A DNA stretch of 64,000 nucleotides from an uncultured Desulfovibrio sp. (GTDB lineage Bacteria > Desulfobacterota > Desulfovibrionia > Desulfovibrionales > Desulfovibrionaceae), in assembly GCF_944324525.1 (NCBI RefSeq), contig NZ_CALUWS010000003.1:52479-116478 (forward strand). The letters run 5' to 3'. The position numbers and the translations under genes are program-made. Shown piece after piece: positions 1 through 64,000 of this stretch; position 1 is the stretch's first letter, and the number at the start of each line of letters is the position of its first letter. Under the pieces are notes generated by a model. The model was not told the DNA's origin, did no database searches, and saw only the letters and a program-made list of their open reading frames with translations.

Positions 1-174
1 CGGGCCGCCGGGCTCGACGGGCTCGGCATGCATGATGCCGTAGATGGCGGAGGCTCCGCCCACGGCCAGCTCCAGCAGGAAGATGGCCACGAGCAGGTAG
101 ATGATGATGTCCTTGTGACGGCTTTCCGCCCAGTGGGAGGCCTTGGATGCGTCGGAAGATACGGTTTTTTTCAT
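1..174 (-). CDS. Small single-pass membrane protein, 5' part only (runs off the window)
   Basis: The gene starts at the ATG whose complement lies at 172-174 and continues leftward out of the window, so only its first 58 codons are seen. The N-terminus is hydrophilic (starts MKKTVSSDASKASHW), followed by one clear membrane helix (around IIIYLLVAIFLLELAVGG) and then the start of a polar region. No enzyme motif is visible and I do not recognise the family. It is divergent from the epimerase gene at 278, so the 103-bp gap must hold both promoters. Codon use is like the rest of the genome. Confidence 0.6.
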   Translation of the reverse strand, partial: MKKTVSSDASKASHWAESRHKDIIIYLLVAIFLLELAVGGASAIYGIMHAEPVEPGGP

Positions 175-277
175 GTATCAGCCTGTAACAGAAATCCCTG
201 CAAGCGACAAGGCGGCGTAGAAAGCCGCTTGCTCCTGCGCATCTTCTAGCATACTGTCTGCGGGGAGGAGCAAGACC

Positions 278-1288
278 ATGCATGTGCTTGTTACCGGCGC
301 TGCCGGCTTCATCGGCTACCACCTCGCGCAACGGCTCGTGACGGACGGTCACAGCGTCGTGGGGCTGGACAATTGCAACGATTACTATGACGTGCGGCTC
401 AAGCGGGACCGTCTGGCCCGGCTGGAAGGCCTGCCCGGCTTCCGTTTCGTGGAAGCGGATCTGGCCGACGGCGCGGGCATGGAAAAGCTTTTTGCGGCCG
501 AGGGCTTCAGCCATGTGGTCAACCTGGCCGCCCAGGCCGGGGTACGCTACAGCCTGCAGAACCCCGCCTCCTATATCAGCTCCAATCTGGTGGGCTTCGG
601 CAACGTGCTGGAGGGCTGCCGCCACCACAAGGTGGAGCACCTCGTCTTTGCCTCCTCCTCGTCGGTGTACGGCCTGAACACGCATCAGCCCTATTCCGAA
701 CATGCCGCCGTCAACCATCCGGTGAGCCTCTACGCCGCCACCAAGAAAAGCAACGAGCTCATGGCCCACTCCTACGCCCATCTCTACGGGCTGCCCTGCA
801 CGGGCCTGCGCTTCTTTACGGTGTACGGGCCGTGGGGCAGGCCGGACATGGCCCTCCAGCTCTTTGCCCATGCCATCATGCGGGACGAGCCCATAAAGGT
901 CTTCAATGAAGGCCGCATGCGCCGGGACTTCACCTACATCGACGACATCGTGGAAGGGATGGTGCGCCTGCTGCCGCTGGCGGCCCGGCCCGATCCGCAA
1001 TGGGATGCCGGCGCGCCCGACCCCGCCACCAGCAGCGCGCCGTGGCGCATCTACAATATCGGCAACAACCGGACGGTGGAACTCAACGATTTCATCGCCG
1101 CGCTGGAGGAAGCCCTCGGCCGCAAGGCCCGGCGGGAACTTTTGCCCATGCAGCCCGGCGACGTGCGGGCGACCTGGGCCGACATCGATGATCTTGCCGC
1201 CGCCACGGGTTTCGCGCCGCTGACCCCGCTGAAGGAAGGCATGGCGAAATTCGTGAGCTGGTTCAAGGAATATTACAACTATGCATGA
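278..1288 (+). CDS. NAD-dependent sugar epimerase, UDP-glucuronate 4-epimerase type
   Basis: Extended short-chain dehydrogenase of 336 aa. Its reaction is probably interconversion of UDP-glucuronate and UDP-galacturonate in the cytoplasm, supplying precursors for surface polysaccharide. The N-terminus has the Rossmann signature GAAGFIGYH (GxxGxxG), the DxxxxYYD region typical of GAE/LspL-type epimerases, the SSSSVYG segment holding the catalytic Ser, and the YxxxK pair as YAATK. The C-terminal part has RRDFTYIDD, common to this family. GGGGAGGAG lies 6-12 bases before the ATG. Its last 8 bases overlap the next gene, suggesting cotranscription. Exact substrate cannot be fixed from sequence alone; related 4,6-dehydratases and galactose epimerases are alternatives. 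Confidence 0.9.
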   Translation: MHVLVTGAAGFIGYHLAQRLVTDGHSVVGLDNCNDYYDVRLKRDRLARLEGLPGFRFVEADLADGAGMEKLFAAEGFSHVVNLAAQAGVRYSLQNPASYISSNLVGFGNVLEGCRHHKVEHLVFASSSSVYGLNTHQPYSEHAAVNHPVSLYAATKKSNELMAHSYAHLYGLPCTGLRFFTVYGPWGRPDMALQLFAHAIMRDEPIKVFNEGRMRRDFTYIDDIVEGMVRLLPLAARPDPQWDAGAPDPATSSAPWRIYNIGNNRTVELNDFIAALEEALGRKARRELLPMQPGDVRATWADIDDLAAATGFAPLTPLKEGMAKFVSWFKEYYNYA

Positions 1289-3422
1289 CATCCCCCTGCC
1301 CACCCCGCAGCGTCCCGAGATCCTGGCCCCGGCCGGGGACACGCCCTCCTTCCTGGCCGGTCTTGCCGCCGGCGCGGACGCCATCTATCTGGGACTCAAG
1401 CATTTTTCCGCCCGCATGCAGGCGGAGAACTTCAGCCTCACCGAGCTGTCCCGCCTGACCGATCTTGCCCACAGCGAGCAGGCCCGCGTCTATGTGGCCA
1501 TGAATACGCTGGTCAAGCCCGGCGAACCGGCAGCCGCTTACCGCCTCATCCACCGGCTGGCCCGGCAGGTGAAGCCGGACGGGCTCATCGTGCAGGACCT
1601 GGCCTTTGTGGACATCGCCCGGCAGGCCGGTTTCGAGGGAGGGCTTTTCCTCTCCACGCTGGCCAACCTCACCAGTCCCCAAAGCCTGCTGACCGCAAAG
1701 GCGCTGGGCGCGAGCCGCGTCATCCTGCCGCGTGAGCTTTCCATCGACGAGATCCGCCTCATGGGCGAAGCCTGTCCCGACGGGCTGGATCTGGAATGCT
1801 TCATCCACGGGGCGCTGTGCTATTGCGTTTCCGGACGCTGCTACTGGTCCAGCTACATGGGCGGCAAGAGCGGCCTGCGCGGTCGCTGCGTGCAGCCTTG
1901 CCGCCGCGTCTACCGGCAGGGAGGTTCCGCCGCCGCGGCGCTGCTCCGGCAGGCCGAACAGCAGAGCGCGCAGGAGGAGGCCCGCCGCAAGGGCCGTCCG
2001 CTGCGGGAACTGCAGCCGCAGGGACGCGAGCGCGATCAGCGCCGCTCGCCGGGCAAGGGCAGGGAAGGGCGCTTCTTCTCCTGTCTCGACCTGTCGCTGG
2101 ACGTGCTGGCCAAGACGCTGCTCCATATCCCGCACCTCGTGTCGTGGAAGATCGAAGGCCGCAAGAAAGGCCCGCACTATGTCTATCATGTGGTGACGGC
2201 CTACCGCATGCTGCGGGACAACCCCGGCGATGCGCAAGCCCGCAAGGACGCCGAGGAGATCCTTGAAATGGCGCTGGGGCGGCCCGGCACCCGGGCGCGC
2301 TTCCTGCCGCAGAAGGACAACACCATCCCCACGTCCCCCTCGGGCATGACGAGTTCCGGCCTGCTGGCGGGCAAGATCCGCATCGAGCAGGACGGCCGCG
2401 TCACCCTCAAGCCGCATTTTGAGCTCCTGCCGCAGGATTATCTGCGCGTGGGCGTGGAAGACGAGCGCTGGCACGCCACCCTGCCGGTGACGCGGCGCAT
2501 CCCCAAGGCCGGCACGCTGCTCCTGCGTCTGCCCCGGCACAAGACGCCCAAGGCCGGGACGCCGGTCTTCCTCATCGACCGGCGGGAGCCGGAACTCATG
2601 AACCTGCTGCGGGAGTGGCAGGGCCGCCTTGATGCGCTCCCCGTGCGGGAAAGCCGCGCCGTGGAAAAGGCGCCGGTCTTCCCTCCGGCGGTCAAGCCTT
2701 CGCCCCGGCCGGATACGGTGGTGCGGCCCAGTCTGCCGCAAGGACGGGAAACGCGCGGCAGCCGGCAGCAGATCACCGGCCTCTGGCTTTCGCCGCGTAC
2801 GGCGGACATCTCCCGCACGGTGGCCCCGCGCATCAGCTGGTGGCTGCCGCCCGTCATCTGGCCTGAGGAAGAGGAGGGCGTACGGCGGCGCATCGAACGG
2901 CTCTGCCGGGAAGGCGCACGGCATTTCGTCTGCAACGCGCCCTGGCAGAAGGATCTTTTCCCGTCCGAGCTCAGGGGCGAGGAGCTCGACCTCGTGGCCG
3001 GGCCTTTCTGCAATGCCGCCAATGCGGCGGCGCTTACGGTCTTGCGGGACATGGGCTTTGCCGCGGCCTACGTCAGTCCGGAGCTCTCGCGGGAAGAATT
3101 TCTCGCCCTGCCGAAGCAGAGCCCGCTGCCGCTGGGCATGGTGATCTCCGGCTTCTGGCCCGTGGGGATCAGCCGTTTCGGCCTGCTGGGCGTCAAGCCC
3201 AATGAGCCGTTCATGAGTCCCAAGGGAGAAGTGTTCTGGGCCCGCAACTACGGCGGCAACATCTGGCTGTATCCGGGCTGGCCGCTGGACCTCAACGAGC
3301 AGCGGCAGGAACTGCAGGCTGCGGGCTACAGCTTCTTTGCCCGGCTGGAGGAACACGTGCCGCAAGGCCTGCCGGAAGCCCGCCGCCCCGGTCTCTTCAA
3401 CTGGGAAGGCGCCTTGCTGTAG
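1281..3422 (+). CDS. U32 family peptidase / tRNA hydroxylation protein (TrhP/YhbU/YegQ-like)
   Basis: A 713-aa member of the U32 family. The N-terminal barrel opens with PEILAPAGDTPSFLAGLAAG, the usual start of this family. The cysteine cluster CFIHGALCYCVSGRCYWSS followed by GRCVQPCR is the four-Cys site that in TrhP-type proteins binds an iron-sulfur cluster for prephenate-dependent tRNA uridine hydroxylation; other members are annotated as collagenase-like peptidases. The segment around residues 210-255 is a charged insert (rich in E, R, Q) inside the family core, and the C-terminal third (about 480-713) is an extension seen in long U32 proteins. The gene overlaps the epimerase by 8 bp. 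It is followed at once by repeat A1, whose hairpin may end the transcript. Confidence 0.85.
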   Translation: MHDIPLPTPQRPEILAPAGDTPSFLAGLAAGADAIYLGLKHFSARMQAENFSLTELSRLTDLAHSEQARVYVAMNTLVKPGEPAAAYRLIHRLARQVKPDGLIVQDLAFVDIARQAGFEGGLFLSTLANLTSPQSLLTAKALGASRVILPRELSIDEIRLMGEACPDGLDLECFIHGALCYCVSGRCYWSSYMGGKSGLRGRCVQPCRRVYRQGGSAAAALLRQAEQQSAQEEARRKGRPLRELQPQGRERDQRRSPGKGREGRFFSCLDLSLDVLAKTLLHIPHLVSWKIEGRKKGPHYVYHVVTAYRMLRDNPGDAQARKDAEEILEMALGRPGTRARFLPQKDNTIPTSPSGMTSSGLLAGKIRIEQDGRVTLKPHFELLPQDYLRVGVEDERWHATLPVTRRIPKAGTLLLRLPRHKTPKAGTPVFLIDRREPELMNLLREWQGRLDALPVRESRAVEKAPVFPPAVKPSPRPDTVVRPSLPQGRETRGSRQQITGLWLSPRTADISRTVAPRISWWLPPVIWPEEEEGVRRRIERLCREGARHFVCNAPWQKDLFPSELRGEELDLVAGPFCNAANAAALTVLRDMGFAAAYVSPELSREEFLALPKQSPLPLGMVISGFWPVGISRFGLLGVKPNEPFMSPKGEVFWARNYGGNIWLYPGWPLDLNEQRQELQAAGYSFFARLEEHVPQGLPEARRPGLFNWEGALL

Positions 3423-3425
3423 ATC

Positions 3426-3756
3426 TTTTTGGGGGGAAGGGGAACCCCTCGCTCTGCTGTCGATGCCCGTAAGGCTCCTGCGTCGCCTAACGGCCTGTTA
3501 ACACTGTTTACTGCTTGTTTGGGGGGAAGGGGAACCCCTCCGCCGGCGCGGGAGGGGTTCCCCTTCCCCCCAAGCCCCCTATCCCTTCCCCAGCGCGCTT
3601 TTAGCAGAGAAAGACTCCAAGGACGAGACAGCCTCGCCCCGGAGGGTAAGCAGATCTTGTACGGTTTTTTCTTTATCTATCGGAATAATTTGTAAATTTT
3701 ATGTTAACAGGCCTAACGGGCACGGTCTGCGGGCCGCCTTTCGGTCGCTGCCACCT
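3426..3756. repeat. Family A repeat, copy A1 (composite, with perfect 22-bp inverted repeat)
   Basis: This stretch between the U32 gene and the AT-rich methyltransferase has no gene. It holds two copies of the left arm TTGGGGGGAAGGGGAACCCC (3429-3450 and 3519-3540), a partial 70-bp cassette between them (3451-3491), and the right arm at 3552-3573. The arms 3519-3540 and 3552-3573 are perfectly complementary over 22 bp with an 11-base loop. Downstream is the conserved tail (CCATCCCTTCCCCAGCGCGC, then a T-rich region to about 3705) and the 3' half of another cassette (3708-3755, GGGCCGCCTTTCGGTCGCTG). The same architecture recurs at 12164, 16960 and 46698, and inverted near 7272. Confidence 0.8.
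3519..3573. terminator. Strong GC-rich hairpin in repeat A1
   Basis: A perfect 22-bp stem with an 11-base loop lies about 100 bases after the U32 stop codon. There is no long T run right after the stem on either strand, so a classical intrinsic terminator is uncertain. Stabilising mRNA 3' ends or blocking polymerase in both directions would fit too. Confidence 0.4.
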
Positions 3757-3867
3757 TCCCGCCCTGCCCCGCGGCTGGAATTGATGAACATCATGATTAA
3801 GGACGGCCTGCCTCATATAACAGCAACACATGACAGAAATAATCCCCGAAGTTGTGATGTTATGCAA

Positions 3868-3891
3868 AATATTGGCATGGACACCAATATT
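3868..3891. promoter_or_regulatory. 8-bp inverted repeat upstream of the AT-rich methyltransferase
   Basis: AATATTGG (3868-3875) and CCAATATT (3884-3891) form a perfect inverted repeat with an 8-base spacer about 80 bases before the methyltransferase start. It could be an operator for this foreign-looking gene. There is no other support. Confidence 0.25.
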
Positions 3892-3970
3892 CTTTTAAAG
3901 CACAATAGCAGTAAAAAATATTTTAGTTACATTTTGGAATTACCAACTTACTTTGATGGGAATACTTGAA

Positions 3971-4722
3971 ATGGATGAAGTAAAGAAAAATTATTACGGA
4001 AGCCTGTGTGCCGACATGTATGAAATATTACATGAACAGGCTCCGCAGGACGAACTTAATTTCTATCTCTCCTATGCAGAAAAGGGAAAAAAATTTTAGA
4101 ACCTTTGTGCGGCAGTGGAAGGTTTTTGATTCCATTTTTGGAGCGTGGCTTTGATATTTACGGAATAGATTTATCAAAAGAAATGCTGGACAAGCTAAGA
4201 CGGAAAGCACCGAACGCACAGGTGATACAGGCGGATATTGCTAAATATACTGTACAGGAAAATTTTGATTATATTTTTATTCCTTCAGGGTTCATTTCCT
4301 TGTTTACAGATATGCGTATGTGCAAAAAAATCTTAGAAAAGATAAAAAAATTATTGACTGTTGGCGGGAAATTCGTATTTGCCGTTGATACCGTTTTTGG
4401 AAGGTGCGATGAGGATAATACATACAAAGTACGCGCCTCTGTAAAAACAAAAGAAGGACATTATTTAACTTTAAAAATGAAAAATTACTATGATAAAAAC
4501 AGCCAGACACAGTTTTCTCCATCTATTTATGAGCTCTATAACAACACTGAATTGTTGCGAAGCGAAAATATTGATTTTCAGACACATCTATATCACTATG
4601 GTGAAATGGAAGAATATTTAAAAAATTGTGGCTTCAAAAGTATAGTGACATATTCAAATTACCAGAAAGAACCGGCAAATAACGACGAATGCGAAATGTT
4701 TATTTACGAATGCAGCGTATAG
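3971..4722 (+). pseudogene. Class I SAM methyltransferase interrupted by a frameshift in an A7 run
   Basis: Reading from the ATG at 3971 gives a normal methyltransferase N-terminus (MDEVKKNYYGSLCADMYE) up to a stop at 4097. Shifting back one base in the A7 run at 4087-4093 continues directly into the SAM-binding motif ILEPLCGSGRFLIP and then the motif with acidic residue GIDLSKEMLD, to the stop at 4722. The restored product would be about 250 aa, normal for the family. The run reads GGA AAA AAA TTT in the zero frame, which contains the canonical A AAA AAA slippery heptamer, so a -1 slip or polymerase slippage would restore the frame. The gene is strikingly AT-rich against its surroundings and its style resembles Firmicutes methyltransferases, which points to transfer. 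Substrate unknown. Decay, sequencing error and real recoding are all possible. Confidence 0.75.
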
Positions 4723-4835
4723 CAAAGTTAGCCAGAGCAGCCAGGAACAGGATGCCGACATATCACCATGAAGAAAATGGATAGGCGTCCAGCTACAGCC
4801 CAAAGAATATTAAAAAACTTTTTTGCGACACAGTT

Positions 4836-4980
4836 AGAGCATTTTTAGTTTGAAACGCATTGCATTTCAGACCATATGGCCTGGCGTTTTGCGGAAAAAA
4901 CGTGTTTTTTCGCTCACTTTTGGCCGGTCGGCGCTGTACAGCCACCTCGCCTTTTGCCTTTTGTAAAGACAAAAGGCTCT
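4836..4980 (+). repeat. Family B MITE-like repeat, copy B1
   Basis: A 145-bp element starting AGAGCATTTTT and ending AAAAGGCTCT, so its termini are inverted repeats. Inside are the conserved blocks TTTGAAACGCATTGC, GTTTTGCGGAAAAAACG and a segment near GGTCGGCGCTG. It lies in the gene-free 498-bp gap 4723-5220. The rest of that gap shows only a remnant of the family A lead-in (CACTGCTTGTTTGAGAGG near 5162) and no gene. Confidence 0.75.
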
Positions 4981-5220
4981 AAGGGAAGGATTTTTAAATT
5001 TCAAGCAGATATATGCATATTTTAGAACAGCAAGTTACTTTTGTCATGCAGGCTGTCCCGGTGAACAAGGACTCAACGAACAGATAAATGGTCTTCTTCG
5101 TCAACTCCCCCCCGTTATCGGAGTTTCAAGGATAACAGACCCTGGGGCTGGTTGACCTATTCACTGCTTGTTTGAGAGGAAGGGGAGCGACCACATAGCG
5201 CCCCTTTTTCTTCCCACGCC

Positions 5221-6072
5221 ATGTCCGACATCCGCCTCCCCGTCTCCATCGAAGCGGCCCGCGCCGCCTTCCCCAGTGGTCTGGAACAGCCGCCGGGCGC
5301 GTATCGTTTTGGCATGGACGCCCTGTTGCTGGGAGCCTGGGCCGCCCGCTGTCTTGGCGAAGCCGGCGGCGCGGCGGCGGTGACGGAGCTGGGCAGCGGC
5401 TGCGGCGCGGCGCTTTTCGCGCTGCTGCTGCATCCGGCCCTGACGCGGCCGCCGTCGCAGGCGTTGGGGGTGGACGACAAGAAAGAACTTTGCGCCGCCG
5501 CCTGCCTGAATGCGGCGCGGCTGGGACTGGACTGCTGTCGTTTTCTTGAAGGGGATGTGGAGGACGCCGCCTTGCTGCGGCAAATGGGCGAACGCGCCTT
5601 TGCTGCGGTACTGACCAATCCTCCCTTTGATCTGCCGGGCAGACGGGCCACGCCGCCGCTCAGGGAGCGGGCACTGCGTTCCACCTCGCATTCGGATACG
5701 GAGACAGCCCGCAAAGAGGATGGTCAGTCCGCCCTGAACGTATTCTGTCGGGCCGCCTCACGCCTCCTGACCCATCATGGCCGTTTTTATGTCATCTTCC
5801 CGGCCGGGGACATCAGCCGTCTGCTGTCGGCCCTGTCCGCGGCCCGACTGGGCCTGCGGCGTCTGCTGCCCGTCCATCCTGACCGGCAAGGCCCGGCGAT
5901 CCGCCTGCTGGCGGAAGCCCGCCGGGATGCGGCCTCGGACTGCCGCCTGCTGCCGCCGCTTTTCTTGCACGCGCAAGAACGGGACAACGGCCCGGAATGG
6001 ACGCCGGAAGCCCTCGAATTCTGCCCGTGGCTTGCGGGAGCAACGCAGGGGGAAGAAGCTTCGCAAAGCTGA
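5221..6072 (+). CDS. tRNA1(Val) (adenine37-N6)-methyltransferase-like protein
   Basis: A 283-aa class I methyltransferase. The SAM motif is TELGSGCGAALFAL (about residues 58-71), and the catalytic motif NPPF (about residue 138) marks an N6-adenine or N5-glutamine methyltransferase. The opening region with YRFGMDALLLGAW matches the TrmN6/YfiC pattern (RxxxDAxLLGAW), which methylates A37 of tRNA-Val in Escherichia coli. No strong ribosome binding site precedes the ATG, and the start was chosen because the family N-terminus begins here. It stands alone on the plus strand. A general N6-adenine methyltransferase role cannot be excluded. Confidence 0.8.
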   Translation: MSDIRLPVSIEAARAAFPSGLEQPPGAYRFGMDALLLGAWAARCLGEAGGAAAVTELGSGCGAALFALLLHPALTRPPSQALGVDDKKELCAAACLNAARLGLDCCRFLEGDVEDAALLRQMGERAFAAVLTNPPFDLPGRRATPPLRERALRSTSHSDTETARKEDGQSALNVFCRAASRLLTHHGRFYVIFPAGDISRLLSALSAARLGLRRLLPVHPDRQGPAIRLLAEARRDAASDCRLLPPLFLHAQERDNGPEWTPEALEFCPWLAGATQGEEASQS

Positions 6073-6232
6073 GGCCGGCGCACGCGGGAGCCTTCGCCAG
6101 CCTGAGCGGTCAGTCCGCACGCAAGAGCAGCGCCTTTTCCAGAGAACATGCCTCACCGGCGTCAAGCGCAGTGCGCAGGCAGCTGCGGCACTGCACGAAA
6201 GATATACGGGCAGGCTCCTGCCGCTGTCAGAC

Positions 6233-6466
6233 TCAATACCGCTCCGGCATATAGTGCGGCGGCAGCTCGTTTGCCGGGCCATTCCCCTGTTCGCTCATCT
6301 GTTCCCGCAACAGGCGCAGGAGCTGACAGGCTTCCGCAAGCCGGCGCTCCATATCGTCAAGCTGGCGCTGCTGCTGCACCAGCGCCTCGTTCAGGGCCTC
6401 CAGGCGCTGTTCCTGAAAGTACATGCTCTCTTCCAGCCGCGTCAGACGCTCTTCATGATCTGCCAT
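6233..6466 (-). CDS. slyX: SlyX family small coiled-coil protein
   Basis: A 77-aa protein beginning MADHEERLTRLEESMYFQEQ. It is a heptad-repeat coiled coil through about residue 55 with a short tail PPHYMPERY, and PPHY near the C-terminus is the SlyX hallmark. The function is unknown in any organism. The start at 6466 was chosen over upstream codons because GGGGGAC precedes it and family members begin here. It is divergent from dgkA, sharing a 155-bp gap. Confidence 0.8.
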   Translation of the reverse strand: MADHEERLTRLEESMYFQEQRLEALNEALVQQQRQLDDMERRLAEACQLLRLLREQMSEQGNGPANELPPHYMPERY

Positions 6467-6621
6467 GCTCTTGTCCCCCGCAGTCGCGTATGCTACACCT
6501 TGAGCGCTTTCATCACGACGGCCGCAGCGGCGCGCTCCCGCCCTGCGCCAAAGCCCTCGGCACGACGGCCGCTCTGCAGGGCAGGACGCTTTCCGGCCGC
6601 ACACCCCTTTTACGTACGCCC

Positions 6622-7023
6622 ATGTCCGAACCCACAGCCCCTTTCCGCAACGATCTCAAGGGCCGCACCGGCCTTGTCCGCCTGCGCAACGCCCTGCGTT
6701 ACTCCCTGGGCGGCTACCGTGCCGCCTGGAAGGACGAGCAGGCCTTCCGCCAGATCGTCTGCCTGTGCGGGCCGGGGCTCATCCTGGCCGGGCTGCTCTG
6801 CCGCACCTGGGCGGAGGGCATCCTGCTCATACTGCCGCTGGCGCTTGCCGTTGTGGTGGAACTCTGCAACAGCGCCATCGAAAACGTGGTGGACCGCATC
6901 TCCCCGGACTGGCACCCTCTGGCCAAGAAAGCCAAGGACATGGGCAGCGCCGCCCAGCTGACCGCGCAGCTCCTCATTGCGCTTGTCTGGGGCAGCTACC
7001 TGCTCGTCCGCATCTGCGCCTGA
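6622..7023 (+). CDS. dgkA: Diacylglycerol kinase, prokaryotic DgkA type
   Basis: A 133-aa integral membrane kinase that phosphorylates diacylglycerol to phosphatidic acid in the inner membrane, recycling lipid from membrane-derived glycan synthesis. Three hydrophobic helices are visible (around ILAGLLCRTW, LILPLALAVVVEL and LLIALVWGSYLL). The active-site motif is VELCNSAIENVVDR, with the invariant Glu-Asn...Glu pattern. The ATG at 6622 is the only start giving a normal length. A family B repeat and an inverted family A repeat separate its end from the convergent proB. Confidence 0.92.
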   Translation: MSEPTAPFRNDLKGRTGLVRLRNALRYSLGGYRAAWKDEQAFRQIVCLCGPGLILAGLLCRTWAEGILLILPLALAVVVELCNSAIENVVDRISPDWHPLAKKAKDMGSAAQLTAQLLIALVWGSYLLVRICA

Positions 7024-7117
7024 AGTCCGCGCCATGTCTCTTTCCTGAGAAAAGTCACTGGGGGAGGGGAACCTCTTTCTTCCCTCTGTCGCTGCCTGTA
7101 AGACGCTTGTGTCGCCT

Positions 7118-7218
7118 AGAGCATTTTCCGTTTGAAACGCTTTGCGTTTCAAACCATACGGCCGGGCGGCGCTATGCGGCCGCCCCGCACTTTGCCGTTT
7201 TCAAAGGCAAAATGCTCT
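7118..7218 (+). repeat. Family B repeat, copy B2 (101 bp)
   Basis: It starts AGAGCATTTTCCGTTTGAAA and ends GGCAAAATGCTCT. The end blocks are inverted repeats of each other, and the middle has the conserved GGCGGCGC block but lacks the AAACG arm of the longer copies. It lies in the 359-bp gap between dgkA and proB, which has no gene; a fragment of the 70-bp cassette (7084-7117) runs straight into it. Confidence 0.75.
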
Positions 7219-7271
7219 CATGAAGCAGATACCGTTGCGGATGCCGGCGCCTCACAGACTGCCCCCTGAAA

Positions 7272-7354
7272 AAAGCGCGCTGGGGGAAGGGTGGGGGGCT
7301 TGGGGGGAGGGGAACCCCCGCCCGCGCCGGCGGAGGGGGTTCCCCTCCCCCCAA
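7272..7354 (-). repeat. Family A repeat, copy A2, inverted, likely proB terminator
   Basis: On the minus strand this reads as the family A core: a 20-bp perfect inverted repeat (7300-7319 with 7335-7354, 15-base loop) and then the conserved AGCGCGCTTTTTTC tail. It starts 29 bases after the proB stop. The T6 run after the conserved CGCGC on the minus strand makes a role as proB transcript end plausible. Confidence 0.7.
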
Positions 7355-7382
7355 AAATACGCCGCCCCACTGGCAACAGCGC

Positions 7383-8597
7383 CTAAACGGCGGCCTCCAG
7401 CAGCATATTGTCCCGGTGGATGACTTCGGGATAGTGGGCATCGCCCAGGATGGCCGCTACTTCGATGCGTTTGAGGCCCATGATCTTCCGCAGGTCCGGG
7501 GCGCTGTAGTTGCTCAGGCCCACGCCGAGGGTGGCGCTCCCGCCGTCCGCATCCAGACGGGCGATGCGCACCAGCGCCCCTTGCTGGAAGTTGCCCTCCA
7601 CCTGCCGCACGCCGCCGGGCAGCAGGCTGCCGCCCCGGTTTTGCAGGGCCTCCGCCGCGCCGGAATCCACAAAGACCGTGCCTGTGGGATCGGACTGGTA
7701 GGCAAGCCAGAACTTCCGGCGGGAGATGGCGTGCTCGGCCGGGCGTACCCAGGTGCCCACCTCCTCCCCGGCAAAGGCCCGGCACATGACGTCCGGCTGA
7801 CGGCCGGGCAGGATGAGCGTGGGCACGCCGAGCTGGGCGGCGCGCCGGGCCGCGGTGAGCTTGGAATACATGCCGCCGGTGCCGACGGTGGTCTTGCCGC
7901 CGCAGAGCTTGCCGAGGTCCAGCTCACCCACGTTCTCCACGCAGGGCATGACGCCGACGTCGGGGTCTTCCTGCGGATTGCCGGCCAGCACGCCGGGGGC
8001 CGAGGTGAGGTTGATGAAGAGATCCGCGCCGGTCAGGTTGACCAGCAGGCTGGAAAGACAGTCATTGTCCCCGAACTTCAATTCCGCGACGGAAACGGTA
8101 TCGTTCTCGTTGACGATGGGCAGGACATCCCATTGCAGCAGTTCGGCAAAGGTATTGCGCGCATTGAGGAAACGCTGCCGGGCCCGCAGGTCGTCGCGGG
8201 TAAGCAGCACCTGCGCCGTGGGCAGCCCGTGCGGGGCAAAGGCCTTGTCCCAGGCCCGCATGAGCTGGCCCTGCCCGACGGCGGCGGCGGCCTGTCGGGC
8301 CGCAAGGCCCACCACGTCAAAATGGCGTTCGTGCCGGGCAAGGGTGGCGCGCCCCGCCGCCACGGCCGCCGAGGAGACGAGGATGAGCCGCCGGGCCGGG
8401 CCATCGCCGCCCGGGGCATCCGGCATACCGAGCCCGCCGCGCAGGGCGGCCATCTGGGCCGCGATATTTTCCAGCACCGCCGCGCAGAGGCCGGACGGAT
8501 CCGTCAGCACGGCACTGCCTATCTTGATGATCACAAGGCGGGCATGCGCCAGTGCCGCGCGCTTTTCCTCTCGCCAGTCCACAGGGCGGGTCTTCAT
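7383..8597 (-). CDS. proB: Glutamate 5-kinase
   Basis: A 404-aa kinase that phosphorylates glutamate as the first step of proline synthesis in the cytoplasm. The N-terminal amino-acid kinase domain opens with VIIKIGSAVLTD and contains VNENDTVSVAELKFGDND and the GTGGMYSKLTAA loop. The C-terminal third is a PUA domain (ends LGDAHYPEVIHRDNMLL), as in most bacterial ProB. The start at 8597 follows GGAGGACAT on the minus strand; upstream in-frame codons would overlap obg. It is last in the rplU-rpmA-obg-proB group, 26 bases after obg. Confidence 0.95.
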   Translation of the reverse strand: MKTRPVDWREEKRAALAHARLVIIKIGSAVLTDPSGLCAAVLENIAAQMAALRGGLGMPDAPGGDGPARRLILVSSAAVAAGRATLARHERHFDVVGLAARQAAAAVGQGQLMRAWDKAFAPHGLPTAQVLLTRDDLRARQRFLNARNTFAELLQWDVLPIVNENDTVSVAELKFGDNDCLSSLLVNLTGADLFINLTSAPGVLAGNPQEDPDVGVMPCVENVGELDLGKLCGGKTTVGTGGMYSKLTAARRAAQLGVPTLILPGRQPDVMCRAFAGEEVGTWVRPAEHAISRRKFWLAYQSDPTGTVFVDSGAAEALQNRGGSLLPGGVRQVEGNFQQGALVRIARLDADGGSATLGVGLSNYSAPDLRKIMGLKRIEVAAILGDAHYPEVIHRDNMLLEAAV

Positions 8598-8623
8598 ATG
8601 TCCTCCGGCCGGAGCCAGGCCAA

Positions 8624-9724
8624 TCATTCTCTGGTGTAGATGACCTCGATGTCCTCGAAGTCGTCCTCTTCCGCGTCGGGAGCATCCCAGGCGCGGTGCA
8701 GCGGGTCGTGCGTCTCCAGACTGTCGCGCATGCGCCAGAGTTCGGCCACCAGCGGCTCCAGCCCCTCGCCCTCACGCGCGGAGATGAAAAAGACCTGCCG
8801 CCCGTCGGCGGCGGCCCGCTCCCGCAGGGCGTCCACCCGCTCGGGCGTCACAAGGTCGATCTTGTTCACCACCTCGATCTGTCGCCGCTGGCCGAGTTCT
8901 TCGCTGAAGCGCCGCAACTCCTCGTTGATGAGCTCGAAACCGGCCCACGGGTCGTCATCGTTCACGTCTTCGATGCTCAGGATGTGCACGAGGAAGCGCG
9001 TGCGTTCCACATGCTTGAGGAAGCGGTGCCCCAGGCCCTGCCCCTCGTGCGCGCCTTCGATAAGGCCGGGGATGTCGGCGATGACCATGCGCCGGTCGGG
9101 GTCGTACTCGTCGATCATGACGCCCAGATTGGGCGTCAGCGTGGTAAAGGGATACGCGGCGATCTTGGGCCGGGCGGCCGAGACCTGGGAAATGAAGGTG
9201 GACTTGCCGGCATTGGGCAGGCCCAGCAGACCGGCATCGGCCAGGATCTTGAGTTCGAGGCGCAGGTCCACCACCTCGCCGGGCTCGCCGGGCTGGGCGA
9301 AACGCGGCGCGCGCATGGTGGAGGTCTTGAAATGCTCATTGCCCTTGCCGCCACGGCCGCCCTGCGCCACCAGCACTTCCTGTCCGGCTTCGCTCAGGTC
9401 GGCCAGCAGACGTTCGCCGTCCTCATCCACGGCATAGGCCAGCGTGCCCACCGGCAGGTCGAGCACCAGATCCTCGCCGTTCTTGCCGTCGCACTGGCTG
9501 CCCATGCCGGGCTGGCCGTTGCGGGCCTCGTACAGGCGCTTGAGGCGGAAGTCATAGAGGGAGAGCAGGCGAGGCTCGGCCCGCAGGATGACCGAACCGC
9601 CATTGCCGCCGTTGCCGCCATTGGGGCCGCCGCGCGGCACAAATTTCTCGCGGCGGAAGGACACGCAGCCATGTCCCCCCTTGCCGGCGCGTACCTGGAT
9701 GCGGGCTTCATCCACAAATCTCAT
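8624..9724 (-). CDS. obgE: GTPase ObgE/CgtA
   Basis: A 366-aa essential GTPase that acts in late 50S assembly and stress signalling. The Gly-rich Obg domain occupies about residues 1-158 (KGGHGCVSFRREKFVPRGGP, many GG repeats). The G domain follows with Walker A GLPNAGKSTF, switch DIPGLIEGAHEG and the NKIDLV specificity motif. Only a short acidic tail (DAEEDDFEDIEV) follows the G domain, so the OCT domain of Gram-positive Obg is absent. It sits downstream of rpmA, its usual neighbour, with a 117-bp gap. Confidence 0.96.
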   Translation of the reverse strand: MRFVDEARIQVRAGKGGHGCVSFRREKFVPRGGPNGGNGGNGGSVILRAEPRLLSLYDFRLKRLYEARNGQPGMGSQCDGKNGEDLVLDLPVGTLAYAVDEDGERLLADLSEAGQEVLVAQGGRGGKGNEHFKTSTMRAPRFAQPGEPGEVVDLRLELKILADAGLLGLPNAGKSTFISQVSAARPKIAAYPFTTLTPNLGVMIDEYDPDRRMVIADIPGLIEGAHEGQGLGHRFLKHVERTRFLVHILSIEDVNDDDPWAGFELINEELRRFSEELGQRRQIEVVNKIDLVTPERVDALRERAAADGRQVFFISAREGEGLEPLVAELWRMRDSLETHDPLHRAWDAPDAEEDDFEDIEVIYTRE

Positions 9725-9841
9725 GCGGGCTCCGTGCCGTTACGGGTAACGGCGGTAAAAAATGTTCATGCTGCGCAAACAGCAAAAGGGAAGAAGCCCT
9801 GCGGCCTCTTCCCCGAAAAATTGCCTCCTGCCGCGACCGGA

Positions 9842-10114
9842 CTAGTCGGCGGCGGGAACTTCCACGTGGACGCGGGTCAGCACGCGGCGCTTGCGGGTGT
9901 ACTTTTCATAGCGCACCACGCCGTCGATCTTGGCGAACAGGGTGTAGTCCCTGCCCATGCCCACGTTCTCACCGGGATAGATCCGGGTCCCAAGCTGACG
10001 CACGAGGATGTTGCCCGCCAGCACCTGCTGCCCGCCAAAACGCTTGACGCCGCGTCTTTGGCCCGCACTGTCGCGGCCGTTGCGCGAAGAGCCGCCTGCT
10101 TTCTTATGAGCCAT
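9842..10114 (-). CDS. rpmA: 50S ribosomal protein L27
   Basis: A 90-aa ribosomal protein. The N-terminus [20 protein letters not shown] is the conserved arm that reaches the peptidyl-transferase centre, and it lacks the cleavable extension seen in Firmicutes. The central [17 protein letters not shown] is also family-typical. A good AAGGAG lies before the ATG. It follows rplU by 32 bases and is almost certainly cotranscribed with it. Confidence 0.97.
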
Positions 10115-10146
10115 GATTTACTCCTTGCTTGCGCGCCGGGGCGCGG

Positions 10147-10455
10147 CTAGCCGTTGATGCTCTTGACGCGAATGGTGGTGTAGTCCTGACGGTGACCGCG
10201 CAGCTTGCGCGAGTCATTGCGACGCCAGCGCTTGAAGACCATCACCTTGGCGCCGCGGCCGTGTTCCACCACTTCGGCGGTAACAGCGGCATTGGCAACG
10301 TAGGGGGCACCCACCTTGCACTGACCGCCGCCGATCATCAGCACCTTGTCCAGCGTGATCTCGCTGCCGGCCTGCGCGGACAGCTTTTCCACAACCACTT
10401 TGGAACCTTCTTCCACGCGGTACTGCTTACCGCCGGTTTCAATAATAGCGTACAT
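10147..10455 (-). CDS. rplU: 50S ribosomal protein L21
   Basis: A 102-aa ribosomal protein starting MYAIIETGGKQYRVEEG, the family N-terminus, with GGAGGTCGAGC before the ATG at 10455. Farther upstream codons are not used. The C-terminal RRNDSRKLRGHRQDYTTIRV is the conserved rRNA-binding tail. It is the first gene of the leftward rplU-rpmA-obg-proB group, so the operon promoter should be in 10456-10642. A TTGACA-like hexamer lies there on the minus strand (complement of 10505-10510) but no good -10 at the right distance was found. Confidence 0.97.
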   Translation of the reverse strand: MYAIIETGGKQYRVEEGSKVVVEKLSAQAGSEITLDKVLMIGGGQCKVGAPYVANAAVTAEVVEHGRGAKVMVFKRWRRNDSRKLRGHRQDYTTIRVKSING

Positions 10456-10642
10456 GCTCGACCTCCGAAAAGAGAAAGGCTTTTTTGCCTCATTATTCAC
10501 TGAATGTCAATGCGGCTTTTCCGTTTTGTCGCCGCTGGCTCTTAGCACGATTTGCGCGGCATGGCAAGCAAAAGGCGCGTCCCTTCCTTATTTTCTCCGC
10601 TCCGCGGCTTGCGGCCCCGCCATGAAAACCGTACAAGGAGGC

Positions 10643-12163
10643 ATGGCAGACACCCTTCTTCTTGCTATCGAGGCGCTGGCCCACGACGGACGCGGCATCG
10701 CCCGCACGCCGGACGGCGTCGTCTTCGTGTCCGACAGCCTGCCGGGCCAGACGGTCAGGGCCCGTCTGCTGCGGCGCAAGGCCAGCTTTGCCGAAGCCTG
10801 CCCGGTGGAACTCGTGCAGGCCGGGCCCGACGACCGGCCCCCGCTTTGTCCGCATCAGGCGGCATGCGGCGGCTGCGCCTGGCAGCGCCTGTCCCGCCCG
10901 GCCCAGCTCCGCTGGAAGGAGCGGCTGCTGCGGGACGCCCTGCAGCGCATCGGCAAGCTGGCGGACAGCCCGCTGCTCCCCATCCTTGCCGCCCCTCAGG
11001 AAACGCATTTCCGCAACAAGATGGAATTCGCCTTCGGCATGGCGGCCGAGACCACGCCTCAGGACGACCGCCTCCGCCTCGGCCTGCGGCAGCGCGGCGG
11101 ACTTGCGGTCACGCCTGTTCCCGACTGCCGCCTCCTGCCGCCGGAAACGCTGGCCGTGGTCCGATCCGCGGAAGATCTGGTCCGGGAACTTTCCGGCATC
11201 GACCCGCGCCTGACCGCCCATACGCCGGCCCCACGCACCCCGCGCAGCGGGCGGAAGCGTTCACGGCAGGACGGGGACAGGGGCTTCTGGCGCTTCCTTA
11301 CTCTTCGGCGTGGCCTGACGCCGCACGGCGGACTCACGCCGCGACAGGCCCTCGACAGGCCGCAGGACTGGCGCGCCTGGGCCATCTGCCTGACCAGTCC
11401 CGGAGATGCCCGGCAACGCCGCATGGTTCGCAGGCTGGGGGAACGCCTGCTGGCCCTCCATCCGCATCTGGCGGCCTTCATCCATGAAGAACGGACCCGG
11501 GATGATGCCCTTGCTCAGGGTGAGCGGCGCGTCATCTGTCTGGACGCCTCCGGCAGGGACGGAGAGGAGGCCGCGCTGCTCCGTCTGCCGCTGGGCGGAC
11601 AGTGGTTCACGCTGGATGCGGCTTCCTTTTTCCAGGTCAATACGGATGCGGCCCAGCTGCTGGCCCGCGAGGCGCTGGAGCAGCTCCAGCCCGCCCTTGG
11701 AGGGGGACGGCCCGCCGGGGCCAGGCTGCTGGATCTCTATTGCGGTGTGGGTGCGCCCGGCCTGCTGCTGGGGCCGCATGTCGCCGAGACCTGCGGGATC
11801 GAATACGATGCGCGCGCCATCCGTCTGGCCCGTCGTAATGCGGAGGCTCTGGGCTGCCGGGGCGTCTGGCAGGCGGGGGACGCCGGGAAGCTCCTGAACG
11901 AGAGGGCGGATGCGCCCGGCAGTTTCGACGCCGCGCTGGTGGACCCGCCGCGAGCCGGGATGGATGCCGCCGTGCGGGAGCACCTGCTGCGCCTGCGGCC
12001 GCCGCATATCCTGCTCGTTTCCTGCAATCCCGCCACGCTGGCGCGGGACGCCGCCTGTCTGGCGCAGGACTACGAACCGCTGGCCATCCGGCCCGTGGAT
12101 CTCTTTCCGCATACGCCGCATCTGGAATCCGTCAGCCTCTGGCGTCGCCGTCAGGGCCTGTAA
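10643..12163 (+). CDS. RNA (uracil-C5)-methyltransferase, RlmD/RumA-like
   Basis: A 506-aa SAM-dependent methyltransferase of 23S rRNA or tRNA uridines. It has an N-terminal TRAM domain (DGRGIARTPDGVVFVSDSLP), then CPHQAACGGCAW, a CxxxxxCxxC cluster expected to bind [4Fe-4S] as in RlmD. The C-terminal domain has LLDLYCGVGAPGLLL (SAM), DPPRAGMD, and SCNPATLARD with the catalytic Cys. It is about 70 aa longer than E. coli RlmD because of a basic insert near residues 195-245 (RSGRKRSRQDGD). AAGGAGGC precedes the ATG at 10643. RlmC/RlmD/TrmA specificity cannot be told apart without alignment. Confidence 0.85.
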   Translation: MADTLLLAIEALAHDGRGIARTPDGVVFVSDSLPGQTVRARLLRRKASFAEACPVELVQAGPDDRPPLCPHQAACGGCAWQRLSRPAQLRWKERLLRDALQRIGKLADSPLLPILAAPQETHFRNKMEFAFGMAAETTPQDDRLRLGLRQRGGLAVTPVPDCRLLPPETLAVVRSAEDLVRELSGIDPRLTAHTPAPRTPRSGRKRSRQDGDRGFWRFLTLRRGLTPHGGLTPRQALDRPQDWRAWAICLTSPGDARQRRMVRRLGERLLALHPHLAAFIHEERTRDDALAQGERRVICLDASGRDGEEAALLRLPLGGQWFTLDAASFFQVNTDAAQLLAREALEQLQPALGGGRPAGARLLDLYCGVGAPGLLLGPHVAETCGIEYDARAIRLARRNAEALGCRGVWQAGDAGKLLNERADAPGSFDAALVDPPRAGMDAAVREHLLRLRPPHILLVSCNPATLARDAACLAQDYEPLAIRPVDLFPHTPHLESVSLWRRRQGL

Positions 12164-12375
12164 GCACTCTTTGCTGCTTGTTTGAGGGGAAGGGGACCCC
12201 CTCGCCTCGCGCGGGAGGGGTTCCCCTTCCCCCCAAGCCCCCCATCCCTTCCCCAGCGCGCTTTTACCGTGGGAAGAGTCAGGGACACGGGGCAAGCTCG
12301 CCCCCATAAGGCACGCGGGGCATGCACGGCATATTCTGATTATCCGCTGAAATTATTCATACAGTTTATGTTAAA
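12164..12375 (+). repeat. Family A repeat, copy A3
   Basis: It begins at the stop of the RNA methyltransferase with the lead-in GCACTCTTTGCTGCTTGTTT. The inverted repeat follows (12182-12203 with 12215-12236, nearly perfect), then the conserved CCATCCCTTCCCCAGCGCGC and the T-rich tail ending near AATTATTCATACAGTTTATG. A degenerate cassette fragment follows (about 12404-12450). No gene is seen in 12164-12564. Confidence 0.8.
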
Positions 12376-12564
12376 AAGCCTTAGAGGCAGCACTACTCCT
12401 TAGACCGTGCCTGCAAGGTCTTACAGTCCAACAGGCACGGCCCTGACAAGGCCCCAAGGCACGCCGCGCAATGCACATTGACGATTTTCCTTGCCGCTGG
12501 TAGGGTATCAGGCGACCATTGGCAGGTGCGGCACAGGCCGCCGGACGACAGACACAGGGTTTGC

Positions 12565-12933
12565 ATGTCCTTCAGAGAAATTTTGCGGCAACAGCAGCGT
12601 GGCCTCGAATTCATGGGGAATGTCGGGGTCATCGGATTGCATATGGTCAGCGGGCCGCTGGTGGGCGTGGCCATCGGCTACGGACTGGACGTCTGGCTGG
12701 AGACCGGCCCCTGGTGCAAGCTGATCTTTCTGCTCGTGGGCGTCGGGGCGGGTTTTCTCAACGTCTATCGGGACAGCCGCCGCCTGCTGGACCGCATGGC
12801 CCGTGAGGACGCCCGGCGCAAGGGACTTCAGCCCGATGCGCCGCTTTCCGCCGATGCGCAGCCGCCCGCGGAGGAGGCCGCCTCGCCGGCACAGCCCGCC
12901 ACGGCGGCGGAGCGGAAGCATGAAGACGCCTGA
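12565..12933 (+). CDS. atpZ: AtpZ/AtpI family protein
   Basis: A 122-aa membrane protein with two hydrophobic segments (about residues 17-37, GVIGLHMVSGPLVGVAIGYG, and 48-66, KLIFLLVGVGAGFLNVYRD) and a charged Ala/Pro/Glu-rich tail. The G-x-x-G-x-x-[DY] arrangement in the first segment and the second helix ending N-x-Y-R match AtpZ/AtpI small proteins placed before F0 genes. These assist c-ring assembly or magnesium supply. It overlaps the next gene by 14 bp. The ATG was chosen because the upstream in-frame reading is not membrane-like. Confidence 0.75.
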   Translation: MSFREILRQQQRGLEFMGNVGVIGLHMVSGPLVGVAIGYGLDVWLETGPWCKLIFLLVGVGAGFLNVYRDSRRLLDRMAREDARRKGLQPDAPLSADAQPPAEEAASPAQPATAAERKHEDA

Positions 12934-13357
12934 GGCCGTGTGCGGCATCCTGCCCCGGCTGGACGGCTGGTTATGGCGGCGCGGCATCTGTCATTTGCAG
13001 ATCCTGCCGCTGTTGCGCAACCTCCTTCTGGCGTCCGCGCTGCTGCTGCTGACCGGCGGCGCGCTCGTCATCGCGGGGTTGGGAGAGGCCGTGTTCTGGG
13101 CCGGGACCGGTTGTGCGCTGATGACATGGATTTTTTGGGAGCTGGCGCGCTTCTTTCTCCGCCGCTCCCTGGGTGAGAACGGCATGGCGGTGCTGCCCCT
13201 GCTGCTGATGCGCTGGGGGCTGCGCCTGATCGTCGGGGCCGGTGTGGTCTATCTGGTCCTCGTCGTGGGCAGGGCCTCGCCAATGGCCTTCGTGGCCGGT
13301 CTGGTGCTTGCCGAAGTCATTGCCCTTGCAAGTTACGTTCGCGCCGCGCGGCGCTGA
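12920..13357 (+). CDS. atpI: ATP synthase subunit I
   Basis: A 145-aa protein with four hydrophobic helices ([36 protein letters not shown], the region around [20 protein letters not shown], and [18 protein letters not shown]), matching the ATP synthase I family (Pfam ATP-synt_I) found before atpB. It overlaps atpZ and precedes atpB by 49 bases. The role is accessory, in F0 c-ring assembly. Sequence conservation in this family is low, so the call rests on topology and position. Confidence 0.7.
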
Positions 13358-13406
13358 ACCCATACCGGCGTCGCCCGGCAGGAACGACGCACAAGAGGAG
13401 GCTCCT

Positions 13407-14111
13407 ATGGCTGGTGGTTTGCCGCATCCGGTACTGCTCTCCACCTTTCTGGACATGGATGAAGTGATCATCAATGGCCAGGCGGTGGAATTCAAGCATG
13501 TCTTCTATTCCTGGGTCTGCATGGCCGTCCTCTTCGTCCTGGCCCTCATCGTCCGCCGCCGCCTTACGCTGGTGCCGGGCCGCCTGCAGAACGTCTTCGA
13601 GGCCATCGTCGACACCATAGAGAATTTCGTCTGCGGCAGCATGGGCGAGACGGGACGCAAGTTCGTCCCCCTGCTGGCGGGCATCTTCATCTACATCTTT
13701 TCCATGAACATCATGGGCCTCATCCCGGGCCTCGACGCGCCCACGGCCAATCTGAACACCACGGTCTGCATGGCTCTCTTCGTGCTGGTCTTCTACAATG
13801 CCGTCGGCCTCTGGAAGTGGAAGGCCCACTATGTCCATCACTTCACCGGCCCTTCCAAGTTCCTCGTGCCGCTCATGTTCCCGCTGGAGATCGTGTCGCA
13901 CCTCTCGCGGCCGGTCTCGCTGTCTCTCCGTCTTTTCGGCAACATCCGCGGCGAAGAGATCGTCATGATCCTTTTCTTCGTCATGGCGCCCATCCTGGGG
14001 ACCATCCCGATCTACGCCCTCTTCCTGCTCGGCAAGACCATGCAGGCCTTCGTCTTCTTCATCCTGACGATGGTGTACATCAAGGGCGCTCTGGAAGCCC
14101 CGGAACATTAG
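13407..14111 (+). CDS. atpB: F0F1 ATP synthase subunit a
   Basis: A 234-aa inner-membrane subunit that forms the proton half-channels beside the c-ring. The segment [17 protein letters not shown] contains the essential Arg of helix 4, and [21 protein letters not shown] is the conserved last-helix region. AGAGGAGGCTCCT precedes the ATG. It is followed by atpE. The F1 and b-subunit genes are absent from this window, as in deltaproteobacteria with a split ATP synthase locus. Confidence 0.96.
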
Positions 14112-14498
<387 letters not shown>

Positions 14499-14522
14499 AC
14501 GCTGACCGCCACGACGTGTCCC

Positions 14523-14547
14523 GGGGGGCTTCGGCCCCCCTTTTTTT
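14523..14547 (+). terminator. Rho-independent terminator after atpE
   Basis: A 7-bp GC stem (GGGGGGC / GCCCCCC) with a TTCG tetraloop is followed at once by seven T. It lies 24 bases after the atpE stop and ends the atpZ-atpI-atpB-atpE transcript. Confidence 0.93.
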
Positions 14548-14857
14548 ATGCCCGACACGCCTGCAGGCCGCAGCCGTCCTCCACCAGGCCTGCCAATTCA
14601 AACTTTGCAAATACTTTCAATATATAAGACAGATACGCCATTCATGCTCCACATGTCTTTGGGGCTGGCTTGGCTCGTGTCCCCGACAGTTCCCCCAAAA
14701 CAGTCACCGGATAGCGTTAACAGGCCTAGTCTGCGGCAATGAATATCTTTTTCATATTTGCCCGCAGCTCTTTGCTTGCACGGTGAAAAAAATTGCAGTA
14801 CGGTTGCAAAAACTTTATTTCACAACAGAGCAGGCGGCTCTCCCACAGGACACGTTC
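14548..14857 (+). promoter_or_regulatory. Gene-free region upstream of rex
   Basis: A 310-bp stretch between the atpE terminator and rex, more AT-rich than its surroundings. TTCACAA at 14819-14825 equals one half of a Rex operator (TTGTGAA-n4-TTCACAA), and the matching left half is not at the expected spacing (TTGCAAA lies 8 rather than 4 bases away). Rex autoregulation is therefore possible but weakly supported. No tRNA or small ORF is evident. Confidence 0.35.
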
Positions 14858-15502
14858 ATGGTCAACCAGCCCAAAAGCAAACATATCCCCCGTGCCACCA
14901 TCCAGCGCCTTGCCACCTATGTGCAGGTGCTGGAAAACCTTTCCCGCGACGGGGTGGAGGTCATTTCGTCCAATCCCCTGGCCGAGGCCTGCGGCGTCAA
15001 CGGCTCGCAGGTCCGCAAGGATCTTGCCTACTTCGGGGAGTTCGGCATACGCGGCGTGGGCTATCATGTGACCTCGCTCATCGCTTCCATCACGTCGGCG
15101 CTGGGAGTGGACAGGGAGTGGCGCATGGCGCTGGTCGGCGTGGGCAACCTGGGCAAGGCCATCCTCAACCACGGCGAGTTCCGCGCCCGCGGCTTCAACA
15201 TCGTCGGCATATTCGACTGCGATCCCTTCAAGATCGGGGAGATCGTGCACGGCCTCGAAGTGCATTGCACCAAGGACCTGCGCAGCATCGTCACCGAGCA
15301 GCATATCGAGATCGGCATCATCACCACGCCGCCGGAGCGGGCCCAGCGCGCGGCCCAGCATCTCATGGACGCCGGCCTCACCAGCATCCTCAATTTCGCT
15401 CCGGCCCGCATCAAGGTTCCTGATCACGTCACCGTCGAATATGTGGACTTTTTTCACCACCTCTATTCGCTGGCCTTCAAGCACCGGCAGGAACATGCCT
15501 GA
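14858..15502 (+). CDS. rex: Redox-sensing transcriptional repressor Rex
   Basis: A 214-aa repressor that senses the NADH/NAD ratio and in Desulfovibrio is known to control sulfate reduction and energy genes. The N-terminal winged helix (IPRATIQRLATYVQVLENLS, VNGSQVRKDLAYFGEFG with the recognition helix) is followed by a Rossmann domain with VGVGNLGKAILNH and the domain-swap helix near the C-terminus (VEYVDFFHHLYSLAF). The ATG at 14858 gives the normal family length; upstream in-frame sequence does not look like Rex. It is adjacent to ATP synthase genes and overlaps cobS by 8 bases. Confidence 0.95.
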   Translation: MVNQPKSKHIPRATIQRLATYVQVLENLSRDGVEVISSNPLAEACGVNGSQVRKDLAYFGEFGIRGVGYHVTSLIASITSALGVDREWRMALVGVGNLGKAILNHGEFRARGFNIVGIFDCDPFKIGEIVHGLEVHCTKDLRSIVTEQHIEIGIITTPPERAQRAAQHLMDAGLTSILNFAPARIKVPDHVTVEYVDFFHHLYSLAFKHRQEHA

Positions 15503-16289
15503 TCCCTGCCGCCGCCAGGCCCACGGCCCGGCGGCACGCTATCTGGATGCTCTGTCCTTCCTCAGCCGTCTCGTCGTACGGCCGGGACAGACGGAAGGCC
15601 GTTTCCAGGCCTGTCTTTCAGGCTTCGCTCCCGCCGGTCTGACGCTGGGCCTGCTCTGGGCCGGGCTGGCCTTCGCGGCCCTGCGTTTTGCGGACGTGGC
15701 CCAGGTCCCGCCTGCGCTTTGTCCGCTCGTGGCCGGCTGGCTCTGGATGCTGGCCCTGCTCTGGACCACGCGTGCCCTGCACTGGGACGGCGTGGCCGAT
15801 CTGGCTGACGCCTGCGGCAGCGGCGCCGCCGGGGAGCGCTTCTGGCAGATCATGCGGGACAGTCGGCTGGGGGCCTTTGGCGCGCTGGCCGTCTGTTCCG
15901 GGCTTGCCGGGGCTCTCCTGCTGGCCGCGGCCCATGCGGCCCAGGGCAACTGGCTGCTGCTCGTGCTGGCGCCGGGCTGGGGGCGCGCCTGCTCTCTGCT
16001 GCTGGCGGCATCGGCCCCGCCGCAAGGAGGCGGCAGCCTCGGCCGCCTCGTCTGTTCGGCCATGACGCCGCGCCTCGTGCGGCAGCAGCGTGCCTGGCTG
16101 TGCGGCATGCTGCTGCTGGCCTGGCTGGCGGGGACGCCCCTGTGGCAGTGCCTCCTCCTGCTGGCGGGACACTTCCCGCTGCAGGGCCGGCTGCGCCGGA
16201 CGGCGCTTGCCCACGGCGGCCTTTCCGGGGATTTTCTGGGCGCGGACATCGAGCTGACGCAGCTCTGGTTCCTGCTGGCGCTGCTGTAG
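15495..16289 (+). CDS. cobS: Adenosylcobinamide-GDP ribazoletransferase
   Basis: A 264-aa multipass membrane enzyme that joins adenosylcobinamide-GDP and alpha-ribazole in the last steps of cobalamin synthesis. Family motifs are ALHWDGVADLADA (metal-binding Asp residues), MRDSRLGAFG, and the C-terminal GGLSGDFLGADIELTQ. Hydrophobic helices fill the rest. It overlaps rex by 8 bp, so the two are probably on one transcript. No cobalamin riboswitch was seen upstream. Other cob genes are not in the window. Confidence 0.93.
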   Translation: MPDPCRRQAHGPAARYLDALSFLSRLVVRPGQTEGRFQACLSGFAPAGLTLGLLWAGLAFAALRFADVAQVPPALCPLVAGWLWMLALLWTTRALHWDGVADLADACGSGAAGERFWQIMRDSRLGAFGALAVCSGLAGALLLAAAHAAQGNWLLLVLAPGWGRACSLLLAASAPPQGGGSLGRLVCSAMTPRLVRQQRAWLCGMLLLAWLAGTPLWQCLLLLAGHFPLQGRLRRTALAHGGLSGDFLGADIELTQLWFLLALL

Positions 16290-16365
16290 CCGCCCGCCTC
16301 GCGCGGGTTCCGCTGGCTGCCGGCATCGCCGACGGTTCACGACACCTTACCGCAAGGAGACCCGC

Positions 16366-16959
16366 ATGGATTTCAAGGCTCTGGTCACCGCGGCACGCAC
16401 TTGCCGCCGCTTTGTGGAAGACAGCCCCCTGCACATGAGCGATCTGGAATGGCTGGCGGACTGCGCCCGCCTCACCCCGTCCGCGCGTAATGCGCAGGTC
16501 CTGCGCTATGTGCTGGTCAGCGGGCGCATGGTTGGCGACATCCTGCCGCTGACCGTCTGGGCGGGCGCGCTCAAGGACTGGGGCGGCCCGCATCCCGGCG
16601 AACGGCCCACCGGCTTCATGGCCCTGCTGGTCCCCGATGAAGCGCGCGAGCTGACTTTCATCGACGCGGGCATCGCCGCCCAGACCATACAGCTCGCGGC
16701 CACCTCGCGCGGCTGGGGCTGCTGCATCATCGCCAGTTTCCAGAAAAGCCGCCTGCAGGAGCTGCTTGCCGTCCCCGCAGGCTACAGGATCGAGCTCATG
16801 CTCGGACTGGGCGTGGCCAGGGAGGAACGGCGCGTCGTCCCCCTGCCTGAAGACGGTTCCGTCAGCTACTGGCGGGATGCGGAAGGCATCCACTACGTAC
16901 CCAAGCGCGATCTGGACGACTGCATCGTCGGACGCTTCCGGGACGAGGAGGGCGGCTAG
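16366..16959 (+). CDS. Nitroreductase family FMN-dependent oxidoreductase
   Basis: A 197-aa flavoprotein. The N-terminal TCRRFVEDSPL and CARLTPSARNAQVLRYVLV match the RxxRxF and PSxxNxQPW flavin-binding segments of the family. The central IDAGIAAQTIQLAATSRGWGCC and the AxxxxELMLGLG part complete the fold. Substrate unknown: quinones, nitro compounds and flavins are usual. CAAGGAGACCCGC before the ATG gives a good ribosome binding site. It is followed directly by repeat A4. Confidence 0.85.
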   Translation: MDFKALVTAARTCRRFVEDSPLHMSDLEWLADCARLTPSARNAQVLRYVLVSGRMVGDILPLTVWAGALKDWGGPHPGERPTGFMALLVPDEARELTFIDAGIAAQTIQLAATSRGWGCCIIASFQKSRLQELLAVPAGYRIELMLGLGVAREERRVVPLPEDGSVSYWRDAEGIHYVPKRDLDDCIVGRFRDEEGG

Positions 16960-17316
16960 GGCCTGTTAAGACTCTTTATTGCCTGTTTTTGGGGAAGGGG
17001 AACCCCTCGCTCTGCTGTCGATGCCTGTAAGGCCTTACGGCCTAACAGGCACGGCCCTACGGGCCGCCTTTCGGTCGCGCTCTGCTGTCGATGCCTGTAA
17101 GGCCTTGCGGCCTAACAGGCACGGCCCTGCGGGCCGCCTTTCGGTCGCCGCCGGCGCGGGAGGTGTTCCCCTTCCCCCCCTTCCCTCCCCAGCGCGCTTT
17201 TGCCGATAGAAGAGTTGGGTACACGAGCTGCCCCTCCTCCAAAGGCAAGCGAAGCGTATACGGCTTATTTTACTTATCTATTGAAATTATTTACAAAAAT
17301 TACATTAGTTCGCTTT
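16960..17316 (+). repeat. Family A repeat, copy A4
   Basis: It starts with the lead-in GGCCTGTTAAGACTC right at the nitroreductase stop codon. The left arm (about 16986-17008) and right arm (about 17160-17179, less perfect) are separated by two tandem 70-bp cassettes. The conserved AGCGCGCTTTTGCCG tail and T-rich end follow. Together with copy B3 it fills the 521-bp gap between two convergent genes; no gene is present. Confidence 0.8.
17009..17148 (+). repeat. Two tandem 70-bp cassettes
   Basis: 17009-17078 and 17079-17148 are identical except for two A/G differences. Each unit starts GCTCTGCTGTCGATGCCTGT and holds two small hairpins, GCCTGTAAGGCC with GGCCTAACAGGC, and CGGCCC with GGGCCG, ending GCCTTTCGGTCGC. 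Whole or partial units also occur at 3451-3491, 3711-3755 and 46748-46821. Confidence 0.9.
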
Positions 17317-17391
17317 CCCCTTGAAAAGGGTAAGCCAGGCCGCATGTTTTGAAATGCTTGGCGTTTTGCCCTTTTCAAAGGCAAAATGCCG
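17309..17391 (+). repeat. Degenerate family B repeat, copy B3
   Basis: The segment has AGGCCGCATGTTTTGAAATG and ends CTTTTCAAAGGCAAAATGCC, matching the right half of family B in the same orientation as B1 and B2 but lacking clean AGAGC/GCTCT ends. It abuts the tail of copy A4. Confidence 0.5.
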
Positions 17392-17480
17392 GTCTTGCTT
17401 GCACAGAAAAAAGGACTGCCGGGAATAGGTCTCGTCGCGTACGAGCTTTCCCCGGCAGTTGTTTTTTTCGGCAGGAGGCG

Positions 17481-18899
17481 TCAGGCCTGCGCGCTTGTCT
17501 GGGCTTGCGTCCGCTCGAAGGGCGGCGGCGGCCGCCAGCGCCAGAACAGCAAGAGCAGGGGGACAAGACCGGCAAGCTCGGCCACCTCCCGTCTGGCCAC
17601 CTGGGAAATGCCGTACCAGAGCGCGAGGCATGCGCCGATGGAAAGCAGCATGAGCCCCCACTGCCGCAAGCTCATGGGGCGGGCCACCCATTGAAAATAC
17701 CCCACCGTCAGAATGGCCACCCAGACCTTGGTAATGGTCAGGGTCAGCGCGGTTCCGTCTACCGCCAGAGCGGGGATGAGCGTCAGGCAGCAGATGATGT
17801 TGACGGCCAGACCGCTCAGGTAAAAGTACAGCAACAGCTTGTGCTTGCGCATGCCGATCATGGCATAGGCCGCCAGATTGTGCAGAAAGGCCGTGGCAAG
17901 ACAGGGCGTCAGCAGGCGCTGCGCCGTAACGGCGTCCGCATATTCCGGCCCGTAGACAAGGGGCAGGAAGCGGTCGCTCTCCACACAGATAAGAAAAATC
18001 ACCGGCAGGGACGCCGCCCAGAGCGAACGGGCGGTCTGACCGGCAAGATGACGGAAAGCCTCGCGGTTTTCCCGCCAGTAGCGGGCCAGCAGGGGGAAGA
18101 TGACCTTGCCGAGCAGGGCGCTGGATACCAGCACGGAAAGACCGTCCACGGTTTCCCAGGCAACGCTGTAGGAGGCGACTTTAGCCGTGGAGTACGAATC
18201 CACAAGAAAAAAGACGTTGATCTTGTTGTAGCACATGGTGCAGGCGGCCATGAGCGTGAAAATGACGCCGCCTTTCATCTTGCGGGCCAAATCCTTGAGT
18301 GCGGCCAGGGTCAGCCGCCGCAGGGGATTGTGCCCCAGCGCACAGACGGCCAGCCCGGCACAGCAGACGGATTCAATGGGCTTGTACAGCGCAATGGCCA
18401 GCATGGGGAGCTGAAAAACGACGCACACAATCCCGTAGCCTATGCCGATAAGAGCCGACGGGATGCGGATACGCATCTCCACATCCTGCCGTCCACGCGC
18501 CTGGCAGAGCGCAAAAAAGGAATCCGTGACGCCGTCCAGCCCGAAGCCCGCCGCAATGAGCAGCATCACAATCTGCTGTTCCGGCGGCCTGGGCAGCACC
18601 AGAACCCAGGTGACCGCAAGCGCAATGAACAGCGCACAGCACTTGAGCCAGGTGGCCTGTCCCAGCAGCTCACGGGGGCGGCCTTCCCGGCGGGCAAAGG
18701 ACGAGAGCAGAAAGTCATTGAGTCCCACATCAGCGGCGGTCTTGACCAGATAGCCGGCAGACAGCGCCGTGCTGAGCATGCCCATCATATCCTTGCTGTA
18801 CCGGGCAAGCAGGATGGTGAAGATGGTCCACGAGAGATCCCGCGTCCACTGCGCGCCAAGGATATACCCCAGTTGCCGGGTGAGTCGGGTAAGCTTCAT
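17481..18899 (-). CDS. Polysaccharide/lipid flippase (Wzx-like, MOP superfamily)
   Basis: A 472-aa protein with about 12 hydrophobic segments spread evenly. The early part (LARYSKDMMGMLSTALSAGYLVKTAADVGLNDFLL) and the layout fit polysaccharide biosynthesis flippases of the MOP superfamily, which move lipid-linked glycans or related lipids across the inner membrane. It is the last gene of a tight leftward set (PKS-like, OM channel, HlyD, flippase), 3 bases after hlyD. Substrate is inferred only from neighbours. Confidence 0.8.
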   Translation of the reverse strand: MKLTRLTRQLGYILGAQWTRDLSWTIFTILLARYSKDMMGMLSTALSAGYLVKTAADVGLNDFLLSSFARREGRPRELLGQATWLKCCALFIALAVTWVLVLPRPPEQQIVMLLIAAGFGLDGVTDSFFALCQARGRQDVEMRIRIPSALIGIGYGIVCVVFQLPMLAIALYKPIESVCCAGLAVCALGHNPLRRLTLAALKDLARKMKGGVIFTLMAACTMCYNKINVFFLVDSYSTAKVASYSVAWETVDGLSVLVSSALLGKVIFPLLARYWRENREAFRHLAGQTARSLWAASLPVIFLICVESDRFLPLVYGPEYADAVTAQRLLTPCLATAFLHNLAAYAMIGMRKHKLLLYFYLSGLAVNIICCLTLIPALAVDGTALTLTITKVWVAILTVGYFQWVARPMSLRQWGLMLLSIGACLALWYGISQVARREVAELAGLVPLLLLFWRWRPPPPFERTQAQTSAQA

Positions 18900-18902
18900 G
18901 CC

Positions 18903-19796
18903 CTACTTGTTGAACAGGACGATGGCCTTGAAGCCGGGCTTCAGCTCAAGCGTCGGATTGGGAACCGTAAGCTCCACGGTATAGTAGGAGGGATTGCCGA
19001 CGTTCATGTCCGTGGACGCCCAGGAGATCTCACTCACCGTGGCCATGAATTCCTTGTCCTTGAGAGAAGGGATCTGCACGGTGGCCACATCGTCCACGGC
19101 AATGCTGTTGACGTCCGCCTCATAGACGGGAACGCGGATGATCACCGGATTGAGCTGCCCCACGCTGACGGGCATGCTGCCCTGACTGAGCAGGGAACCG
19201 GGGCTCGTTTCCGCCGTCACGGCAAGGACGTATCCGTTGATGGGGGAGGTGAGGGTCAGCGTCTCCGGCAGATCGCCACGAGGATCGAGCTTCTGGCCGA
19301 AGTAGCCTTCCAGCTCTTTGAGCCGGGCGGCAAAGGTCTTTTCCCGCTTGTCGATGGCGATCTTGAGCAGTTCGATGCGGTTCTGGATGCTTTCGTAGCT
19401 GGCCTCCAGACGCGAGGAGGCTTGCCGCGACCCCAGCCCGGAAGCCACTAGCTGCCGCGCCTTGTTGCGCTGGGCCTCGATCTCGGTCTGCTGCTGGCGC
19501 AGGCTCAGGATCTGGCCGCGCTCCTCCTCGGTCGCCGCGCCGGTGATCAGCTCGCGCTGCAGCATACGGGCCGCTTCTTCCTGCAGATGGTAGCGCAGCA
19601 GGGGCGCTCCCTGCTCCACGGCATCGCCGGGTCGCACGAGCACCTCGTCCACAATGCCGTTGAAAGGCATGGGAGCGGCGCGGGTCACCGTGGTGACCAC
19701 CTTGCCGGTCAGGCGTATCTCAGCCGCCGGGACGGTCTGAACGAAGCACAATGCCATGATGACGGCCAGCAAGCCGGAACGCAGCGTATGATGCAT
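18903..19796 (-). CDS. HlyD family periplasmic adaptor
   Basis: A 297-aa exported protein: residues 1-26 are a signal peptide ending near VPAAE. A barrel-sandwich half (GIVDEVLVRPGDAVEQGAPL) is followed by a coiled-coil hairpin (about 75-165, rich in Glu/Gln/Arg) and the second barrel half (LTSPINGYVLAVTAETSPGS), then a beta-barrel. Such adaptors bridge an inner-membrane pump to a TolC-type channel. It is 3 bases after the TolC-like gene and 3 bases before the flippase. No ABC, RND or MFS pump gene is nearby, which is unusual. Confidence 0.88.
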   Translation of the reverse strand: MHHTLRSGLLAVIMALCFVQTVPAAEIRLTGKVVTTVTRAAPMPFNGIVDEVLVRPGDAVEQGAPLLRYHLQEEAARMLQRELITGAATEEERGQILSLRQQQTEIEAQRNKARQLVASGLGSRQASSRLEASYESIQNRIELLKIAIDKREKTFAARLKELEGYFGQKLDPRGDLPETLTLTSPINGYVLAVTAETSPGSLLSQGSMPVSVGQLNPVIIRVPVYEADVNSIAVDDVATVQIPSLKDKEFMATVSEISWASTDMNVGNPSYYTVELTVPNPTLELKPGFKAIVLFNK

Positions 19797-19799
19797 GGC

Positions 19800-21242
19800 T
19801 TATTCTCCACCGGGCAGCCCGAGGAAGTTTTCCTGCAGCAGGCTTGCCACGTACATCCATTCAAGGTTGGCGAGGCGGTATTCGAGCTCCGCCTCTATGA
19901 GCGCGATCTGCGACTGGATCAGGGCCTCCTGCCGGCTCGCCACTTCCGGGAGCTCGGTCAGGCCCTGCTCAAAGGAAACTTTGGCTTCCGTATACTGCAT
20001 CTTGGCGGTCTCCTGATTGAGACGGGCCAGACGCAGATTGGTCTCGGCCAGAGATACGCGCTGTTCGGCCTGCAGCCAGGTATTGGAATAGTCCGTCCGC
20101 TTGCGGGCCTGCTGGTTGTAGGCCTGCGCTTTCTGCATGCGGGCCGTCTGCACGCCGCGATAGCGCCGTCCCCAGTCGATGAGCGGGAAATCAAAGGTCA
20201 GGTGCAGGAAGGTATCGTCCGTACCGCCCGTGGGCTGAGCCTGACCGGCCGGCGGGACGTTGTTGATGTCGATGCGCATGTCCGGCACATAAGCGGCCCA
20301 GGCCACCATGATGTTGTAGTCCGCCAGCTTGATCTGGCTGCGCAGCAGGAGATCATCCTCACTTTTTGCCCAGCGGTCTTCCCACTTGAGCTTGCGGCCG
20401 TCAAAGCCCCTGAGGATGTGTTCGGCGGACTGGGTGTCCACATTGAGCTTCTGCTGCGGATCCACGCCGGCCAGGATCTTCAGCTCCGTCAGCTGGATCA
20501 CTTCCTGCATCTTGGCCTTTTCCAGCCGGAGTTCCAGCTCCCGCTCATGCTGGGTGGCCAGGTTGAGGGAAACGCCCTGACGTCCGTCCACGCTTTCAAG
20601 CTGTTTCCAGAAGGCGGTGAGTTCCTTGGCCACGGGCTGGAGCTTCTGCTGCTCGGCAAGGATGAGCCGCTGGGCATGCAGACGCATGTAGGCGCTGGCG
20701 ATCTTGTAGATGGCTTCGCCCACGGCCTTGCGGTGCGTGGAGATGGCCAGGTTGACCATGAGCTTCTGCACCTGATGCTCAAAGTAGGTGGCTACCGGAT
20801 TGGGGAAGGCCGCGGAAAATCCCACGCGCAGCTTGGTACGCGCGTAGTCGCCGGGGATGTCGGGCTCGTTCTTGTTAAAAGAAGTAAGGTTGTTGGTGAC
20901 GGCCAGAGACATGCGCGGCTCCGGCAGGTATTTCCAGACGGCATCCGTCAGCGCCAGCCGCTTGATCTCCAGATTGACCGCGCTGTTCACCAGCAGGGGA
21001 GACTGCTGGATGGTCAGGAACACGCAGTCCTCAAAGGTGAACTTCTTGGCCGGGTCGTACAGATTGGTCACCGCGGCATCAAGCTTGTCCTTTTTTTCCA
21101 CAGGAACGCCGGGCGTTTCCTCCAGCCAGTGCCGCGCGGGCAGCTCCGGCGCATCCATGCCGGCCTTGCTGGACGCGCAGGCTGTCAGCCCGGTCCCCAG
21201 GCACAGCAGGGCAACAGCCAACAGGCGACTTGCTTTCTTCAT
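19800..21242 (-). CDS. TolC family outer-membrane channel lipoprotein
   Basis: A 480-aa outer-membrane factor. The start at 21242 (GAGGGGAGCA before it) gives MKKASRLLAVALLCLG...LTAC, a lipoprotein signal with the modified Cys after LTA. Two long coiled-coil regions (about 140-290 and 345-460, for example QAEQRVSLAETNLRLARLNQ) fit the duplicated TolC tunnel. It forms an export conduit with the HlyD protein downstream. It lies 62 bases after the PKS-like gene. Confidence 0.85.
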   Translation of the reverse strand: MKKASRLLAVALLCLGTGLTACASSKAGMDAPELPARHWLEETPGVPVEKKDKLDAAVTNLYDPAKKFTFEDCVFLTIQQSPLLVNSAVNLEIKRLALTDAVWKYLPEPRMSLAVTNNLTSFNKNEPDIPGDYARTKLRVGFSAAFPNPVATYFEHQVQKLMVNLAISTHRKAVGEAIYKIASAYMRLHAQRLILAEQQKLQPVAKELTAFWKQLESVDGRQGVSLNLATQHERELELRLEKAKMQEVIQLTELKILAGVDPQQKLNVDTQSAEHILRGFDGRKLKWEDRWAKSEDDLLLRSQIKLADYNIMVAWAAYVPDMRIDINNVPPAGQAQPTGGTDDTFLHLTFDFPLIDWGRRYRGVQTARMQKAQAYNQQARKRTDYSNTWLQAEQRVSLAETNLRLARLNQETAKMQYTEAKVSFEQGLTELPEVASRQEALIQSQIALIEAELEYRLANLEWMYVASLLQENFLGLPGGE

Positions 21243-21304
21243 TGCTCCCCTCACTCCTTGCGCCGGAAAAGGCCTAACTCTCCGGCCACGCACGCCACGG
21301 CCAT

Positions 21305-24300
21305 CTAGGCCGGCAATATCCGTTCAAATTCCATCTGATTGAGCGTCAGCAGCGGCACGCCCACGTCATCGCATACCTGAGCGTCAAAACGCCGCAGCTG
21401 GCCGGTCCGCCAGCCGCAGCGCAGTTCCAGCACCGCCGGACCGCCGCCGGCCCCGGCAAAGCGGATGAAACCGATCCCGGTCAGCTTCCAGTTCGAGGCA
21501 TCGGCATCGAACAGCATCTCCTGCGCGAGCCACGCCCCCTGTTCCACGGCATCCACCAGCCGCAGGAGGCTTGTATATCCAGAAAAGCCTTCCGGGGCAA
21601 CGGCATCCTTGTGCAGGGCAAAGCGCAGCGTCGGCTGGGCCGCGTCGCCGTCCCCGCCGGCGGTGAAGCCTTCCCCGTCCGGCAGCATCCGCTCAAGCAG
21701 GCGGGAAGGCGCGCCCGTCGCGCGGCGCTCATAAAAACCGGCAAGTCCGCCATCCTGTTCCGTCCGCGTCCCGTCCGCCCCGGCAGTGTCGGCCCCGCTG
21801 CCGCTTTTCCAGAGCGCGGGCAGGGCGGCGGCCGCGCGCCCCAGCAGGGCCATGCCTTCCATGACGGGCAGCCAGCGGTCCGTATGCCGCCCGTTGGCGG
21901 TGAGGTCGCAGGCTTCCAGCCGGCAGTGGCACATGCGCGTCATGACGCCGTCCTGCCGCAGCCAGCTCCGGGCGCGGATATCGAGACGCGTCTCCCGCGT
22001 GATCCCCGGCGGCAGCGGCAGCGGTTCCCCAAGGCGCACGTCGCACAGGCCGTTGGGGCACAGCCACGGGAAGGCCATGCGCGCCCCGTCGAGCAAAGAC
22101 CGCAGGGCCTGGCTCGCGGGCAGGCAGGGCAGATCCGTTCCGGGCTTGCCGCCGCAGGTGGCCAGCCACGTTCGGGCATAGCGCGAAAACTCGCCGCTCA
22201 GCAGGAAATCCCGTCCTGATGCCGTCCGGGGCGGCTGCTGCCGGGCGAACAGGCCCGGAAAGACTTCGGGCCGCTCGCGCCAGGGCTGCAGCCGCAGCGC
22301 GGCCTCCTGCGCTCCCTGCGGCAAGAGGCTGCCGAGACACTCAGCCCGTGCCCACAGGACGACGGGCTCCCCGGCAAGCAGGACCTCCCGCGCGAACATG
22401 TCGCCCCATTCCTGCGCGAGAGGGGGCAGGCCGTCCTCGAGCATGCCCAGCATGGGCGGCTCCTCCGCCGCCTTCCGTACAGCGGCGGCGGTAAAGGTCT
22501 CCAGTTCTTCGGGCCGAAGGCTGCGGACACGCCGGATCCAGAAGTCCGCTCCCCCGTGCTCCCGCAGCACGCTCAGCGCCTGCGCTTCCGCCTCCGTATC
22601 GGTCAGATCCAGCAGCAGGCAGCCGGAAAGCGGCGTCTCCGTCTCCGACAGCAGGGCCAGCCCGGCCCGCAAAAATCCTTCCGGGGAGGCGCACGCGGCC
22701 TCTCCCGCCGGGGCGGGACAGCGCACCGCGCAGCCCAGCCGTTCCAGACGGCGGCAGGCCGTCTCGCAGGCAGGCGGGATGACCAGCGTCTGCCCCAGTG
22801 CGGCCAGGCCTTCCAGCAGCCGGGCGGCAGGCTCCCCGTCATCGCTCCAGACCAGCACCGCCCCGCCGGGTCGGACGCCCGGCCCCTGCGATACGGGATC
22901 CCAGGCCGCCGGATGCCAATGCCCTTCCCCGTCCACGGCATAGCGCAGGAAGGGACGCCTATCGAGGGCATCCGTGGGGCCGGTCTCCGCCGGAGCCTGT
23001 CCCTCAGCCGTTGCTACGGGAGCGGCCAGACCGACGGCGGCCAGCAGATCGCCCACCGTCAGCACGCCCATGAGCGCCTCAAAGGAGACGCTGCGGCCCA
23101 GCACCTCTTCCAGCTGCTGCACCAGCAGGGGAAAGCGACTGGAACGCAGGGAAAGGTCGTAGCGCAGATCCCACTGCGGCGTCACGCTGCCGGCGGGCAG
23201 GCCCGCCGTTTCCTCGAGCAGGGCGATGATGCGGCGCGCCAGCGGCCCCAGCGGCGGCATGGCGGCGGCCGCCTGCGGAGTGGGGGAGGCGTGCGCGGCG
23301 ACCGGAGCGGCCGAGCCTTCCCAGCGGGCCGCATGCGCTTTCAGCCCCGCGGCGGAGAGATGTCCCAGCGCGTGGAGCTGGGCGCACGTCCGGCGCAGCC
23401 CCTCGGCCTCGTTGCCCTTGCGGGATGCCGAAAGGCACAGGCTGCGCGCTTCGATATCCGTCACGAGGCCGCACAGGGTATCCTGCGGGCCCAGTTCCAC
23501 GAAATGCCGTATGCCGTCCCGCTCCCACATTTGCCGGACGCATTCCACCCAGCGCACGGCGTTCTCGTCAAGATCGGCGATATGCTCGCAGATCTCCCGC
23601 TGCCGCTGCGGATAAAAGCCGGTGGTGACGCAACTCAGCAGGGGGAGCTGCGGGGCCTGCATGGCCAGCGCGTTGAGCCGCCGCAGGGACATGTCGCGCA
23701 GAACGCGCATGCCCGGATGATGGAACGCCAGACTGACGTTGAGCATGATGGCCGGCAGGCGCTGCTTGCGAAAATGCTTGCGGGCTTCCATGAGCATGTC
23801 CCGCGGGCCGCTGACGATATACTGCCTGGGCGTATTGTAGTTGGAGACGTAGAGGGCGGGCCAGAGGCGGCGCGCCTCCTCGATGAGCTGCGCCTCGGCA
23901 TGCACGGCCATCATGCCCGTTTCCCGCGTGGCGCGGGCTTCCAGTTCCGCCATGTGCTGCGCGCGGGTGTCGAGGATGTACCAGGCCGTTTCCGGCTCGT
24001 AGACCCCGGCAAGGCAAAGGGCGATGAGCTCGCCGAGACTGTGCCCGCACATCAGGGACGGTCTGAGCCCCAGCGAGGCCAGATGGCTCCACTGGGCGTA
24101 TTCCAGCAGAAAGAGATAGGGCTGCTGCCAGCGGGTGAGGCCGATCTTTTCCTCGTCCCGCTCGTCCAGCAGGGAAAGGACGTCCCAGTCGGCCACGGCG
24201 GCCAGACGGTCCATGGCCGCCCGGGCGGCCGGGAACTGATCGTAGAGCTCGCGTCCCATGCCCGGCCAGACGCTGCCCTGGCCGCAGCACATGACCGCCA

Positions 24301-24928
24301 GCGGCGCGGCCTCGCCGCTGCCCAGCCAGACGCCCCGCTGGGCCAGTTCGCGCAGGGCCGCCTGCCGTACCTGCGTATCGGCGGCAAAGGGCGCGCGTCC
24401 CACGGCGAGCAGAGATTCCCGCCAGTCGGGACGGCAGGCCCCCAGCCGGCGGATGACGTCGCCCTCCTCAAGTTCCGCGGAGATGACGCCCTCCACCGTG
24501 AACGGCGTCAGGGCGGCCAGCGCGCGGGCCCGCCGGGTGTCCGTGCCTCTGCCCAGCAGCCAGATGGCCGGCTGCCCGTCCTGTTCAAGGTGGAAAAAGA
24601 CGCATCCGGCCAGGCTTTCGGACAGGGCTTCGGAGAGTTCGCCCAGCTGTTCCGTCACCTCACGGCTCCCGGCGCTGAGCTGCCGGGTCTGGGGCTGGGG
24701 CAGTCCGGCGGCCGTGCAGGCTGCCGTGAGCTCTTCCCGGAGGCGTTCGCTCTCCGCTGAAGGCACGGACACGCACCACCAGATGTCCCTGTGCGCGAGG
24801 CTTTCCCGAAAAGCGGCGGCCTCCTCGAGCAGGGCGGAAAGACAGGCCGGCACATCCCCTTGCGCGGACGAAAGGGTACGAGCCGCCACCAGAACAAGCG
24901 ACACAGGCAGAGCGACGATCTGTTTCAT
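21305..24928 (-). CDS. PKS-like multidomain protein with acyltransferase and carrier domains, no ketosynthase (PfaB/HglD-like)
   Basis: A 1207-aa protein. Residues 1-200 are a region without an active ketosynthase Cys motif. Residues 208-500 are an acyltransferase with CGQGS and GHSLGE (Ser297) and a VSLAFHH segment with the catalytic His. Residues 563-634 are a carrier-protein fold, but the usual DSL is RSS (DLSLRSSRF, Ser596). Residues about 650-880 look like a degenerate ketoreductase Rossmann region, and about 930-1207 like a double hot-dog dehydratase-type domain without a clear HxxxGxxxxP. The layout recalls PfaB/HglD proteins that work with a separate ketosynthase. It heads the leftward operon and is divergent from the oxoamine synthase. 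The product is probably a long acyl chain; its identity is unknown. Confidence 0.75.
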   Translation of the reverse strand: MKQIVALPVSLVLVAARTLSSAQGDVPACLSALLEEAAAFRESLAHRDIWWCVSVPSAESERLREELTAACTAAGLPQPQTRQLSAGSREVTEQLGELSEALSESLAGCVFFHLEQDGQPAIWLLGRGTDTRRARALAALTPFTVEGVISAELEEGDVIRRLGACRPDWRESLLAVGRAPFAADTQVRQAALRELAQRGVWLGSGEAAPLAVMCCGQGSVWPGMGRELYDQFPAARAAMDRLAAVADWDVLSLLDERDEEKIGLTRWQQPYLFLLEYAQWSHLASLGLRPSLMCGHSLGELIALCLAGVYEPETAWYILDTRAQHMAELEARATRETGMMAVHAEAQLIEEARRLWPALYVSNYNTPRQYIVSGPRDMLMEARKHFRKQRLPAIMLNVSLAFHHPGMRVLRDMSLRRLNALAMQAPQLPLLSCVTTGFYPQRQREICEHIADLDENAVRWVECVRQMWERDGIRHFVELGPQDTLCGLVTDIEARSLCLSASRKGNEAEGLRRTCAQLHALGHLSAAGLKAHAARWEGSAAPVAAHASPTPQAAAAMPPLGPLARRIIALLEETAGLPAGSVTPQWDLRYDLSLRSSRFPLLVQQLEEVLGRSVSFEALMGVLTVGDLLAAVGLAAPVATAEGQAPAETGPTDALDRRPFLRYAVDGEGHWHPAAWDPVSQGPGVRPGGAVLVWSDDGEPAARLLEGLAALGQTLVIPPACETACRRLERLGCAVRCPAPAGEAACASPEGFLRAGLALLSETETPLSGCLLLDLTDTEAEAQALSVLREHGGADFWIRRVRSLRPEELETFTAAAVRKAAEEPPMLGMLEDGLPPLAQEWGDMFAREVLLAGEPVVLWARAECLGSLLPQGAQEAALRLQPWRERPEVFPGLFARQQPPRTASGRDFLLSGEFSRYARTWLATCGGKPGTDLPCLPASQALRSLLDGARMAFPWLCPNGLCDVRLGEPLPLPPGITRETRLDIRARSWLRQDGVMTRMCHCRLEACDLTANGRHTDRWLPVMEGMALLGRAAAALPALWKSGSGADTAGADGTRTEQDGGLAGFYERRATGAPSRLLERMLPDGEGFTAGGDGDAAQPTLRFALHKDAVAPEGFSGYTSLLRLVDAVEQGAWLAQEMLFDADASNWKLTGIGFIRFAGAGGGPAVLELRCGWRTGQLRRFDAQVCDDVGVPLLTLNQMEFERILPA

Positions 24929-25156
24929 GCTGATTTACTGGGAAAAAGAGGATTCTTCCTTCAGTATGCCAAGAACGGGGTCCTTAGTCCAGAATGCTGC
25001 CGCGGGAAATTTTCCGGCCAGACGGGCATCCCGGCAATTCACTTGCCATGTGCCGTCACATAAGTTACGCTGAATTGATACAAATTTGCAGCAAGGGGCG
25101 GAAAAGCCGCTCGTACCTCACCGTCCCCACACCTATTTTTTTGAGGATATGACAGC
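24929..25156. promoter_or_regulatory. Divergent promoter region of the PKS-like and oxoamine synthase genes
   Basis: A 228-bp gap between two divergent genes must hold both promoters. A rightward candidate is TTGCCA (25043-25048), a 17-base spacer and TACGCT (25066-25071). No clear leftward promoter or operator was recognised. Confidence 0.35.
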
Positions 25157-26452
25157 ATGAAAGACCCGCAAACCTCCCAGGCCGCCGCATCTGAAAGCGC
25201 CGCATCCGGCTTCAACCGCATGCGCTCCAAACTTTCATTTGCCCGTCTTGTGGAAATGGGCGCCAAGATGGGGCTGGAAAACCCCCTCTTTCTCTGCCAT
25301 GACCGTGCCGCCAAAGCCACGGCCCAGATAGACGGCAAGGAATATCTCAACTTTTCCACCTACGACTATCTGGATCTCAATACGCACCCGGAGATCACCG
25401 AGGCCGTCACCGAGGCCGCCCGCCTGTTCGGCTCCTCCGCCGGGGCCAGCCGCCTCGTGGGCGGCGAGCGCCCCCCGCACCGACAGCTGGAACAGGCCGT
25501 TGCCCGGCTCTACGGTGTGGAGGACTGCATCGCCTATGTGAGCGGGCATGCCACCAACGTCTCCACCCTGGGCTTCATGTTCGGCCCCCGCGACGCCATC
25601 TTTTACGACGGGCTGGCCCACAATTCGCTCATGCAGGGGGCGCGCCTTTCCGGAGCGGAGCGCTATTCCTACACCCACAATGACTGCGATGCGCTGGAGA
25701 ACCTGCTCAAGGCCCACCGCGAGAAGCACAAGCGCGCCGTCATCGTGACCGAAGGCCTGTTCAGCATGGACGGGAACATCCCGGATCTGCCCCGCCTCAT
25801 CCGCCTGAAGAAACAGTATGACTGCATGCTGCTCGTGGATGAGGCCCACTCCTTCGGCGTGCTCGGCGCCACCGGTCGCGGCGCTCACGAATATTTCGGC
25901 ATCGACGCCAATGAAGTGGACATGTGGATGAGCACCCTCAGCAAGAGTATGTGCGGCTGCGGCGGCTTCATCGCGGGCAGCAGCGAGATAGTGGAATTTC
26001 TCCGCTACGGCTCGCCGGGCTTCGTGTTCAGCGTCGGCATGCCGCCCATCGTGGCCGCGGCCTGCAACAAGGCTCTGGAGCTCATGCTGCGCGAGCCTGA
26101 ACGCGTCCACAAGCTGCAGCGCATCAGCCAGTATTTTCTTGAATATGCCCAGAGCAAGGGGCTGGATACCGGCGCGGCCCAGGGATACGCCATCGTGCCC
26201 GTCATGGTGGGGGACTCCATGGCCGCCGGGGTCCTGGCCAACCTGCTCTTCAAGCGCGGGCTCTACGTCATGCCCATCACCTTCCCGGCCGTCAAGGAAG
26301 GCGAAGCGCGGCTGCGCTTCTTCCTTTCCGCCGCGCATTCCGAAGAACAGATACGGCAGGCGCTGGACGCCGTGACGGAAGAGCTGCCCAAGGCCCGGGA
26401 GATCATCGCCACCTACAAGCGGGAACATCTCGAGGATCCCGCGGACGACTAG
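25157..26452 (+). CDS. Alpha-oxoamine synthase family PLP enzyme (serine palmitoyltransferase/AONS-like)
   Basis: A 431-aa fold-type I PLP enzyme that condenses an amino acid with an acyl thioester, with loss of CO2, to give an amino ketone. Motifs are GSSAGASRLVGGERPPHRQL near the substrate-binding region, the DEAHSFGVLGATGRG stretch (PLP Asp), and STLSKSMCGCGGF with the Schiff-base Lys263. Related enzymes make biotin precursor, 5-aminolevulinate or sphingoid bases, or release PKS chains. The adjacent PKS-like protein and absence of bio genes favour the last two. A family B repeat begins inside its stop codon. Confidence 0.85.
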   Translation: MKDPQTSQAAASESAASGFNRMRSKLSFARLVEMGAKMGLENPLFLCHDRAAKATAQIDGKEYLNFSTYDYLDLNTHPEITEAVTEAARLFGSSAGASRLVGGERPPHRQLEQAVARLYGVEDCIAYVSGHATNVSTLGFMFGPRDAIFYDGLAHNSLMQGARLSGAERYSYTHNDCDALENLLKAHREKHKRAVIVTEGLFSMDGNIPDLPRLIRLKKQYDCMLLVDEAHSFGVLGATGRGAHEYFGIDANEVDMWMSTLSKSMCGCGGFIAGSSEIVEFLRYGSPGFVFSVGMPPIVAAACNKALELMLREPERVHKLQRISQYFLEYAQSKGLDTGAAQGYAIVPVMVGDSMAAGVLANLLFKRGLYVMPITFPAVKEGEARLRFFLSAAHSEEQIRQALDAVTEELPKAREIIATYKREHLEDPADD

Positions 26453-26596
26453 AGCGTTTTGCCATTGAAAAAGGCAAAGCGCGAGACGGCGGCACAGCGC
26501 CGCCCGGCCTAACGTAGGCGGAAAAACAAGAGGTTTTCCGCAAAACCACAGGCCGTATGGTTTGAAACGCGTTGCGTTCCGAACTGAAAAAGCTCT
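26451..26596 (-). repeat. Family B repeat, copy B4
   Basis: A 146-bp copy in the opposite orientation to B1. It starts AGAGCGTTTTGCC and ends GAAAAAGCTCT, and includes GCCGTATGGTTTGAAACGCG. Its first two bases are the last two bases of the TAG stop of the oxoamine synthase. It separates that gene from the first glycosyltransferase. Confidence 0.8.
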
Positions 26597-26666
26597 AGCT
26601 GTCGGGGCCGGGCGTCGCCGCTCCGGCCCTTCCTCTTTTTCCGGCCAATACCGCTCAGGAGTCGCC

Positions 26667-28007
26667 ATGTCCACGGATCCCGCCACGTCTTTTCCCGTTT
26701 CACCGGACCCCGACCTCGCGAAACGGTTGCCGCGGACGGCCTATGTGCTGCTCTGGTTCCCGCTGTCGTCCGAGACTTTCATCTTCCGCGAAGTGCAGCG
26801 CCTTGCCGCCCTGGGCATGCCGCTGCGCGTCTACACCATGTACGGCACGCGGCTCAAGGGCAGCAGCGAGGAGATGCGGCAATGTCCCCTGCCCATCCTG
26901 CGCCTGGGAGTGAAGGGCACAGCCCGCATCCTCGGCGCCTTCTTCCGGGCGCTGAGGTGCGATCCCGGCGCGGTCTGGCGGCTCATGCGCGAAGGGCTTT
27001 TCCGGCGCATGCGCAATCTGGAGGCGCTGGGGGAAAACGTCTGGTGCTTCCTGGCCGGCTTCCTGTTGGCGGAGCAGGCCCGGCGCGACAAGGTGGAGCT
27101 GCTGCACTCGGCCTGGGGCAACGGCTGCGCCACGGCCGTCTGGGTGGCTTCGCGCATATCGGGCATCCCCTTCGCCTTTACCGGGCGGGCGGGCGACATC
27201 TACCCGCAGGACGGCATCCTGCGCGAAAAATGCCGTGATGCTCTCTTCATCCGCACCAACAACATGGCCAATGTGCCGTGGCTGCAGAGCTTCTGCCCGC
27301 CGGACGAGCAGGACAAGGTGCATGCCGTGTACAACGGCCTGACCCTAGGGCAGCGTACGGAATGCGAGATGCCCTTCACGCCGCCCTTCCGACTTCTGGC
27401 GGTGGGCCGCTTCTGCCGCACCAAGGGCTTCCCCGAACTGCTGACCATGATGGCCCGCCTGCGCCGGGAAGGCGTCCCCGTGCAGCTCACGCTGGTCGGT
27501 GACGGCGGCTGGCGGCGCAAGCTCCATGCCCTGCGCCGCCGTCTGGCGCTGGAGGGCGTGGTGGACATGCCGGGCTTCGTGCCCAACGACCGCATACGGG
27601 AATACATGCGCAGTCATGACATGCTGGTGGTGCCCAGCGTGGTGCACACCAACGGCGACCGGGACGGCATCCCCAACGTCATCATGGAGGCGCTCTCCTG
27701 CCGCATGCCGGTGGTGGCCACCGACGTTTGCGGCATACGGGAAGTCATCGAGGACGGCGTGACCGGCCTGCTGGTTCCCCAGCGGGATCCCGCCGCTCTT
27801 GCCGACGCCGTGCGCCGCATGCTCTCCGACCGGGAGGCTGCGCGGCGCATGGCCGAAGCCGGACGCGAACGGGTGCTGGAGATGTTCGACAGCGCAAAAA
27901 ACATCCGGCAGCTGGCGGAGCTCTACGCCGAGCAGTATGCCGACTGGCGGGCCTCGCGTCCGGATGTCTGGCTCTTTACCCGCGGTCTGCCGCCGCAGGA
28001 CGACTAG
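26667..28007 (+). CDS. GT-B glycosyltransferase (GT4-like)
   Basis: A 446-aa glycosyltransferase with two Rossmann halves. The N-terminal part (AYVLLWFPLSSETFIFREVQ) matches WcaL/EPS-type enzymes, and the C-terminal nucleotide-sugar part has VGRFCRTKGFPELL and the E-x7-E motif in EALSCRMPVVATDV plus GIREVIEDGVTGLLV. It likely adds a sugar to a lipid or lipid-linked acceptor at the cytoplasmic face. CAGGAGTCGCC precedes the ATG. It is about 40% similar by eye to the next gene, suggesting a tandem duplication. Confidence 0.88.
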   Translation: MSTDPATSFPVSPDPDLAKRLPRTAYVLLWFPLSSETFIFREVQRLAALGMPLRVYTMYGTRLKGSSEEMRQCPLPILRLGVKGTARILGAFFRALRCDPGAVWRLMREGLFRRMRNLEALGENVWCFLAGFLLAEQARRDKVELLHSAWGNGCATAVWVASRISGIPFAFTGRAGDIYPQDGILREKCRDALFIRTNNMANVPWLQSFCPPDEQDKVHAVYNGLTLGQRTECEMPFTPPFRLLAVGRFCRTKGFPELLTMMARLRREGVPVQLTLVGDGGWRRKLHALRRRLALEGVVDMPGFVPNDRIREYMRSHDMLVVPSVVHTNGDRDGIPNVIMEALSCRMPVVATDVCGIREVIEDGVTGLLVPQRDPAALADAVRRMLSDREAARRMAEAGRERVLEMFDSAKNIRQLAELYAEQYADWRASRPDVWLFTRGLPPQDD

Positions 28008-28162
28008 AACGACATGGGCCGACCGCAGCTCTTGGCTGCCAGCATTGATAAGGAAGAGAGGGGTCTCTCCATCTCAGTCCGCCCGCTACCGACAGGCGCG
28101 GAGTGAAGCGTCCTTCCCGGCGAAACAAACTGCGTCGTCCCGCCCAGTGTCCAGGAGTTTGC

Positions 28163-29452
28163 ATGAACATGATCCCTGCTGCTGAAAATAGCCCTCTGCC
28201 TGCCGGTCTGCCGCATGTGGCGGTCGTCCTCCTCTGGTATCCGCTGTTCACTCAGCCCTTCATTTTCCGCGAGGTGGAGCAGCTGCGCCGTCATCTGCCG
28301 CTGACGGTCTACAGCCTGTATGGCCCCAGCCGGCAATACTGCTCCAGCGAGATGCTTGACTCCGTCGCACGGACCCGTACGCTCGGCATCCGCGCCCTGC
28401 CGCAGATTTTCCGGGAGCTGGCCGCCCAGCTCTGCACCCATCCGCGGCGCCTGTTCCGCCTGTTCCGGCAGGCGCTCTTCCGCCGCTGGCCGTCCTGGGA
28501 GGCACTGGGCGAAAACTGCTGGGCCTTTTTTGCCGGCCTTCTTCTGGCGCGACGCTTGCGGGAAGACGGTATGGACATGATCTACGCGCCGTGGCCGCGC
28601 GGCACGGCCACCGCCGCCCGTGTGGCGGCACAGCTTGCCGGCATCCCCTACGCCGTCGCCGTACGCGGCGGCGATCTGGCCCCGGCCGATCCCGATCTGG
28701 CGGACAAGCTGCGGGAGGCGCTCTTCGTCCGCGTCAACAACGCCGCCGACAAGGAACGCGCCGAAGCCTTTGCCGGCGGTGTGGCGCGGGACAAGACGGA
28801 ACTCGTCTACAACTGCCTGACCCTGCGCGGCGAGGCGACATGCCCGGCCCCGCTGCGGATGCCCGTACGACTGCTGGCCCTGGGCCTTTTTGACGTGACC
28901 AAGGGATTTGACGTGCTGCTCCGGGCCTGCGACATCCTGGCCCAGCGCGGCCGGCAGTTCACGCTGACGCTGGCCGGCGGCGGACACCGCTTCGGCCTCG
29001 GCCGGGAGGAAAAGCGCCTGCAGACCCTGCGCTCGCAGCTCGGTCTGGAAAACCGCGTCCAGTTCCCCGGTCTCGTCAGCCACAACGAACTGCCCCGGCT
29101 GCTCATGGCCCATGACATCTTCGTGGCGCCCTGCGTCATCCATCCTTCCGGCAGGCGGGACGGCATACCCAATACGGTCATCGAGGCCCTTTCCTGCGGC
29201 ATGCCGGTGGTCAGCAGCAACATCCATGCCCTGCCGGAAGTCGTCCGCAACGGCGAGACCGGCCTGACCGTCCCGCCCAATGACCCCGAAGCTCTTGCCG
29301 ACGCCATCCAGTGGTGCATGGAGCATCCCGACGAGGCCCGCCGGCTGGGCAGACAGGGGCAGGAACTGGCCAGAAAGATGTTCGATCCCGAGGCCAACAG
29401 CCGCAGGCTGGCGGAGATCTTCGCCGCGCACCATGCCGGGAGAAAGGCCTGA
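28163..29452 (+). CDS. GT-B glycosyltransferase (GT4-like), second copy
   Basis: A 429-aa paralogue of the preceding gene. The N-terminus VAVVLLWYPLFTQPFIFREV and C-terminal EALSCGMPVVSSNI and NGETGLTVPPND are parallel to the first copy. CCAGGAGTTTGC lies before the ATG. Its stop codon overlaps the asnB start (TGATG), so translation of the two is coupled. It should add a second sugar to the same product; sugar identity is unknown. Confidence 0.88.
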   Translation: MNMIPAAENSPLPAGLPHVAVVLLWYPLFTQPFIFREVEQLRRHLPLTVYSLYGPSRQYCSSEMLDSVARTRTLGIRALPQIFRELAAQLCTHPRRLFRLFRQALFRRWPSWEALGENCWAFFAGLLLARRLREDGMDMIYAPWPRGTATAARVAAQLAGIPYAVAVRGGDLAPADPDLADKLREALFVRVNNAADKERAEAFAGGVARDKTELVYNCLTLRGEATCPAPLRMPVRLLALGLFDVTKGFDVLLRACDILAQRGRQFTLTLAGGGHRFGLGREEKRLQTLRSQLGLENRVQFPGLVSHNELPRLLMAHDIFVAPCVIHPSGRRDGIPNTVIEALSCGMPVVSSNIHALPEVVRNGETGLTVPPNDPEALADAIQWCMEHPDEARRLGRQGQELARKMFDPEANSRRLAEIFAAHHAGRKA

Positions 29453-31365
29453 TGTGCGGCATTGCGGGCATATGCCTCTGCGGCGGTACGGGCCTTGCGG
29501 AAAACGCCGCCGCCCAGGTGGACGCCATGTGCCGCGCCATGCGGCATCGCGGGCCTGACGGTCAGGGCGTCTGGAGCGGCGACGGCGTGTGTCTGGGGCA
29601 TCGCCGCTTGTCCATCATCGACCTTGCCGGCGGCGCGCAGCCCATGCACAGCGCCGACGGCCGCTACCATGTGACCTTCAACGGCGAAATCTACAACTTC
29701 CCGGAACTGCGCAAGGAATTGGAAGCGCGGGGGCAGCGGTTCCGTACCACGTCGGATACGGAGATCATCCTTGCCGGCTGGCAGGTCTGGGGCCACGACT
29801 GCCTGCGTCACTTCGACGGCATGTTCGCCTTTGCTCTCTGGGATGCGCAGGAAAAGCGCCTCTTCTGCGCCCGGGACCGCTTCGGCAAGAAGCCCTTCTT
29901 CTATACGCTCCAGCAGGGCCGCTTTTTCTTCGCCTCCGAGCTGACCGCGCTCACCACGCTCCCGGAGCTGACCTTCACGCTCTCGCCCGAAGCCCTCATG
30001 CGCTATCTGGCCTACGAGTATGTGCCGACGCCGCAGACCATGTATGCGGAAGCGGCCTCCCTGCCGCCTTCACACTGGCTGGAGATCCACGAGGGCAGGC
30101 TGCGGCTGGAACGCTACTGGGAACTCCCCTTTCCTGACGAGCAGGATGCCCGCGGCGAGGAAGAGATCTGCGCGGCCTATCACGAACTGCTGGCCCGCGC
30201 CGTCCGCCGCCGCATGATCAGCGACGTCCCGCTGGGGGTCTTCCTTTCCGGCGGCATAGATTCGTCCATCGTGGCCGGGCTCATGGCCGGTCAGTCATCC
30301 ACGCCCATCAAGACCTTTTCCATCGGCTTTCAGGAAGCCAGCTACGACGAGAGCCGCTATGCCCGCATCGTGGCCCGGCGCTGGAACACCGATCACCATG
30401 AGCGCATCCTTTCCGCCGAGGAGTGCGCCGAACATCTGCCGCAGATCATCAGCCGCATGGACGTGCCCATGGCGGATGCCTCGGTGGCCCCCACCTGGCT
30501 GCTCTCCGGCGTGACCCGCGAAAAGGTCACCGTGGCCCTGGGCGGCGACGGGGCCGACGAGCTTTGGGCCGGCTACGAGCATTATATCGGCTACAAGGTC
30601 GCCACCTGGTACAACGCGCTGCCCGGCTGCCTGCGGCGGGGGATCCTCGAACCGCTTTGCCGCCTGCTGCCGTCCTCCTCCGGCTATATCAATCCGCGCC
30701 TTGCGGTGCAGACCTTCCTGCGCGGGGCACATGCGCCGGACTGGCTCCGCGTGCAGACCCTGCTGACGGCCCTCGACCCCGCGGCGCAGCGTGAGCTGCT
30801 GGCCCATCCCGATACGGCCTTCCTGACGGAGGAACGCCTCTTCGCCCCCACCCGGGAGCACTTCGAGCACTGGCCCGCCGGGCCCGCCCCGCTGGCCCGC
30901 GCCTTCCACGTCTACGCCCGGCAGTATCTGCTGGACGACATCCTGGTCAAGGTGGATCGCTGCTCCATGCTGCATTCCCTGGAAGTTCGGGCCCCCTTCC
31001 TGGACAGGGACGCCGCGGAATTCGTGGCGCGCCTGCCCATACGTCACAAGCTGCGCGGCTTCAAGCGCAAGTATCTGCTCAAACGGGCCTTTGCCGACGT
31101 GCTGCCGCCCGAGATCCTGCACCGCAACAAGCGGGGTTTCCAGATCCCCGTGGCCGCCTGGCTGCGCGGACGCATGCGGCCGCTGCTGGAGGAGATGCTC
31201 GGCGAATCCCGGCTGCGGCAGCAGGGCATCTTCGCGCCGCAGGCCGTACGCGCCCTCATGGAGGCGCACTTCAGCGGCCGGGCCGACATGCGCAAGCCGC
31301 TCTGGACGCTGCTCGTGCTGCAGCTCTGGCTGGAGGCGCAGCGCCGCCAGAACCGGGGGACATAG
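29452..31365 (+). CDS. asnB: Asparagine synthase-like glutamine amidotransferase
   Basis: A 637-aa enzyme with an N-terminal Ntn glutaminase domain (Cys2 after Met removal in MCGIAGICL; MRHRGPDGQGVW, LSIIDLAGGAQPM, FNGEIYNFPEL) and a C-terminal ATP-pyrophosphatase synthase domain with GVFLSGGIDSSIVAGLM. Both active sites look intact. It could make asparagine, but here the start codon overlaps the stop of a glycosyltransferase. Such enzymes are common in EPS and lipid clusters, where they amidate a carboxylated sugar or acyl product. The role in this locus is inferred from position. Confidence 0.88.
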   Translation: MCGIAGICLCGGTGLAENAAAQVDAMCRAMRHRGPDGQGVWSGDGVCLGHRRLSIIDLAGGAQPMHSADGRYHVTFNGEIYNFPELRKELEARGQRFRTTSDTEIILAGWQVWGHDCLRHFDGMFAFALWDAQEKRLFCARDRFGKKPFFYTLQQGRFFFASELTALTTLPELTFTLSPEALMRYLAYEYVPTPQTMYAEAASLPPSHWLEIHEGRLRLERYWELPFPDEQDARGEEEICAAYHELLARAVRRRMISDVPLGVFLSGGIDSSIVAGLMAGQSSTPIKTFSIGFQEASYDESRYARIVARRWNTDHHERILSAEECAEHLPQIISRMDVPMADASVAPTWLLSGVTREKVTVALGGDGADELWAGYEHYIGYKVATWYNALPGCLRRGILEPLCRLLPSSSGYINPRLAVQTFLRGAHAPDWLRVQTLLTALDPAAQRELLAHPDTAFLTEERLFAPTREHFEHWPAGPAPLARAFHVYARQYLLDDILVKVDRCSMLHSLEVRAPFLDRDAAEFVARLPIRHKLRGFKRKYLLKRAFADVLPPEILHRNKRGFQIPVAAWLRGRMRPLLEEMLGESRLRQQGIFAPQAVRALMEAHFSGRADMRKPLWTLLVLQLWLEAQRRQNRGT

Positions 31366-31431
31366 ACGGGGCGGCCGTCCGTGCCCGCCGCATGTTGCCA
31401 TGCTGTTACATAATTGGGCCGCCGTCAGGAC

Positions 31432-31460
31432 TTGCGGGCTCTCTGGGCAGTGTTTATAGT
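31432..31460 (+). promoter_or_regulatory. Candidate sigma-70 promoter of htpX
   Basis: TTGCGG (31432-31437), a 17-base spacer and TATAGT (31455-31460) lie 44 bases before the htpX ATG. Confidence 0.5.
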
Positions 31461-31504
31461 GGAAAGGAAACGCCCTGGCGGCGTAACCGTTCCAAGGAGT
31501 CTGC

Positions 31505-32380
31505 ATGACCAGTCAAATAAAAACGATCCTTCTGCTCGGCCTGCTTTCCGCCGTCATCATCGGCATGGGCGGCCTCGTGGGAGGACGCACCGGCCTTGTG
31601 ATCGCCTGCGGCCTGGCCCTTGTCATGAATATCGGGAGCTACTGGTTCTCCGATTCCATCGTCCTGCGCATGTACGGCGCACGAGAGCTGAGTCCCTCGG
31701 AAGCCCCCTGGCTGCATCAGATCGTGGAAGATCTGGCCCGGCGGGCCGGAGTCCCCAAGCCGCGCATCTGCAGCATCCCCGAAGAAGCCCCCAACGCCTT
31801 CGCCACCGGCCGCGATCCGGAACATGGCGTGGTTGCGGTGACCGACGGCATCCTGCGCATCCTTTCGCCGGAGGAGCTGCGGGGCGTCCTTGCCCATGAG
31901 ATGGCGCACATCGCCAACCGGGACATCCTCATACAAACCATTGCCGGGGTCATGGGTTCGGTCATCGTCATGCTGGCCAACATGCTGCAATTCACCGCCA
32001 TTTTCGGCGGCAACCGCAACAGCGACGGCGAGAACGGCGGCACGAGCCCTCTGGCGGCCATCGTGCTGGCCATCCTGGCGCCCATCGCCGCGAGCCTCAT
32101 TCAGATGGCCATCTCCCGCTCTCGGGAATACCTTGCCGATGAGACCGGCGCCCGGCTCTGCGGACAGCCGCTGGCGCTGGCCGGGGCCCTGCACAAGCTC
32201 AGCGGAGCCGCCGGGGCCCTGCCGCTGCACAGCGGCAACGCCTGCACCGAGCAGATGTTCATCGTCAAGCCGGTCTTTGGTTTCGGCGGCAGCATGAACA
32301 ATCTCTTCAGCACGCATCCGCCCATCGAGGAACGTATCCAGCGTCTTGTCGACATGAACCGCACGGGCCAGTACAGCTAA
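31505..32380 (+). CDS. htpX: Membrane zinc metalloprotease HtpX
   Basis: A 291-aa inner-membrane M48 protease that degrades misfolded membrane proteins. Two N-terminal helices (TILLLGLLSAVIIGMGGLVG and GLVIACGLALVMNIGSYWF), the zinc motif LAHEMAHIANRD, two more helices around 155-205, and the third zinc ligand in SREYLADETGA are all present. CAAGGAGTCTGC precedes the ATG. It is followed by a lipoprotein gene, probably in one transcript (26 bases apart). Confidence 0.95.
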   Translation: MTSQIKTILLLGLLSAVIIGMGGLVGGRTGLVIACGLALVMNIGSYWFSDSIVLRMYGARELSPSEAPWLHQIVEDLARRAGVPKPRICSIPEEAPNAFATGRDPEHGVVAVTDGILRILSPEELRGVLAHEMAHIANRDILIQTIAGVMGSVIVMLANMLQFTAIFGGNRNSDGENGGTSPLAAIVLAILAPIAASLIQMAISRSREYLADETGARLCGQPLALAGALHKLSGAAGALPLHSGNACTEQMFIVKPVFGFGGSMNNLFSTHPPIEERIQRLVDMNRTGQYS

Positions 32381-32406
32381 CGGCCGTGCGCCGCAAAGGA
32401 GCCACC

Positions 32407-32826
32407 ATGATCCGTCCGAGCTTCCTTCCCGCCCTTCTTTGCCTCTGCTGCCTTGCGCTCGCGGCCTGCGGCGCCCGGCAGAAGCAGGAGGACACGCTCT
32501 TTCCCAAAGACTGCGAAAAGACTTATACCTTCGCGCCCGGCAACTATATCATCGAGATCGCCGGCGGCTCGGAAGTGGTGCTGGATCCGCTGGTGCACGA
32601 CTTCCACCTGTTCTGCACGGCCGATCAGGCCCGGGACTACGTTCTTGAAGAGATCAGCAGTCACCGCCTGCCGTGCGGGGACTGGCGGGTCTATGTGGTC
32701 GGCGGCAGCTTCCGTGAACTGGCCCAGCCCGCAGGCAACGGCACCTTCGTGCTCAAGCGCATGGCCCCGCTGGTGGACTGGGTATCGGAGATGCCGGTGG
32801 GCAATCTGCGCTATGTGGAACCATAA
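32407..32826 (+). CDS. Small lipoprotein of unknown function
   Basis: A 139-aa protein. The N-terminus MIRPSFLPALLCLCCLALAACG has a lipobox LAAC, so it is membrane-anchored. The mature part has TYTFAPGNYIIEIAGGSEVV and no enzyme motif. AAAGGAGCCACC precedes the ATG. I do not recognise the family. Confidence 0.75.
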   Translation: MIRPSFLPALLCLCCLALAACGARQKQEDTLFPKDCEKTYTFAPGNYIIEIAGGSEVVLDPLVHDFHLFCTADQARDYVLEEISSHRLPCGDWRVYVVGGSFRELAQPAGNGTFVLKRMAPLVDWVSEMPVGNLRYVEP

Positions 32827-32898
32827 GCCCCGCATTCCCGGACATCTTCCCGCCGGGCGGGCCGCACCCGCAGTCCGGTCGGCAAAAACGCCATGAGC

Positions 32899-32931
32899 AG
32901 CGGCGGAGAGGGGATATCCTCCTCCGCCGCT
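32899..32931 (+). terminator. Hairpin after the lipoprotein gene
   Basis: AGCGGCGGAG (32899-32908) pairs with CTCCGCCGCT (32922-32931), with TTCCTTTCC after it. It lies 72 bases after the stop and may end the htpX-lipoprotein transcript. The T tail is weak. Confidence 0.5.
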
Positions 32932-33055
32932 TTCCTTTCCGGCCTGCGGCGGCCTCCGCCCGAAAACAGATGACATGCGGCGCGTATCCGGGCACATTGG
33001 GGGGACGTCCCGCCGGACGGGCGTCCGGCCATCGCCTGCGCTCAGGAGCATCACC

Positions 33056-36000
33056 ATGTCTTTTATTGCCGACCTGCACATACATTCGCGCTTTTCCCGC
33101 GCCACCAGCAGGCAGCTTACCCCCGCCCATCTGGCGGCCTGGGCCCGCTGCAAGGGCATCGACCTGCTGGGTACCGGCGACTTCACCCATCCCCAGTGGC
33201 GGCAGGAACTGCGTGATCAGCTCGTGGAGGATGCGGACAGCGGTTTGTACCGCCTGCGGCAGGGGCAAACGGAAACGCCCGATTTCCTGGAAGGGGACGG
33301 CGGCCTGCTGCACGATGCCGAGCCGCGTTTCATCCTGCAGACGGAGATAAGCTCCATCTACAAGCGCCACGGTAAGGTGCGCAAGGTACACAATCTGGTC
33401 TTCGTGCCCACGCTGGAAGATGCGGACAAGCTTTCCCGCCGTCTGGAAAGCATCGGCAACCTCGCCTCGGACGGCCGTCCCATCCTGGGACTGGACTCCC
33501 GCGACCTGTTGGAGATCTGTCTTGAGGTCTGCCCGGCATCGGTCCTCGTACCCGCCCATGTCTGGACGCCGTGGTTCGCCCTTTTCGGTTCCAAATCGGG
33601 ATTCGACCGGCTGGAGGACTGCTTCGGGGACCTTTCCTCCCATATTTTTGCGCTGGAGACGGGCCTTTCGTCCGATCCGGCCATGAACCGTCTGGTCAGC
33701 GCGCTGGACGGCTACGCGCTCATTTCCAATTCCGACGCCCACTCCGGGGCCAACCTCGGCCGCGAGGCCAACCTTTTCGCGGGCGCTCCCAGCTATGAAG
33801 GCCTGTTTTCGGCCCTGCGACGCGCGGCCCGCCGCGAAGCGCAGGACGGGCAGGACTGCCGTTTCCTCGGCACCCTGGAATTCTATCCCGAAGAGGGCAA
33901 GTACCATCTGGACGGACATCGCGCCTGTCAGGTCGTCATGACGCCGCGCGAGGCCCTGGCCTGCAACAATATCTGCCCGGTCTGCGGCAAGCCGCTCACC
34001 ATCGGCGTCTTGCATCGCGTCTGGGAACTGGCGGACAGGGAAGAGCCCGCCCGGCTTGCCCACGAACCGGACGTGCATCCGCTTATCCCCCTGCCGGAAC
34101 TGGTGGGAGAACTGCTGGGCGCGGGCGCGGGCTCCCGCAAGGTGCAGCAGCGATATGCCCGGCTCCTGCGCACGCTGGGCTCGGATATGGACATCCTCTG
34201 CCATCTGCCGCTGTCCGACATCGCCACCTGCTGGGATGCACTGGCCGAGGCCGTGGGCCGCATGCGGCGCGGCGAGGTGCACAGAGAGGGCGGCTATGAC
34301 GGCGAATACGGCGTCGTGCGCGTCTTTACGCCCGAAGAGGCCGCCGAGCTGCACGGCCAGCCCAGCCGGCGCAAAGCCGCTGCGGCACGCAGGAAAACCG
34401 CCGCTCCCGCTCTGCCCCTGCTGGAAAGCGGCGCGGGGACGCCGGAGCAGCCTGCCGCCTCTCCGGCGGAAGACATCCGCCATTTCCGGCAAGACCTGGA
34501 CGCGCAGGCCACGCCGGAGACGGATGAGGAAAGCGGCCCTGTCTTTTCCGAGGAACAGCTGACGGCCCTCACGGCAAGACCGGAGCCCGTGCTTGTGCTC
34601 GCCGGGCCGGGCGCGGGCAAGACGCGCGTGCTGGTGGGCCGCCTGCGCCATTTGCTGCGGCAGGGCATCGCTCCCCGCGAACTGCTGGCCATCACCTTCA
34701 CCCGGCGGGCCGCGGCGGAGATGCGTGAACGTCTGACTGCGGACCATGCCGGGCCGGAAGACGTCCTTCCCGCCTGCGATACGCTGCACGCGCTGGCCTG
34801 GGGCCACCTGCAGCAGCAGGACCCACACGCCGTCCTGCTTTCGGATGAGGCGGCACGCGATCTTTTCCACATGGCCAGTCCGGCACTGAGTCGCGAGGAG
34901 GCCCGCGCCCATTTCGAGGCCTATGCCCTCTGGCGGGAAAAGGAACTGCACGGCCGCCGCCTGCCTCCCGATGCCGGAGAGCTGCCGTTGCTGGGCGCGC
35001 CTTCGCAGCCGTGGCATGCCGCCGCCTGCGCCTATGACGCCGCCAAACAGCGGCATACGCCGCGTCTCTATGACTACGCCGATCTGCTGGACGACTTCCT
35101 GCTGGCCGTCAAACGCGGGGAAGCGCCTGCCCGGCAACAGGTGCTGGTGGACGAGATCCAGGACCTTTCCCCCAAGCAGCTCGCCATCGTACGCGCGCTC
35201 CTGCCGGAAGACGGCTGCGGCTTTTTCGGCATCGGCGACCCCGATCAAGCCATTTACGGCTTCCGTGGCGCTCAGGGGCAGGATGAAGAAAGCATTCGCG
35301 CCATCTGGCCCGCACTGCGAGTCTTCCACCTTGCCCGCAGCTATCGGGCGGGGCAGGGCGTCCTGGATGCCGCACGCCGCATCCTGCGCCAGCGCGGTCA
35401 GTGCGGCGCGCTGCATGCCGTTCGTCCGCTGGCCAGCAGTCTGCATCTTTTTGCCGCGCCCACGCCGCAGGCCGAGGCCCGCTGGATCGCCGGGCATATG
35501 GTACGGCTGCTGGGCGGGTCCTCCCTTACCCTGCACCGAGAGGGGGACGCCACGGGCAATGTGCTGGACGGCACGCTTTCTCCCGGCGATATGGCGGTGC
35601 TCGTACGCATCAGGGCGCAGATCCCGGTCATCCGGGAAGCCCTTGAGGCCGCGGGCATCCCCTGCCGCGCTCCCGCCGAGGAAAGTTGCGGCCGGGACGA
35701 TTTCTGCCGTGCCGTCCTCCTTGCCGCCGCGCAGGCCGAAGGCATGGCGGGATGCGTGCCGTCCTCATGGAGCGAGGCCGCGAGCCGCCTGAGCGGGGAG
35801 GGGAGCCGTCTGACCTGCGAGGAGCTGATGCGGGCCCTGGCCGCGCCCGAAGGAAACGCCCTGCCGCCCGATGCCGCGGGCAAACGGCTCTGCAACCTCC
35901 TGAAGCTGGACAGCACCCGCGGCGGCCTTTTGCTGCGGCAACCGGCCTGGCGGCAGCTCTGCCGTCTCTGGCGGCAAAGCGGCGGCTGGGCGGAACTGTT

Positions 36001-36403
36001 GCGCCTTCTGGTCTGGGAGGAGGAAGCCGAATCCCTGCGTGCCCGCACGGAGCATGTGCAGATCATGACCATGCACGCTTCCAAGGGGCTTGAGTTCCGT
36101 GCGGTCTTCCTCCCCGGTCTGGAGGACGGCCTGCTGCCTCTGCGCCGGGAAGTCCTCATGGGACAGCACGTGGAGAGCGCAATACCGCAAGAGCTGCTGG
36201 AAGAGGAGCGCCGCCTGCTTTATGTGGCGCTTACCCGCGCCGCGCAGGGCGTCTACGCCAGCCGCTGCGCGCAACGCAGCTTTTACGGGCACAGCTTGCG
36301 CCTGCCTGCCTCGCCCTTCCTCAGTCTGGTGGAAGATGCCTTCCATCAGTCCACGCTCAAGGCGCGCACCCGCCAGACGCAGGAACATCTCTCCCTGTTC
36401 TGA
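33056..36403 (+). CDS. Fusion of endonuclease Q-like PHP domain and UvrD-type helicase
   Basis: An 1115-aa protein. Residues 1-420 are a PHP-type phosphoesterase: DLHIHSRFS near the start (metal ligands), SNSDAHSG near residue 225, and a zinc finger CNNICPVCGKPLTIGVLHR from residue 303. These match EndoQ, which cuts DNA 5' of uracil, hypoxanthine or abasic sites. After a low-complexity linker (about 425-480, Ala/Arg/Pro-rich) residues 500-1115 are a superfamily 1 helicase: Walker A VLAGPGAGKTRV (about 515), LAITFTRRAAAEMRERL, Walker B VLVDEIQDLSP (about 697), and VQIMTMHASKGLEFRAVFLP near 1000. CAGGAGCATCACC precedes the start. It is expected to find and excise deaminated bases. Exact coupling is unknown. 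Confidence 0.85.
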   Translation: MSFIADLHIHSRFSRATSRQLTPAHLAAWARCKGIDLLGTGDFTHPQWRQELRDQLVEDADSGLYRLRQGQTETPDFLEGDGGLLHDAEPRFILQTEISSIYKRHGKVRKVHNLVFVPTLEDADKLSRRLESIGNLASDGRPILGLDSRDLLEICLEVCPASVLVPAHVWTPWFALFGSKSGFDRLEDCFGDLSSHIFALETGLSSDPAMNRLVSALDGYALISNSDAHSGANLGREANLFAGAPSYEGLFSALRRAARREAQDGQDCRFLGTLEFYPEEGKYHLDGHRACQVVMTPREALACNNICPVCGKPLTIGVLHRVWELADREEPARLAHEPDVHPLIPLPELVGELLGAGAGSRKVQQRYARLLRTLGSDMDILCHLPLSDIATCWDALAEAVGRMRRGEVHREGGYDGEYGVVRVFTPEEAAELHGQPSRRKAAAARRKTAAPALPLLESGAGTPEQPAASPAEDIRHFRQDLDAQATPETDEESGPVFSEEQLTALTARPEPVLVLAGPGAGKTRVLVGRLRHLLRQGIAPRELLAITFTRRAAAEMRERLTADHAGPEDVLPACDTLHALAWGHLQQQDPHAVLLSDEAARDLFHMASPALSREEARAHFEAYALWREKELHGRRLPPDAGELPLLGAPSQPWHAAACAYDAAKQRHTPRLYDYADLLDDFLLAVKRGEAPARQQVLVDEIQDLSPKQLAIVRALLPEDGCGFFGIGDPDQAIYGFRGAQGQDEESIRAIWPALRVFHLARSYRAGQGVLDAARRILRQRGQCGALHAVRPLASSLHLFAAPTPQAEARWIAGHMVRLLGGSSLTLHREGDATGNVLDGTLSPGDMAVLVRIRAQIPVIREALEAAGIPCRAPAEESCGRDDFCRAVLLAAAQAEGMAGCVPSSWSEAASRLSGEGSRLTCEELMRALAAPEGNALPPDAAGKRLCNLLKLDSTRGGLLLRQPAWRQLCRLWRQSGGWAELLRLLVWEEEAESLRARTEHVQIMTMHASKGLEFRAVFLPGLEDGLLPLRREVLMGQHVESAIPQELLEEERRLLYVALTRAAQGVYASRCAQRSFYGHSLRLPASPFLSLVEDAFHQSTLKARTRQTQEHLSLF

Positions 36404-36482
36404 GACAGGCACGGGGACGGACCGCAAGCGAAGGCGGGATACCTGCGCCCTGCCGTCGGAGGGGGATGACCGGCAAGAAATG

Positions 36483-36527
36483 AAAAATGCCCCTGCCGGA
36501 TGTCGGACGACATCCGGCGGAGCATTT
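36483..36527. terminator. Bidirectional terminator between the EndoQ-helicase and the convergent small gene
   Basis: An inverted repeat AAAATGC...GCCGGATGTC...GACATCCGGC...GCATTTT forms a 10-11 bp GC stem flanked by A-rich and T-rich arms, so it can end transcripts from both sides. Confidence 0.8.
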
Positions 36528-36586
36528 TACGAAAGGGCGAGCCTTTCCCCTGATATGGACGCGACCCGCGTACGGCCGCGAAACGA

Positions 36587-36847
36587 TTACTGTTCTTCAA
36601 GCCATGAGTCGTCTTCCAGCACGGTATAGCCGCGGACCATCAGATAGGAGACCTCGTCGGCCACTTCCAGCAGGCCCGTGACTTCCACCGGCACGCTCAC
36701 CTCATCATCCAGGTCCACCCCGGCCCCGCGCGGGATGATGCGGTATTCCACATCGTCCTGTACGATGGCCACACGCGCCTGACGTGCATCCGTACCGCGC
36801 GGTACGGCGGTCACATAGCCTTTGACCGTGATCTGTTCCTTGCTCAT
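36587..36847 (-). CDS. Small conserved-looking protein, unknown function
   Basis: An 86-aa acidic protein starting MSKEQITVKGYVTAVPRG and ending in an acidic tail (LEDDSWLEEQ). It is beta-rich by eye with no transmembrane or signal segment and could be a small OB- or SH3-like fold, but I do not recognise it. It converges on the EndoQ-helicase and is divergent from the next gene. Confidence 0.65.
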   Translation of the reverse strand: MSKEQITVKGYVTAVPRGTDARQARVAIVQDDVEYRIIPRGAGVDLDDEVSVPVEVTGLLEVADEVSYLMVRGYTVLEDDSWLEEQ

Positions 36848-37082
36848 CTGCTTCTCTGAAACCTTGCTGGTAATATCCCGGCCCGGCGCCGGGACGGGCA
36901 GGCTGTTCTGTCATGCACGCAGTCTTTTCAGACTGTACACGGCGGCACGCGCGGACAGAAAGCAGCTCCAATGACAATTCCGGCGTATGATACGCGGGCC
37001 GACCGCGCCACGCAAGGAAAAATGCGCTCCGGCCCGCTGCCGTGCGGCGCATTGCCGTTGCGCGGCGCGGCGCAACGGGGGA

Positions 37083-37112
37083 TTGCCAAGCGGCTTTTCC
37101 TTCATGTAGATA
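37083..37112 (+). promoter_or_regulatory. Candidate promoter in the 305-bp gap before the secreted protein pair
   Basis: TTGCCA (37083-37088), an 18-base spacer and TAGATA (37107-37112) lie 40 bases before the GTG start at 37153. The rest of 36848-37152 shows no gene. Confidence 0.35.
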
Positions 37113-37152
37113 GGGGAGGCACATCCCCAACCCTCGCCATCAGGAGGATCAC

Positions 37153-37578
37153 GTGAACATTCGTCGCTGCTTCCCTGCCCTTGCTCTGCTCCTTGCCTTG
37201 TCCAGCCCCGTGGCTGCTCAGGATTTCAGCAGGTTCAGCATGGATGTTCCCCAGGGCTGGACCGCCTCCACCGGGGAGGAAGGCACCGTTGCCGTCATAG
37301 CTCCCAAAAACGAAGCCGCCGTCACCATCGCCATCGAAAAGCTGGAAGATCTCAGCCCCGAGGAAGTCGTACGCATCTTCGCCAAGGAACTCGGAGCCGG
37401 CGAACCGCAGAAAACGGCTGACGACGAATACAGCTTCCAGTATGTCCGCAACGGCATCAGCCATCGCTCCATCTTCCGCGCCCGGAAAGATCATTTTCTG
37501 CTGATCACCGTCAACGACGAGGCGGGCAGGCACCAGGAGACCATCGAGGCCATGCTCAAAAGCCTCAAGGAAAAATAA
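37153..37578 (+). CDS. Exported protein of unknown function, first of a tandem pair
   Basis: A 141-aa protein. The first 22 residues (MNIRRCFPALALLLALSSPVAA) are a signal peptide, cleaved before QDFSRFSMDVPQGW, so it is probably periplasmic. The mature part ends EAMLKSLKEK. It starts at GTG after AGGAGGATCAC. The next gene has the same pattern QDF...VPQGWT...FLL(I)TV, so the two are paralogues. No function recognised. Confidence 0.75.
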   Translation: MNIRRCFPALALLLALSSPVAAQDFSRFSMDVPQGWTASTGEEGTVAVIAPKNEAAVTIAIEKLEDLSPEEVVRIFAKELGAGEPQKTADDEYSFQYVRNGISHRSIFRARKDHFLLITVNDEAGRHQETIEAMLKSLKEK

Positions 37579-37641
37579 GCCTTGTCCCGCCTTCCGGCAG
37601 CCTTTGCGGACTCCATGACCCGACCGGACGAACGAAACGCC

Positions 37642-38190
37642 ATGAGCGCACGCCTGCTGCGGCCCCCGTACCACAGGACGGCGTTCCCCGGCGTCCCCGC
37701 CCGTCCGGCTCCACGTCCGCACGTCACGGCAAGGTCGGTTTCCCGCTACCTGACTGCCGTGCTCTGCCTGCTGCTCGTGCTGGCGGCCGTTCCGCTCCAC
37801 GCGCAGGATTTCCCTCACTTCGGCGTCCTCGTCCCGCAGGGCTGGACTGTGGAGGAACAGCCGGAGGACATGCTCATCCTCCGTGCCCCTGACGGCGACG
37901 CCGCAGCCGTCATCATCTACGCCACACTGCCGGAAAAACGCCCGGCCAAAGAGGTGCTTGAGGAATATGTCCGCTATTTTTCAGGCAGCGAACCGCAACA
38001 GCGCAATGATGATGCCTATCTTTTTGAATTCATGCGTGATGGCGTGCGGACCACGGCGCTTTTCCTCCATGATGCGCGCAGCTACCTGCTGCTGACCGTC
38101 AGCGACCCGCGCAAGCGCTATCCCCAGTGTCTGGACATGGTCATGGATTCGCTTGTCCTGCGCCGTGACGACGAAAAGCCCGCCCGCTAG
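37642..38190 (+). CDS. Exported protein of unknown function, second of a tandem pair
   Basis: A 182-aa protein with a hydrophobic segment (YLTAVLCLLLVLAAVPLHAQ) before the mature QDFPHFGVLVPQGWTVEE. It is homologous to the preceding gene over the mature domain. The N-terminus is uncertain: ATG at 37615 or TTG at 37582 are in frame and equally possible, and the region before the signal is unusually long and basic. Function unknown. Confidence 0.65.
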   Translation: MSARLLRPPYHRTAFPGVPARPAPRPHVTARSVSRYLTAVLCLLLVLAAVPLHAQDFPHFGVLVPQGWTVEEQPEDMLILRAPDGDAAAVIIYATLPEKRPAKEVLEEYVRYFSGSEPQQRNDDAYLFEFMRDGVRTTALFLHDARSYLLLTVSDPRKRYPQCLDMVMDSLVLRRDDEKPAR

Positions 38191-38211
38191 ACTCAGGATT
38201 CATTACGCTTT

Positions 38212-38240
38212 TTTGAGGGGGAAGCCCCCCCTTCCCCCAA
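38212..38240. repeat. Short family A-like hairpin
   Basis: TTGAGGGGGAAG and CTTCCCCCAA form a stem that is a truncated family A inverted repeat. It lies 22 bases after the second secreted protein and may act as its terminator. Confidence 0.5.
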
Positions 38241-38258
38241 CAGACAACAAAGAGTGTT

Positions 38259-38373
38259 GGAGCGTTTCACTTTTGAAAAAGGTGAAACGCGAGGTGGGGG
38301 CACAGCGCCGCCCGGCCGAAACCAAGCGGAAAAACCGCGTTTTTTCCGCGAAACGCCAAGTCGGAAATGCTCT
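38259..38373 (-). repeat. Family B repeat, copy B5
   Basis: A 115-bp copy in reverse orientation, with the GTTTCACTTTTGAAAAAGG start, the block AACCGCGTTTTTTCCGCG, and a GGAAATGCTCT end. It lies in the gap between converging genes. Confidence 0.75.
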
Positions 38374-38389
38374 AACAGGCTCTGAAACG

Positions 38390-38418
38390 AAAAAGACCGC
38401 CCCAACAAGGGGGCGGTC
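38390..38418 (-). terminator. Rho-independent terminator of glmS
   Basis: On the minus strand GACCGCCCC and GGGGCGGTC form a 9-bp stem followed by TTTTT. It lies 24 bases after the glmS stop. Confidence 0.9.
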
Positions 38419-38441
38419 CTGCATGCGGCTGGGGAGCGCCG

Positions 38442-40262
38442 TCATTCCACGGTGACGCTCTTGGCCAGATTGCGCGGCTGATCCACGTCCTTGCCCAGAT
38501 AATCGGCCATTTCGTAACTGAAGAGCTGGAGAGCGGGCAGGGCCAGGAAGCCGGCCAGCGGCGCGGGCAGGGCGGGGATGCGCCAGATGTCGTCGGCGTC
38601 GGGTTCGCGCCCGGCATTGCACAAGGCGATGACCTTGCCCTGACGGGCCTTCACTTCCACCATATTGGAGACGACCTTCGGATAGAGGTCATCGTCCAGC
38701 GCCAACACCAGCGAGGGGAAAGCCGGATCGATGAGGGCTATGGGGCCGTGTTTCATCTCCCCGGCGGCGTAGCCCTCGGCATGGATATAGGAAAGTTCCT
38801 TGAGCTTGAGCGCCCCCTCCAGCGCCAGCGGGAAGCAGTGCCCGCGTCCCAGATAAAAGAAGTTGCGGGCCTGCGCGTACTTGCGCGAAAGCTCGCGGGC
38901 CCGTTCATGCATGGCGGGCAGGGCTTCGCCCAGCAACTGCGGCAGGCTCTCCAGCAGGGAAAGATGCTGCGCCCGGCTCTCCGCCATGTCGGCGTGGTTG
39001 CGCTGTCCCCAGTAAAGCGCCATGAGGGCAAGCATGAGCATCTGACTGCACATGGCCTTGGTGGAGGCCACGCTGATCTCCGGCCCGGCCTGGGTCAGGA
39101 TGACGGCCGAGGCCTCGCGGGCGATGGAGGAGCCCACCACATTGCACAGACCCAGCACCGGCACGCCCTTTTCGCGCGCGATGCGCAGGGCGGCCAGCGT
39201 ATCCGCCGTTTCGCCGCTCTGGCTGATGACCAGCACCATGTCTCCCTTGCCCAGCAGCAGGCTGTCCCGATAGCGGAATTCCGAGGCGATCTCCACCTGC
39301 ACCGGGATCCGCGCCCAGTTTTCCAGCAGATGCCGCCCCCACAGACCGGAATGGTAGGACGTGCCGCAGGCGACGATATGCAGGCGTTCCGGCACGGGCA
39401 GGGCGTCCAGCTCCGGCAGGCACACCGAACCTTCCTGCATCCGGCCGCTCAGACCGTCGGTGATGACGCGGGGCTGCTCGAAGATCTCCTTGAGCATGAA
39501 ATGCCGGTAACCGCCCTTCTGCGCGGCCTGCATGTCCCAGGTGATGGTCTGCACCGGATGCCGCACCGGGGCAAGGTCTTCCAGCCGCATGATGGCGTAG
39601 CCGCCGGCGTTGCAGCGCACGATGTCGCCGTCTTCCAGAAAGACGACCTGCCGGGTGTAGGGCAGAAAGGCCGGGATATCCGAGGCCACGAAATGCTCAC
39701 CCGTGCCGATGCCGAAAATGAGCGGCGCGGACATGCGGGCCGCCAGCAGGGTCTCGGGATCGTCCCTGTCCATGAGGCAGACGGCATAGGCCCCGTGCGC
39801 CTGCCGCAGGGCGGCGGCAAAGGCCTTGAGCAGATCCGGCTCGCTCTTGCGACATTCGGCGATGAGATTGACCAGCACTTCGGTATCCGTCTCCGAATGG
39901 AAGACATAGCCCTTTCCCAGCAGCTCCGCCTTGATCTCCTGAAAATTCTCGATGATGCCGTTATGCACGATGGCAAGGCTGCCGTCATTGCTGCGGTGGG
40001 GGTGGGCGTTGCGTTCCGCCGGTTCGCCATGCGTCGCCCAGCGGGTATGCCCCATCGCCGTGGTGGCGAAGGTCACGGGTTCATGGGCTAGCTTCTCTTC
40101 CAGCGCCGCCAGTTTGCCCTTGGCCCGGATGACGGCCAGCTCCCCCTTGAGGCCGAAGGCCACGCCCGCGGAATCGTAACCGCGGTACTCCAGACGGCGC
40201 AGCCCCTCCACGACCACGGGGACGCCCGGCCGATGCCCGGTATAACCAATAATGCCGCACAT
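38442..40262 (-). CDS. glmS: Glutamine-fructose-6-phosphate aminotransferase (isomerizing)
   Basis: A 606-aa enzyme that makes glucosamine-6-phosphate for peptidoglycan and LPS. The glutaminase half starts MCGIIGYTGHRPGVP (Cys nucleophile after Met removal) and has RWATHGEPAERNAHPH. The isomerase half has two SIS domains (VISQSGETADTLAALR, ASTKAMCSQML). The C-terminus ends AKSVTVE, as is normal for the family. It is downstream of ppiD by 79 bases. No riboswitch is expected or seen in this phylum. Confidence 0.97.
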   Translation of the reverse strand: MCGIIGYTGHRPGVPVVVEGLRRLEYRGYDSAGVAFGLKGELAVIRAKGKLAALEEKLAHEPVTFATTAMGHTRWATHGEPAERNAHPHRSNDGSLAIVHNGIIENFQEIKAELLGKGYVFHSETDTEVLVNLIAECRKSEPDLLKAFAAALRQAHGAYAVCLMDRDDPETLLAARMSAPLIFGIGTGEHFVASDIPAFLPYTRQVVFLEDGDIVRCNAGGYAIMRLEDLAPVRHPVQTITWDMQAAQKGGYRHFMLKEIFEQPRVITDGLSGRMQEGSVCLPELDALPVPERLHIVACGTSYHSGLWGRHLLENWARIPVQVEIASEFRYRDSLLLGKGDMVLVISQSGETADTLAALRIAREKGVPVLGLCNVVGSSIAREASAVILTQAGPEISVASTKAMCSQMLMLALMALYWGQRNHADMAESRAQHLSLLESLPQLLGEALPAMHERARELSRKYAQARNFFYLGRGHCFPLALEGALKLKELSYIHAEGYAAGEMKHGPIALIDPAFPSLVLALDDDLYPKVVSNMVEVKARQGKVIALCNAGREPDADDIWRIPALPAPLAGFLALPALQLFSYEMADYLGKDVDQPRNLAKSVTVE

Positions 40263-40341
40263 GCTCTTGCTCCTGCAAAAAACCCTGTCCCCGTCCGAAG
40301 ACGAGGGCAGGGAAGGTCTGTTGTGGGTGATGCCAGGCAGG

Positions 40342-42237
40342 CTAGTTGACGATCTGCCTGATCAGTTCGGGATTCTGCCTGATCTCCGCCTTGCGCTGCA
40401 ATCCGCCCAGGAAGAGCAGGAAAAGCTCTTCGCCACGGCGATTGCGCAGCAGGCCGTCGAAACTCTCCTGCATGGTTTCCCATTCGGCCGGATCGGCTTC
40501 CTGCACGCCGTCCACCCGGCAGATGAGCGCGCCGGGGCCTTCCTTTTCGCTCTCGAGGCGGAAGGCGCGCGGCAGCCACTTCTTCAGGGGCGCGGCAAAA
40601 ACGGCCTGAGAGAATTCCGTGCTGGCCGCAAAGCCGGACAGCACGCCGTCACGCTCAACGGAAGCCGTACCGAGCTTGAGCTCCTTGCCGTCCTGCGCCT
40701 GCTTCAGCTCTTCGGCCGCGGCCGAGAGGGCGGATGAAAGCATCTTTTCGTCCTTGAGGCGCTTTTCGATCTCGCCGCGCACGGCGGTCAGTTCAGACGT
40801 ATGGGCGGCTTCGGACTTGTCCACACGCACCACCAGATAGTTTTCGCCGGCTTCCAGCGCCGTATCCACCGGATTGCCGCTGCCCGCCCCCATGATGAGG
40901 GCCGCATTTTCCGCGGAAAGGCCGAGGGCCTTTTCAAGCTCAGGCGCGGAGAGCAGCGCCGTCTTTTCCGCACTCAGGCCGAAACGGGCCGCGCTTTCGG
41001 CAAGGGGCTTCTTGAGGATATTGTCCTCCACAAGGCCGTCCAGCGCGTCATTGAGCTTTTCCACGCCACGCTGCCGCGCCAGTTCGGCCCGGATCTCGCC
41101 TTCCACTTCGCTGAGCGGCCGCGTACCGGCGGCCTTCTTTTCGCTGACGAGGATCAGATGCAGGCCGAAGGGCGTGCGGACGGTCTCGGAAAGCTTGCCG
41201 GGCTCCAGCGCAAAGACCGCTTCCTCAAAGGGCTGCACCGTCTGTCCGCGCTGGATCCAGCCCAGTTCCCCGCCGGGCCCGGCGGCATTGGGACCGTTGT
41301 GAGCATCAGCCACCTGGGCAAAGGTCTTGCCGTCCGCAAGTTCCTTGCGGATGGCGGCCATGCTTTCCTCGGCCTTCTTCACCTCTTCGGCCGTGGCCTT
41401 TTCCGCCAGCGGCACAAGGATATGGGCGGCCTTGACCATTTCCGGGGTTTCATAGCGGGAAGCGTTTTTCGTGTATTCCGCCTCCACATCCGCCGCGCTG
41501 ACGCTTTCCGGCTTCACCAGCAGCAGAGGAGAGACCTTGATGTATTCCGCCACCACCTTGGCGGGGACGGCAAAGTCCTGCTTGTGGGAGGCGTAATAAT
41601 CTGCAATCTCCTTGTCCGTGAGCTTCACCTCGGCCGCGAAGCGGGAGGCGGGCACAAAGGCGTAGGATATGCTGCGCTTCTGGCGCAGATACTGGAAAAA
41701 GGCGCGGGATTCGTCGCTGTTGCTCCAGATGCCCGCCCGGACGAGGGCCTCCATCTTGCCCGCAAGCAGGTCTTCACGCAATTTCTGCTCGAAGGCCGCC
41801 ACGCTGCCGTAGCTGTTTTCGGCCATGCGGCGGAAGATCTCGGCATCGAAGACCCCGTCGCTGTTCTTGAACACGTCCACCTCTTCCACGGCCTGCCGCA
41901 TTTCCTGCGCGGAAACGCTGATGCCCATGCGGGCGGCTTCCTGCTCCAGCAGCTTCTGCATGATCAGGGCATTGAGGACCCTGTCCCCGATATTCTGCTG
42001 CGCAAGCTGCTCGCGCGTGATGCCGGGATTGCTGCGCTGGATGGCCTCCACCTGCTGCTGGTAGGCCCGATGGAATGTACTTGCGGAAATGCCGTCGCCG
42101 TTGACCACAGCCACGACGCTGCCGCCGCTCGTATCGGTGATGCTGCCCACGCCCCAGAAGACGAAGACGAGGATGATCAGGCCAAAAATCAGTTTGACGC
42201 CCATGGATTGGGCATTGGAACGAATAAAGTCCAGCAT
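40342..42237 (-). CDS. ppiD: Membrane-anchored periplasmic peptidyl-prolyl isomerase PpiD
   Basis: A 631-aa chaperone. One N-terminal membrane helix (LIFGLIILVFVFWGVGSI) follows MLDFIRSNAQSMGVK. Residues about 35-190 are the SurA_N-like chaperone region (VAVVNGDGISASTFHRAYQQ). A parvulin domain lies at about 265-365 (AAHILVPL, GPGGELGWIQRGQTVQPFEE, PFGLHLILV). The C-terminal part is a second SurA-like region. The start was placed at the ATG at 42237 (CGGAGTAGCC before it), since upstream codons would add sequence not found in the family. Confidence 0.93.
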   Translation of the reverse strand: MLDFIRSNAQSMGVKLIFGLIILVFVFWGVGSITDTSGGSVVAVVNGDGISASTFHRAYQQQVEAIQRSNPGITREQLAQQNIGDRVLNALIMQKLLEQEAARMGISVSAQEMRQAVEEVDVFKNSDGVFDAEIFRRMAENSYGSVAAFEQKLREDLLAGKMEALVRAGIWSNSDESRAFFQYLRQKRSISYAFVPASRFAAEVKLTDKEIADYYASHKQDFAVPAKVVAEYIKVSPLLLVKPESVSAADVEAEYTKNASRYETPEMVKAAHILVPLAEKATAEEVKKAEESMAAIRKELADGKTFAQVADAHNGPNAAGPGGELGWIQRGQTVQPFEEAVFALEPGKLSETVRTPFGLHLILVSEKKAAGTRPLSEVEGEIRAELARQRGVEKLNDALDGLVEDNILKKPLAESAARFGLSAEKTALLSAPELEKALGLSAENAALIMGAGSGNPVDTALEAGENYLVVRVDKSEAAHTSELTAVRGEIEKRLKDEKMLSSALSAAAEELKQAQDGKELKLGTASVERDGVLSGFAASTEFSQAVFAAPLKKWLPRAFRLESEKEGPGALICRVDGVQEADPAEWETMQESFDGLLRNRRGEELFLLFLGGLQRKAEIRQNPELIRQIVN

Positions 42238-42465
42238 GGCTACTCCGAAATGACGTCCTGACGCCGATAGCGCGCCGTAAAATTGCAGTTTAGCCGCATC
42301 GGCCCGGAAACTCAAGCGCGCCGGGCCGCAGAGGGGCGGGGAGAGGACTCGGAGTCAGCCTGCCTGAATGACGGATCCAGGTTTTTCTCTCCTGCCTGCG
42401 ATAAAGCGGCCCTCATTTTACACGACACTTCAACAGATATTTTGACACGATAAAAAAATTGTAAC

Positions 42466-42930
42466 TTATTGATTTTCAGGCAGCTGTCGTACGATATCCG
42501 CCAGGTCATCTCGTGTAAGTTCATTTGATTTTATTATTTCCAGCACATCGCCTTTTGATAAGGGAAAGTGTTGCATCATCTCCTTGAGTTCGTCTTTGGT
42601 GATTTTATCCAGCCAGACTGGCGCTATATAATTCCCACCCCACTCTGGCTTCATGGAAATTTCTTCTGAATTGGGTATTCCTCTAAAATTGGCATAAATC
42701 ATAAATCTGCAAAAACCTTCTGGCATAACTTCATCAAGATACAGCACTGTACCAGGCGGTAATACATAAAAAGGGTTTCCCTCAATTTCTCTATATGAAA
42801 TAAGCAAAGGTTCTTTTGTTCTATACACCTTCATCTGACACCTCTTATAGATATACTGTGTGAACAGTAGTAATACTGCTAATATTATTAACAAAAGTAC
42901 GCTATTTTTTGTATATATTTTTCTTATCAT
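42466..42930 (-). CDS. Membrane-anchored small protein, candidate immunity protein of the adjacent effector
   Basis: A 154-aa protein with a single N-terminal membrane helix (VLLLIILAVLLLFTQYIY) and a likely periplasmic domain of about 120 residues. It is AT-rich like the two genes upstream. A periplasmic immunity protein would match an effector acting on the cell wall. There is no known family motif, so the call rests on position right after the effector (29 bases). Confidence 0.55.
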   Translation of the reverse strand: MIRKIYTKNSVLLLIILAVLLLFTQYIYKRCQMKVYRTKEPLLISYREIEGNPFYVLPPGTVLYLDEVMPEGFCRFMIYANFRGIPNSEEISMKPEWGGNYIAPVWLDKITKDELKEMMQHFPLSKGDVLEIIKSNELTRDDLADIVRQLPENQ

Positions 42931-42959
42931 ACTTCACCTCTGTATTTTCCTCTAATATA

Positions 42960-43526
42960 TCATATAATATCTTGGGAGAAAAAAAAACCTCCACCAATAT
43001 TAAAAAATTCAGAAGATATAATATTTTTTCCAGACTGCTTTATACCATCCACTGTAACTGTTGCACAATTATGATTAAACAAATTATATTCTTTCTGCAG
43101 AATATATTGTATTCTATTTTTATACTCTATATACCTAAGTCGCTTTTTTAAAATACCATTAAAATATTCCACTATTGAGTTTATTTCATCTTCCTTTAAA
43201 TAATAAACATATCCAATAGTTTTTCGACCTAAATTATTTTCTGCTTCAATATATGAATTAAAATTTTTCCATACATTCAAAACCCCCTCTCCTTTTTCAT
43301 TAAACACCCCCCCAACCTCTCTATAACGTCCAAAATCGTATACATAATCCTTATTAGTAGTTACAACTCTTAAAGCGGAGTGTCCTAATACATGTCCCGG
43401 ATAATAACCGCCTATTAGTACTTCTATAAAATTAGCAGAAACTTTTATTACTGTTTTTCTAGATGTCGTCCCCTTATTGCCTTTTTTCCGAGCTTTGTTT
43501 ATAGTGCTATATTTAACATTAGGCAT
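42960..43526 (-). CDS. Candidate T6SS effector with permuted NlpC/P60-like catalytic motifs
   Basis: A 188-aa protein directly behind a PAAR gene. It has GHSALRV (His49) followed by YDFGRY and much later NHNCATV (Cys154), so the His precedes the Cys. That order is seen in permuted papain-like amidases such as DUF4105/Lnb_N proteins. The catalytic assignment is by eye and not proven. The start at 43526 overlaps the PAAR stop by 8 bases. AT-rich composition indicates transfer. The short basic N-terminus (KARKKGNKGTTSRK) could contact the PAAR tip. Confidence 0.6.
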   Translation of the reverse strand: MPNVKYSTINKARKKGNKGTTSRKTVIKVSANFIEVLIGGYYPGHVLGHSALRVVTTNKDYVYDFGRYREVGGVFNEKGEGVLNVWKNFNSYIEAENNLGRKTIGYVYYLKEDEINSIVEYFNGILKKRLRYIEYKNRIQYILQKEYNLFNHNCATVTVDGIKQSGKNIISSEFFNIGGGFFFSQDII

Positions 43527-44031
43527 AATCAAGCAACTCTTCCTGAGATAAACCTGGGAAATATATGCTACACACTCCTCGTGGAACATTATCTACATGA
43601 ATAAAACCATTAGAGTCAAGTTTTCCATAAACAACAGAATTATCTGGCAATACCAACTTAAATTTTTCATTTGGAATAGGAACACTATCAGAATCAACTA
43701 ACTGAAATTCAATGTAAGTTTTTTCCTCAAGAATATCCCAAGCAAAAGAATTTATATATTGCCGCTGATCATCAACAAAAGTATCAGGAGAACCAGTAGT
43801 AATTATTGCTCCACAGGCTGTTTTAGAACCCACATGAGCAACTAATTTTCCTTCTCCAAAAACACTTTTTACTCCACTTATAATGGGATTAGGGCCATGT
43901 TCAGGACACAAATATATATCTCCAACTCTAGCTATAGGACGAGCATTCACCATAATGCTGGATGAGACAATTGCAATTGTTCCACCATGGCTACCAATGT
44001 CACCAAGGCGCGCAACAGGTTTTTCACTCAT
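43519..44031 (-). CDS. PAAR-domain spike protein
   Basis: A 170-aa protein. The N-terminal 90 residues form a PAAR domain (KPVARLGDIGSHGGTI, VNARPIARVGDIYLCPEHG, HVGSKTACGAIITTGSPDT), the conical tip of type VI secretion spikes. The C-terminal 80 residues (IEFQLVDSDSVPIPNEKFKL...FIHVDNVPRGVCSIYFPG) resemble the transthyretin-like extensions of VgrG and PAAR proteins. It starts 37 bases after the sigma-54 regulator and is AT-rich. No other T6SS gene is in the window. Confidence 0.8.
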   Translation of the reverse strand: MSEKPVARLGDIGSHGGTIAIVSSSIMVNARPIARVGDIYLCPEHGPNPIISGVKSVFGEGKLVAHVGSKTACGAIITTGSPDTFVDDQRQYINSFAWDILEEKTYIEFQLVDSDSVPIPNEKFKLVLPDNSVVYGKLDSNGFIHVDNVPRGVCSIYFPGLSQEELLDYA

Positions 44032-44068
44032 AACTTAATCCCTTTATCAGCCAGAATGGCAAAACGCC

Positions 44069-45574
44069 CTAATCGATGGGATGGCCGGCCGCCCGGTATT
44101 CGTTGAGCTTGTTGCGCAGGGTCCGAACGGAGATGCCCAGCAGCTCGGCGGCCTGAGTCCGGTTGCCGGCCGTGGCTTCCAGGCCCTTGATGATCATAAG
44201 GCGCTCCATCTCGTGGAGCGGGATGACCGAGCCGGAAAAAGCGCCTGCGGCGGGAGCCTGTCCGCCAGAGGCGGGCGTGACGGGCGCGGACGGGAGCATG
44301 GCGGGTTCCGCCCCTTCCTGAGAGGCTACGTCGCTGCCGGGGGCAAGCGTTTCCCTCTCGGGCTGGGCGGCGGTTTCAGTCTCTTCCTCGAAGAGGGGCC
44401 AGCTGTCTTCTTCCAGCAGGAAGTGACAGGGCTCTATGGGCCGGCCGTTGGCCAGCAGAACGGCGCGTTCCATGAGGTTTTGCAGTTCGCGCACGTTGCC
44501 GGGAAAATCATAGGTGGAGAGCCAGTCTACGGCCGCTTCGGAAAGGGAGCTGGGCGGCAGCTGGTACTCCCGCACGTACATATCCATGAAAAAGCGGGCC
44601 AGCTCCAGCACGTCGTCGCCACGTTCCCGCAGCGAAGGCAGCCGCAAGGGGATGACGTTCAGACGGAAATAGAGGTCCTGCCGGAATTTCCCCTGTTTGA
44701 CCCAATCCTCGAGATTTCTGTTGGTGGTCGCAAGGACGCGAACATCCACATGGATGGTCTCCGTGCCGCCCACACGGTCGACCTCGCTTTCCTGAAGCAC
44801 GCGCAGGAGCTTGGCCTGCAGCGCCAGATCCATTTCGGAGATTTCGTCCAGCAGGATGGTGCCGCCGTCCGCCAGCTCGAACTTGCCCAGCTTGCGGGAA
44901 ATGGCCCCGGTAAACGCGCCCTTTTCGTGACCGAACAGTTCGCTCTCCAGCAGATGTTCCGGCAGGGCCGCGCAGTTGACCGCCACGAATGGGCCGCGTC
45001 GCTTGCTCATGGCATGCAGATAACGGGCGAACATTTCCTTACCGGTCCCGGATTCGCCGGAGATGAGCACCGTCGCCCGCGAACCGGCGACCTGACGCGC
45101 CAGCTTGAGCACGCGCGCGATAGCCGGATTATGCCCCACGATGCGCGGCCCGCTGCCGGGTTCGCCGTACTGCGGCTTGTGACCGCCCAACGTGCTGCTG
45201 GCCGGGACAGGCGCGGAACGCTGCGGGGCACGGGCCACGGCCTGTATGCGCTCCACGTCCAGCGGTTCCAGCCAGTAATCACGGGCCCCGAGGTGCATCA
45301 GGCGTTCGGCTTCCTGCGGGCTGCCCTTATCGGTGATGACGATGACCGGGGGAAACTGCGGATCGTCCGCGCCCACGGCCAGCAGATCCTCGACCTTGAA
45401 ACCCGGCAGGCTCGGACGGGCAAAGATGATGTCCGGCCCTGACTTGCGGATAAAGACCGAGGCTCCCTTGAGATTCTCCGCAATGCCCAGCTCGAAACCG
45501 GCATCGCGCAAGGGTGGAAAAATGGCCGTTATGGCCTGCGCTGGAGCAAGAAACAGCAAACGCCGCGTTGACAT
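44069..45574 (-). CDS. Sigma-54-dependent regulator with a receiver-like domain lacking the phospho-Asp
   Basis: A 501-aa protein. The N-terminal 120 residues look like a receiver fold, but the site that should hold the phosphoacceptor Asp is occupied by FARPSLPG. The AAA+ domain is complete: GESGTGKE (Walker A), the sigma-54 contact GAFTGA, and the Walker B region GGTILLDEISEM. A low-complexity linker is followed by a Fis-type HTH (GNRTQAAELLGISVRTLRNK). It activates RpoN promoters; targets are unknown. ATG at 45574 was chosen, since the longer reading needs a TTG. Confidence 0.85.
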   Translation of the reverse strand: MSTRRLLFLAPAQAITAIFPPLRDAGFELGIAENLKGASVFIRKSGPDIIFARPSLPGFKVEDLLAVGADDPQFPPVIVITDKGSPQEAERLMHLGARDYWLEPLDVERIQAVARAPQRSAPVPASSTLGGHKPQYGEPGSGPRIVGHNPAIARVLKLARQVAGSRATVLISGESGTGKEMFARYLHAMSKRRGPFVAVNCAALPEHLLESELFGHEKGAFTGAISRKLGKFELADGGTILLDEISEMDLALQAKLLRVLQESEVDRVGGTETIHVDVRVLATTNRNLEDWVKQGKFRQDLYFRLNVIPLRLPSLRERGDDVLELARFFMDMYVREYQLPPSSLSEAAVDWLSTYDFPGNVRELQNLMERAVLLANGRPIEPCHFLLEEDSWPLFEEETETAAQPERETLAPGSDVASQEGAEPAMLPSAPVTPASGGQAPAAGAFSGSVIPLHEMERLMIIKGLEATAGNRTQAAELLGISVRTLRNKLNEYRAAGHPID

Positions 45575-45668
45575 AACCAAGGGTATGTAACCCGTTGCGG
45601 CCTACTTTGCAACACGCCAGCCTTGCCCGGGGGTGACATTCCGGGAGGATTTCCGTACAAAAATCCGC

Positions 45669-46493
45669 ATGGAACAACAGCATCTTGAAACGCTCCTTTC
45701 CGCTGTGGCCCGGGGAGACATCAGTCCGTCCCTGGCTGTCCGGCAGCTTGCCCAGTCCACCCTTGAAGACAGTCTCAGCGGGCTTACCCTCGATACCCAG
45801 CGGGCCATGCGTACCGGCCTCGGCGAAGTGGTCTTTGCCCAGAGCAAGAGCAATGAGGCCCTGCTCGGCGCGGTGTCCGGCCTGCATCAGGACGGCAGCC
45901 CGGTGCTTGCCACGCGGGTCAGCCCGGAACAGGGGGAACTGCTGACGCAAAGCTTTCCCCAGGGCCGCTACTGGCCCATGACCCGCCTTTTCCTCTTGCC
46001 CCAGCGCCTGCCGGACGGGAGCAGCGCCGCCCCGCTGGAGCTTGGCCCCCCCTGGCCGCAGCAGGGGGACATCCTGGTCGTCACCGCCGGCGCCGCCGAC
46101 ATCCCCGTGGCGGCGGAAGCTTACGGCGCGCTCCGCTTCTGGGGCCGCAGCTGCGGCCTCATCACCGATGTGGGCGTTGCCGGCCTGCACCGCCTCACGC
46201 CGCATCTCCCGGCCCTGCGCGCCGCCCGCTGCGTCATCGCCGTGGCGGGCATGGAAGGGGCGCTGCCCTCCGTTCTGGCCGGATTGCTGCGCTGCCCCTT
46301 GCTGGCTGTCCCCACATCGGTAGGGTACGGCGTCGGCGCGGGCGGCAGGGCCGCTCTCTCCACCATGCTCTGTTCCTGCGTCCCGGGCGTGGCGGTGGTG
46401 AATATCGACAACGGTTTCGGCGCGGCCGCCTTTGCCGCCAAGATGGTGCAAGCGGCGAACGGCGCTGACGGTGACGCCCAGTCCGCCGGATAG
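45669..46493 (+). CDS. larB: LarB-like AIR carboxylase family protein
   Basis: A 274-aa protein. The opening LETLLSAVARGDISPSLAVR, then RAMRTGLGEVVFAQSKSNEALL, matches the LarB N-terminus, and VVTAGAADIPVAAEAYGAL and AVPTSVGYGVGAGGRAALS match the AIR-carboxylase-like core. LarB carboxylates nicotinate adenine dinucleotide for the nickel-pincer cofactor of lactate racemase. larC and larE are not next to it, so the role is inferred from the family. The ATG start was chosen over an upstream GTG because it fits the family N-terminus. Repeat A5 follows. Confidence 0.85.
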   Translation: MEQQHLETLLSAVARGDISPSLAVRQLAQSTLEDSLSGLTLDTQRAMRTGLGEVVFAQSKSNEALLGAVSGLHQDGSPVLATRVSPEQGELLTQSFPQGRYWPMTRLFLLPQRLPDGSSAAPLELGPPWPQQGDILVVTAGAADIPVAAEAYGALRFWGRSCGLITDVGVAGLHRLTPHLPALRAARCVIAVAGMEGALPSVLAGLLRCPLLAVPTSVGYGVGAGGRAALSTMLCSCVPGVAVVNIDNGFGAAAFAAKMVQAANGADGDAQSAG

Positions 46494-46697
46494 GCGCTTG
46501 GCTCACGCACCTTTCCGCCCCGACAGTCCGCCGGCTGCCGGGGCTTTTTTTGTCCTCTCCGCCGCACAGCTTCTTCCTGCTATATGGGGCAGCCCCTGCG
46601 CATCCCCGGCAAATGCCGGACCATCCCCACGTCTGACGCAAGCCAGAACCACCGCAGCCTCGTTCCTCTGTTTCTCCTGTTTCCTTGCTCTGCCTTA

Positions 46698-46957
46698 GGG
46701 CCCGGTAAGACTATTCGCTGTCTGTTTTGGGGGAAGGGGAACCCCTCGCTCTGCTGTCGATGCCCGTAAGGCTCCTGCGTCGCCTAACGGGCACGGCCCA
46801 AGGGCCGCCCGTCGGGTCGCTGCCGGCGCTGGAGGGGTTCCCCTTCCCCCCAAGCTCCCCATCCCTTCCCCAGCGCGCTTTTACCGTGAGGAGAGCCGAG
46901 GGCACGAGGCTCGCCGCCTCCCCAAAGAAAAGCGAAGTTTGTACAGTAATTTCGCTT
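46698..46957 (+). repeat. Family A repeat, copy A5
   Basis: It has the lead-in CCCGGTAAGACTATTCGCTG, the left arm (about 46727-46747), one 70-bp cassette (46748-46821, diverged), the right arm 46832-46853, and the conserved AGCGCGCTTTTACCG tail. The tail runs straight into copy B6. Confidence 0.8.
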
Positions 46958-47081
46958 AGATGCTGCTTTTTCAAACACACGGCCTGTCGTTTCGCGGAAA
47001 AAATGCGTTTTCTCGCCGGGTTTGGGCCGGACGGCGCTGGCTCCGCCTCGCATTGTGCCTTTTTCAAGGAAAATCCGCTCT
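46958..47081 (+). repeat. Family B repeat, copy B6
   Basis: It starts AGATGCTGCTTTTTCAAACA and ends AAAATCCGCTCT, with the blocks GTCGTTTCGCGGAAAAAATG and ACGGCGCTGGCTCCGCCTCG. It replaces the far tail of A5, as if inserted into it. Confidence 0.65.
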
Positions 47082-47850
47082 CACGCCGCCTGCCTCCAGT
47101 AACCTTTACTCCGGCTGCTCTCTGATCCGGCAGCTCCACGGTACATTACGCACAGAGCGCTGTTTAAAATAACTCTTTGTATTTTAGCATATTATGATAC
47201 TTACTCACAGTATGCTCCTGCTCTTTTCAAGAGGTTTGCCGGGCTGTTGAACCAAGACGGTCAATCTCGCCCGCCGCTGCGGTTCCTCAACAGGCAGGAA
47301 TCCCCTCCTGATTCCCTTCCCGCCGGAAATACGCATATTTTTGCTAATAATATCAAACAACTTGCTCTCTTGCACACAAAACTACCGCATAGTTACGCAC
47401 AGCACGGAAGACTATCCGCTTGAGGAAGTGAGCACAGCGGATCTCCCCCTCTGTGCCGTGCATGGCCAGCAAAGGGCATCTTTTGTTTTTCTCCTAAAAA
47501 TCATTGTTTATTCAAGATATTATGACACTTATCCGCAAAACTGACACCGTATTTTTCACAAAGGAAACACAAAGGCATATCTTTTCTCCATCCATAGAGT
47601 AATCAAAAAAAATATTGTAAAAATAATATGTTATATCATAATTCACAAAATCTTCCCGTCTATTCTCCCAAAAAAGCACACAAAAGGAACAGTAGCGAGG
47701 CTCCATACGAACCCCGACATGGAAAGGCCGTCCGCCTACATAAAAAAGACGTTGGAACAAAGAAAAAGGGGAGAGAGGGGGCCTCTCTTCCTGGGATAGG
47801 GCATCATCACCCATTTTAGACGGGGGAGAGCCCCACATGAACCTGTACCC

Positions 47851-47995
47851 AGAGCGTTTTGCTTTTGAAAAAGGCAAAACGCGAGACGGCGGTACGGCGC
47901 CGCCCGTCCCAAACCAAGCGGGAACATCGTGTTTTCCCCGCGAAACGAGAGGGCACGTGGTCGGAAACGCACAGTGTTTCCAACGAAAAAGGCTC
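47851..47995 (-). repeat. Family B repeat, copy B7
   Basis: A 145-bp copy in the same orientation as B4, with AGAGCGTTTTGCTTTTGAAA at the start, GCGAGACGGCGGTACGGCGC, and AACGAAAAAGGCTC at the end. Confidence 0.8.
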
Positions 47996-48070
47996 ATGAA
48001 GGGGGAACATGCCGTCCAGTCGCTCGGACAGCACGGACGCATGTTCCTTCTCGCGGCAAATCATCTGCCG

Positions 48071-48583
48071 TCACAACGTAACAGGCAGCGTATACTCATC
48101 CTCTATCCACACATAGGGATAGCCATATGTGTCGCACATATCCTTGTATCTGGCATTTTCTTCAATAAGATATGCCAGCGTGCATGATCCATCCTCGATG
48201 CGCTGCTCGATGACATTTTCATACTGCTGTATGCGTGAGAAATTTTTTTCGATATATCCCCTGCTCATGACAAGGCAGATGAATCGTATCTCACGGCTAT
48301 ATGCCGCATCAAAAGCATCTTTCCAGTCAGGGGGTATATAGCCTCCTTCAATAATGAGATTCTGCCCGTTTTCAACAGCGGTCTTTATCATCTCGCGGAC
48401 GATGGGCCAGAGGAAGGCTTCCAGTTCCTTGTCGTCAGAGGGCGTGAGCGACGTATGCCCGCTCCGTATCAGGCCCATTTTCATATGATCGATGGACAGG
48501 TACGGATAATGATATTTTTCCAGAAGCTTTTGCGCCAGCAGGGTCTTCCCCGTATGCGTAGCGCCTGTGATGATGACTACCAT
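48071..48583 (-). CDS. P-loop kinase-like ATP-binding protein
   Basis: A 170-aa cytoplasmic protein with a Walker A loop (IITGATHTGKTLLAQKLL, residues 4-21) and a nucleotide kinase-like layout including LIIEGGYIPP. It resembles small P-loop proteins of Firmicutes annotated as adenylate kinase-like or 2-phosphoglycerate kinase-like. It has a lower GC content than its neighbours, which suggests transfer. Substrate unknown; the short length leaves no room for extra domains. Confidence 0.7.
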   Translation of the reverse strand: MVVIITGATHTGKTLLAQKLLEKYHYPYLSIDHMKMGLIRSGHTSLTPSDDKELEAFLWPIVREMIKTAVENGQNLIIEGGYIPPDWKDAFDAAYSREIRFICLVMSRGYIEKNFSRIQQYENVIEQRIEDGSCTLAYLIEENARYKDMCDTYGYPYVWIEDEYTLPVTL

Positions 48584-48615
48584 CCCGTTTTCTTCCTCAC
48601 TGTGTTCCGGGCAGC

Positions 48616-48646
48616 AAAAAACGGCACCTCATCGCTGAGGCGCCGT
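48616..48646 (-). terminator. Rho-independent terminator for the small leftward gene
   Basis: Read on the minus strand, ACGGCGCCTCA and TGAGGTGCCGT form a stem with one mismatch and a 4-base loop, followed by five T. It lies 61 bases after the stop at 48708, so it separates that gene from the P-loop gene. Confidence 0.8.
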
Positions 48647-48707
48647 CCTGTTTGCCTGCCGCATCCCCGCGTCTGCTGCGGGACAGGGACTCCGTTTGCC
48701 GTCCCGT

Positions 48708-48932
48708 CTACAGCACGACATTGATGACTGAGCCCGAACCTTCCATGCTGGCCGCGATGGCCAGCCAGTCCGGCCCCAGAAAAAAGGAACTGTCGGACCG
48801 CACGGCCAGCGGACTGCTTGCGGCCACCGGGTCGGACGCCCTCTCGGGAGCCCCGCTGACCACCAGGATCTGCCCGCCGACCACGCGCTGCCACACGCCG
48901 CTCAACTGCTTCACAGGATCCACAAGCAACAT
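48708..48932 (-). CDS. Small protein of unknown function
   Basis: A 74-aa protein starting MLLVDPVKQLSGVWQRVVGG. GCGGGAGGGAATC before the ATG is a strong ribosome binding site, and its own terminator supports a real gene. No family recognised; no signal or membrane segment is clear. Confidence 0.6.
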   Translation of the reverse strand: MLLVDPVKQLSGVWQRVVGGQILVVSGAPERASDPVAASSPLAVRSDSSFFLGPDWLAIAASMEGSGSVINVVL

Positions 48933-48998
48933 GATTCCCTCCCGCAAAAAAAGCTGCTCTCAGGCATCGCACGGCAGTTCCTGACGGAAACGCGCGTG

Positions 48999-50495
48999 TC
49001 AGCGCTGCCGGCGACGCCTGCTCTTCGTATCATCCTCCGCCTTGTCTTCTCCCTCTTCCCGAACGCCGGGCGAGGAGGCAGGCGCAAGGCTGACGATGCT
49101 GTCCACCGTATAGTCGGACAGGCTTTTCTCCCCATTGAGATAGGCGCTCTCCAGCTTCATGATCTCGTTGAAGCGCTTCATGCCTCCCTTGGAAACAGGC
49201 TTGCCGCGCGGATTGATGGCCTTGACCGGATTGATGAACTTGCCGTTCTGCTTGAGCCGGAAGTCCAGATGCGGGCCCGTGGAGAGCCCCGTACTGCCCA
49301 CGAAACCGATGACCTGGCCCTGACGGACGCGCTGGCCTTTTTTCAGGCCCCGCGCATAGCCGGAAAGATGGGCATACCATGATTCCAGCCCGGCTTCGTG
49401 TTTGAGGATGATCTGATTGCCGTAGCCGCCGGCCCAGCCGCGCTTGATGACCACGCCGTCCCCCACCGCCTTGACGGGCGTCCCTGTGGGAGCGCCGTAG
49501 TCCACGCCAAGATGCGGACGGCTGTAACCCAGAACAGGGTGCTTGCGGTTATGGCTGAAGCGCGAGGTGATGCGCGTGAAGGACAGAGGAGCCTGCAAGA
49601 GGGTCTTGCGCAGGTTCTCGCCCTTTCGGTTGTAGTACTGCGGACGTTCCTTGCCGTCCTTGAAGTAGAAGGCCTCGAAGGTCTTGCCCTGATTGGTGAA
49701 CGTGGCGGCAAGGATGCGCCCGTAGCCCTTGTATTCGCCGTCGCGATACCGCTTCTCCACAAGGACGCTGAAGCTGTCGCCGGGCTGCAGGTCGCGGATG
49801 AAGTTGATCTCCGAACCGAAGAGCTCGGCCAGCAGGATGGCGATCTGCGGGCCTTCCCCCATATCGGCCACGGCCTGGAAAAGATTGTCCTGGATATCGG
49901 CCTTGATGGTCTCCAGCAGGATCACATATTCGATGCGCTCCACGCGGGCGACGGGATCTTCCATGCCTTCCACCACAAGGCGGCTGTTCCCGTCGATCTC
50001 GTATTCAAAGCGTTTGACGCGCCCGGTGGCGTTGTCGGTCACCACCACATAGGGTTGTCCGGCACGAAACGCCCGCAGGGAAAAGACCTCTTTGACGGCA
50101 TTGGCGTATTCAAAAGATCCTTCCGTACTGACGCTTTCCAGCACGGTGCTGAGGGTATCCCCCTTTTCCACGGTGCCGTGCTTGACGGCCTCTCCGGCGG
50201 GAGGCTCGGCTTCCGTGCGTGCCTCGGGAGCCAGCAGAGGATCCTTGGCATCTCCTCCGGCCACGGTTTCAGGATCAGGGAGAGTTTCCCCCCCGGCGGA
50301 GGGCTTTTTCCCCTCCTGTTCCGCTTCCGGCGCGACGGGCGTCCCCGAGGAGGCCGTCCCCGTTTCCTGCCGGAGCGGTTCAGGAGCCTGCGAGGGCGGA
50401 CGCTGCTCCTGCCCGCCGGAAATACCAAGCTGCACCGCACTGACAATGCCGATGAACACCAGCAGGACGACCAGGATGAACCAGATACGTTTCAT
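48999..50495 (-). CDS. Membrane-anchored M23 peptidoglycan endopeptidase (MepM/YebA-like)
   Basis: A 498-aa cell-wall hydrolase. One N-terminal membrane helix (IWFILVVLLVFIGIVSAV) is followed by a low-complexity Glu/Pro/Ala region, a LysM/OapA-like domain (about 125-200, VEKGDTLSTVLESV), and the M23 domain at about 330-440 (RPHLGVDYGAPTGTPV, WYAHLSGYARGLKKGQ). The usual HxH zinc/catalytic motif is GPHLDFRL, with Asp in the last position, a variant known in some active members. The C-terminal tail is charged and ends SRRRRQR. Start placed at the ATG at 50495. Confidence 0.88.
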   Translation of the reverse strand: MKRIWFILVVLLVFIGIVSAVQLGISGGQEQRPPSQAPEPLRQETGTASSGTPVAPEAEQEGKKPSAGGETLPDPETVAGGDAKDPLLAPEARTEAEPPAGEAVKHGTVEKGDTLSTVLESVSTEGSFEYANAVKEVFSLRAFRAGQPYVVVTDNATGRVKRFEYEIDGNSRLVVEGMEDPVARVERIEYVILLETIKADIQDNLFQAVADMGEGPQIAILLAELFGSEINFIRDLQPGDSFSVLVEKRYRDGEYKGYGRILAATFTNQGKTFEAFYFKDGKERPQYYNRKGENLRKTLLQAPLSFTRITSRFSHNRKHPVLGYSRPHLGVDYGAPTGTPVKAVGDGVVIKRGWAGGYGNQIILKHEAGLESWYAHLSGYARGLKKGQRVRQGQVIGFVGSTGLSTGPHLDFRLKQNGKFINPVKAINPRGKPVSKGGMKRFNEIMKLESAYLNGEKSLSDYTVDSIVSLAPASSPGVREEGEDKAEDDTKSRRRRQR

Positions 50496-50637
50496 ATAAT
50501 TTTCCGTTATCTCTCCCGACGCAACATATACCCCGCCGCCATATTTCTGTCCAGCTTTCCCGGGCTGTCCCGCTTTTCCCGCCCGACGTCCGCTTTTCCC
50601 CTTTTGCCGCAGGCGGGCTCCGGCCGTGGGAGGGGGC

Positions 50638-50676
50638 TTTTCCACACTTGTTTCAACGGGAAAAATCGCCTATATT
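50638..50676 (+). promoter_or_regulatory. dnaA promoter with an adjacent DnaA-box-like site
   Basis: TTTTCCACA (50638-50646) is one base from the DnaA box TTATCCACA. Directly after it are TTGTTT (50648-50653), a 17-base spacer and TATATT (50671-50676). Position next to the dnaA start suggests autoregulation and supports the origin here. Confidence 0.6.
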
Positions 50677-50718
50677 CTTCCTTTGCTTCGCGCGGAATCG
50701 CGCGGTCGGGAAAGCACC

Positions 50719-52041
50719 TTGAGCAACAGGCACACACCACCTTCCCCCTCAGACCTGCTGCGCCGCACGGACGAGGCGCTGGAGCGCAGTCTCCCGCATG
50801 TGCCGCGTCCCTGGCTGCACGGTCTCGACGTGCTGGAAGATGGCGGAACGGTGGAGATCATTTTTCCGCATGCCCTGTATGAGCGCTTCTTTTCCCCGTA
50901 CCGCCAGGTCTTCGAGACGGCGCTCCGGCAATGCCTCCCGCCGGGAACGTCTGTGCGCTACCGTACGGCCGCCATTTCCCGCCCGCGGAGGGATGCCCGC
51001 GGGAACGTCCCGCCGGAACAGCCGGGAAGCGTCCCGCCGGCCGCAGGAGCGCTGCCGCCCCTGCCCGATCCGCACAAGACGCTGGATGATTTTCTCTGCA
51101 ACGCCAAGAACGCCTTTCCGCTGGAAGCCATGCGGCGCATTGCCCGCCATGCGCCCGGAGCCATTTTTCAGCCGCTGCTCCTCTACGGGGCAAGCGGCAC
51201 GGGCAAAAGCCATCTGCTCTCGGCCGTGGGCGCCGGTTATGCCCGGCAGGGCCTGCGTGTGCTGGCGCTGCCGGCGGCGCGCTTCTGCCGTCAGGCGGAT
51301 GGCTGGGCACGTTTGCCGGAACGCTTCTGGCAGATGGTCGATGTGCTCATGCTGGACGATCTTCAGGAGATCATCGGGCAGGAACAGTGTCAGGGCTACC
51401 TTGTCTCCCTGCTGGATCACTGCCCGCCGCAGCGGCAGGCCATCTTTGCTCTGACCGGCACGGCCCAGACCTTCAAGCGGCTGCAAAGCCGGCTGGTCGG
51501 CCGGCTGGAAAGCGGACTGGTGACGGAGCTGCTGGAACCGGATCTGGAGATCCGCCTGCGCTACCTGCAGGAGATCTGCCGTCAGCGGCAGCTGCCGCTT
51601 TCGCGCGAGGAACAGCTTTTTCTGGCCCGACGCTGCCGGCAGTTCCGGCTGCTGCAGGGCATGCTGCTCAAGGCGGCCGCCTTTGCCGAGATGCGGCAGG
51701 GCAGTCTGAGCAGGGAAGATATTGAAAATATCGCCCGTACCGGCGGCACGGAACCGGCCATCGGTCATCGGGAGATCGTGGAAGAGATCTGCCGCCTCTA
51801 TGCGCTGCGCCCCGAGGAAGTGCTCGGCAACGGCAGACGCCCGCAACTTGTGCTGGCCCGGCAGATCGCCATGTACGTCTGCCGCCGCCGTCTGGGCCTC
51901 TCCTATCCCGAACTGGGGCGCATGTTCGGTGGGCGCGATCATAGTACGGTCGTCCATGCCGTGAAAAAGATTAAACAAATGCTGGAAAGTAACAAAGATG
52001 TGCAGAACGTGGTCGCCGCCCTGGAAAAAAGCGCGCCATGA
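50719..52041 (+). CDS. dnaA: Chromosomal replication initiator DnaA (divergent)
   Basis: A 440-aa AAA+ initiator. Domain I is about residues 10-70 and a Pro-rich linker lies at about 85-115. The AAA+ domain has Walker A LLLYGASGTGKSHLL and Walker B VLMLDDLQEI; both differ from the usual GxxGxGKTHL and DDIQ(F). Domain IV carries the signature GGRDHSTVVHAVKKI, which contacts DnaA boxes. Neighbours dnaN, gyrB and gyrA confirm the identity. The TTG at 50719 fits the promoter at 50648-50676; an upstream GTG at 50626 would lie before that promoter. It may be the first gene of the replichore. Confidence 0.9.
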   Translation: MSNRHTPPSPSDLLRRTDEALERSLPHVPRPWLHGLDVLEDGGTVEIIFPHALYERFFSPYRQVFETALRQCLPPGTSVRYRTAAISRPRRDARGNVPPEQPGSVPPAAGALPPLPDPHKTLDDFLCNAKNAFPLEAMRRIARHAPGAIFQPLLLYGASGTGKSHLLSAVGAGYARQGLRVLALPAARFCRQADGWARLPERFWQMVDVLMLDDLQEIIGQEQCQGYLVSLLDHCPPQRQAIFALTGTAQTFKRLQSRLVGRLESGLVTELLEPDLEIRLRYLQEICRQRQLPLSREEQLFLARRCRQFRLLQGMLLKAAAFAEMRQGSLSREDIENIARTGGTEPAIGHREIVEEICRLYALRPEEVLGNGRRPQLVLARQIAMYVCRRRLGLSYPELGRMFGGRDHSTVVHAVKKIKQMLESNKDVQNVVAALEKSAP

Positions 52042-52188
52042 GGAACATGCTCCCCGGACACGGAACGGAAAACGTGCCTGACGTTCCCGGGAAGCGCCTG
52101 CCGATGTCGAAAATATTTCAAGACATCTCCGCAGGTTATGCTAGTTGGCAACAAAACGTGATTGCCTATTACCACGAGGATTTCTTGT

Positions 52189-55742
<3,554 letters not shown>

Positions 55743-55782
55743 CTGGCGGGGGCCTCCCTGCTACCCAAGCAACGAGGAAAAC

Positions 55783-58355
<2,573 letters not shown>

Positions 58356-58356
<1 letters not shown>

Positions 58357-59237
58357 TGCGCTGGGCCTTCCGCCTGGGGCGAGATGTTTGCCGCCAATGG
58401 GGACGGCGGGGCGGCAGGCGCGCAGGCGGCCTGCTGCTCTGCTGTCTGCTGGCCTTCAGCCTGCCGGGCTGCGAACGTTCGCCGCTGGGGGACGACCTCA
58501 GCGAGGCGAGAAGCGCGGTGGCCGCCCATGAATGGACGCGGGCCGAGCGACTGCTTGAGCGTTTCCTGCGGGAATCCTCGGAGTCCGACAAGCGCTGGGA
58601 GGCCTGGCAGCTCCTGCTGACCGTGGCCAATGCCACGGGGGTCACCACGCGGGTACGGCTGGACTATCTGGATACCATGCTTGAGGAATTCGCGGACAGC
58701 GACGCCCGTTGCAAGGACATCCTCTGGCGCATGGGGCAGCTTATGGAGCGCCAGCGCCGCCATGAGCGCGCGGTGGATATCTGGAGCGCCTATCTGGATC
58801 TGGAAGGGCTCAGCCCACAGGACAGCGTGGAGGGCTACCGCCATCTGGCGGCCATGAACTTCCGTCTCCATCGCTACGAGGCCGCGGAAGATGCCCTGCA
58901 GCAGTGTCTGGCCCTGCCGGTCAACGAGAAGGCCAAGCTCAACTGCATGTATGATCTGGCGGACCAGAGCGCTGCCCGGGAACGCTGGCAGGAAGCGGCC
59001 GACCTCTCGCAACAGATCCTGGACAGCGAGCCCGGCGAGCGCCTGCGCGCGCTGACGCTTTTTCTGCTGGGGGATGCGCTGGAGCAGCTCGACCGCCAGG
59101 ACGAGGCGCTGGCCCAGTTCGAGCTTTGCCGGGAAACGTATCCCAATACCGATGTGGTGGAAAATCGCATTGCGTATTTGAAAAAAAAGATGAAGAATCC
59201 CTCCCGCCGTCAGGCGAGGGCGGCGGAAAGGAAATAG
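58356..59237 (+). CDS. TPR-repeat lipoprotein
   Basis: A 293-aa protein. A Tat/Sec-like N-terminus with basic residues leads into LLLCCLLAFSLPGCERSPL, where the Cys is the lipid site. The rest is helical repeats (about 60-270) fitting tetratricopeptide units, for example ALTLFLLGDALEQLDRQDEA. Position right after gyrA and overlapping its stop by one base (TAATG) is typical of this genus. It could belong to outer-membrane assembly or wall scaffolds; partner unknown. Confidence 0.75.
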
Positions 59238-59309
59238 GGCGTCCGGGCGTGTCCCTGCCTGCACGCAGCGGCGGGCGGCGGGACGTGCGGACGGCATGAG
59301 GAGTTTGGC

Positions 59310-60716
59310 ATGATTCGTCACGAGTGTGGACTTTTCGGCATTTACGGCCATGAAGACGCGGCGCGGCTGACCTACTTCGGCCTCTACGCGCAGCAGCACC
59401 GCGGACAGGAAAGCGCGGGCATTGTGACCTGGGACGGCGGCGCCATGTACGAATACAAGGGCATGGGCCTCGTTCCCGACGTCTTTTCGGAAGCGGCGCT
59501 CGGTACGCTTTCGGGGAATACGGCCATCGGGCATGTGCGCTACTCCACGACCGGACGCTCGCATATGCGCAATGCCCAGCCCTTCGTGGCCCACTTCCGC
59601 GGGCAGGACATCGCCGTGGCCCATAACGGGAACCTCGTCAACACGGCGGAGCTGCGCGAGGAGCTGGAAAGCGACGGCTCCATTTTCAGCACGACCAATG
59701 ATACGGAAGTGTTCATGCATCTTTTGGCGCGGGCCCTGCGCACCAAGACGCTGGTGGAGGCCGTGCGCGACACCTGTTCGCGCGTGCGCGGCGCGTACTG
59801 CCTGCTGGTCATGAGCGGCAATACCCTCGTGGCGGTACGCGACCCGCACGGATTCCATCCGCTGGCGCTGGGCCGTCTGGACAACAGCCCGGTATTCGCC
59901 TCGGAGACCTGCGCTTTCGACCTCATGGAAGCCGACTATGAACGCAGTATCGCTCCCGGCGAGATGTACATCGTGGACGAGCAGGGCGAACGCAGCGAAC
60001 AGCTGCACGGCCCGCTGCCGGACAAGCCGCGCCAGTGCATCTTCGAGCTGGTGTATTTCGCCCGGCCGGACTCCTTCGTCTTCGGCGAGCAGGTCTACCA
60101 GTGCCGCAAGCAGATGGGCTGGCAGCTGGCCCACGAGTCCACGCCGGATGTGGATTTCATCATGCCGTTCCCCGATTCCGGCGTCTATTCGGCCGTGGGT
60201 TTCGCCCAGTGCGCCGAGCTGCCCTATGAACACGCCATGATCCGCAACCACTATGTGGGCCGTACCTTCATCCAGCCCACCCAGAGCATGCGCAACTTCG
60301 GCGTGCGGGTGAAGATCAATCCCGTGCGTTCCATGATCGAAGGCAAGAAAATCTGCATCGTGGACGACTCCATCGTGCGCGGCACGACCATGCGCACCCG
60401 CGTGAAGAAGCTGCGCGAACTGGGGGCGAAGGAAGTGCATATCCGCATCAGCTGCCCGCCGGTGAAATTCCCCTGCTATTACGGCATCGACTTCGCCTCG
60501 CGCGGCGAGCTCATCGCGGCTTCCCTCGATCTGCCGGAAATCGTGCGTGAGCTGGATGTGGATTCCCTGCACTATCTTTCCATAGACGGGCTGTTGCGTT
60601 CGGTCATGCACTCCGACAGCTACTGCCTTGCCTGTTTCAATGGCGATTATCCCGTTCCCTGCCGGGAGGCGGGCAAGCACAGACTCGAACAGCCCTGCGC
60701 GGCGGTCAACTCCTGA
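59310..60716 (+). CDS. purF: Amidophosphoribosyltransferase
   Basis: A 468-aa enzyme that makes phosphoribosylamine from PRPP and glutamine, the first step of purine synthesis. MIRHECGLFGIYGHED has the catalytic Cys6 after a short propeptide, and YFGLYAQQHRGQESAGIV is the conserved glutaminase part. The PRPP motif is CIVDDSIVRGTT, and CxxC-like Cys residues near the C-terminus (YYGIDFAS and YCLACFNG) could support an iron-sulfur cluster, as in Bacillus. It precedes hisS by 7 bases. Confidence 0.95.
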   Translation: MIRHECGLFGIYGHEDAARLTYFGLYAQQHRGQESAGIVTWDGGAMYEYKGMGLVPDVFSEAALGTLSGNTAIGHVRYSTTGRSHMRNAQPFVAHFRGQDIAVAHNGNLVNTAELREELESDGSIFSTTNDTEVFMHLLARALRTKTLVEAVRDTCSRVRGAYCLLVMSGNTLVAVRDPHGFHPLALGRLDNSPVFASETCAFDLMEADYERSIAPGEMYIVDEQGERSEQLHGPLPDKPRQCIFELVYFARPDSFVFGEQVYQCRKQMGWQLAHESTPDVDFIMPFPDSGVYSAVGFAQCAELPYEHAMIRNHYVGRTFIQPTQSMRNFGVRVKINPVRSMIEGKKICIVDDSIVRGTTMRTRVKKLRELGAKEVHIRISCPPVKFPCYYGIDFASRGELIAASLDLPEIVRELDVDSLHYLSIDGLLRSVMHSDSYCLACFNGDYPVPCREAGKHRLEQPCAAVNS

Positions 60717-60723
60717 GGTCATC

Positions 60724-61998
60724 ATGGCAGCTCACGTTACACGCATCAAAGGCTTTGCGGACATGTTTCCGCCGGATTCCGACGCCTTCCTCTTCCTGGA
60801 AGAAACGGCGCGGCGCATCTTTTCGCGTTGCGGCTTTGTGGAATTGCGGACGCCTGTCCTGGAATATACCGACCTCTTCCGGCGCTCCATCGGTGAAGAG
60901 ACCGATGTGGTGCAGAAGGAGATGTTCACCTTCCCGGACAGGAACGACCGTCTCATGACCATGCGGCCCGAAGCCACGGCCGGCGTCATGCGCGCCTATA
61001 TCGAAGACGCCCGGCATACCCGCGAAAGCGTGAGCCGCCTCTTCACCACCGGCCCCATGTTCCGTTACGAGCGGCCCCAGAAGGGACGCATGCGGCAGTT
61101 CCATCAGCTCAATTGCGAATGCCTCGGTTCGCACAGCCCCTATGCCGATGCGGACATGATCATCATGCTCATGCGCTTCCTGCGGGAAGCGGGACTTACG
61201 GAGCTGACGCTCAAGCTCAATTCCCTGGGCTGCGCCAGCTGCCGTCCGCGCTTCAAGGAAGCGCTGGTGGACTACCTGAAGGGGCTTGCCGGAGAGGGCG
61301 GCCTGTGCGAGGACTGCACGCGCCGCATGCAGACCAATCCCCTGCGCGTGCTGGACTGCAAGCAGGAAGGCTGCCGCCGTCTGACGGACGCCGCGCCGCG
61401 TCTGCTGGACTATAACTGCCCGGACTGCCGCGCCCACTTCGACACCGTGGTACGTCTGCTGGAGGCGGAGAAGATCCCCTATGAACTGGATCACCGCCTG
61501 GTGCGCGGGCTTGATTACTATTGCCGTACGACCTTCGAGGTGGTAAGCGGGAACATCGGTTCGCAGTCCGCCGTGGCGGGCGGCGGTCGTTATGATGGTC
61601 TCGTGAAGAGTCTGGGCGGGCCGGACGTGCCGGGCGTGGGTTTTGCCTGCGGCATGGAACGGCTGGCGCTGCTCCTGCCGGAACGTCCCGCGCCACGGCT
61701 GGATTTCTATGCCGTGGGCATGAACGAGGCCGGGCGCGACGTCTGTTTTTCGCTGGCCCAGCGGCTGCGCGAGGCCGGTCTTACGGGCGAAGTGCACACC
61801 GGCGACGGCGGTTTCAAGAGCAGCATGCGTCAGGCCGGCAAATCCGGGGCCCGCTACTGCCTCATCGTGGGTGAGGACGAAGCGGCTTCCGACACGGTTA
61901 TGGTGAAAAACATGGACAGCGGCGAACAGCAGGCCGTGCCGCAGTCCGCAGTGGTGGAACATCTGGCCTCGACCCCCGGCGGTATTGAGCATGAGTGA
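60724..61998 (+). CDS. hisS: Histidyl-tRNA synthetase
   Basis: A 424-aa class II synthetase. Motif 1 is around [19 protein letters not shown], and motif 2 is [19 protein letters not shown]. HisA-type signature [15 protein letters not shown] and [10 protein letters not shown] are clear. The C-terminal anticodon-binding domain follows ([12 protein letters not shown] onward). Two Cys pairs (CASC, and CEDC/CPDC) near 180-260 are a small extra metal-site-like feature. It overlaps aspS by 8 bases. Confidence 0.96.
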
Positions 61999-63838
61999 GC
62001 AGACCCAATCCCAGGATCTCCAGCAGGAGCACCAGAAATATATCGAGGAAGTGGGCGACTGGACCCGTACGCATTCCTGCGGCCAGCTGACCGAAGCCGA
62101 CGACGGCGCTGAGGTCTGCCTCATGGGCTGGGCGCAGTACCGCCGCGACCACGGCGGTCTCATCTTCGTGGACCTGCGCGACCGCGAAGGCCTGACCCAG
62201 GTGGTGTTCAGCCCCGAGATCGCCCCCAAGGCCCATGAGGATGCCCATATCCTGCGCGCGGAATACGTGCTCGCCATCAAGGGCCGCGTGCGTCCCCGTC
62301 CCGAAGGCATGACCAATCCCAATCTGGTCACCGGCGGCATCGAAGTGGTGGTGAAGGAATGGAAGTTGCTCAATACCTCCAAAACGCCGCCCTTCCCCAT
62401 CGAAGACCGCACCGACGCCGGCGAGAACCTGCGTCTCACCTGGCGCTATCTGGATCTGCGCCGTCCGCGCATGCAGGCCAATCTGCGCCTGCGGCACCGC
62501 GTGGCCCAGGCCATCCGCCGCTATCTGGACGAGGGCGGCTTCATCGAGGTGGAAACGCCCATCCTCACCAAGTCCACCCCCGAAGGGGCGCGGGACTTCC
62601 TGGTGCCCAGCCGCCTGAACAACGGCCAGTTCTACGCTCTGCCGCAGTCGCCCCAGCTCTTCAAGCAGCTGCTCATGGTGGGCGGTCTTGACCGCTATTT
62701 CCAGATCGTCCGCTGCTTCCGCGACGAAGACCTGCGCGCCGACCGTCAGCCGGAATTCACGCAGGTGGATATCGAAATGAGTTTCGTGGATGAGGAAAAG
62801 GTCATGAACATGGCCGAAGGCCTCATGGCCCGCGTCTTCAAGGACGTCATGGGGCAGGATATCCCCCGTCCCTTCCCGCGCATGCCCTATGCCGAGGCCA
62901 TGAGCCGTTACGGCGTGGACAAGCCGGATACCCGCTTCGGTCTCGAACTGCACGACATCACCGACATCGTGCGCGGCTCCGGCTTCAAGCTCTTTGCCGC
63001 GGCGACCCTCGTCAAAGCCATGAAGGTGCCCGGCGGCGAATCCATGACCCGTAAGGAGATCGACGCCTACACCGACTTCGTGAAGATCTACGGCGCGCAG
63101 GGCCTGGCCTGGATCAAGATCAAGGCCGACGAATGGCAGTCCCCCATCGCCAAGTTCCTTTCCGAGGAAGAGCGCAAGGGCATTGCGGAAGCCCTCGACC
63201 TGAAGGTCGGCGACATCGTCTTCTTCCAGGCCGGTGAACCCGGCATGGTCAATGCCGCCCTCGGCAACCTGCGGGTGCATCTGGGCAACCAGCTCGGCCT
63301 GATCCCGGAAAACACCTTCAATTTCCTCTGGGTGACGGACTTCCCCCTCTTTGAATACGACGAAGAGGAAAAGCGCTATGTGGCCTGCCATCACCCCTTC
63401 ACTTCTCCGGCTCCCGGCCATTTGGAACTCATGGCCACCGACCCGGCCCATACCCGCGCCCGTGCCTACGACATGGTGCTCAACGGCAACGAAGTGGGCG
63501 GCGGCTCCATCCGCATCCACTCCGCCGAAGTGCAGCGCCGCATGTTCGCCGCCCTGGGCTTCACGCCGGAACAGGCCGAAGAACAGTTCGGCTTCCTCAT
63601 CAGCGCGCTGGAGCAGGGCGCTCCGCCGCACGGCGGCCTCGCCTTCGGCCTCGACCGTCTGGTCATGCTGCTCGCCGGCGCGCAGAGCATCCGCGACGTC
63701 ATCGCCTTCCCCAAGACCCAGAAGGCTACCTGCCTCATGACCCAGGCGCCTTCCGAAGTCTCGGCCAAGCAGCTGCGTGAACTCGGCCTCCGCCTGCGCG
63801 AAAAGAGCGGCGAGACCGCCCCTGCCGCCGGAAACTAG
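61991..63838 (+). CDS. aspS: Aspartyl-tRNA synthetase
   Basis: A 615-aa class II synthetase of the bacterial long type with the GAD insertion. The N-terminal OB domain ([20 protein letters not shown]), motif 2 region [21 protein letters not shown], and motif 3 [20 protein letters not shown] are present. The GAD-type insert is at about 310-420. It may be discriminating or non-discriminating; this cannot be read from sequence by eye. Start placed at ATG 61991; an in-frame TTG two codons upstream is less likely. Confidence 0.96.
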
Positions 63839-63857
63839 GCTTATTGAAAACTGGAAG

Positions 63858-63906
63858 AGAGCGGAACGCCCTTCGCTAGCGCGAAGCGGCGTTCCGCTCT
63901 GTTTTT
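63858..63906 (+). terminator. Rho-independent terminator after aspS
   Basis: AGAGCGGAACGC and GCGTTCCGCTCT, with an inner CTTCGC/GCGAAG, form a long stem followed by GTTTTT. Its ends also resemble AGAGC/GCTCT of family B. Nothing else is seen up to the window end at 64000. Confidence 0.9.
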
Positions 63907-64000
63907 GGAAGTTTTTGGGAAGTTTTTTTGTGGGGGTGCGCGGCAGAGTGCGGCTTGGCGGTTTCGGGCTGGAGCTCCTTCCCGCCGCGGGAAAGAGGGT

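Follow-up and report, generated by a model that had tools for sequence, protein, structure and literature searches.

In the window (the whole 64-kb stretch of DNA analysed here, from an uncultured Desulfovibrio sp.), an export operon and a glycan cassette diverge from an intergenic region. The features are as follows.

17481..18899, minus strand: flippase of the MOP superfamily (Wzx/PST-type), at the end of the export operon (PF13440 Polysacc_synt_3, 1.9e-14)
18903..19796, minus strand: HlyD-type periplasmic adaptor, 297 aa (PF16576 HlyD_D23, 2e-16)
19800..21242 (listed ORF to 21293), minus strand: TolC-type outer-membrane channel (OEP) with a lipoprotein-like signal (PF02321 OEP, 6.2e-24)
21305..24928, minus strand: KS-less PKS remnant with the order AT, ACP, pseudo-KR, DH-like, 1207 aa, protein P0001 (Acyl_transf_1, 1.6e-35)
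23459..24298, minus strand: AT domain of P0001, about residues 211-490, with GHSLGE, Arg322, and His403
23024..23236, minus strand: acyl carrier domain (ACP) of P0001, about residues 565-635, motif DLRYDLSLRSSRF
22289..22927, minus strand: pseudo-ketoreductase (pseudo-KR) region of P0001 (hhalign to PKS KR)
21308..22204, minus strand: divergent dehydratase (DH, double-hotdog) domain of P0001 (hhalign to PKS DH)
24929..25156, no strand: divergent intergenic region of 228 bp between the two modules (from the sequence)
25157..26452, plus strand: RkpG-type alpha-oxoamine synthase, at the start of the glycan cassette (PF00155 Aminotran_1_2, 5.8e-51, and tree position)
26667..28007 (listed ORF from 26562), plus strand: GT4 glycosyltransferase 1 (PF00534 Glycos_transf_1, 3.6e-38)
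28103..29452, plus strand: GT4 glycosyltransferase 2 (PF00534 Glycos_transf_1, 1.8e-33)
29452..31365, plus strand: AsnB-like glutamine-dependent amidotransferase (Asn_synthase, 4e-103; TIGR01536, 515 bits)
31505..32380, plus strand: HtpX-like M48 membrane protease (PF01435, 1.8e-40)

The original prediction had described eight genes of these families in two divergent halves, and this description holds: all eight ORFs are present at their predicted coordinates and are favoured by a codon-usage gene call, and each family assignment is matched by Pfam or profile models. Among the leftward gaps of 62, 3, and 3 bases, the two 3-base gaps were reproduced, while that of 62 bases is obtained only with an inner ATG of the TolC-type gene (MKKASRLL..., around 21242); from the first start of the listed ORF, the gap is 11 bases. 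The amidotransferase gene most likely starts at 29452 (MCGIAG...), not at 29311, so that its start overlaps the stop of glycosyltransferase 2 by one base. The start of glycosyltransferase 1 is most likely 26667, with AGGAG ahead of it. The HtpX-like gene is a frequent downstream neighbour, coming next in many loci but not in all, and its protease probably lies outside the pathway. A consensus scan found no sigma-70-like site in the 228-bp intergenic region, and Rfam and tRNA scans of the 64-kb window gave no match.

What kind of protein is P0001? It was found that P0001 is collinear with the AT-ACP-KR-DH part of a PKS of about 2600 residues with the order reductase-KS-AT-ACP-ACP-KR-DH, which is found in other Desulfobacterota (loci L167-L171). 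Relative to this full-length PKS, the Desulfovibrio form has lost the N-terminal reductase, the ketosynthase (KS), and one ACP; Pfam and NCBIfam profile searches found no KS domain in P0001. With hhalign, the AT-ACP part of the P0001 family matched the full PKS at 1.3e-88. I aligned the window protein with 28 of the 54 gene calls longer than 700 aa (the 54 include two calls from the long PKS of L091). His296, Ser297, Arg322, and His403 of the AT domain are invariant in 29 of 29 aligned rows, as is the carrier Ser596. A carrier protein had been proposed as part of the PKS-like AT protein, and this proposal is upheld: the region aligns with the ACP of relatives despite the absence of a Pfam carrier domain at E<=0.001, and its RSS motif is also present in the full PKS of L170.

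The pseudo-KR region matched the PKS KR (hhalign 95.2%, 2.5e-8), while the nucleotide motif is absent (GGAKG is aligned to SDDGE), and the short family members lack the region altogether, as gaps in their rows. The DH-like domain matched the PKS DH (99.4%, 2.2e-21) and the CurJ DH (E 0.042); PS-DH matches were obtained for 7 of 21 family members at E<=1, the window's own protein not being among them. In the 29 rows, the column of the DH catalytic His holds His in 16, Cys in 3 (the window included), Leu in 3, Arg in 1, Ala in 1, and a gap in 5. The Glu at the position of the DH Asp is shared with the full PKS of L170. The loss of the KS, the reductase, the KR motif, and a conserved DH His, together with called lengths from 811 to 1650 aa, would fit a decaying relic without lipid chemistry, retained merely as a member of the operon. 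Such a relic is very unlikely, given the invariant AT and ACP residues and the presence of the AT protein in 59 of the 61 genus genomes, reduced ones included. No weight was given to structure predictions, since those for the C-terminal half of the AT protein (pLDDT 41.1, fairly confident only for about residues 685-805) and for the deacetylase-like protein of the cassette (pLDDT 39.5) were poor and the Foldseek matches were weak; for the C-terminal half these were mostly Rossmann folds, none at E<=0.001.

The only ketosynthase match in this genome (PF00109) is FabF-sized and lies on another contig; this genome is one of 9 among the 61 with a single KS-family match. A second PPTase-family gene is also present. 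Pfa-type secondary lipid synthases, some of them in Deltaproteobacteria, are multidomain lipid synthases like the AT protein, but every cluster in the survey of Shulse and Allen 2011 held at least one KS domain, as far as the available part of that paper tells (PMC3098273), whereas the AT protein has none. A plasmid search with the AT protein matched 447 records, none with 80% cover in one place, and the 20 matches listed span about residues 146-515, which is the AT region. In several relatives, small genes precede the AT gene and were considered as ACP-size partners. This idea was rejected, because those in L034 are rpoZ-, dnaJ-, CBS-, SRP-, rpsP-, KH-, and rimM-type genes by Pfam; thus, the small genes ahead of the AT gene just reflect insertion sites.

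Gene order was counted from tblastn mapping, not from the gene caller, since the latter chose the wrong strand in several loci (e.g., L029, L049, and L074-L077); L028 (G012, on a 4-kb contig) was left out of the export-operon map. The order AT protein, OEP, HlyD, and flippase is kept in all 55 genomes with a long enough contig, the window included, and all 54 uncut loci mapped outside this genome have the flippase gene downstream of HlyD. For the TolC-type channel, each of the 48 orthologue gene calls has a Cys ahead of a conserved KA motif, and 33 of the 48 show a strict lipobox pattern near the start. The operon holds both the periplasmic adaptor and the outer-membrane factor of a tripartite exporter, as in tripartite efflux and type 1 secretion. 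Unlike those systems, its sole inner-membrane transporter is the MOP-type flippase; no ABC, RND, or MFS pump was found within it. A review, in the part of its text available, states that no tripartite assemblies with PACE, MATE, or SMR members had been reported at that time (PMC8277102). The layout had also been likened to heterocyst-glycolipid loci (HglD, DevB, HgdD). The idea of a glycolipid exporter and the pairing of an adaptor with a TolC-like channel are shared with DevBCA-HgdD, but the analogy was rejected, since the HlyD protein scores 27 bits against the DevB model TIGR02971 (cut-off 129), the operon lacks an ABC transporter, and the AT protein lacks a KS.

On the other side of the intergenic region, the synthase was placed by a phylogenetic tree of 43 hand-picked loci (25 cassette and 18 PKS-adjacent) together with reference rows, from which tblastn alignments shorter than 330 residues were excluded. 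The cassette synthases form a clade of 26 rows (100/100) nested in an RkpG-type clade of 51 rows (100/99); BioF, the SPT-like row, Acidisoma, and Thioclava have long branches, and it is uncertain in what order these rows branch, whether outside that RkpG-type clade or at its base. Sequence neighbours in the PDB comprise KBL, SPT, BioF, and a cysteate acyltransferase, which would suggest serine palmitoyltransferase, cysteate acyltransferase, BioF, or KBL activity, and thus sphingolipid, sulfonolipid, or biotin/threonine metabolism. This assignment is hardly credible: against the BioF, KBL, and SPT models, the synthase does not reach the curated cut-offs (354 of 426 for BioF; 294 of 640 for SPT), and the KBL, BioF, HemA, and SPT-like rows fall outside the RkpG-type clade (the tree contained no cysteate acyltransferase).

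WcbT and WcbS are known as capsule-lipid genes. The RkpA/RkpG/RkpH system of the rhizobial K antigen and the WcbR/WcbT/WcbS system resemble the locus in having an oxoamine synthase of the same clade together with surface-glycan genes; wcbR is named in the available portion of PMC3908369. In 23 of the 25 other sampled RkpG-type members, a large type I PKS adjoins the synthase, and an RkpA-like PKS lies beside the second-tier synthase in 18 of 18 loci fetched. In contrast, none of the 22 cassette loci searched (L127, L128, and L147-L166) has an RkpA-like PKS at the synthase or a match to an RkpH-like SDR; the locus has instead the KS-less AT-ACP protein and the flippase/HlyD/OEP operon. Might the cassette, like RkpG and WcbT, supply a capsule-type polysaccharide with its lipid anchor, the polymer leaving by a Kps-type route? 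The position of the synthase in the RkpG-type clade would agree, as would the assignment of the capsule lipid carrier to the rkp-1 region in the available portion of PMC4881576. However, the KpsC/KpsS family (PF05159) has no match in 42 of the 61 genus genomes, this one among them. Furthermore, of the 14 genus genomes with a second-tier synthase, 8 have it on one contig with both a KpsC/S and a KS gene, and in each of these 8 the cassette synthase is present as well. A capsule anchor is therefore improbable.

In the genus, the cassette comprises the synthase, GT4 glycosyltransferases, a deacetylase-like protein, and the AsnB-like amidotransferase, the deacetylase-like gene being absent at this locus; the composition is kept both where the two modules adjoin and where they are apart. 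In L160, AsnB is absent within the fetched stretch, while L156 has the synthase and AsnB without a glycosyltransferase or deacetylase between them. The amidotransferase is above the cut-off of TIGR01536 (515 bits against 267) and below that of TIGR03108, from the XrtA/PEP-CTERM polysaccharide locus (608.7 against 816.9). The deacetylase-like protein gave no Pfam match for two members, an NCBIfam match in 1 of 19 members at 0.039, and a best PDB E of 0.74; its profile matched three TIGR03006 members at 94.4% (8.5e-8), a moderate result.

Are the two modules one system? The original prediction had suggested that the halves work together and had named their separation in relatives as what would refute this. 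In part this view stood: both modules are present in 58 of the 61 genus genomes and are retained in genomes of 1.4-1.6 Mb (G003, G009, G036, and G170), so that the oxoamine synthase, the glycosyltransferases, and the export operon are conserved and co-retained across the genus. They are divergently adjacent in 38 of the 58, and in both genomes of the genus g36. In the other 20, they are not adjacent (3 of these end at contig edges). This is the separation named as refuting, and the halves are therefore two modules rather than one obligatory locus; there, the AT gene heads the export operon and is absent from the fetched stretch of the synthase cassette. In samples of the order (247 genomes), the strict AT-protein set and the strict synthase set cover the same 49 genomes, and neither is found in the other 198. 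The 49 form one clade, and no second clade coupling both modules was seen, so the co-occurrence reflects few independent events. The exceptions are G053, with the synthase and without the AT protein, and G027, with the reverse; both assemblies are incomplete.

These results leave some room for two separate systems that share the genus, in which the operon would export a lipid or polyketide-derived molecule and the cassette would make a different surface glycolipid that uses another transporter. The separation in 20 genomes, with each module intact alone, the AT gene that stays with the exporter, the two genomes with one module each, and the single coupling clade would all fit. On the other hand, neither strict module occurs without the other in the order samples, and the modules are divergently adjacent in 38 of the 58 genomes and in both of g36. 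In addition, glycosyltransferase and AsnB-like genes lie near 4 of the 5 full-length PKS relatives and a deacetylase-like gene near 2. Separate systems are thus possible but somewhat doubtful.

I favour, with a probability of roughly one half, the reading in which a single surface amino-lipid glycan is produced and exported by both modules together. Counted for it were the co-retention, also in genomes of 1.4-1.6 Mb, the operon order, the cassette kept in either arrangement, the RkpG-type position of the synthase, the RkpA-like PKS beside the second-tier synthases, the lipid-carrier role of the rkp-1 region, the hhalign match of the AT-ACP part to the full PKS, the AT and ACP residues, the single KS-family match here and in 8 more genus genomes, the second PPTase, and the neighbours of the full PKS relatives. 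Counted against it were the 20 non-adjacent cases, the AT gene staying with the exporter, the restriction mostly to one clade, G053 and G027, the Cys at the DH His position here, the flippase as the only inner-membrane transporter of the operon, the flippase, HlyD, and OEP genes, none of which was found beside the 5 full PKS relatives, and the incomplete cassettes of L160 and L156. The chemistry, namely an amino-ketone lipid, its glycosylation, and its export, is deduced from gene families. Together with the fatty-acid synthase, from which FabF would work in trans, the AT and ACP would provide an acyl thioester, which the oxoamine synthase would condense with an amino acid, releasing a 2-amino-3-ketone lipid. 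A short glycan would be attached by the glycosyltransferases and, in most species, deacetylated; the AsnB-like enzyme may amidate it. The MOP flippase would then turn the glycolipid over in the inner membrane, and its transfer to the outer surface may fall to the HlyD/TolC pair.

Among the titles and abstract openings listed from the open-licence literature, none was relevant to this locus in Desulfovibrio. A bolder picture is unlikely as a whole, though conceivable: a half-PKS lacking a ketosynthase would borrow FabF to make a genus-wide envelope lipid, an RkpG-type synthase separated from its PKS would release it, and export would use a tripartite machine of a new kind, with a MOP-superfamily flippase replacing the ABC, RND, or MFS pump. 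The KS-less AT-ACP protein raises the testable question of whether FabF acts in trans for a broken megasynthase, and the flippase-adaptor-channel operon is a specific candidate for tripartite export that does without an ABC, RND, or MFS pump. Desulfovibrio species are sulfate reducers common in the gut, where their surface lipids are in contact with the host. If real, a conserved amino-lipid glycan would mark the genus and might serve as a surface signal.

The host of the window is a 2.9-Mb Desulfovibrio genome, and the four closest named loci by AT protein are all from Desulfovibrio MAGs (75-79% identity). All eight genes of the original prediction were confirmed, both by gene calling and by Pfam and NCBIfam matches. 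The leftward export operon encodes the AT protein (a KS-less AT-ACP protein), a TolC-type channel (OEP), an HlyD adaptor, and a MOP flippase. The rightward glycan cassette encodes an RkpG-type alpha-oxoamine synthase, two glycosyltransferases (GT1 and GT2), and an AsnB-like amidotransferase. Since the ten flanking genes scanned look like ordinary core-type genes (including ProB-, ObgE-, AtpB-, Rex-, CobS-, UvrD-, GlmS-, and SurA-like ones), there is no sign of a mobile island among these neighbours. A MITE-like dispersed repeat of about 150 bp (26449-26599), with CTAGAGC/GCTCTAG ends and strong folding, begins at the synthase stop codon and has at least 45 other matching sites in the genome, part of them partial; in the locus L029, too, a similar copy separates the synthase and GT1 genes. 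A second dispersed repeat family (3427-3617, 12209-12330, 17078-17227, and 46725-46946) is matched at 79-86% by a stretch of contig C53.

Do the two modules belong together? Among 61 Desulfovibrio genomes, the AT protein (E<=1e-100) was found in 59, the synthase (E<=1e-185) in 59, and both in 58; the co-occurrence is largely that of a single clade, which makes the statistics weaker than the figures suggest. The exceptions, G004 with neither, G053 without the AT protein, and G027 without the synthase, are 63, 89, and 80% complete, respectively. Samples of 247 genomes each, drawn alike from the order, gave identical strict AT-protein and synthase sets: 47 genomes of the genus and two of a second genus, g36, have both, and the other 198 have neither. 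These 198 include 19 genomes with a weaker, second-tier synthase (49-62%) and five with a long PKS match, one of them (G240) having both. The modules are adjacent in the two g36 genomes, and both are retained in reduced genomes of 1.4 Mb (G009 and G170) and 1.6 Mb (G003 and G036). They are divergently adjacent in 38 of the 58 Desulfovibrio genomes holding both. The idea of one obligatory locus was thus not upheld, as the halves are not adjacent in the remaining 20, an outcome that the original prediction itself had named as refuting: the modules lie about 17 kb apart on the same contig in two (G005 and G015), run into contig edges in three (G011, G033, and G041), and in 15 other called genes lie upstream of the AT gene. 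A functional link between the modules is supported by their co-retention, short of proof.

Mapping of the export operon by tblastn covered the window and 57 more of the 59 AT-positive genomes of the genus; the 4-kb locus of G012 (L028) was left out. The order AT protein-OEP-HlyD-flippase is intact in all 54 uncut loci and the window (55/55). Contig ends cut L068, L069, L072, and L028, and also the second operon copy of G007 (L063). L062 has a 2.2-kb insertion ahead of the flippase gene.

The cassette was tabulated for 63 loci (synthase match of at least 64%), including the four named MAG loci. AsnB is present in 58, and in 41 of these GT1, a deacetylase-like gene, and GT2 lie between the synthase and AsnB genes; 12 lack GT1, three have GT1 only, one lacks the deacetylase, and one has nothing between. 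Four of the five loci without AsnB stop at a contig edge, and in the fifth, L160 of G037, AsnB was not found within the 20 kb fetched. L160 has the synthase, GT1, and deacetylase-like genes, and neither GT2 nor AsnB was found in the next 6.9 kb fetched. The deacetylase-like gene is missing from the window cassette; the nearest relatives conserve it between GT1 and GT2, a place corresponding to the stretch between 28007 and 28103. A paralogue (44%) adjoins GT-like genes on a different contig of this genome.

A tree of 60 rows places the 26 cassette synthases in a single clade (100/100) within an RkpG-type clade of 51 rows (100/99), with KBL, BioF, HemA, SPT-like, and Thioclava rows outside; some branches are long. 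According to PMC4881576, the rhizobial rkp-1 region makes a K antigen lipid carrier. A large type I PKS adjoins or is fused to the synthase in 23 of the 25 non-cassette rows of the RkpG-type clade. The other two are Methylobacterium, whose stretch is unannotated, and Acidisoma, whose stretch has capsule genes and no PKS. Likewise, an RkpA-like PKS adjoins the second-tier synthase in all 18 loci fetched from the order (these represent 15 of 19 genomes that have this tier alone, plus three of ten second copies within Desulfovibrio), with an RkpH-like SDR at ten; in the same map, such a PKS is absent from all 22 cassette loci. Within the genus, 14 genomes have a second-tier synthase, and in eight (G014, G024, G032, G034, G035, G040, G059, and G053, the last without the AT protein) it lies on the same contig as a KS gene and a KpsC/S-family one; each of the eight has the cassette type of synthase as well. 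These eight contigs probably carry a true capsule-lipid locus. KpsC/S genes had no match in 42 of the 61 genus genomes, including the present one. Since the capsule-type locus, where present, has its own synthase copy, the cassette should be something else.

Beyond Desulfovibrio and g36, AT-protein matches lie in long frames: 2432-2621 aa in five genomes of the order sample (E<=1e-60), and 1597-2728 aa in 12 of 395 genomes of the phylum sample (E<=1e-50), the latter identified by match and frame length. RkpA-like queries match all five order-sample frames from the KS region onward, and Pfam resolves that of L170 as NMO-KS-AT-two ACP-KR-DH. At its N-terminus the L170 protein carries an NMO/FabK-like reductase domain; it also has two ACPs and the carrier motif RSS, and PPTase, GNAT-like, and epimerase genes lie downstream. 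By profile comparison, the AT protein is collinear with the five long PKSs: its AT-ACP part matched at 1.3e-88, its middle region matched KR (95.2%, 2.5e-8), and its C-terminus matched DH (99.4%, 2.2e-21), while two swapped-region controls gave 0.1%. In 29 aligned rows, AT His296, Ser297, Arg322, and His403 and carrier Ser596 are invariant. The DH His is not conserved, the KR region has lost its GGAKG motif, and short versions lack that region. The AT domain has a conserved Arg and AFH, a combination that as a rule indicates malonyl. Four of the five long PKSs have GT-like and AsnB-like genes nearby (AsnB 38-59%; GT1 at most 48%), two have a deacetylase-like gene nearby, and that of L168 has a synthase (34%) that scores best on an SPT model; flippase, HlyD, and OEP had no match near any of the five. 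I read the AT protein as descended from a PKS whose KS and N-terminal reductase disappeared in the lineage leading to Desulfovibrio.

This genome has a single PF00109 match, a 442-aa frame of FabF size. Nine of the 61 genus genomes, this one included, have a lone KS-family match (in G022 a weak one, with possible assembly loss), and 52 have more. In those nine, chain building must come from fatty-acid synthesis, perhaps with FabF acting in trans. Two PPTase-family frames (159 and 319 aa) were found here, and the longer may be Sfp-type. Judging from the intact residues, the AT would load the ACP, and the chain would be elongated by FabF because the genome has no other KS. Alpha-oxoamine synthases release amino ketones, and the acyl chain may leave in this form. 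The gene families suggest that glycosylation and amidation, plus deacetylation in other species, would follow, and the operon points to flipping and export.

Each part is a member of a known family; no description of the combination (an RkpG-type synthase without PKS, a KS-less AT-ACP-DH protein, and a flippase-HlyD-TolC operon) was found in open-licence literature. MOP flippases are relatives of MATE transporters, and the flippase of this locus matches MatE weakly (5.8e-4, which falls short of the cut-off). The review PMC8277102 names ABC, RND, and MFS tripartite pumps and gives PACE, MATE, or SMR assemblies as unreported. The flippase may dock to the adaptor or may merely hand the lipid to the periplasm, and a pump unlinked to the operon could be the inner-membrane partner instead. 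One conserved operon with a flippase, its own adaptor, and a lipoprotein-like channel is unusual.
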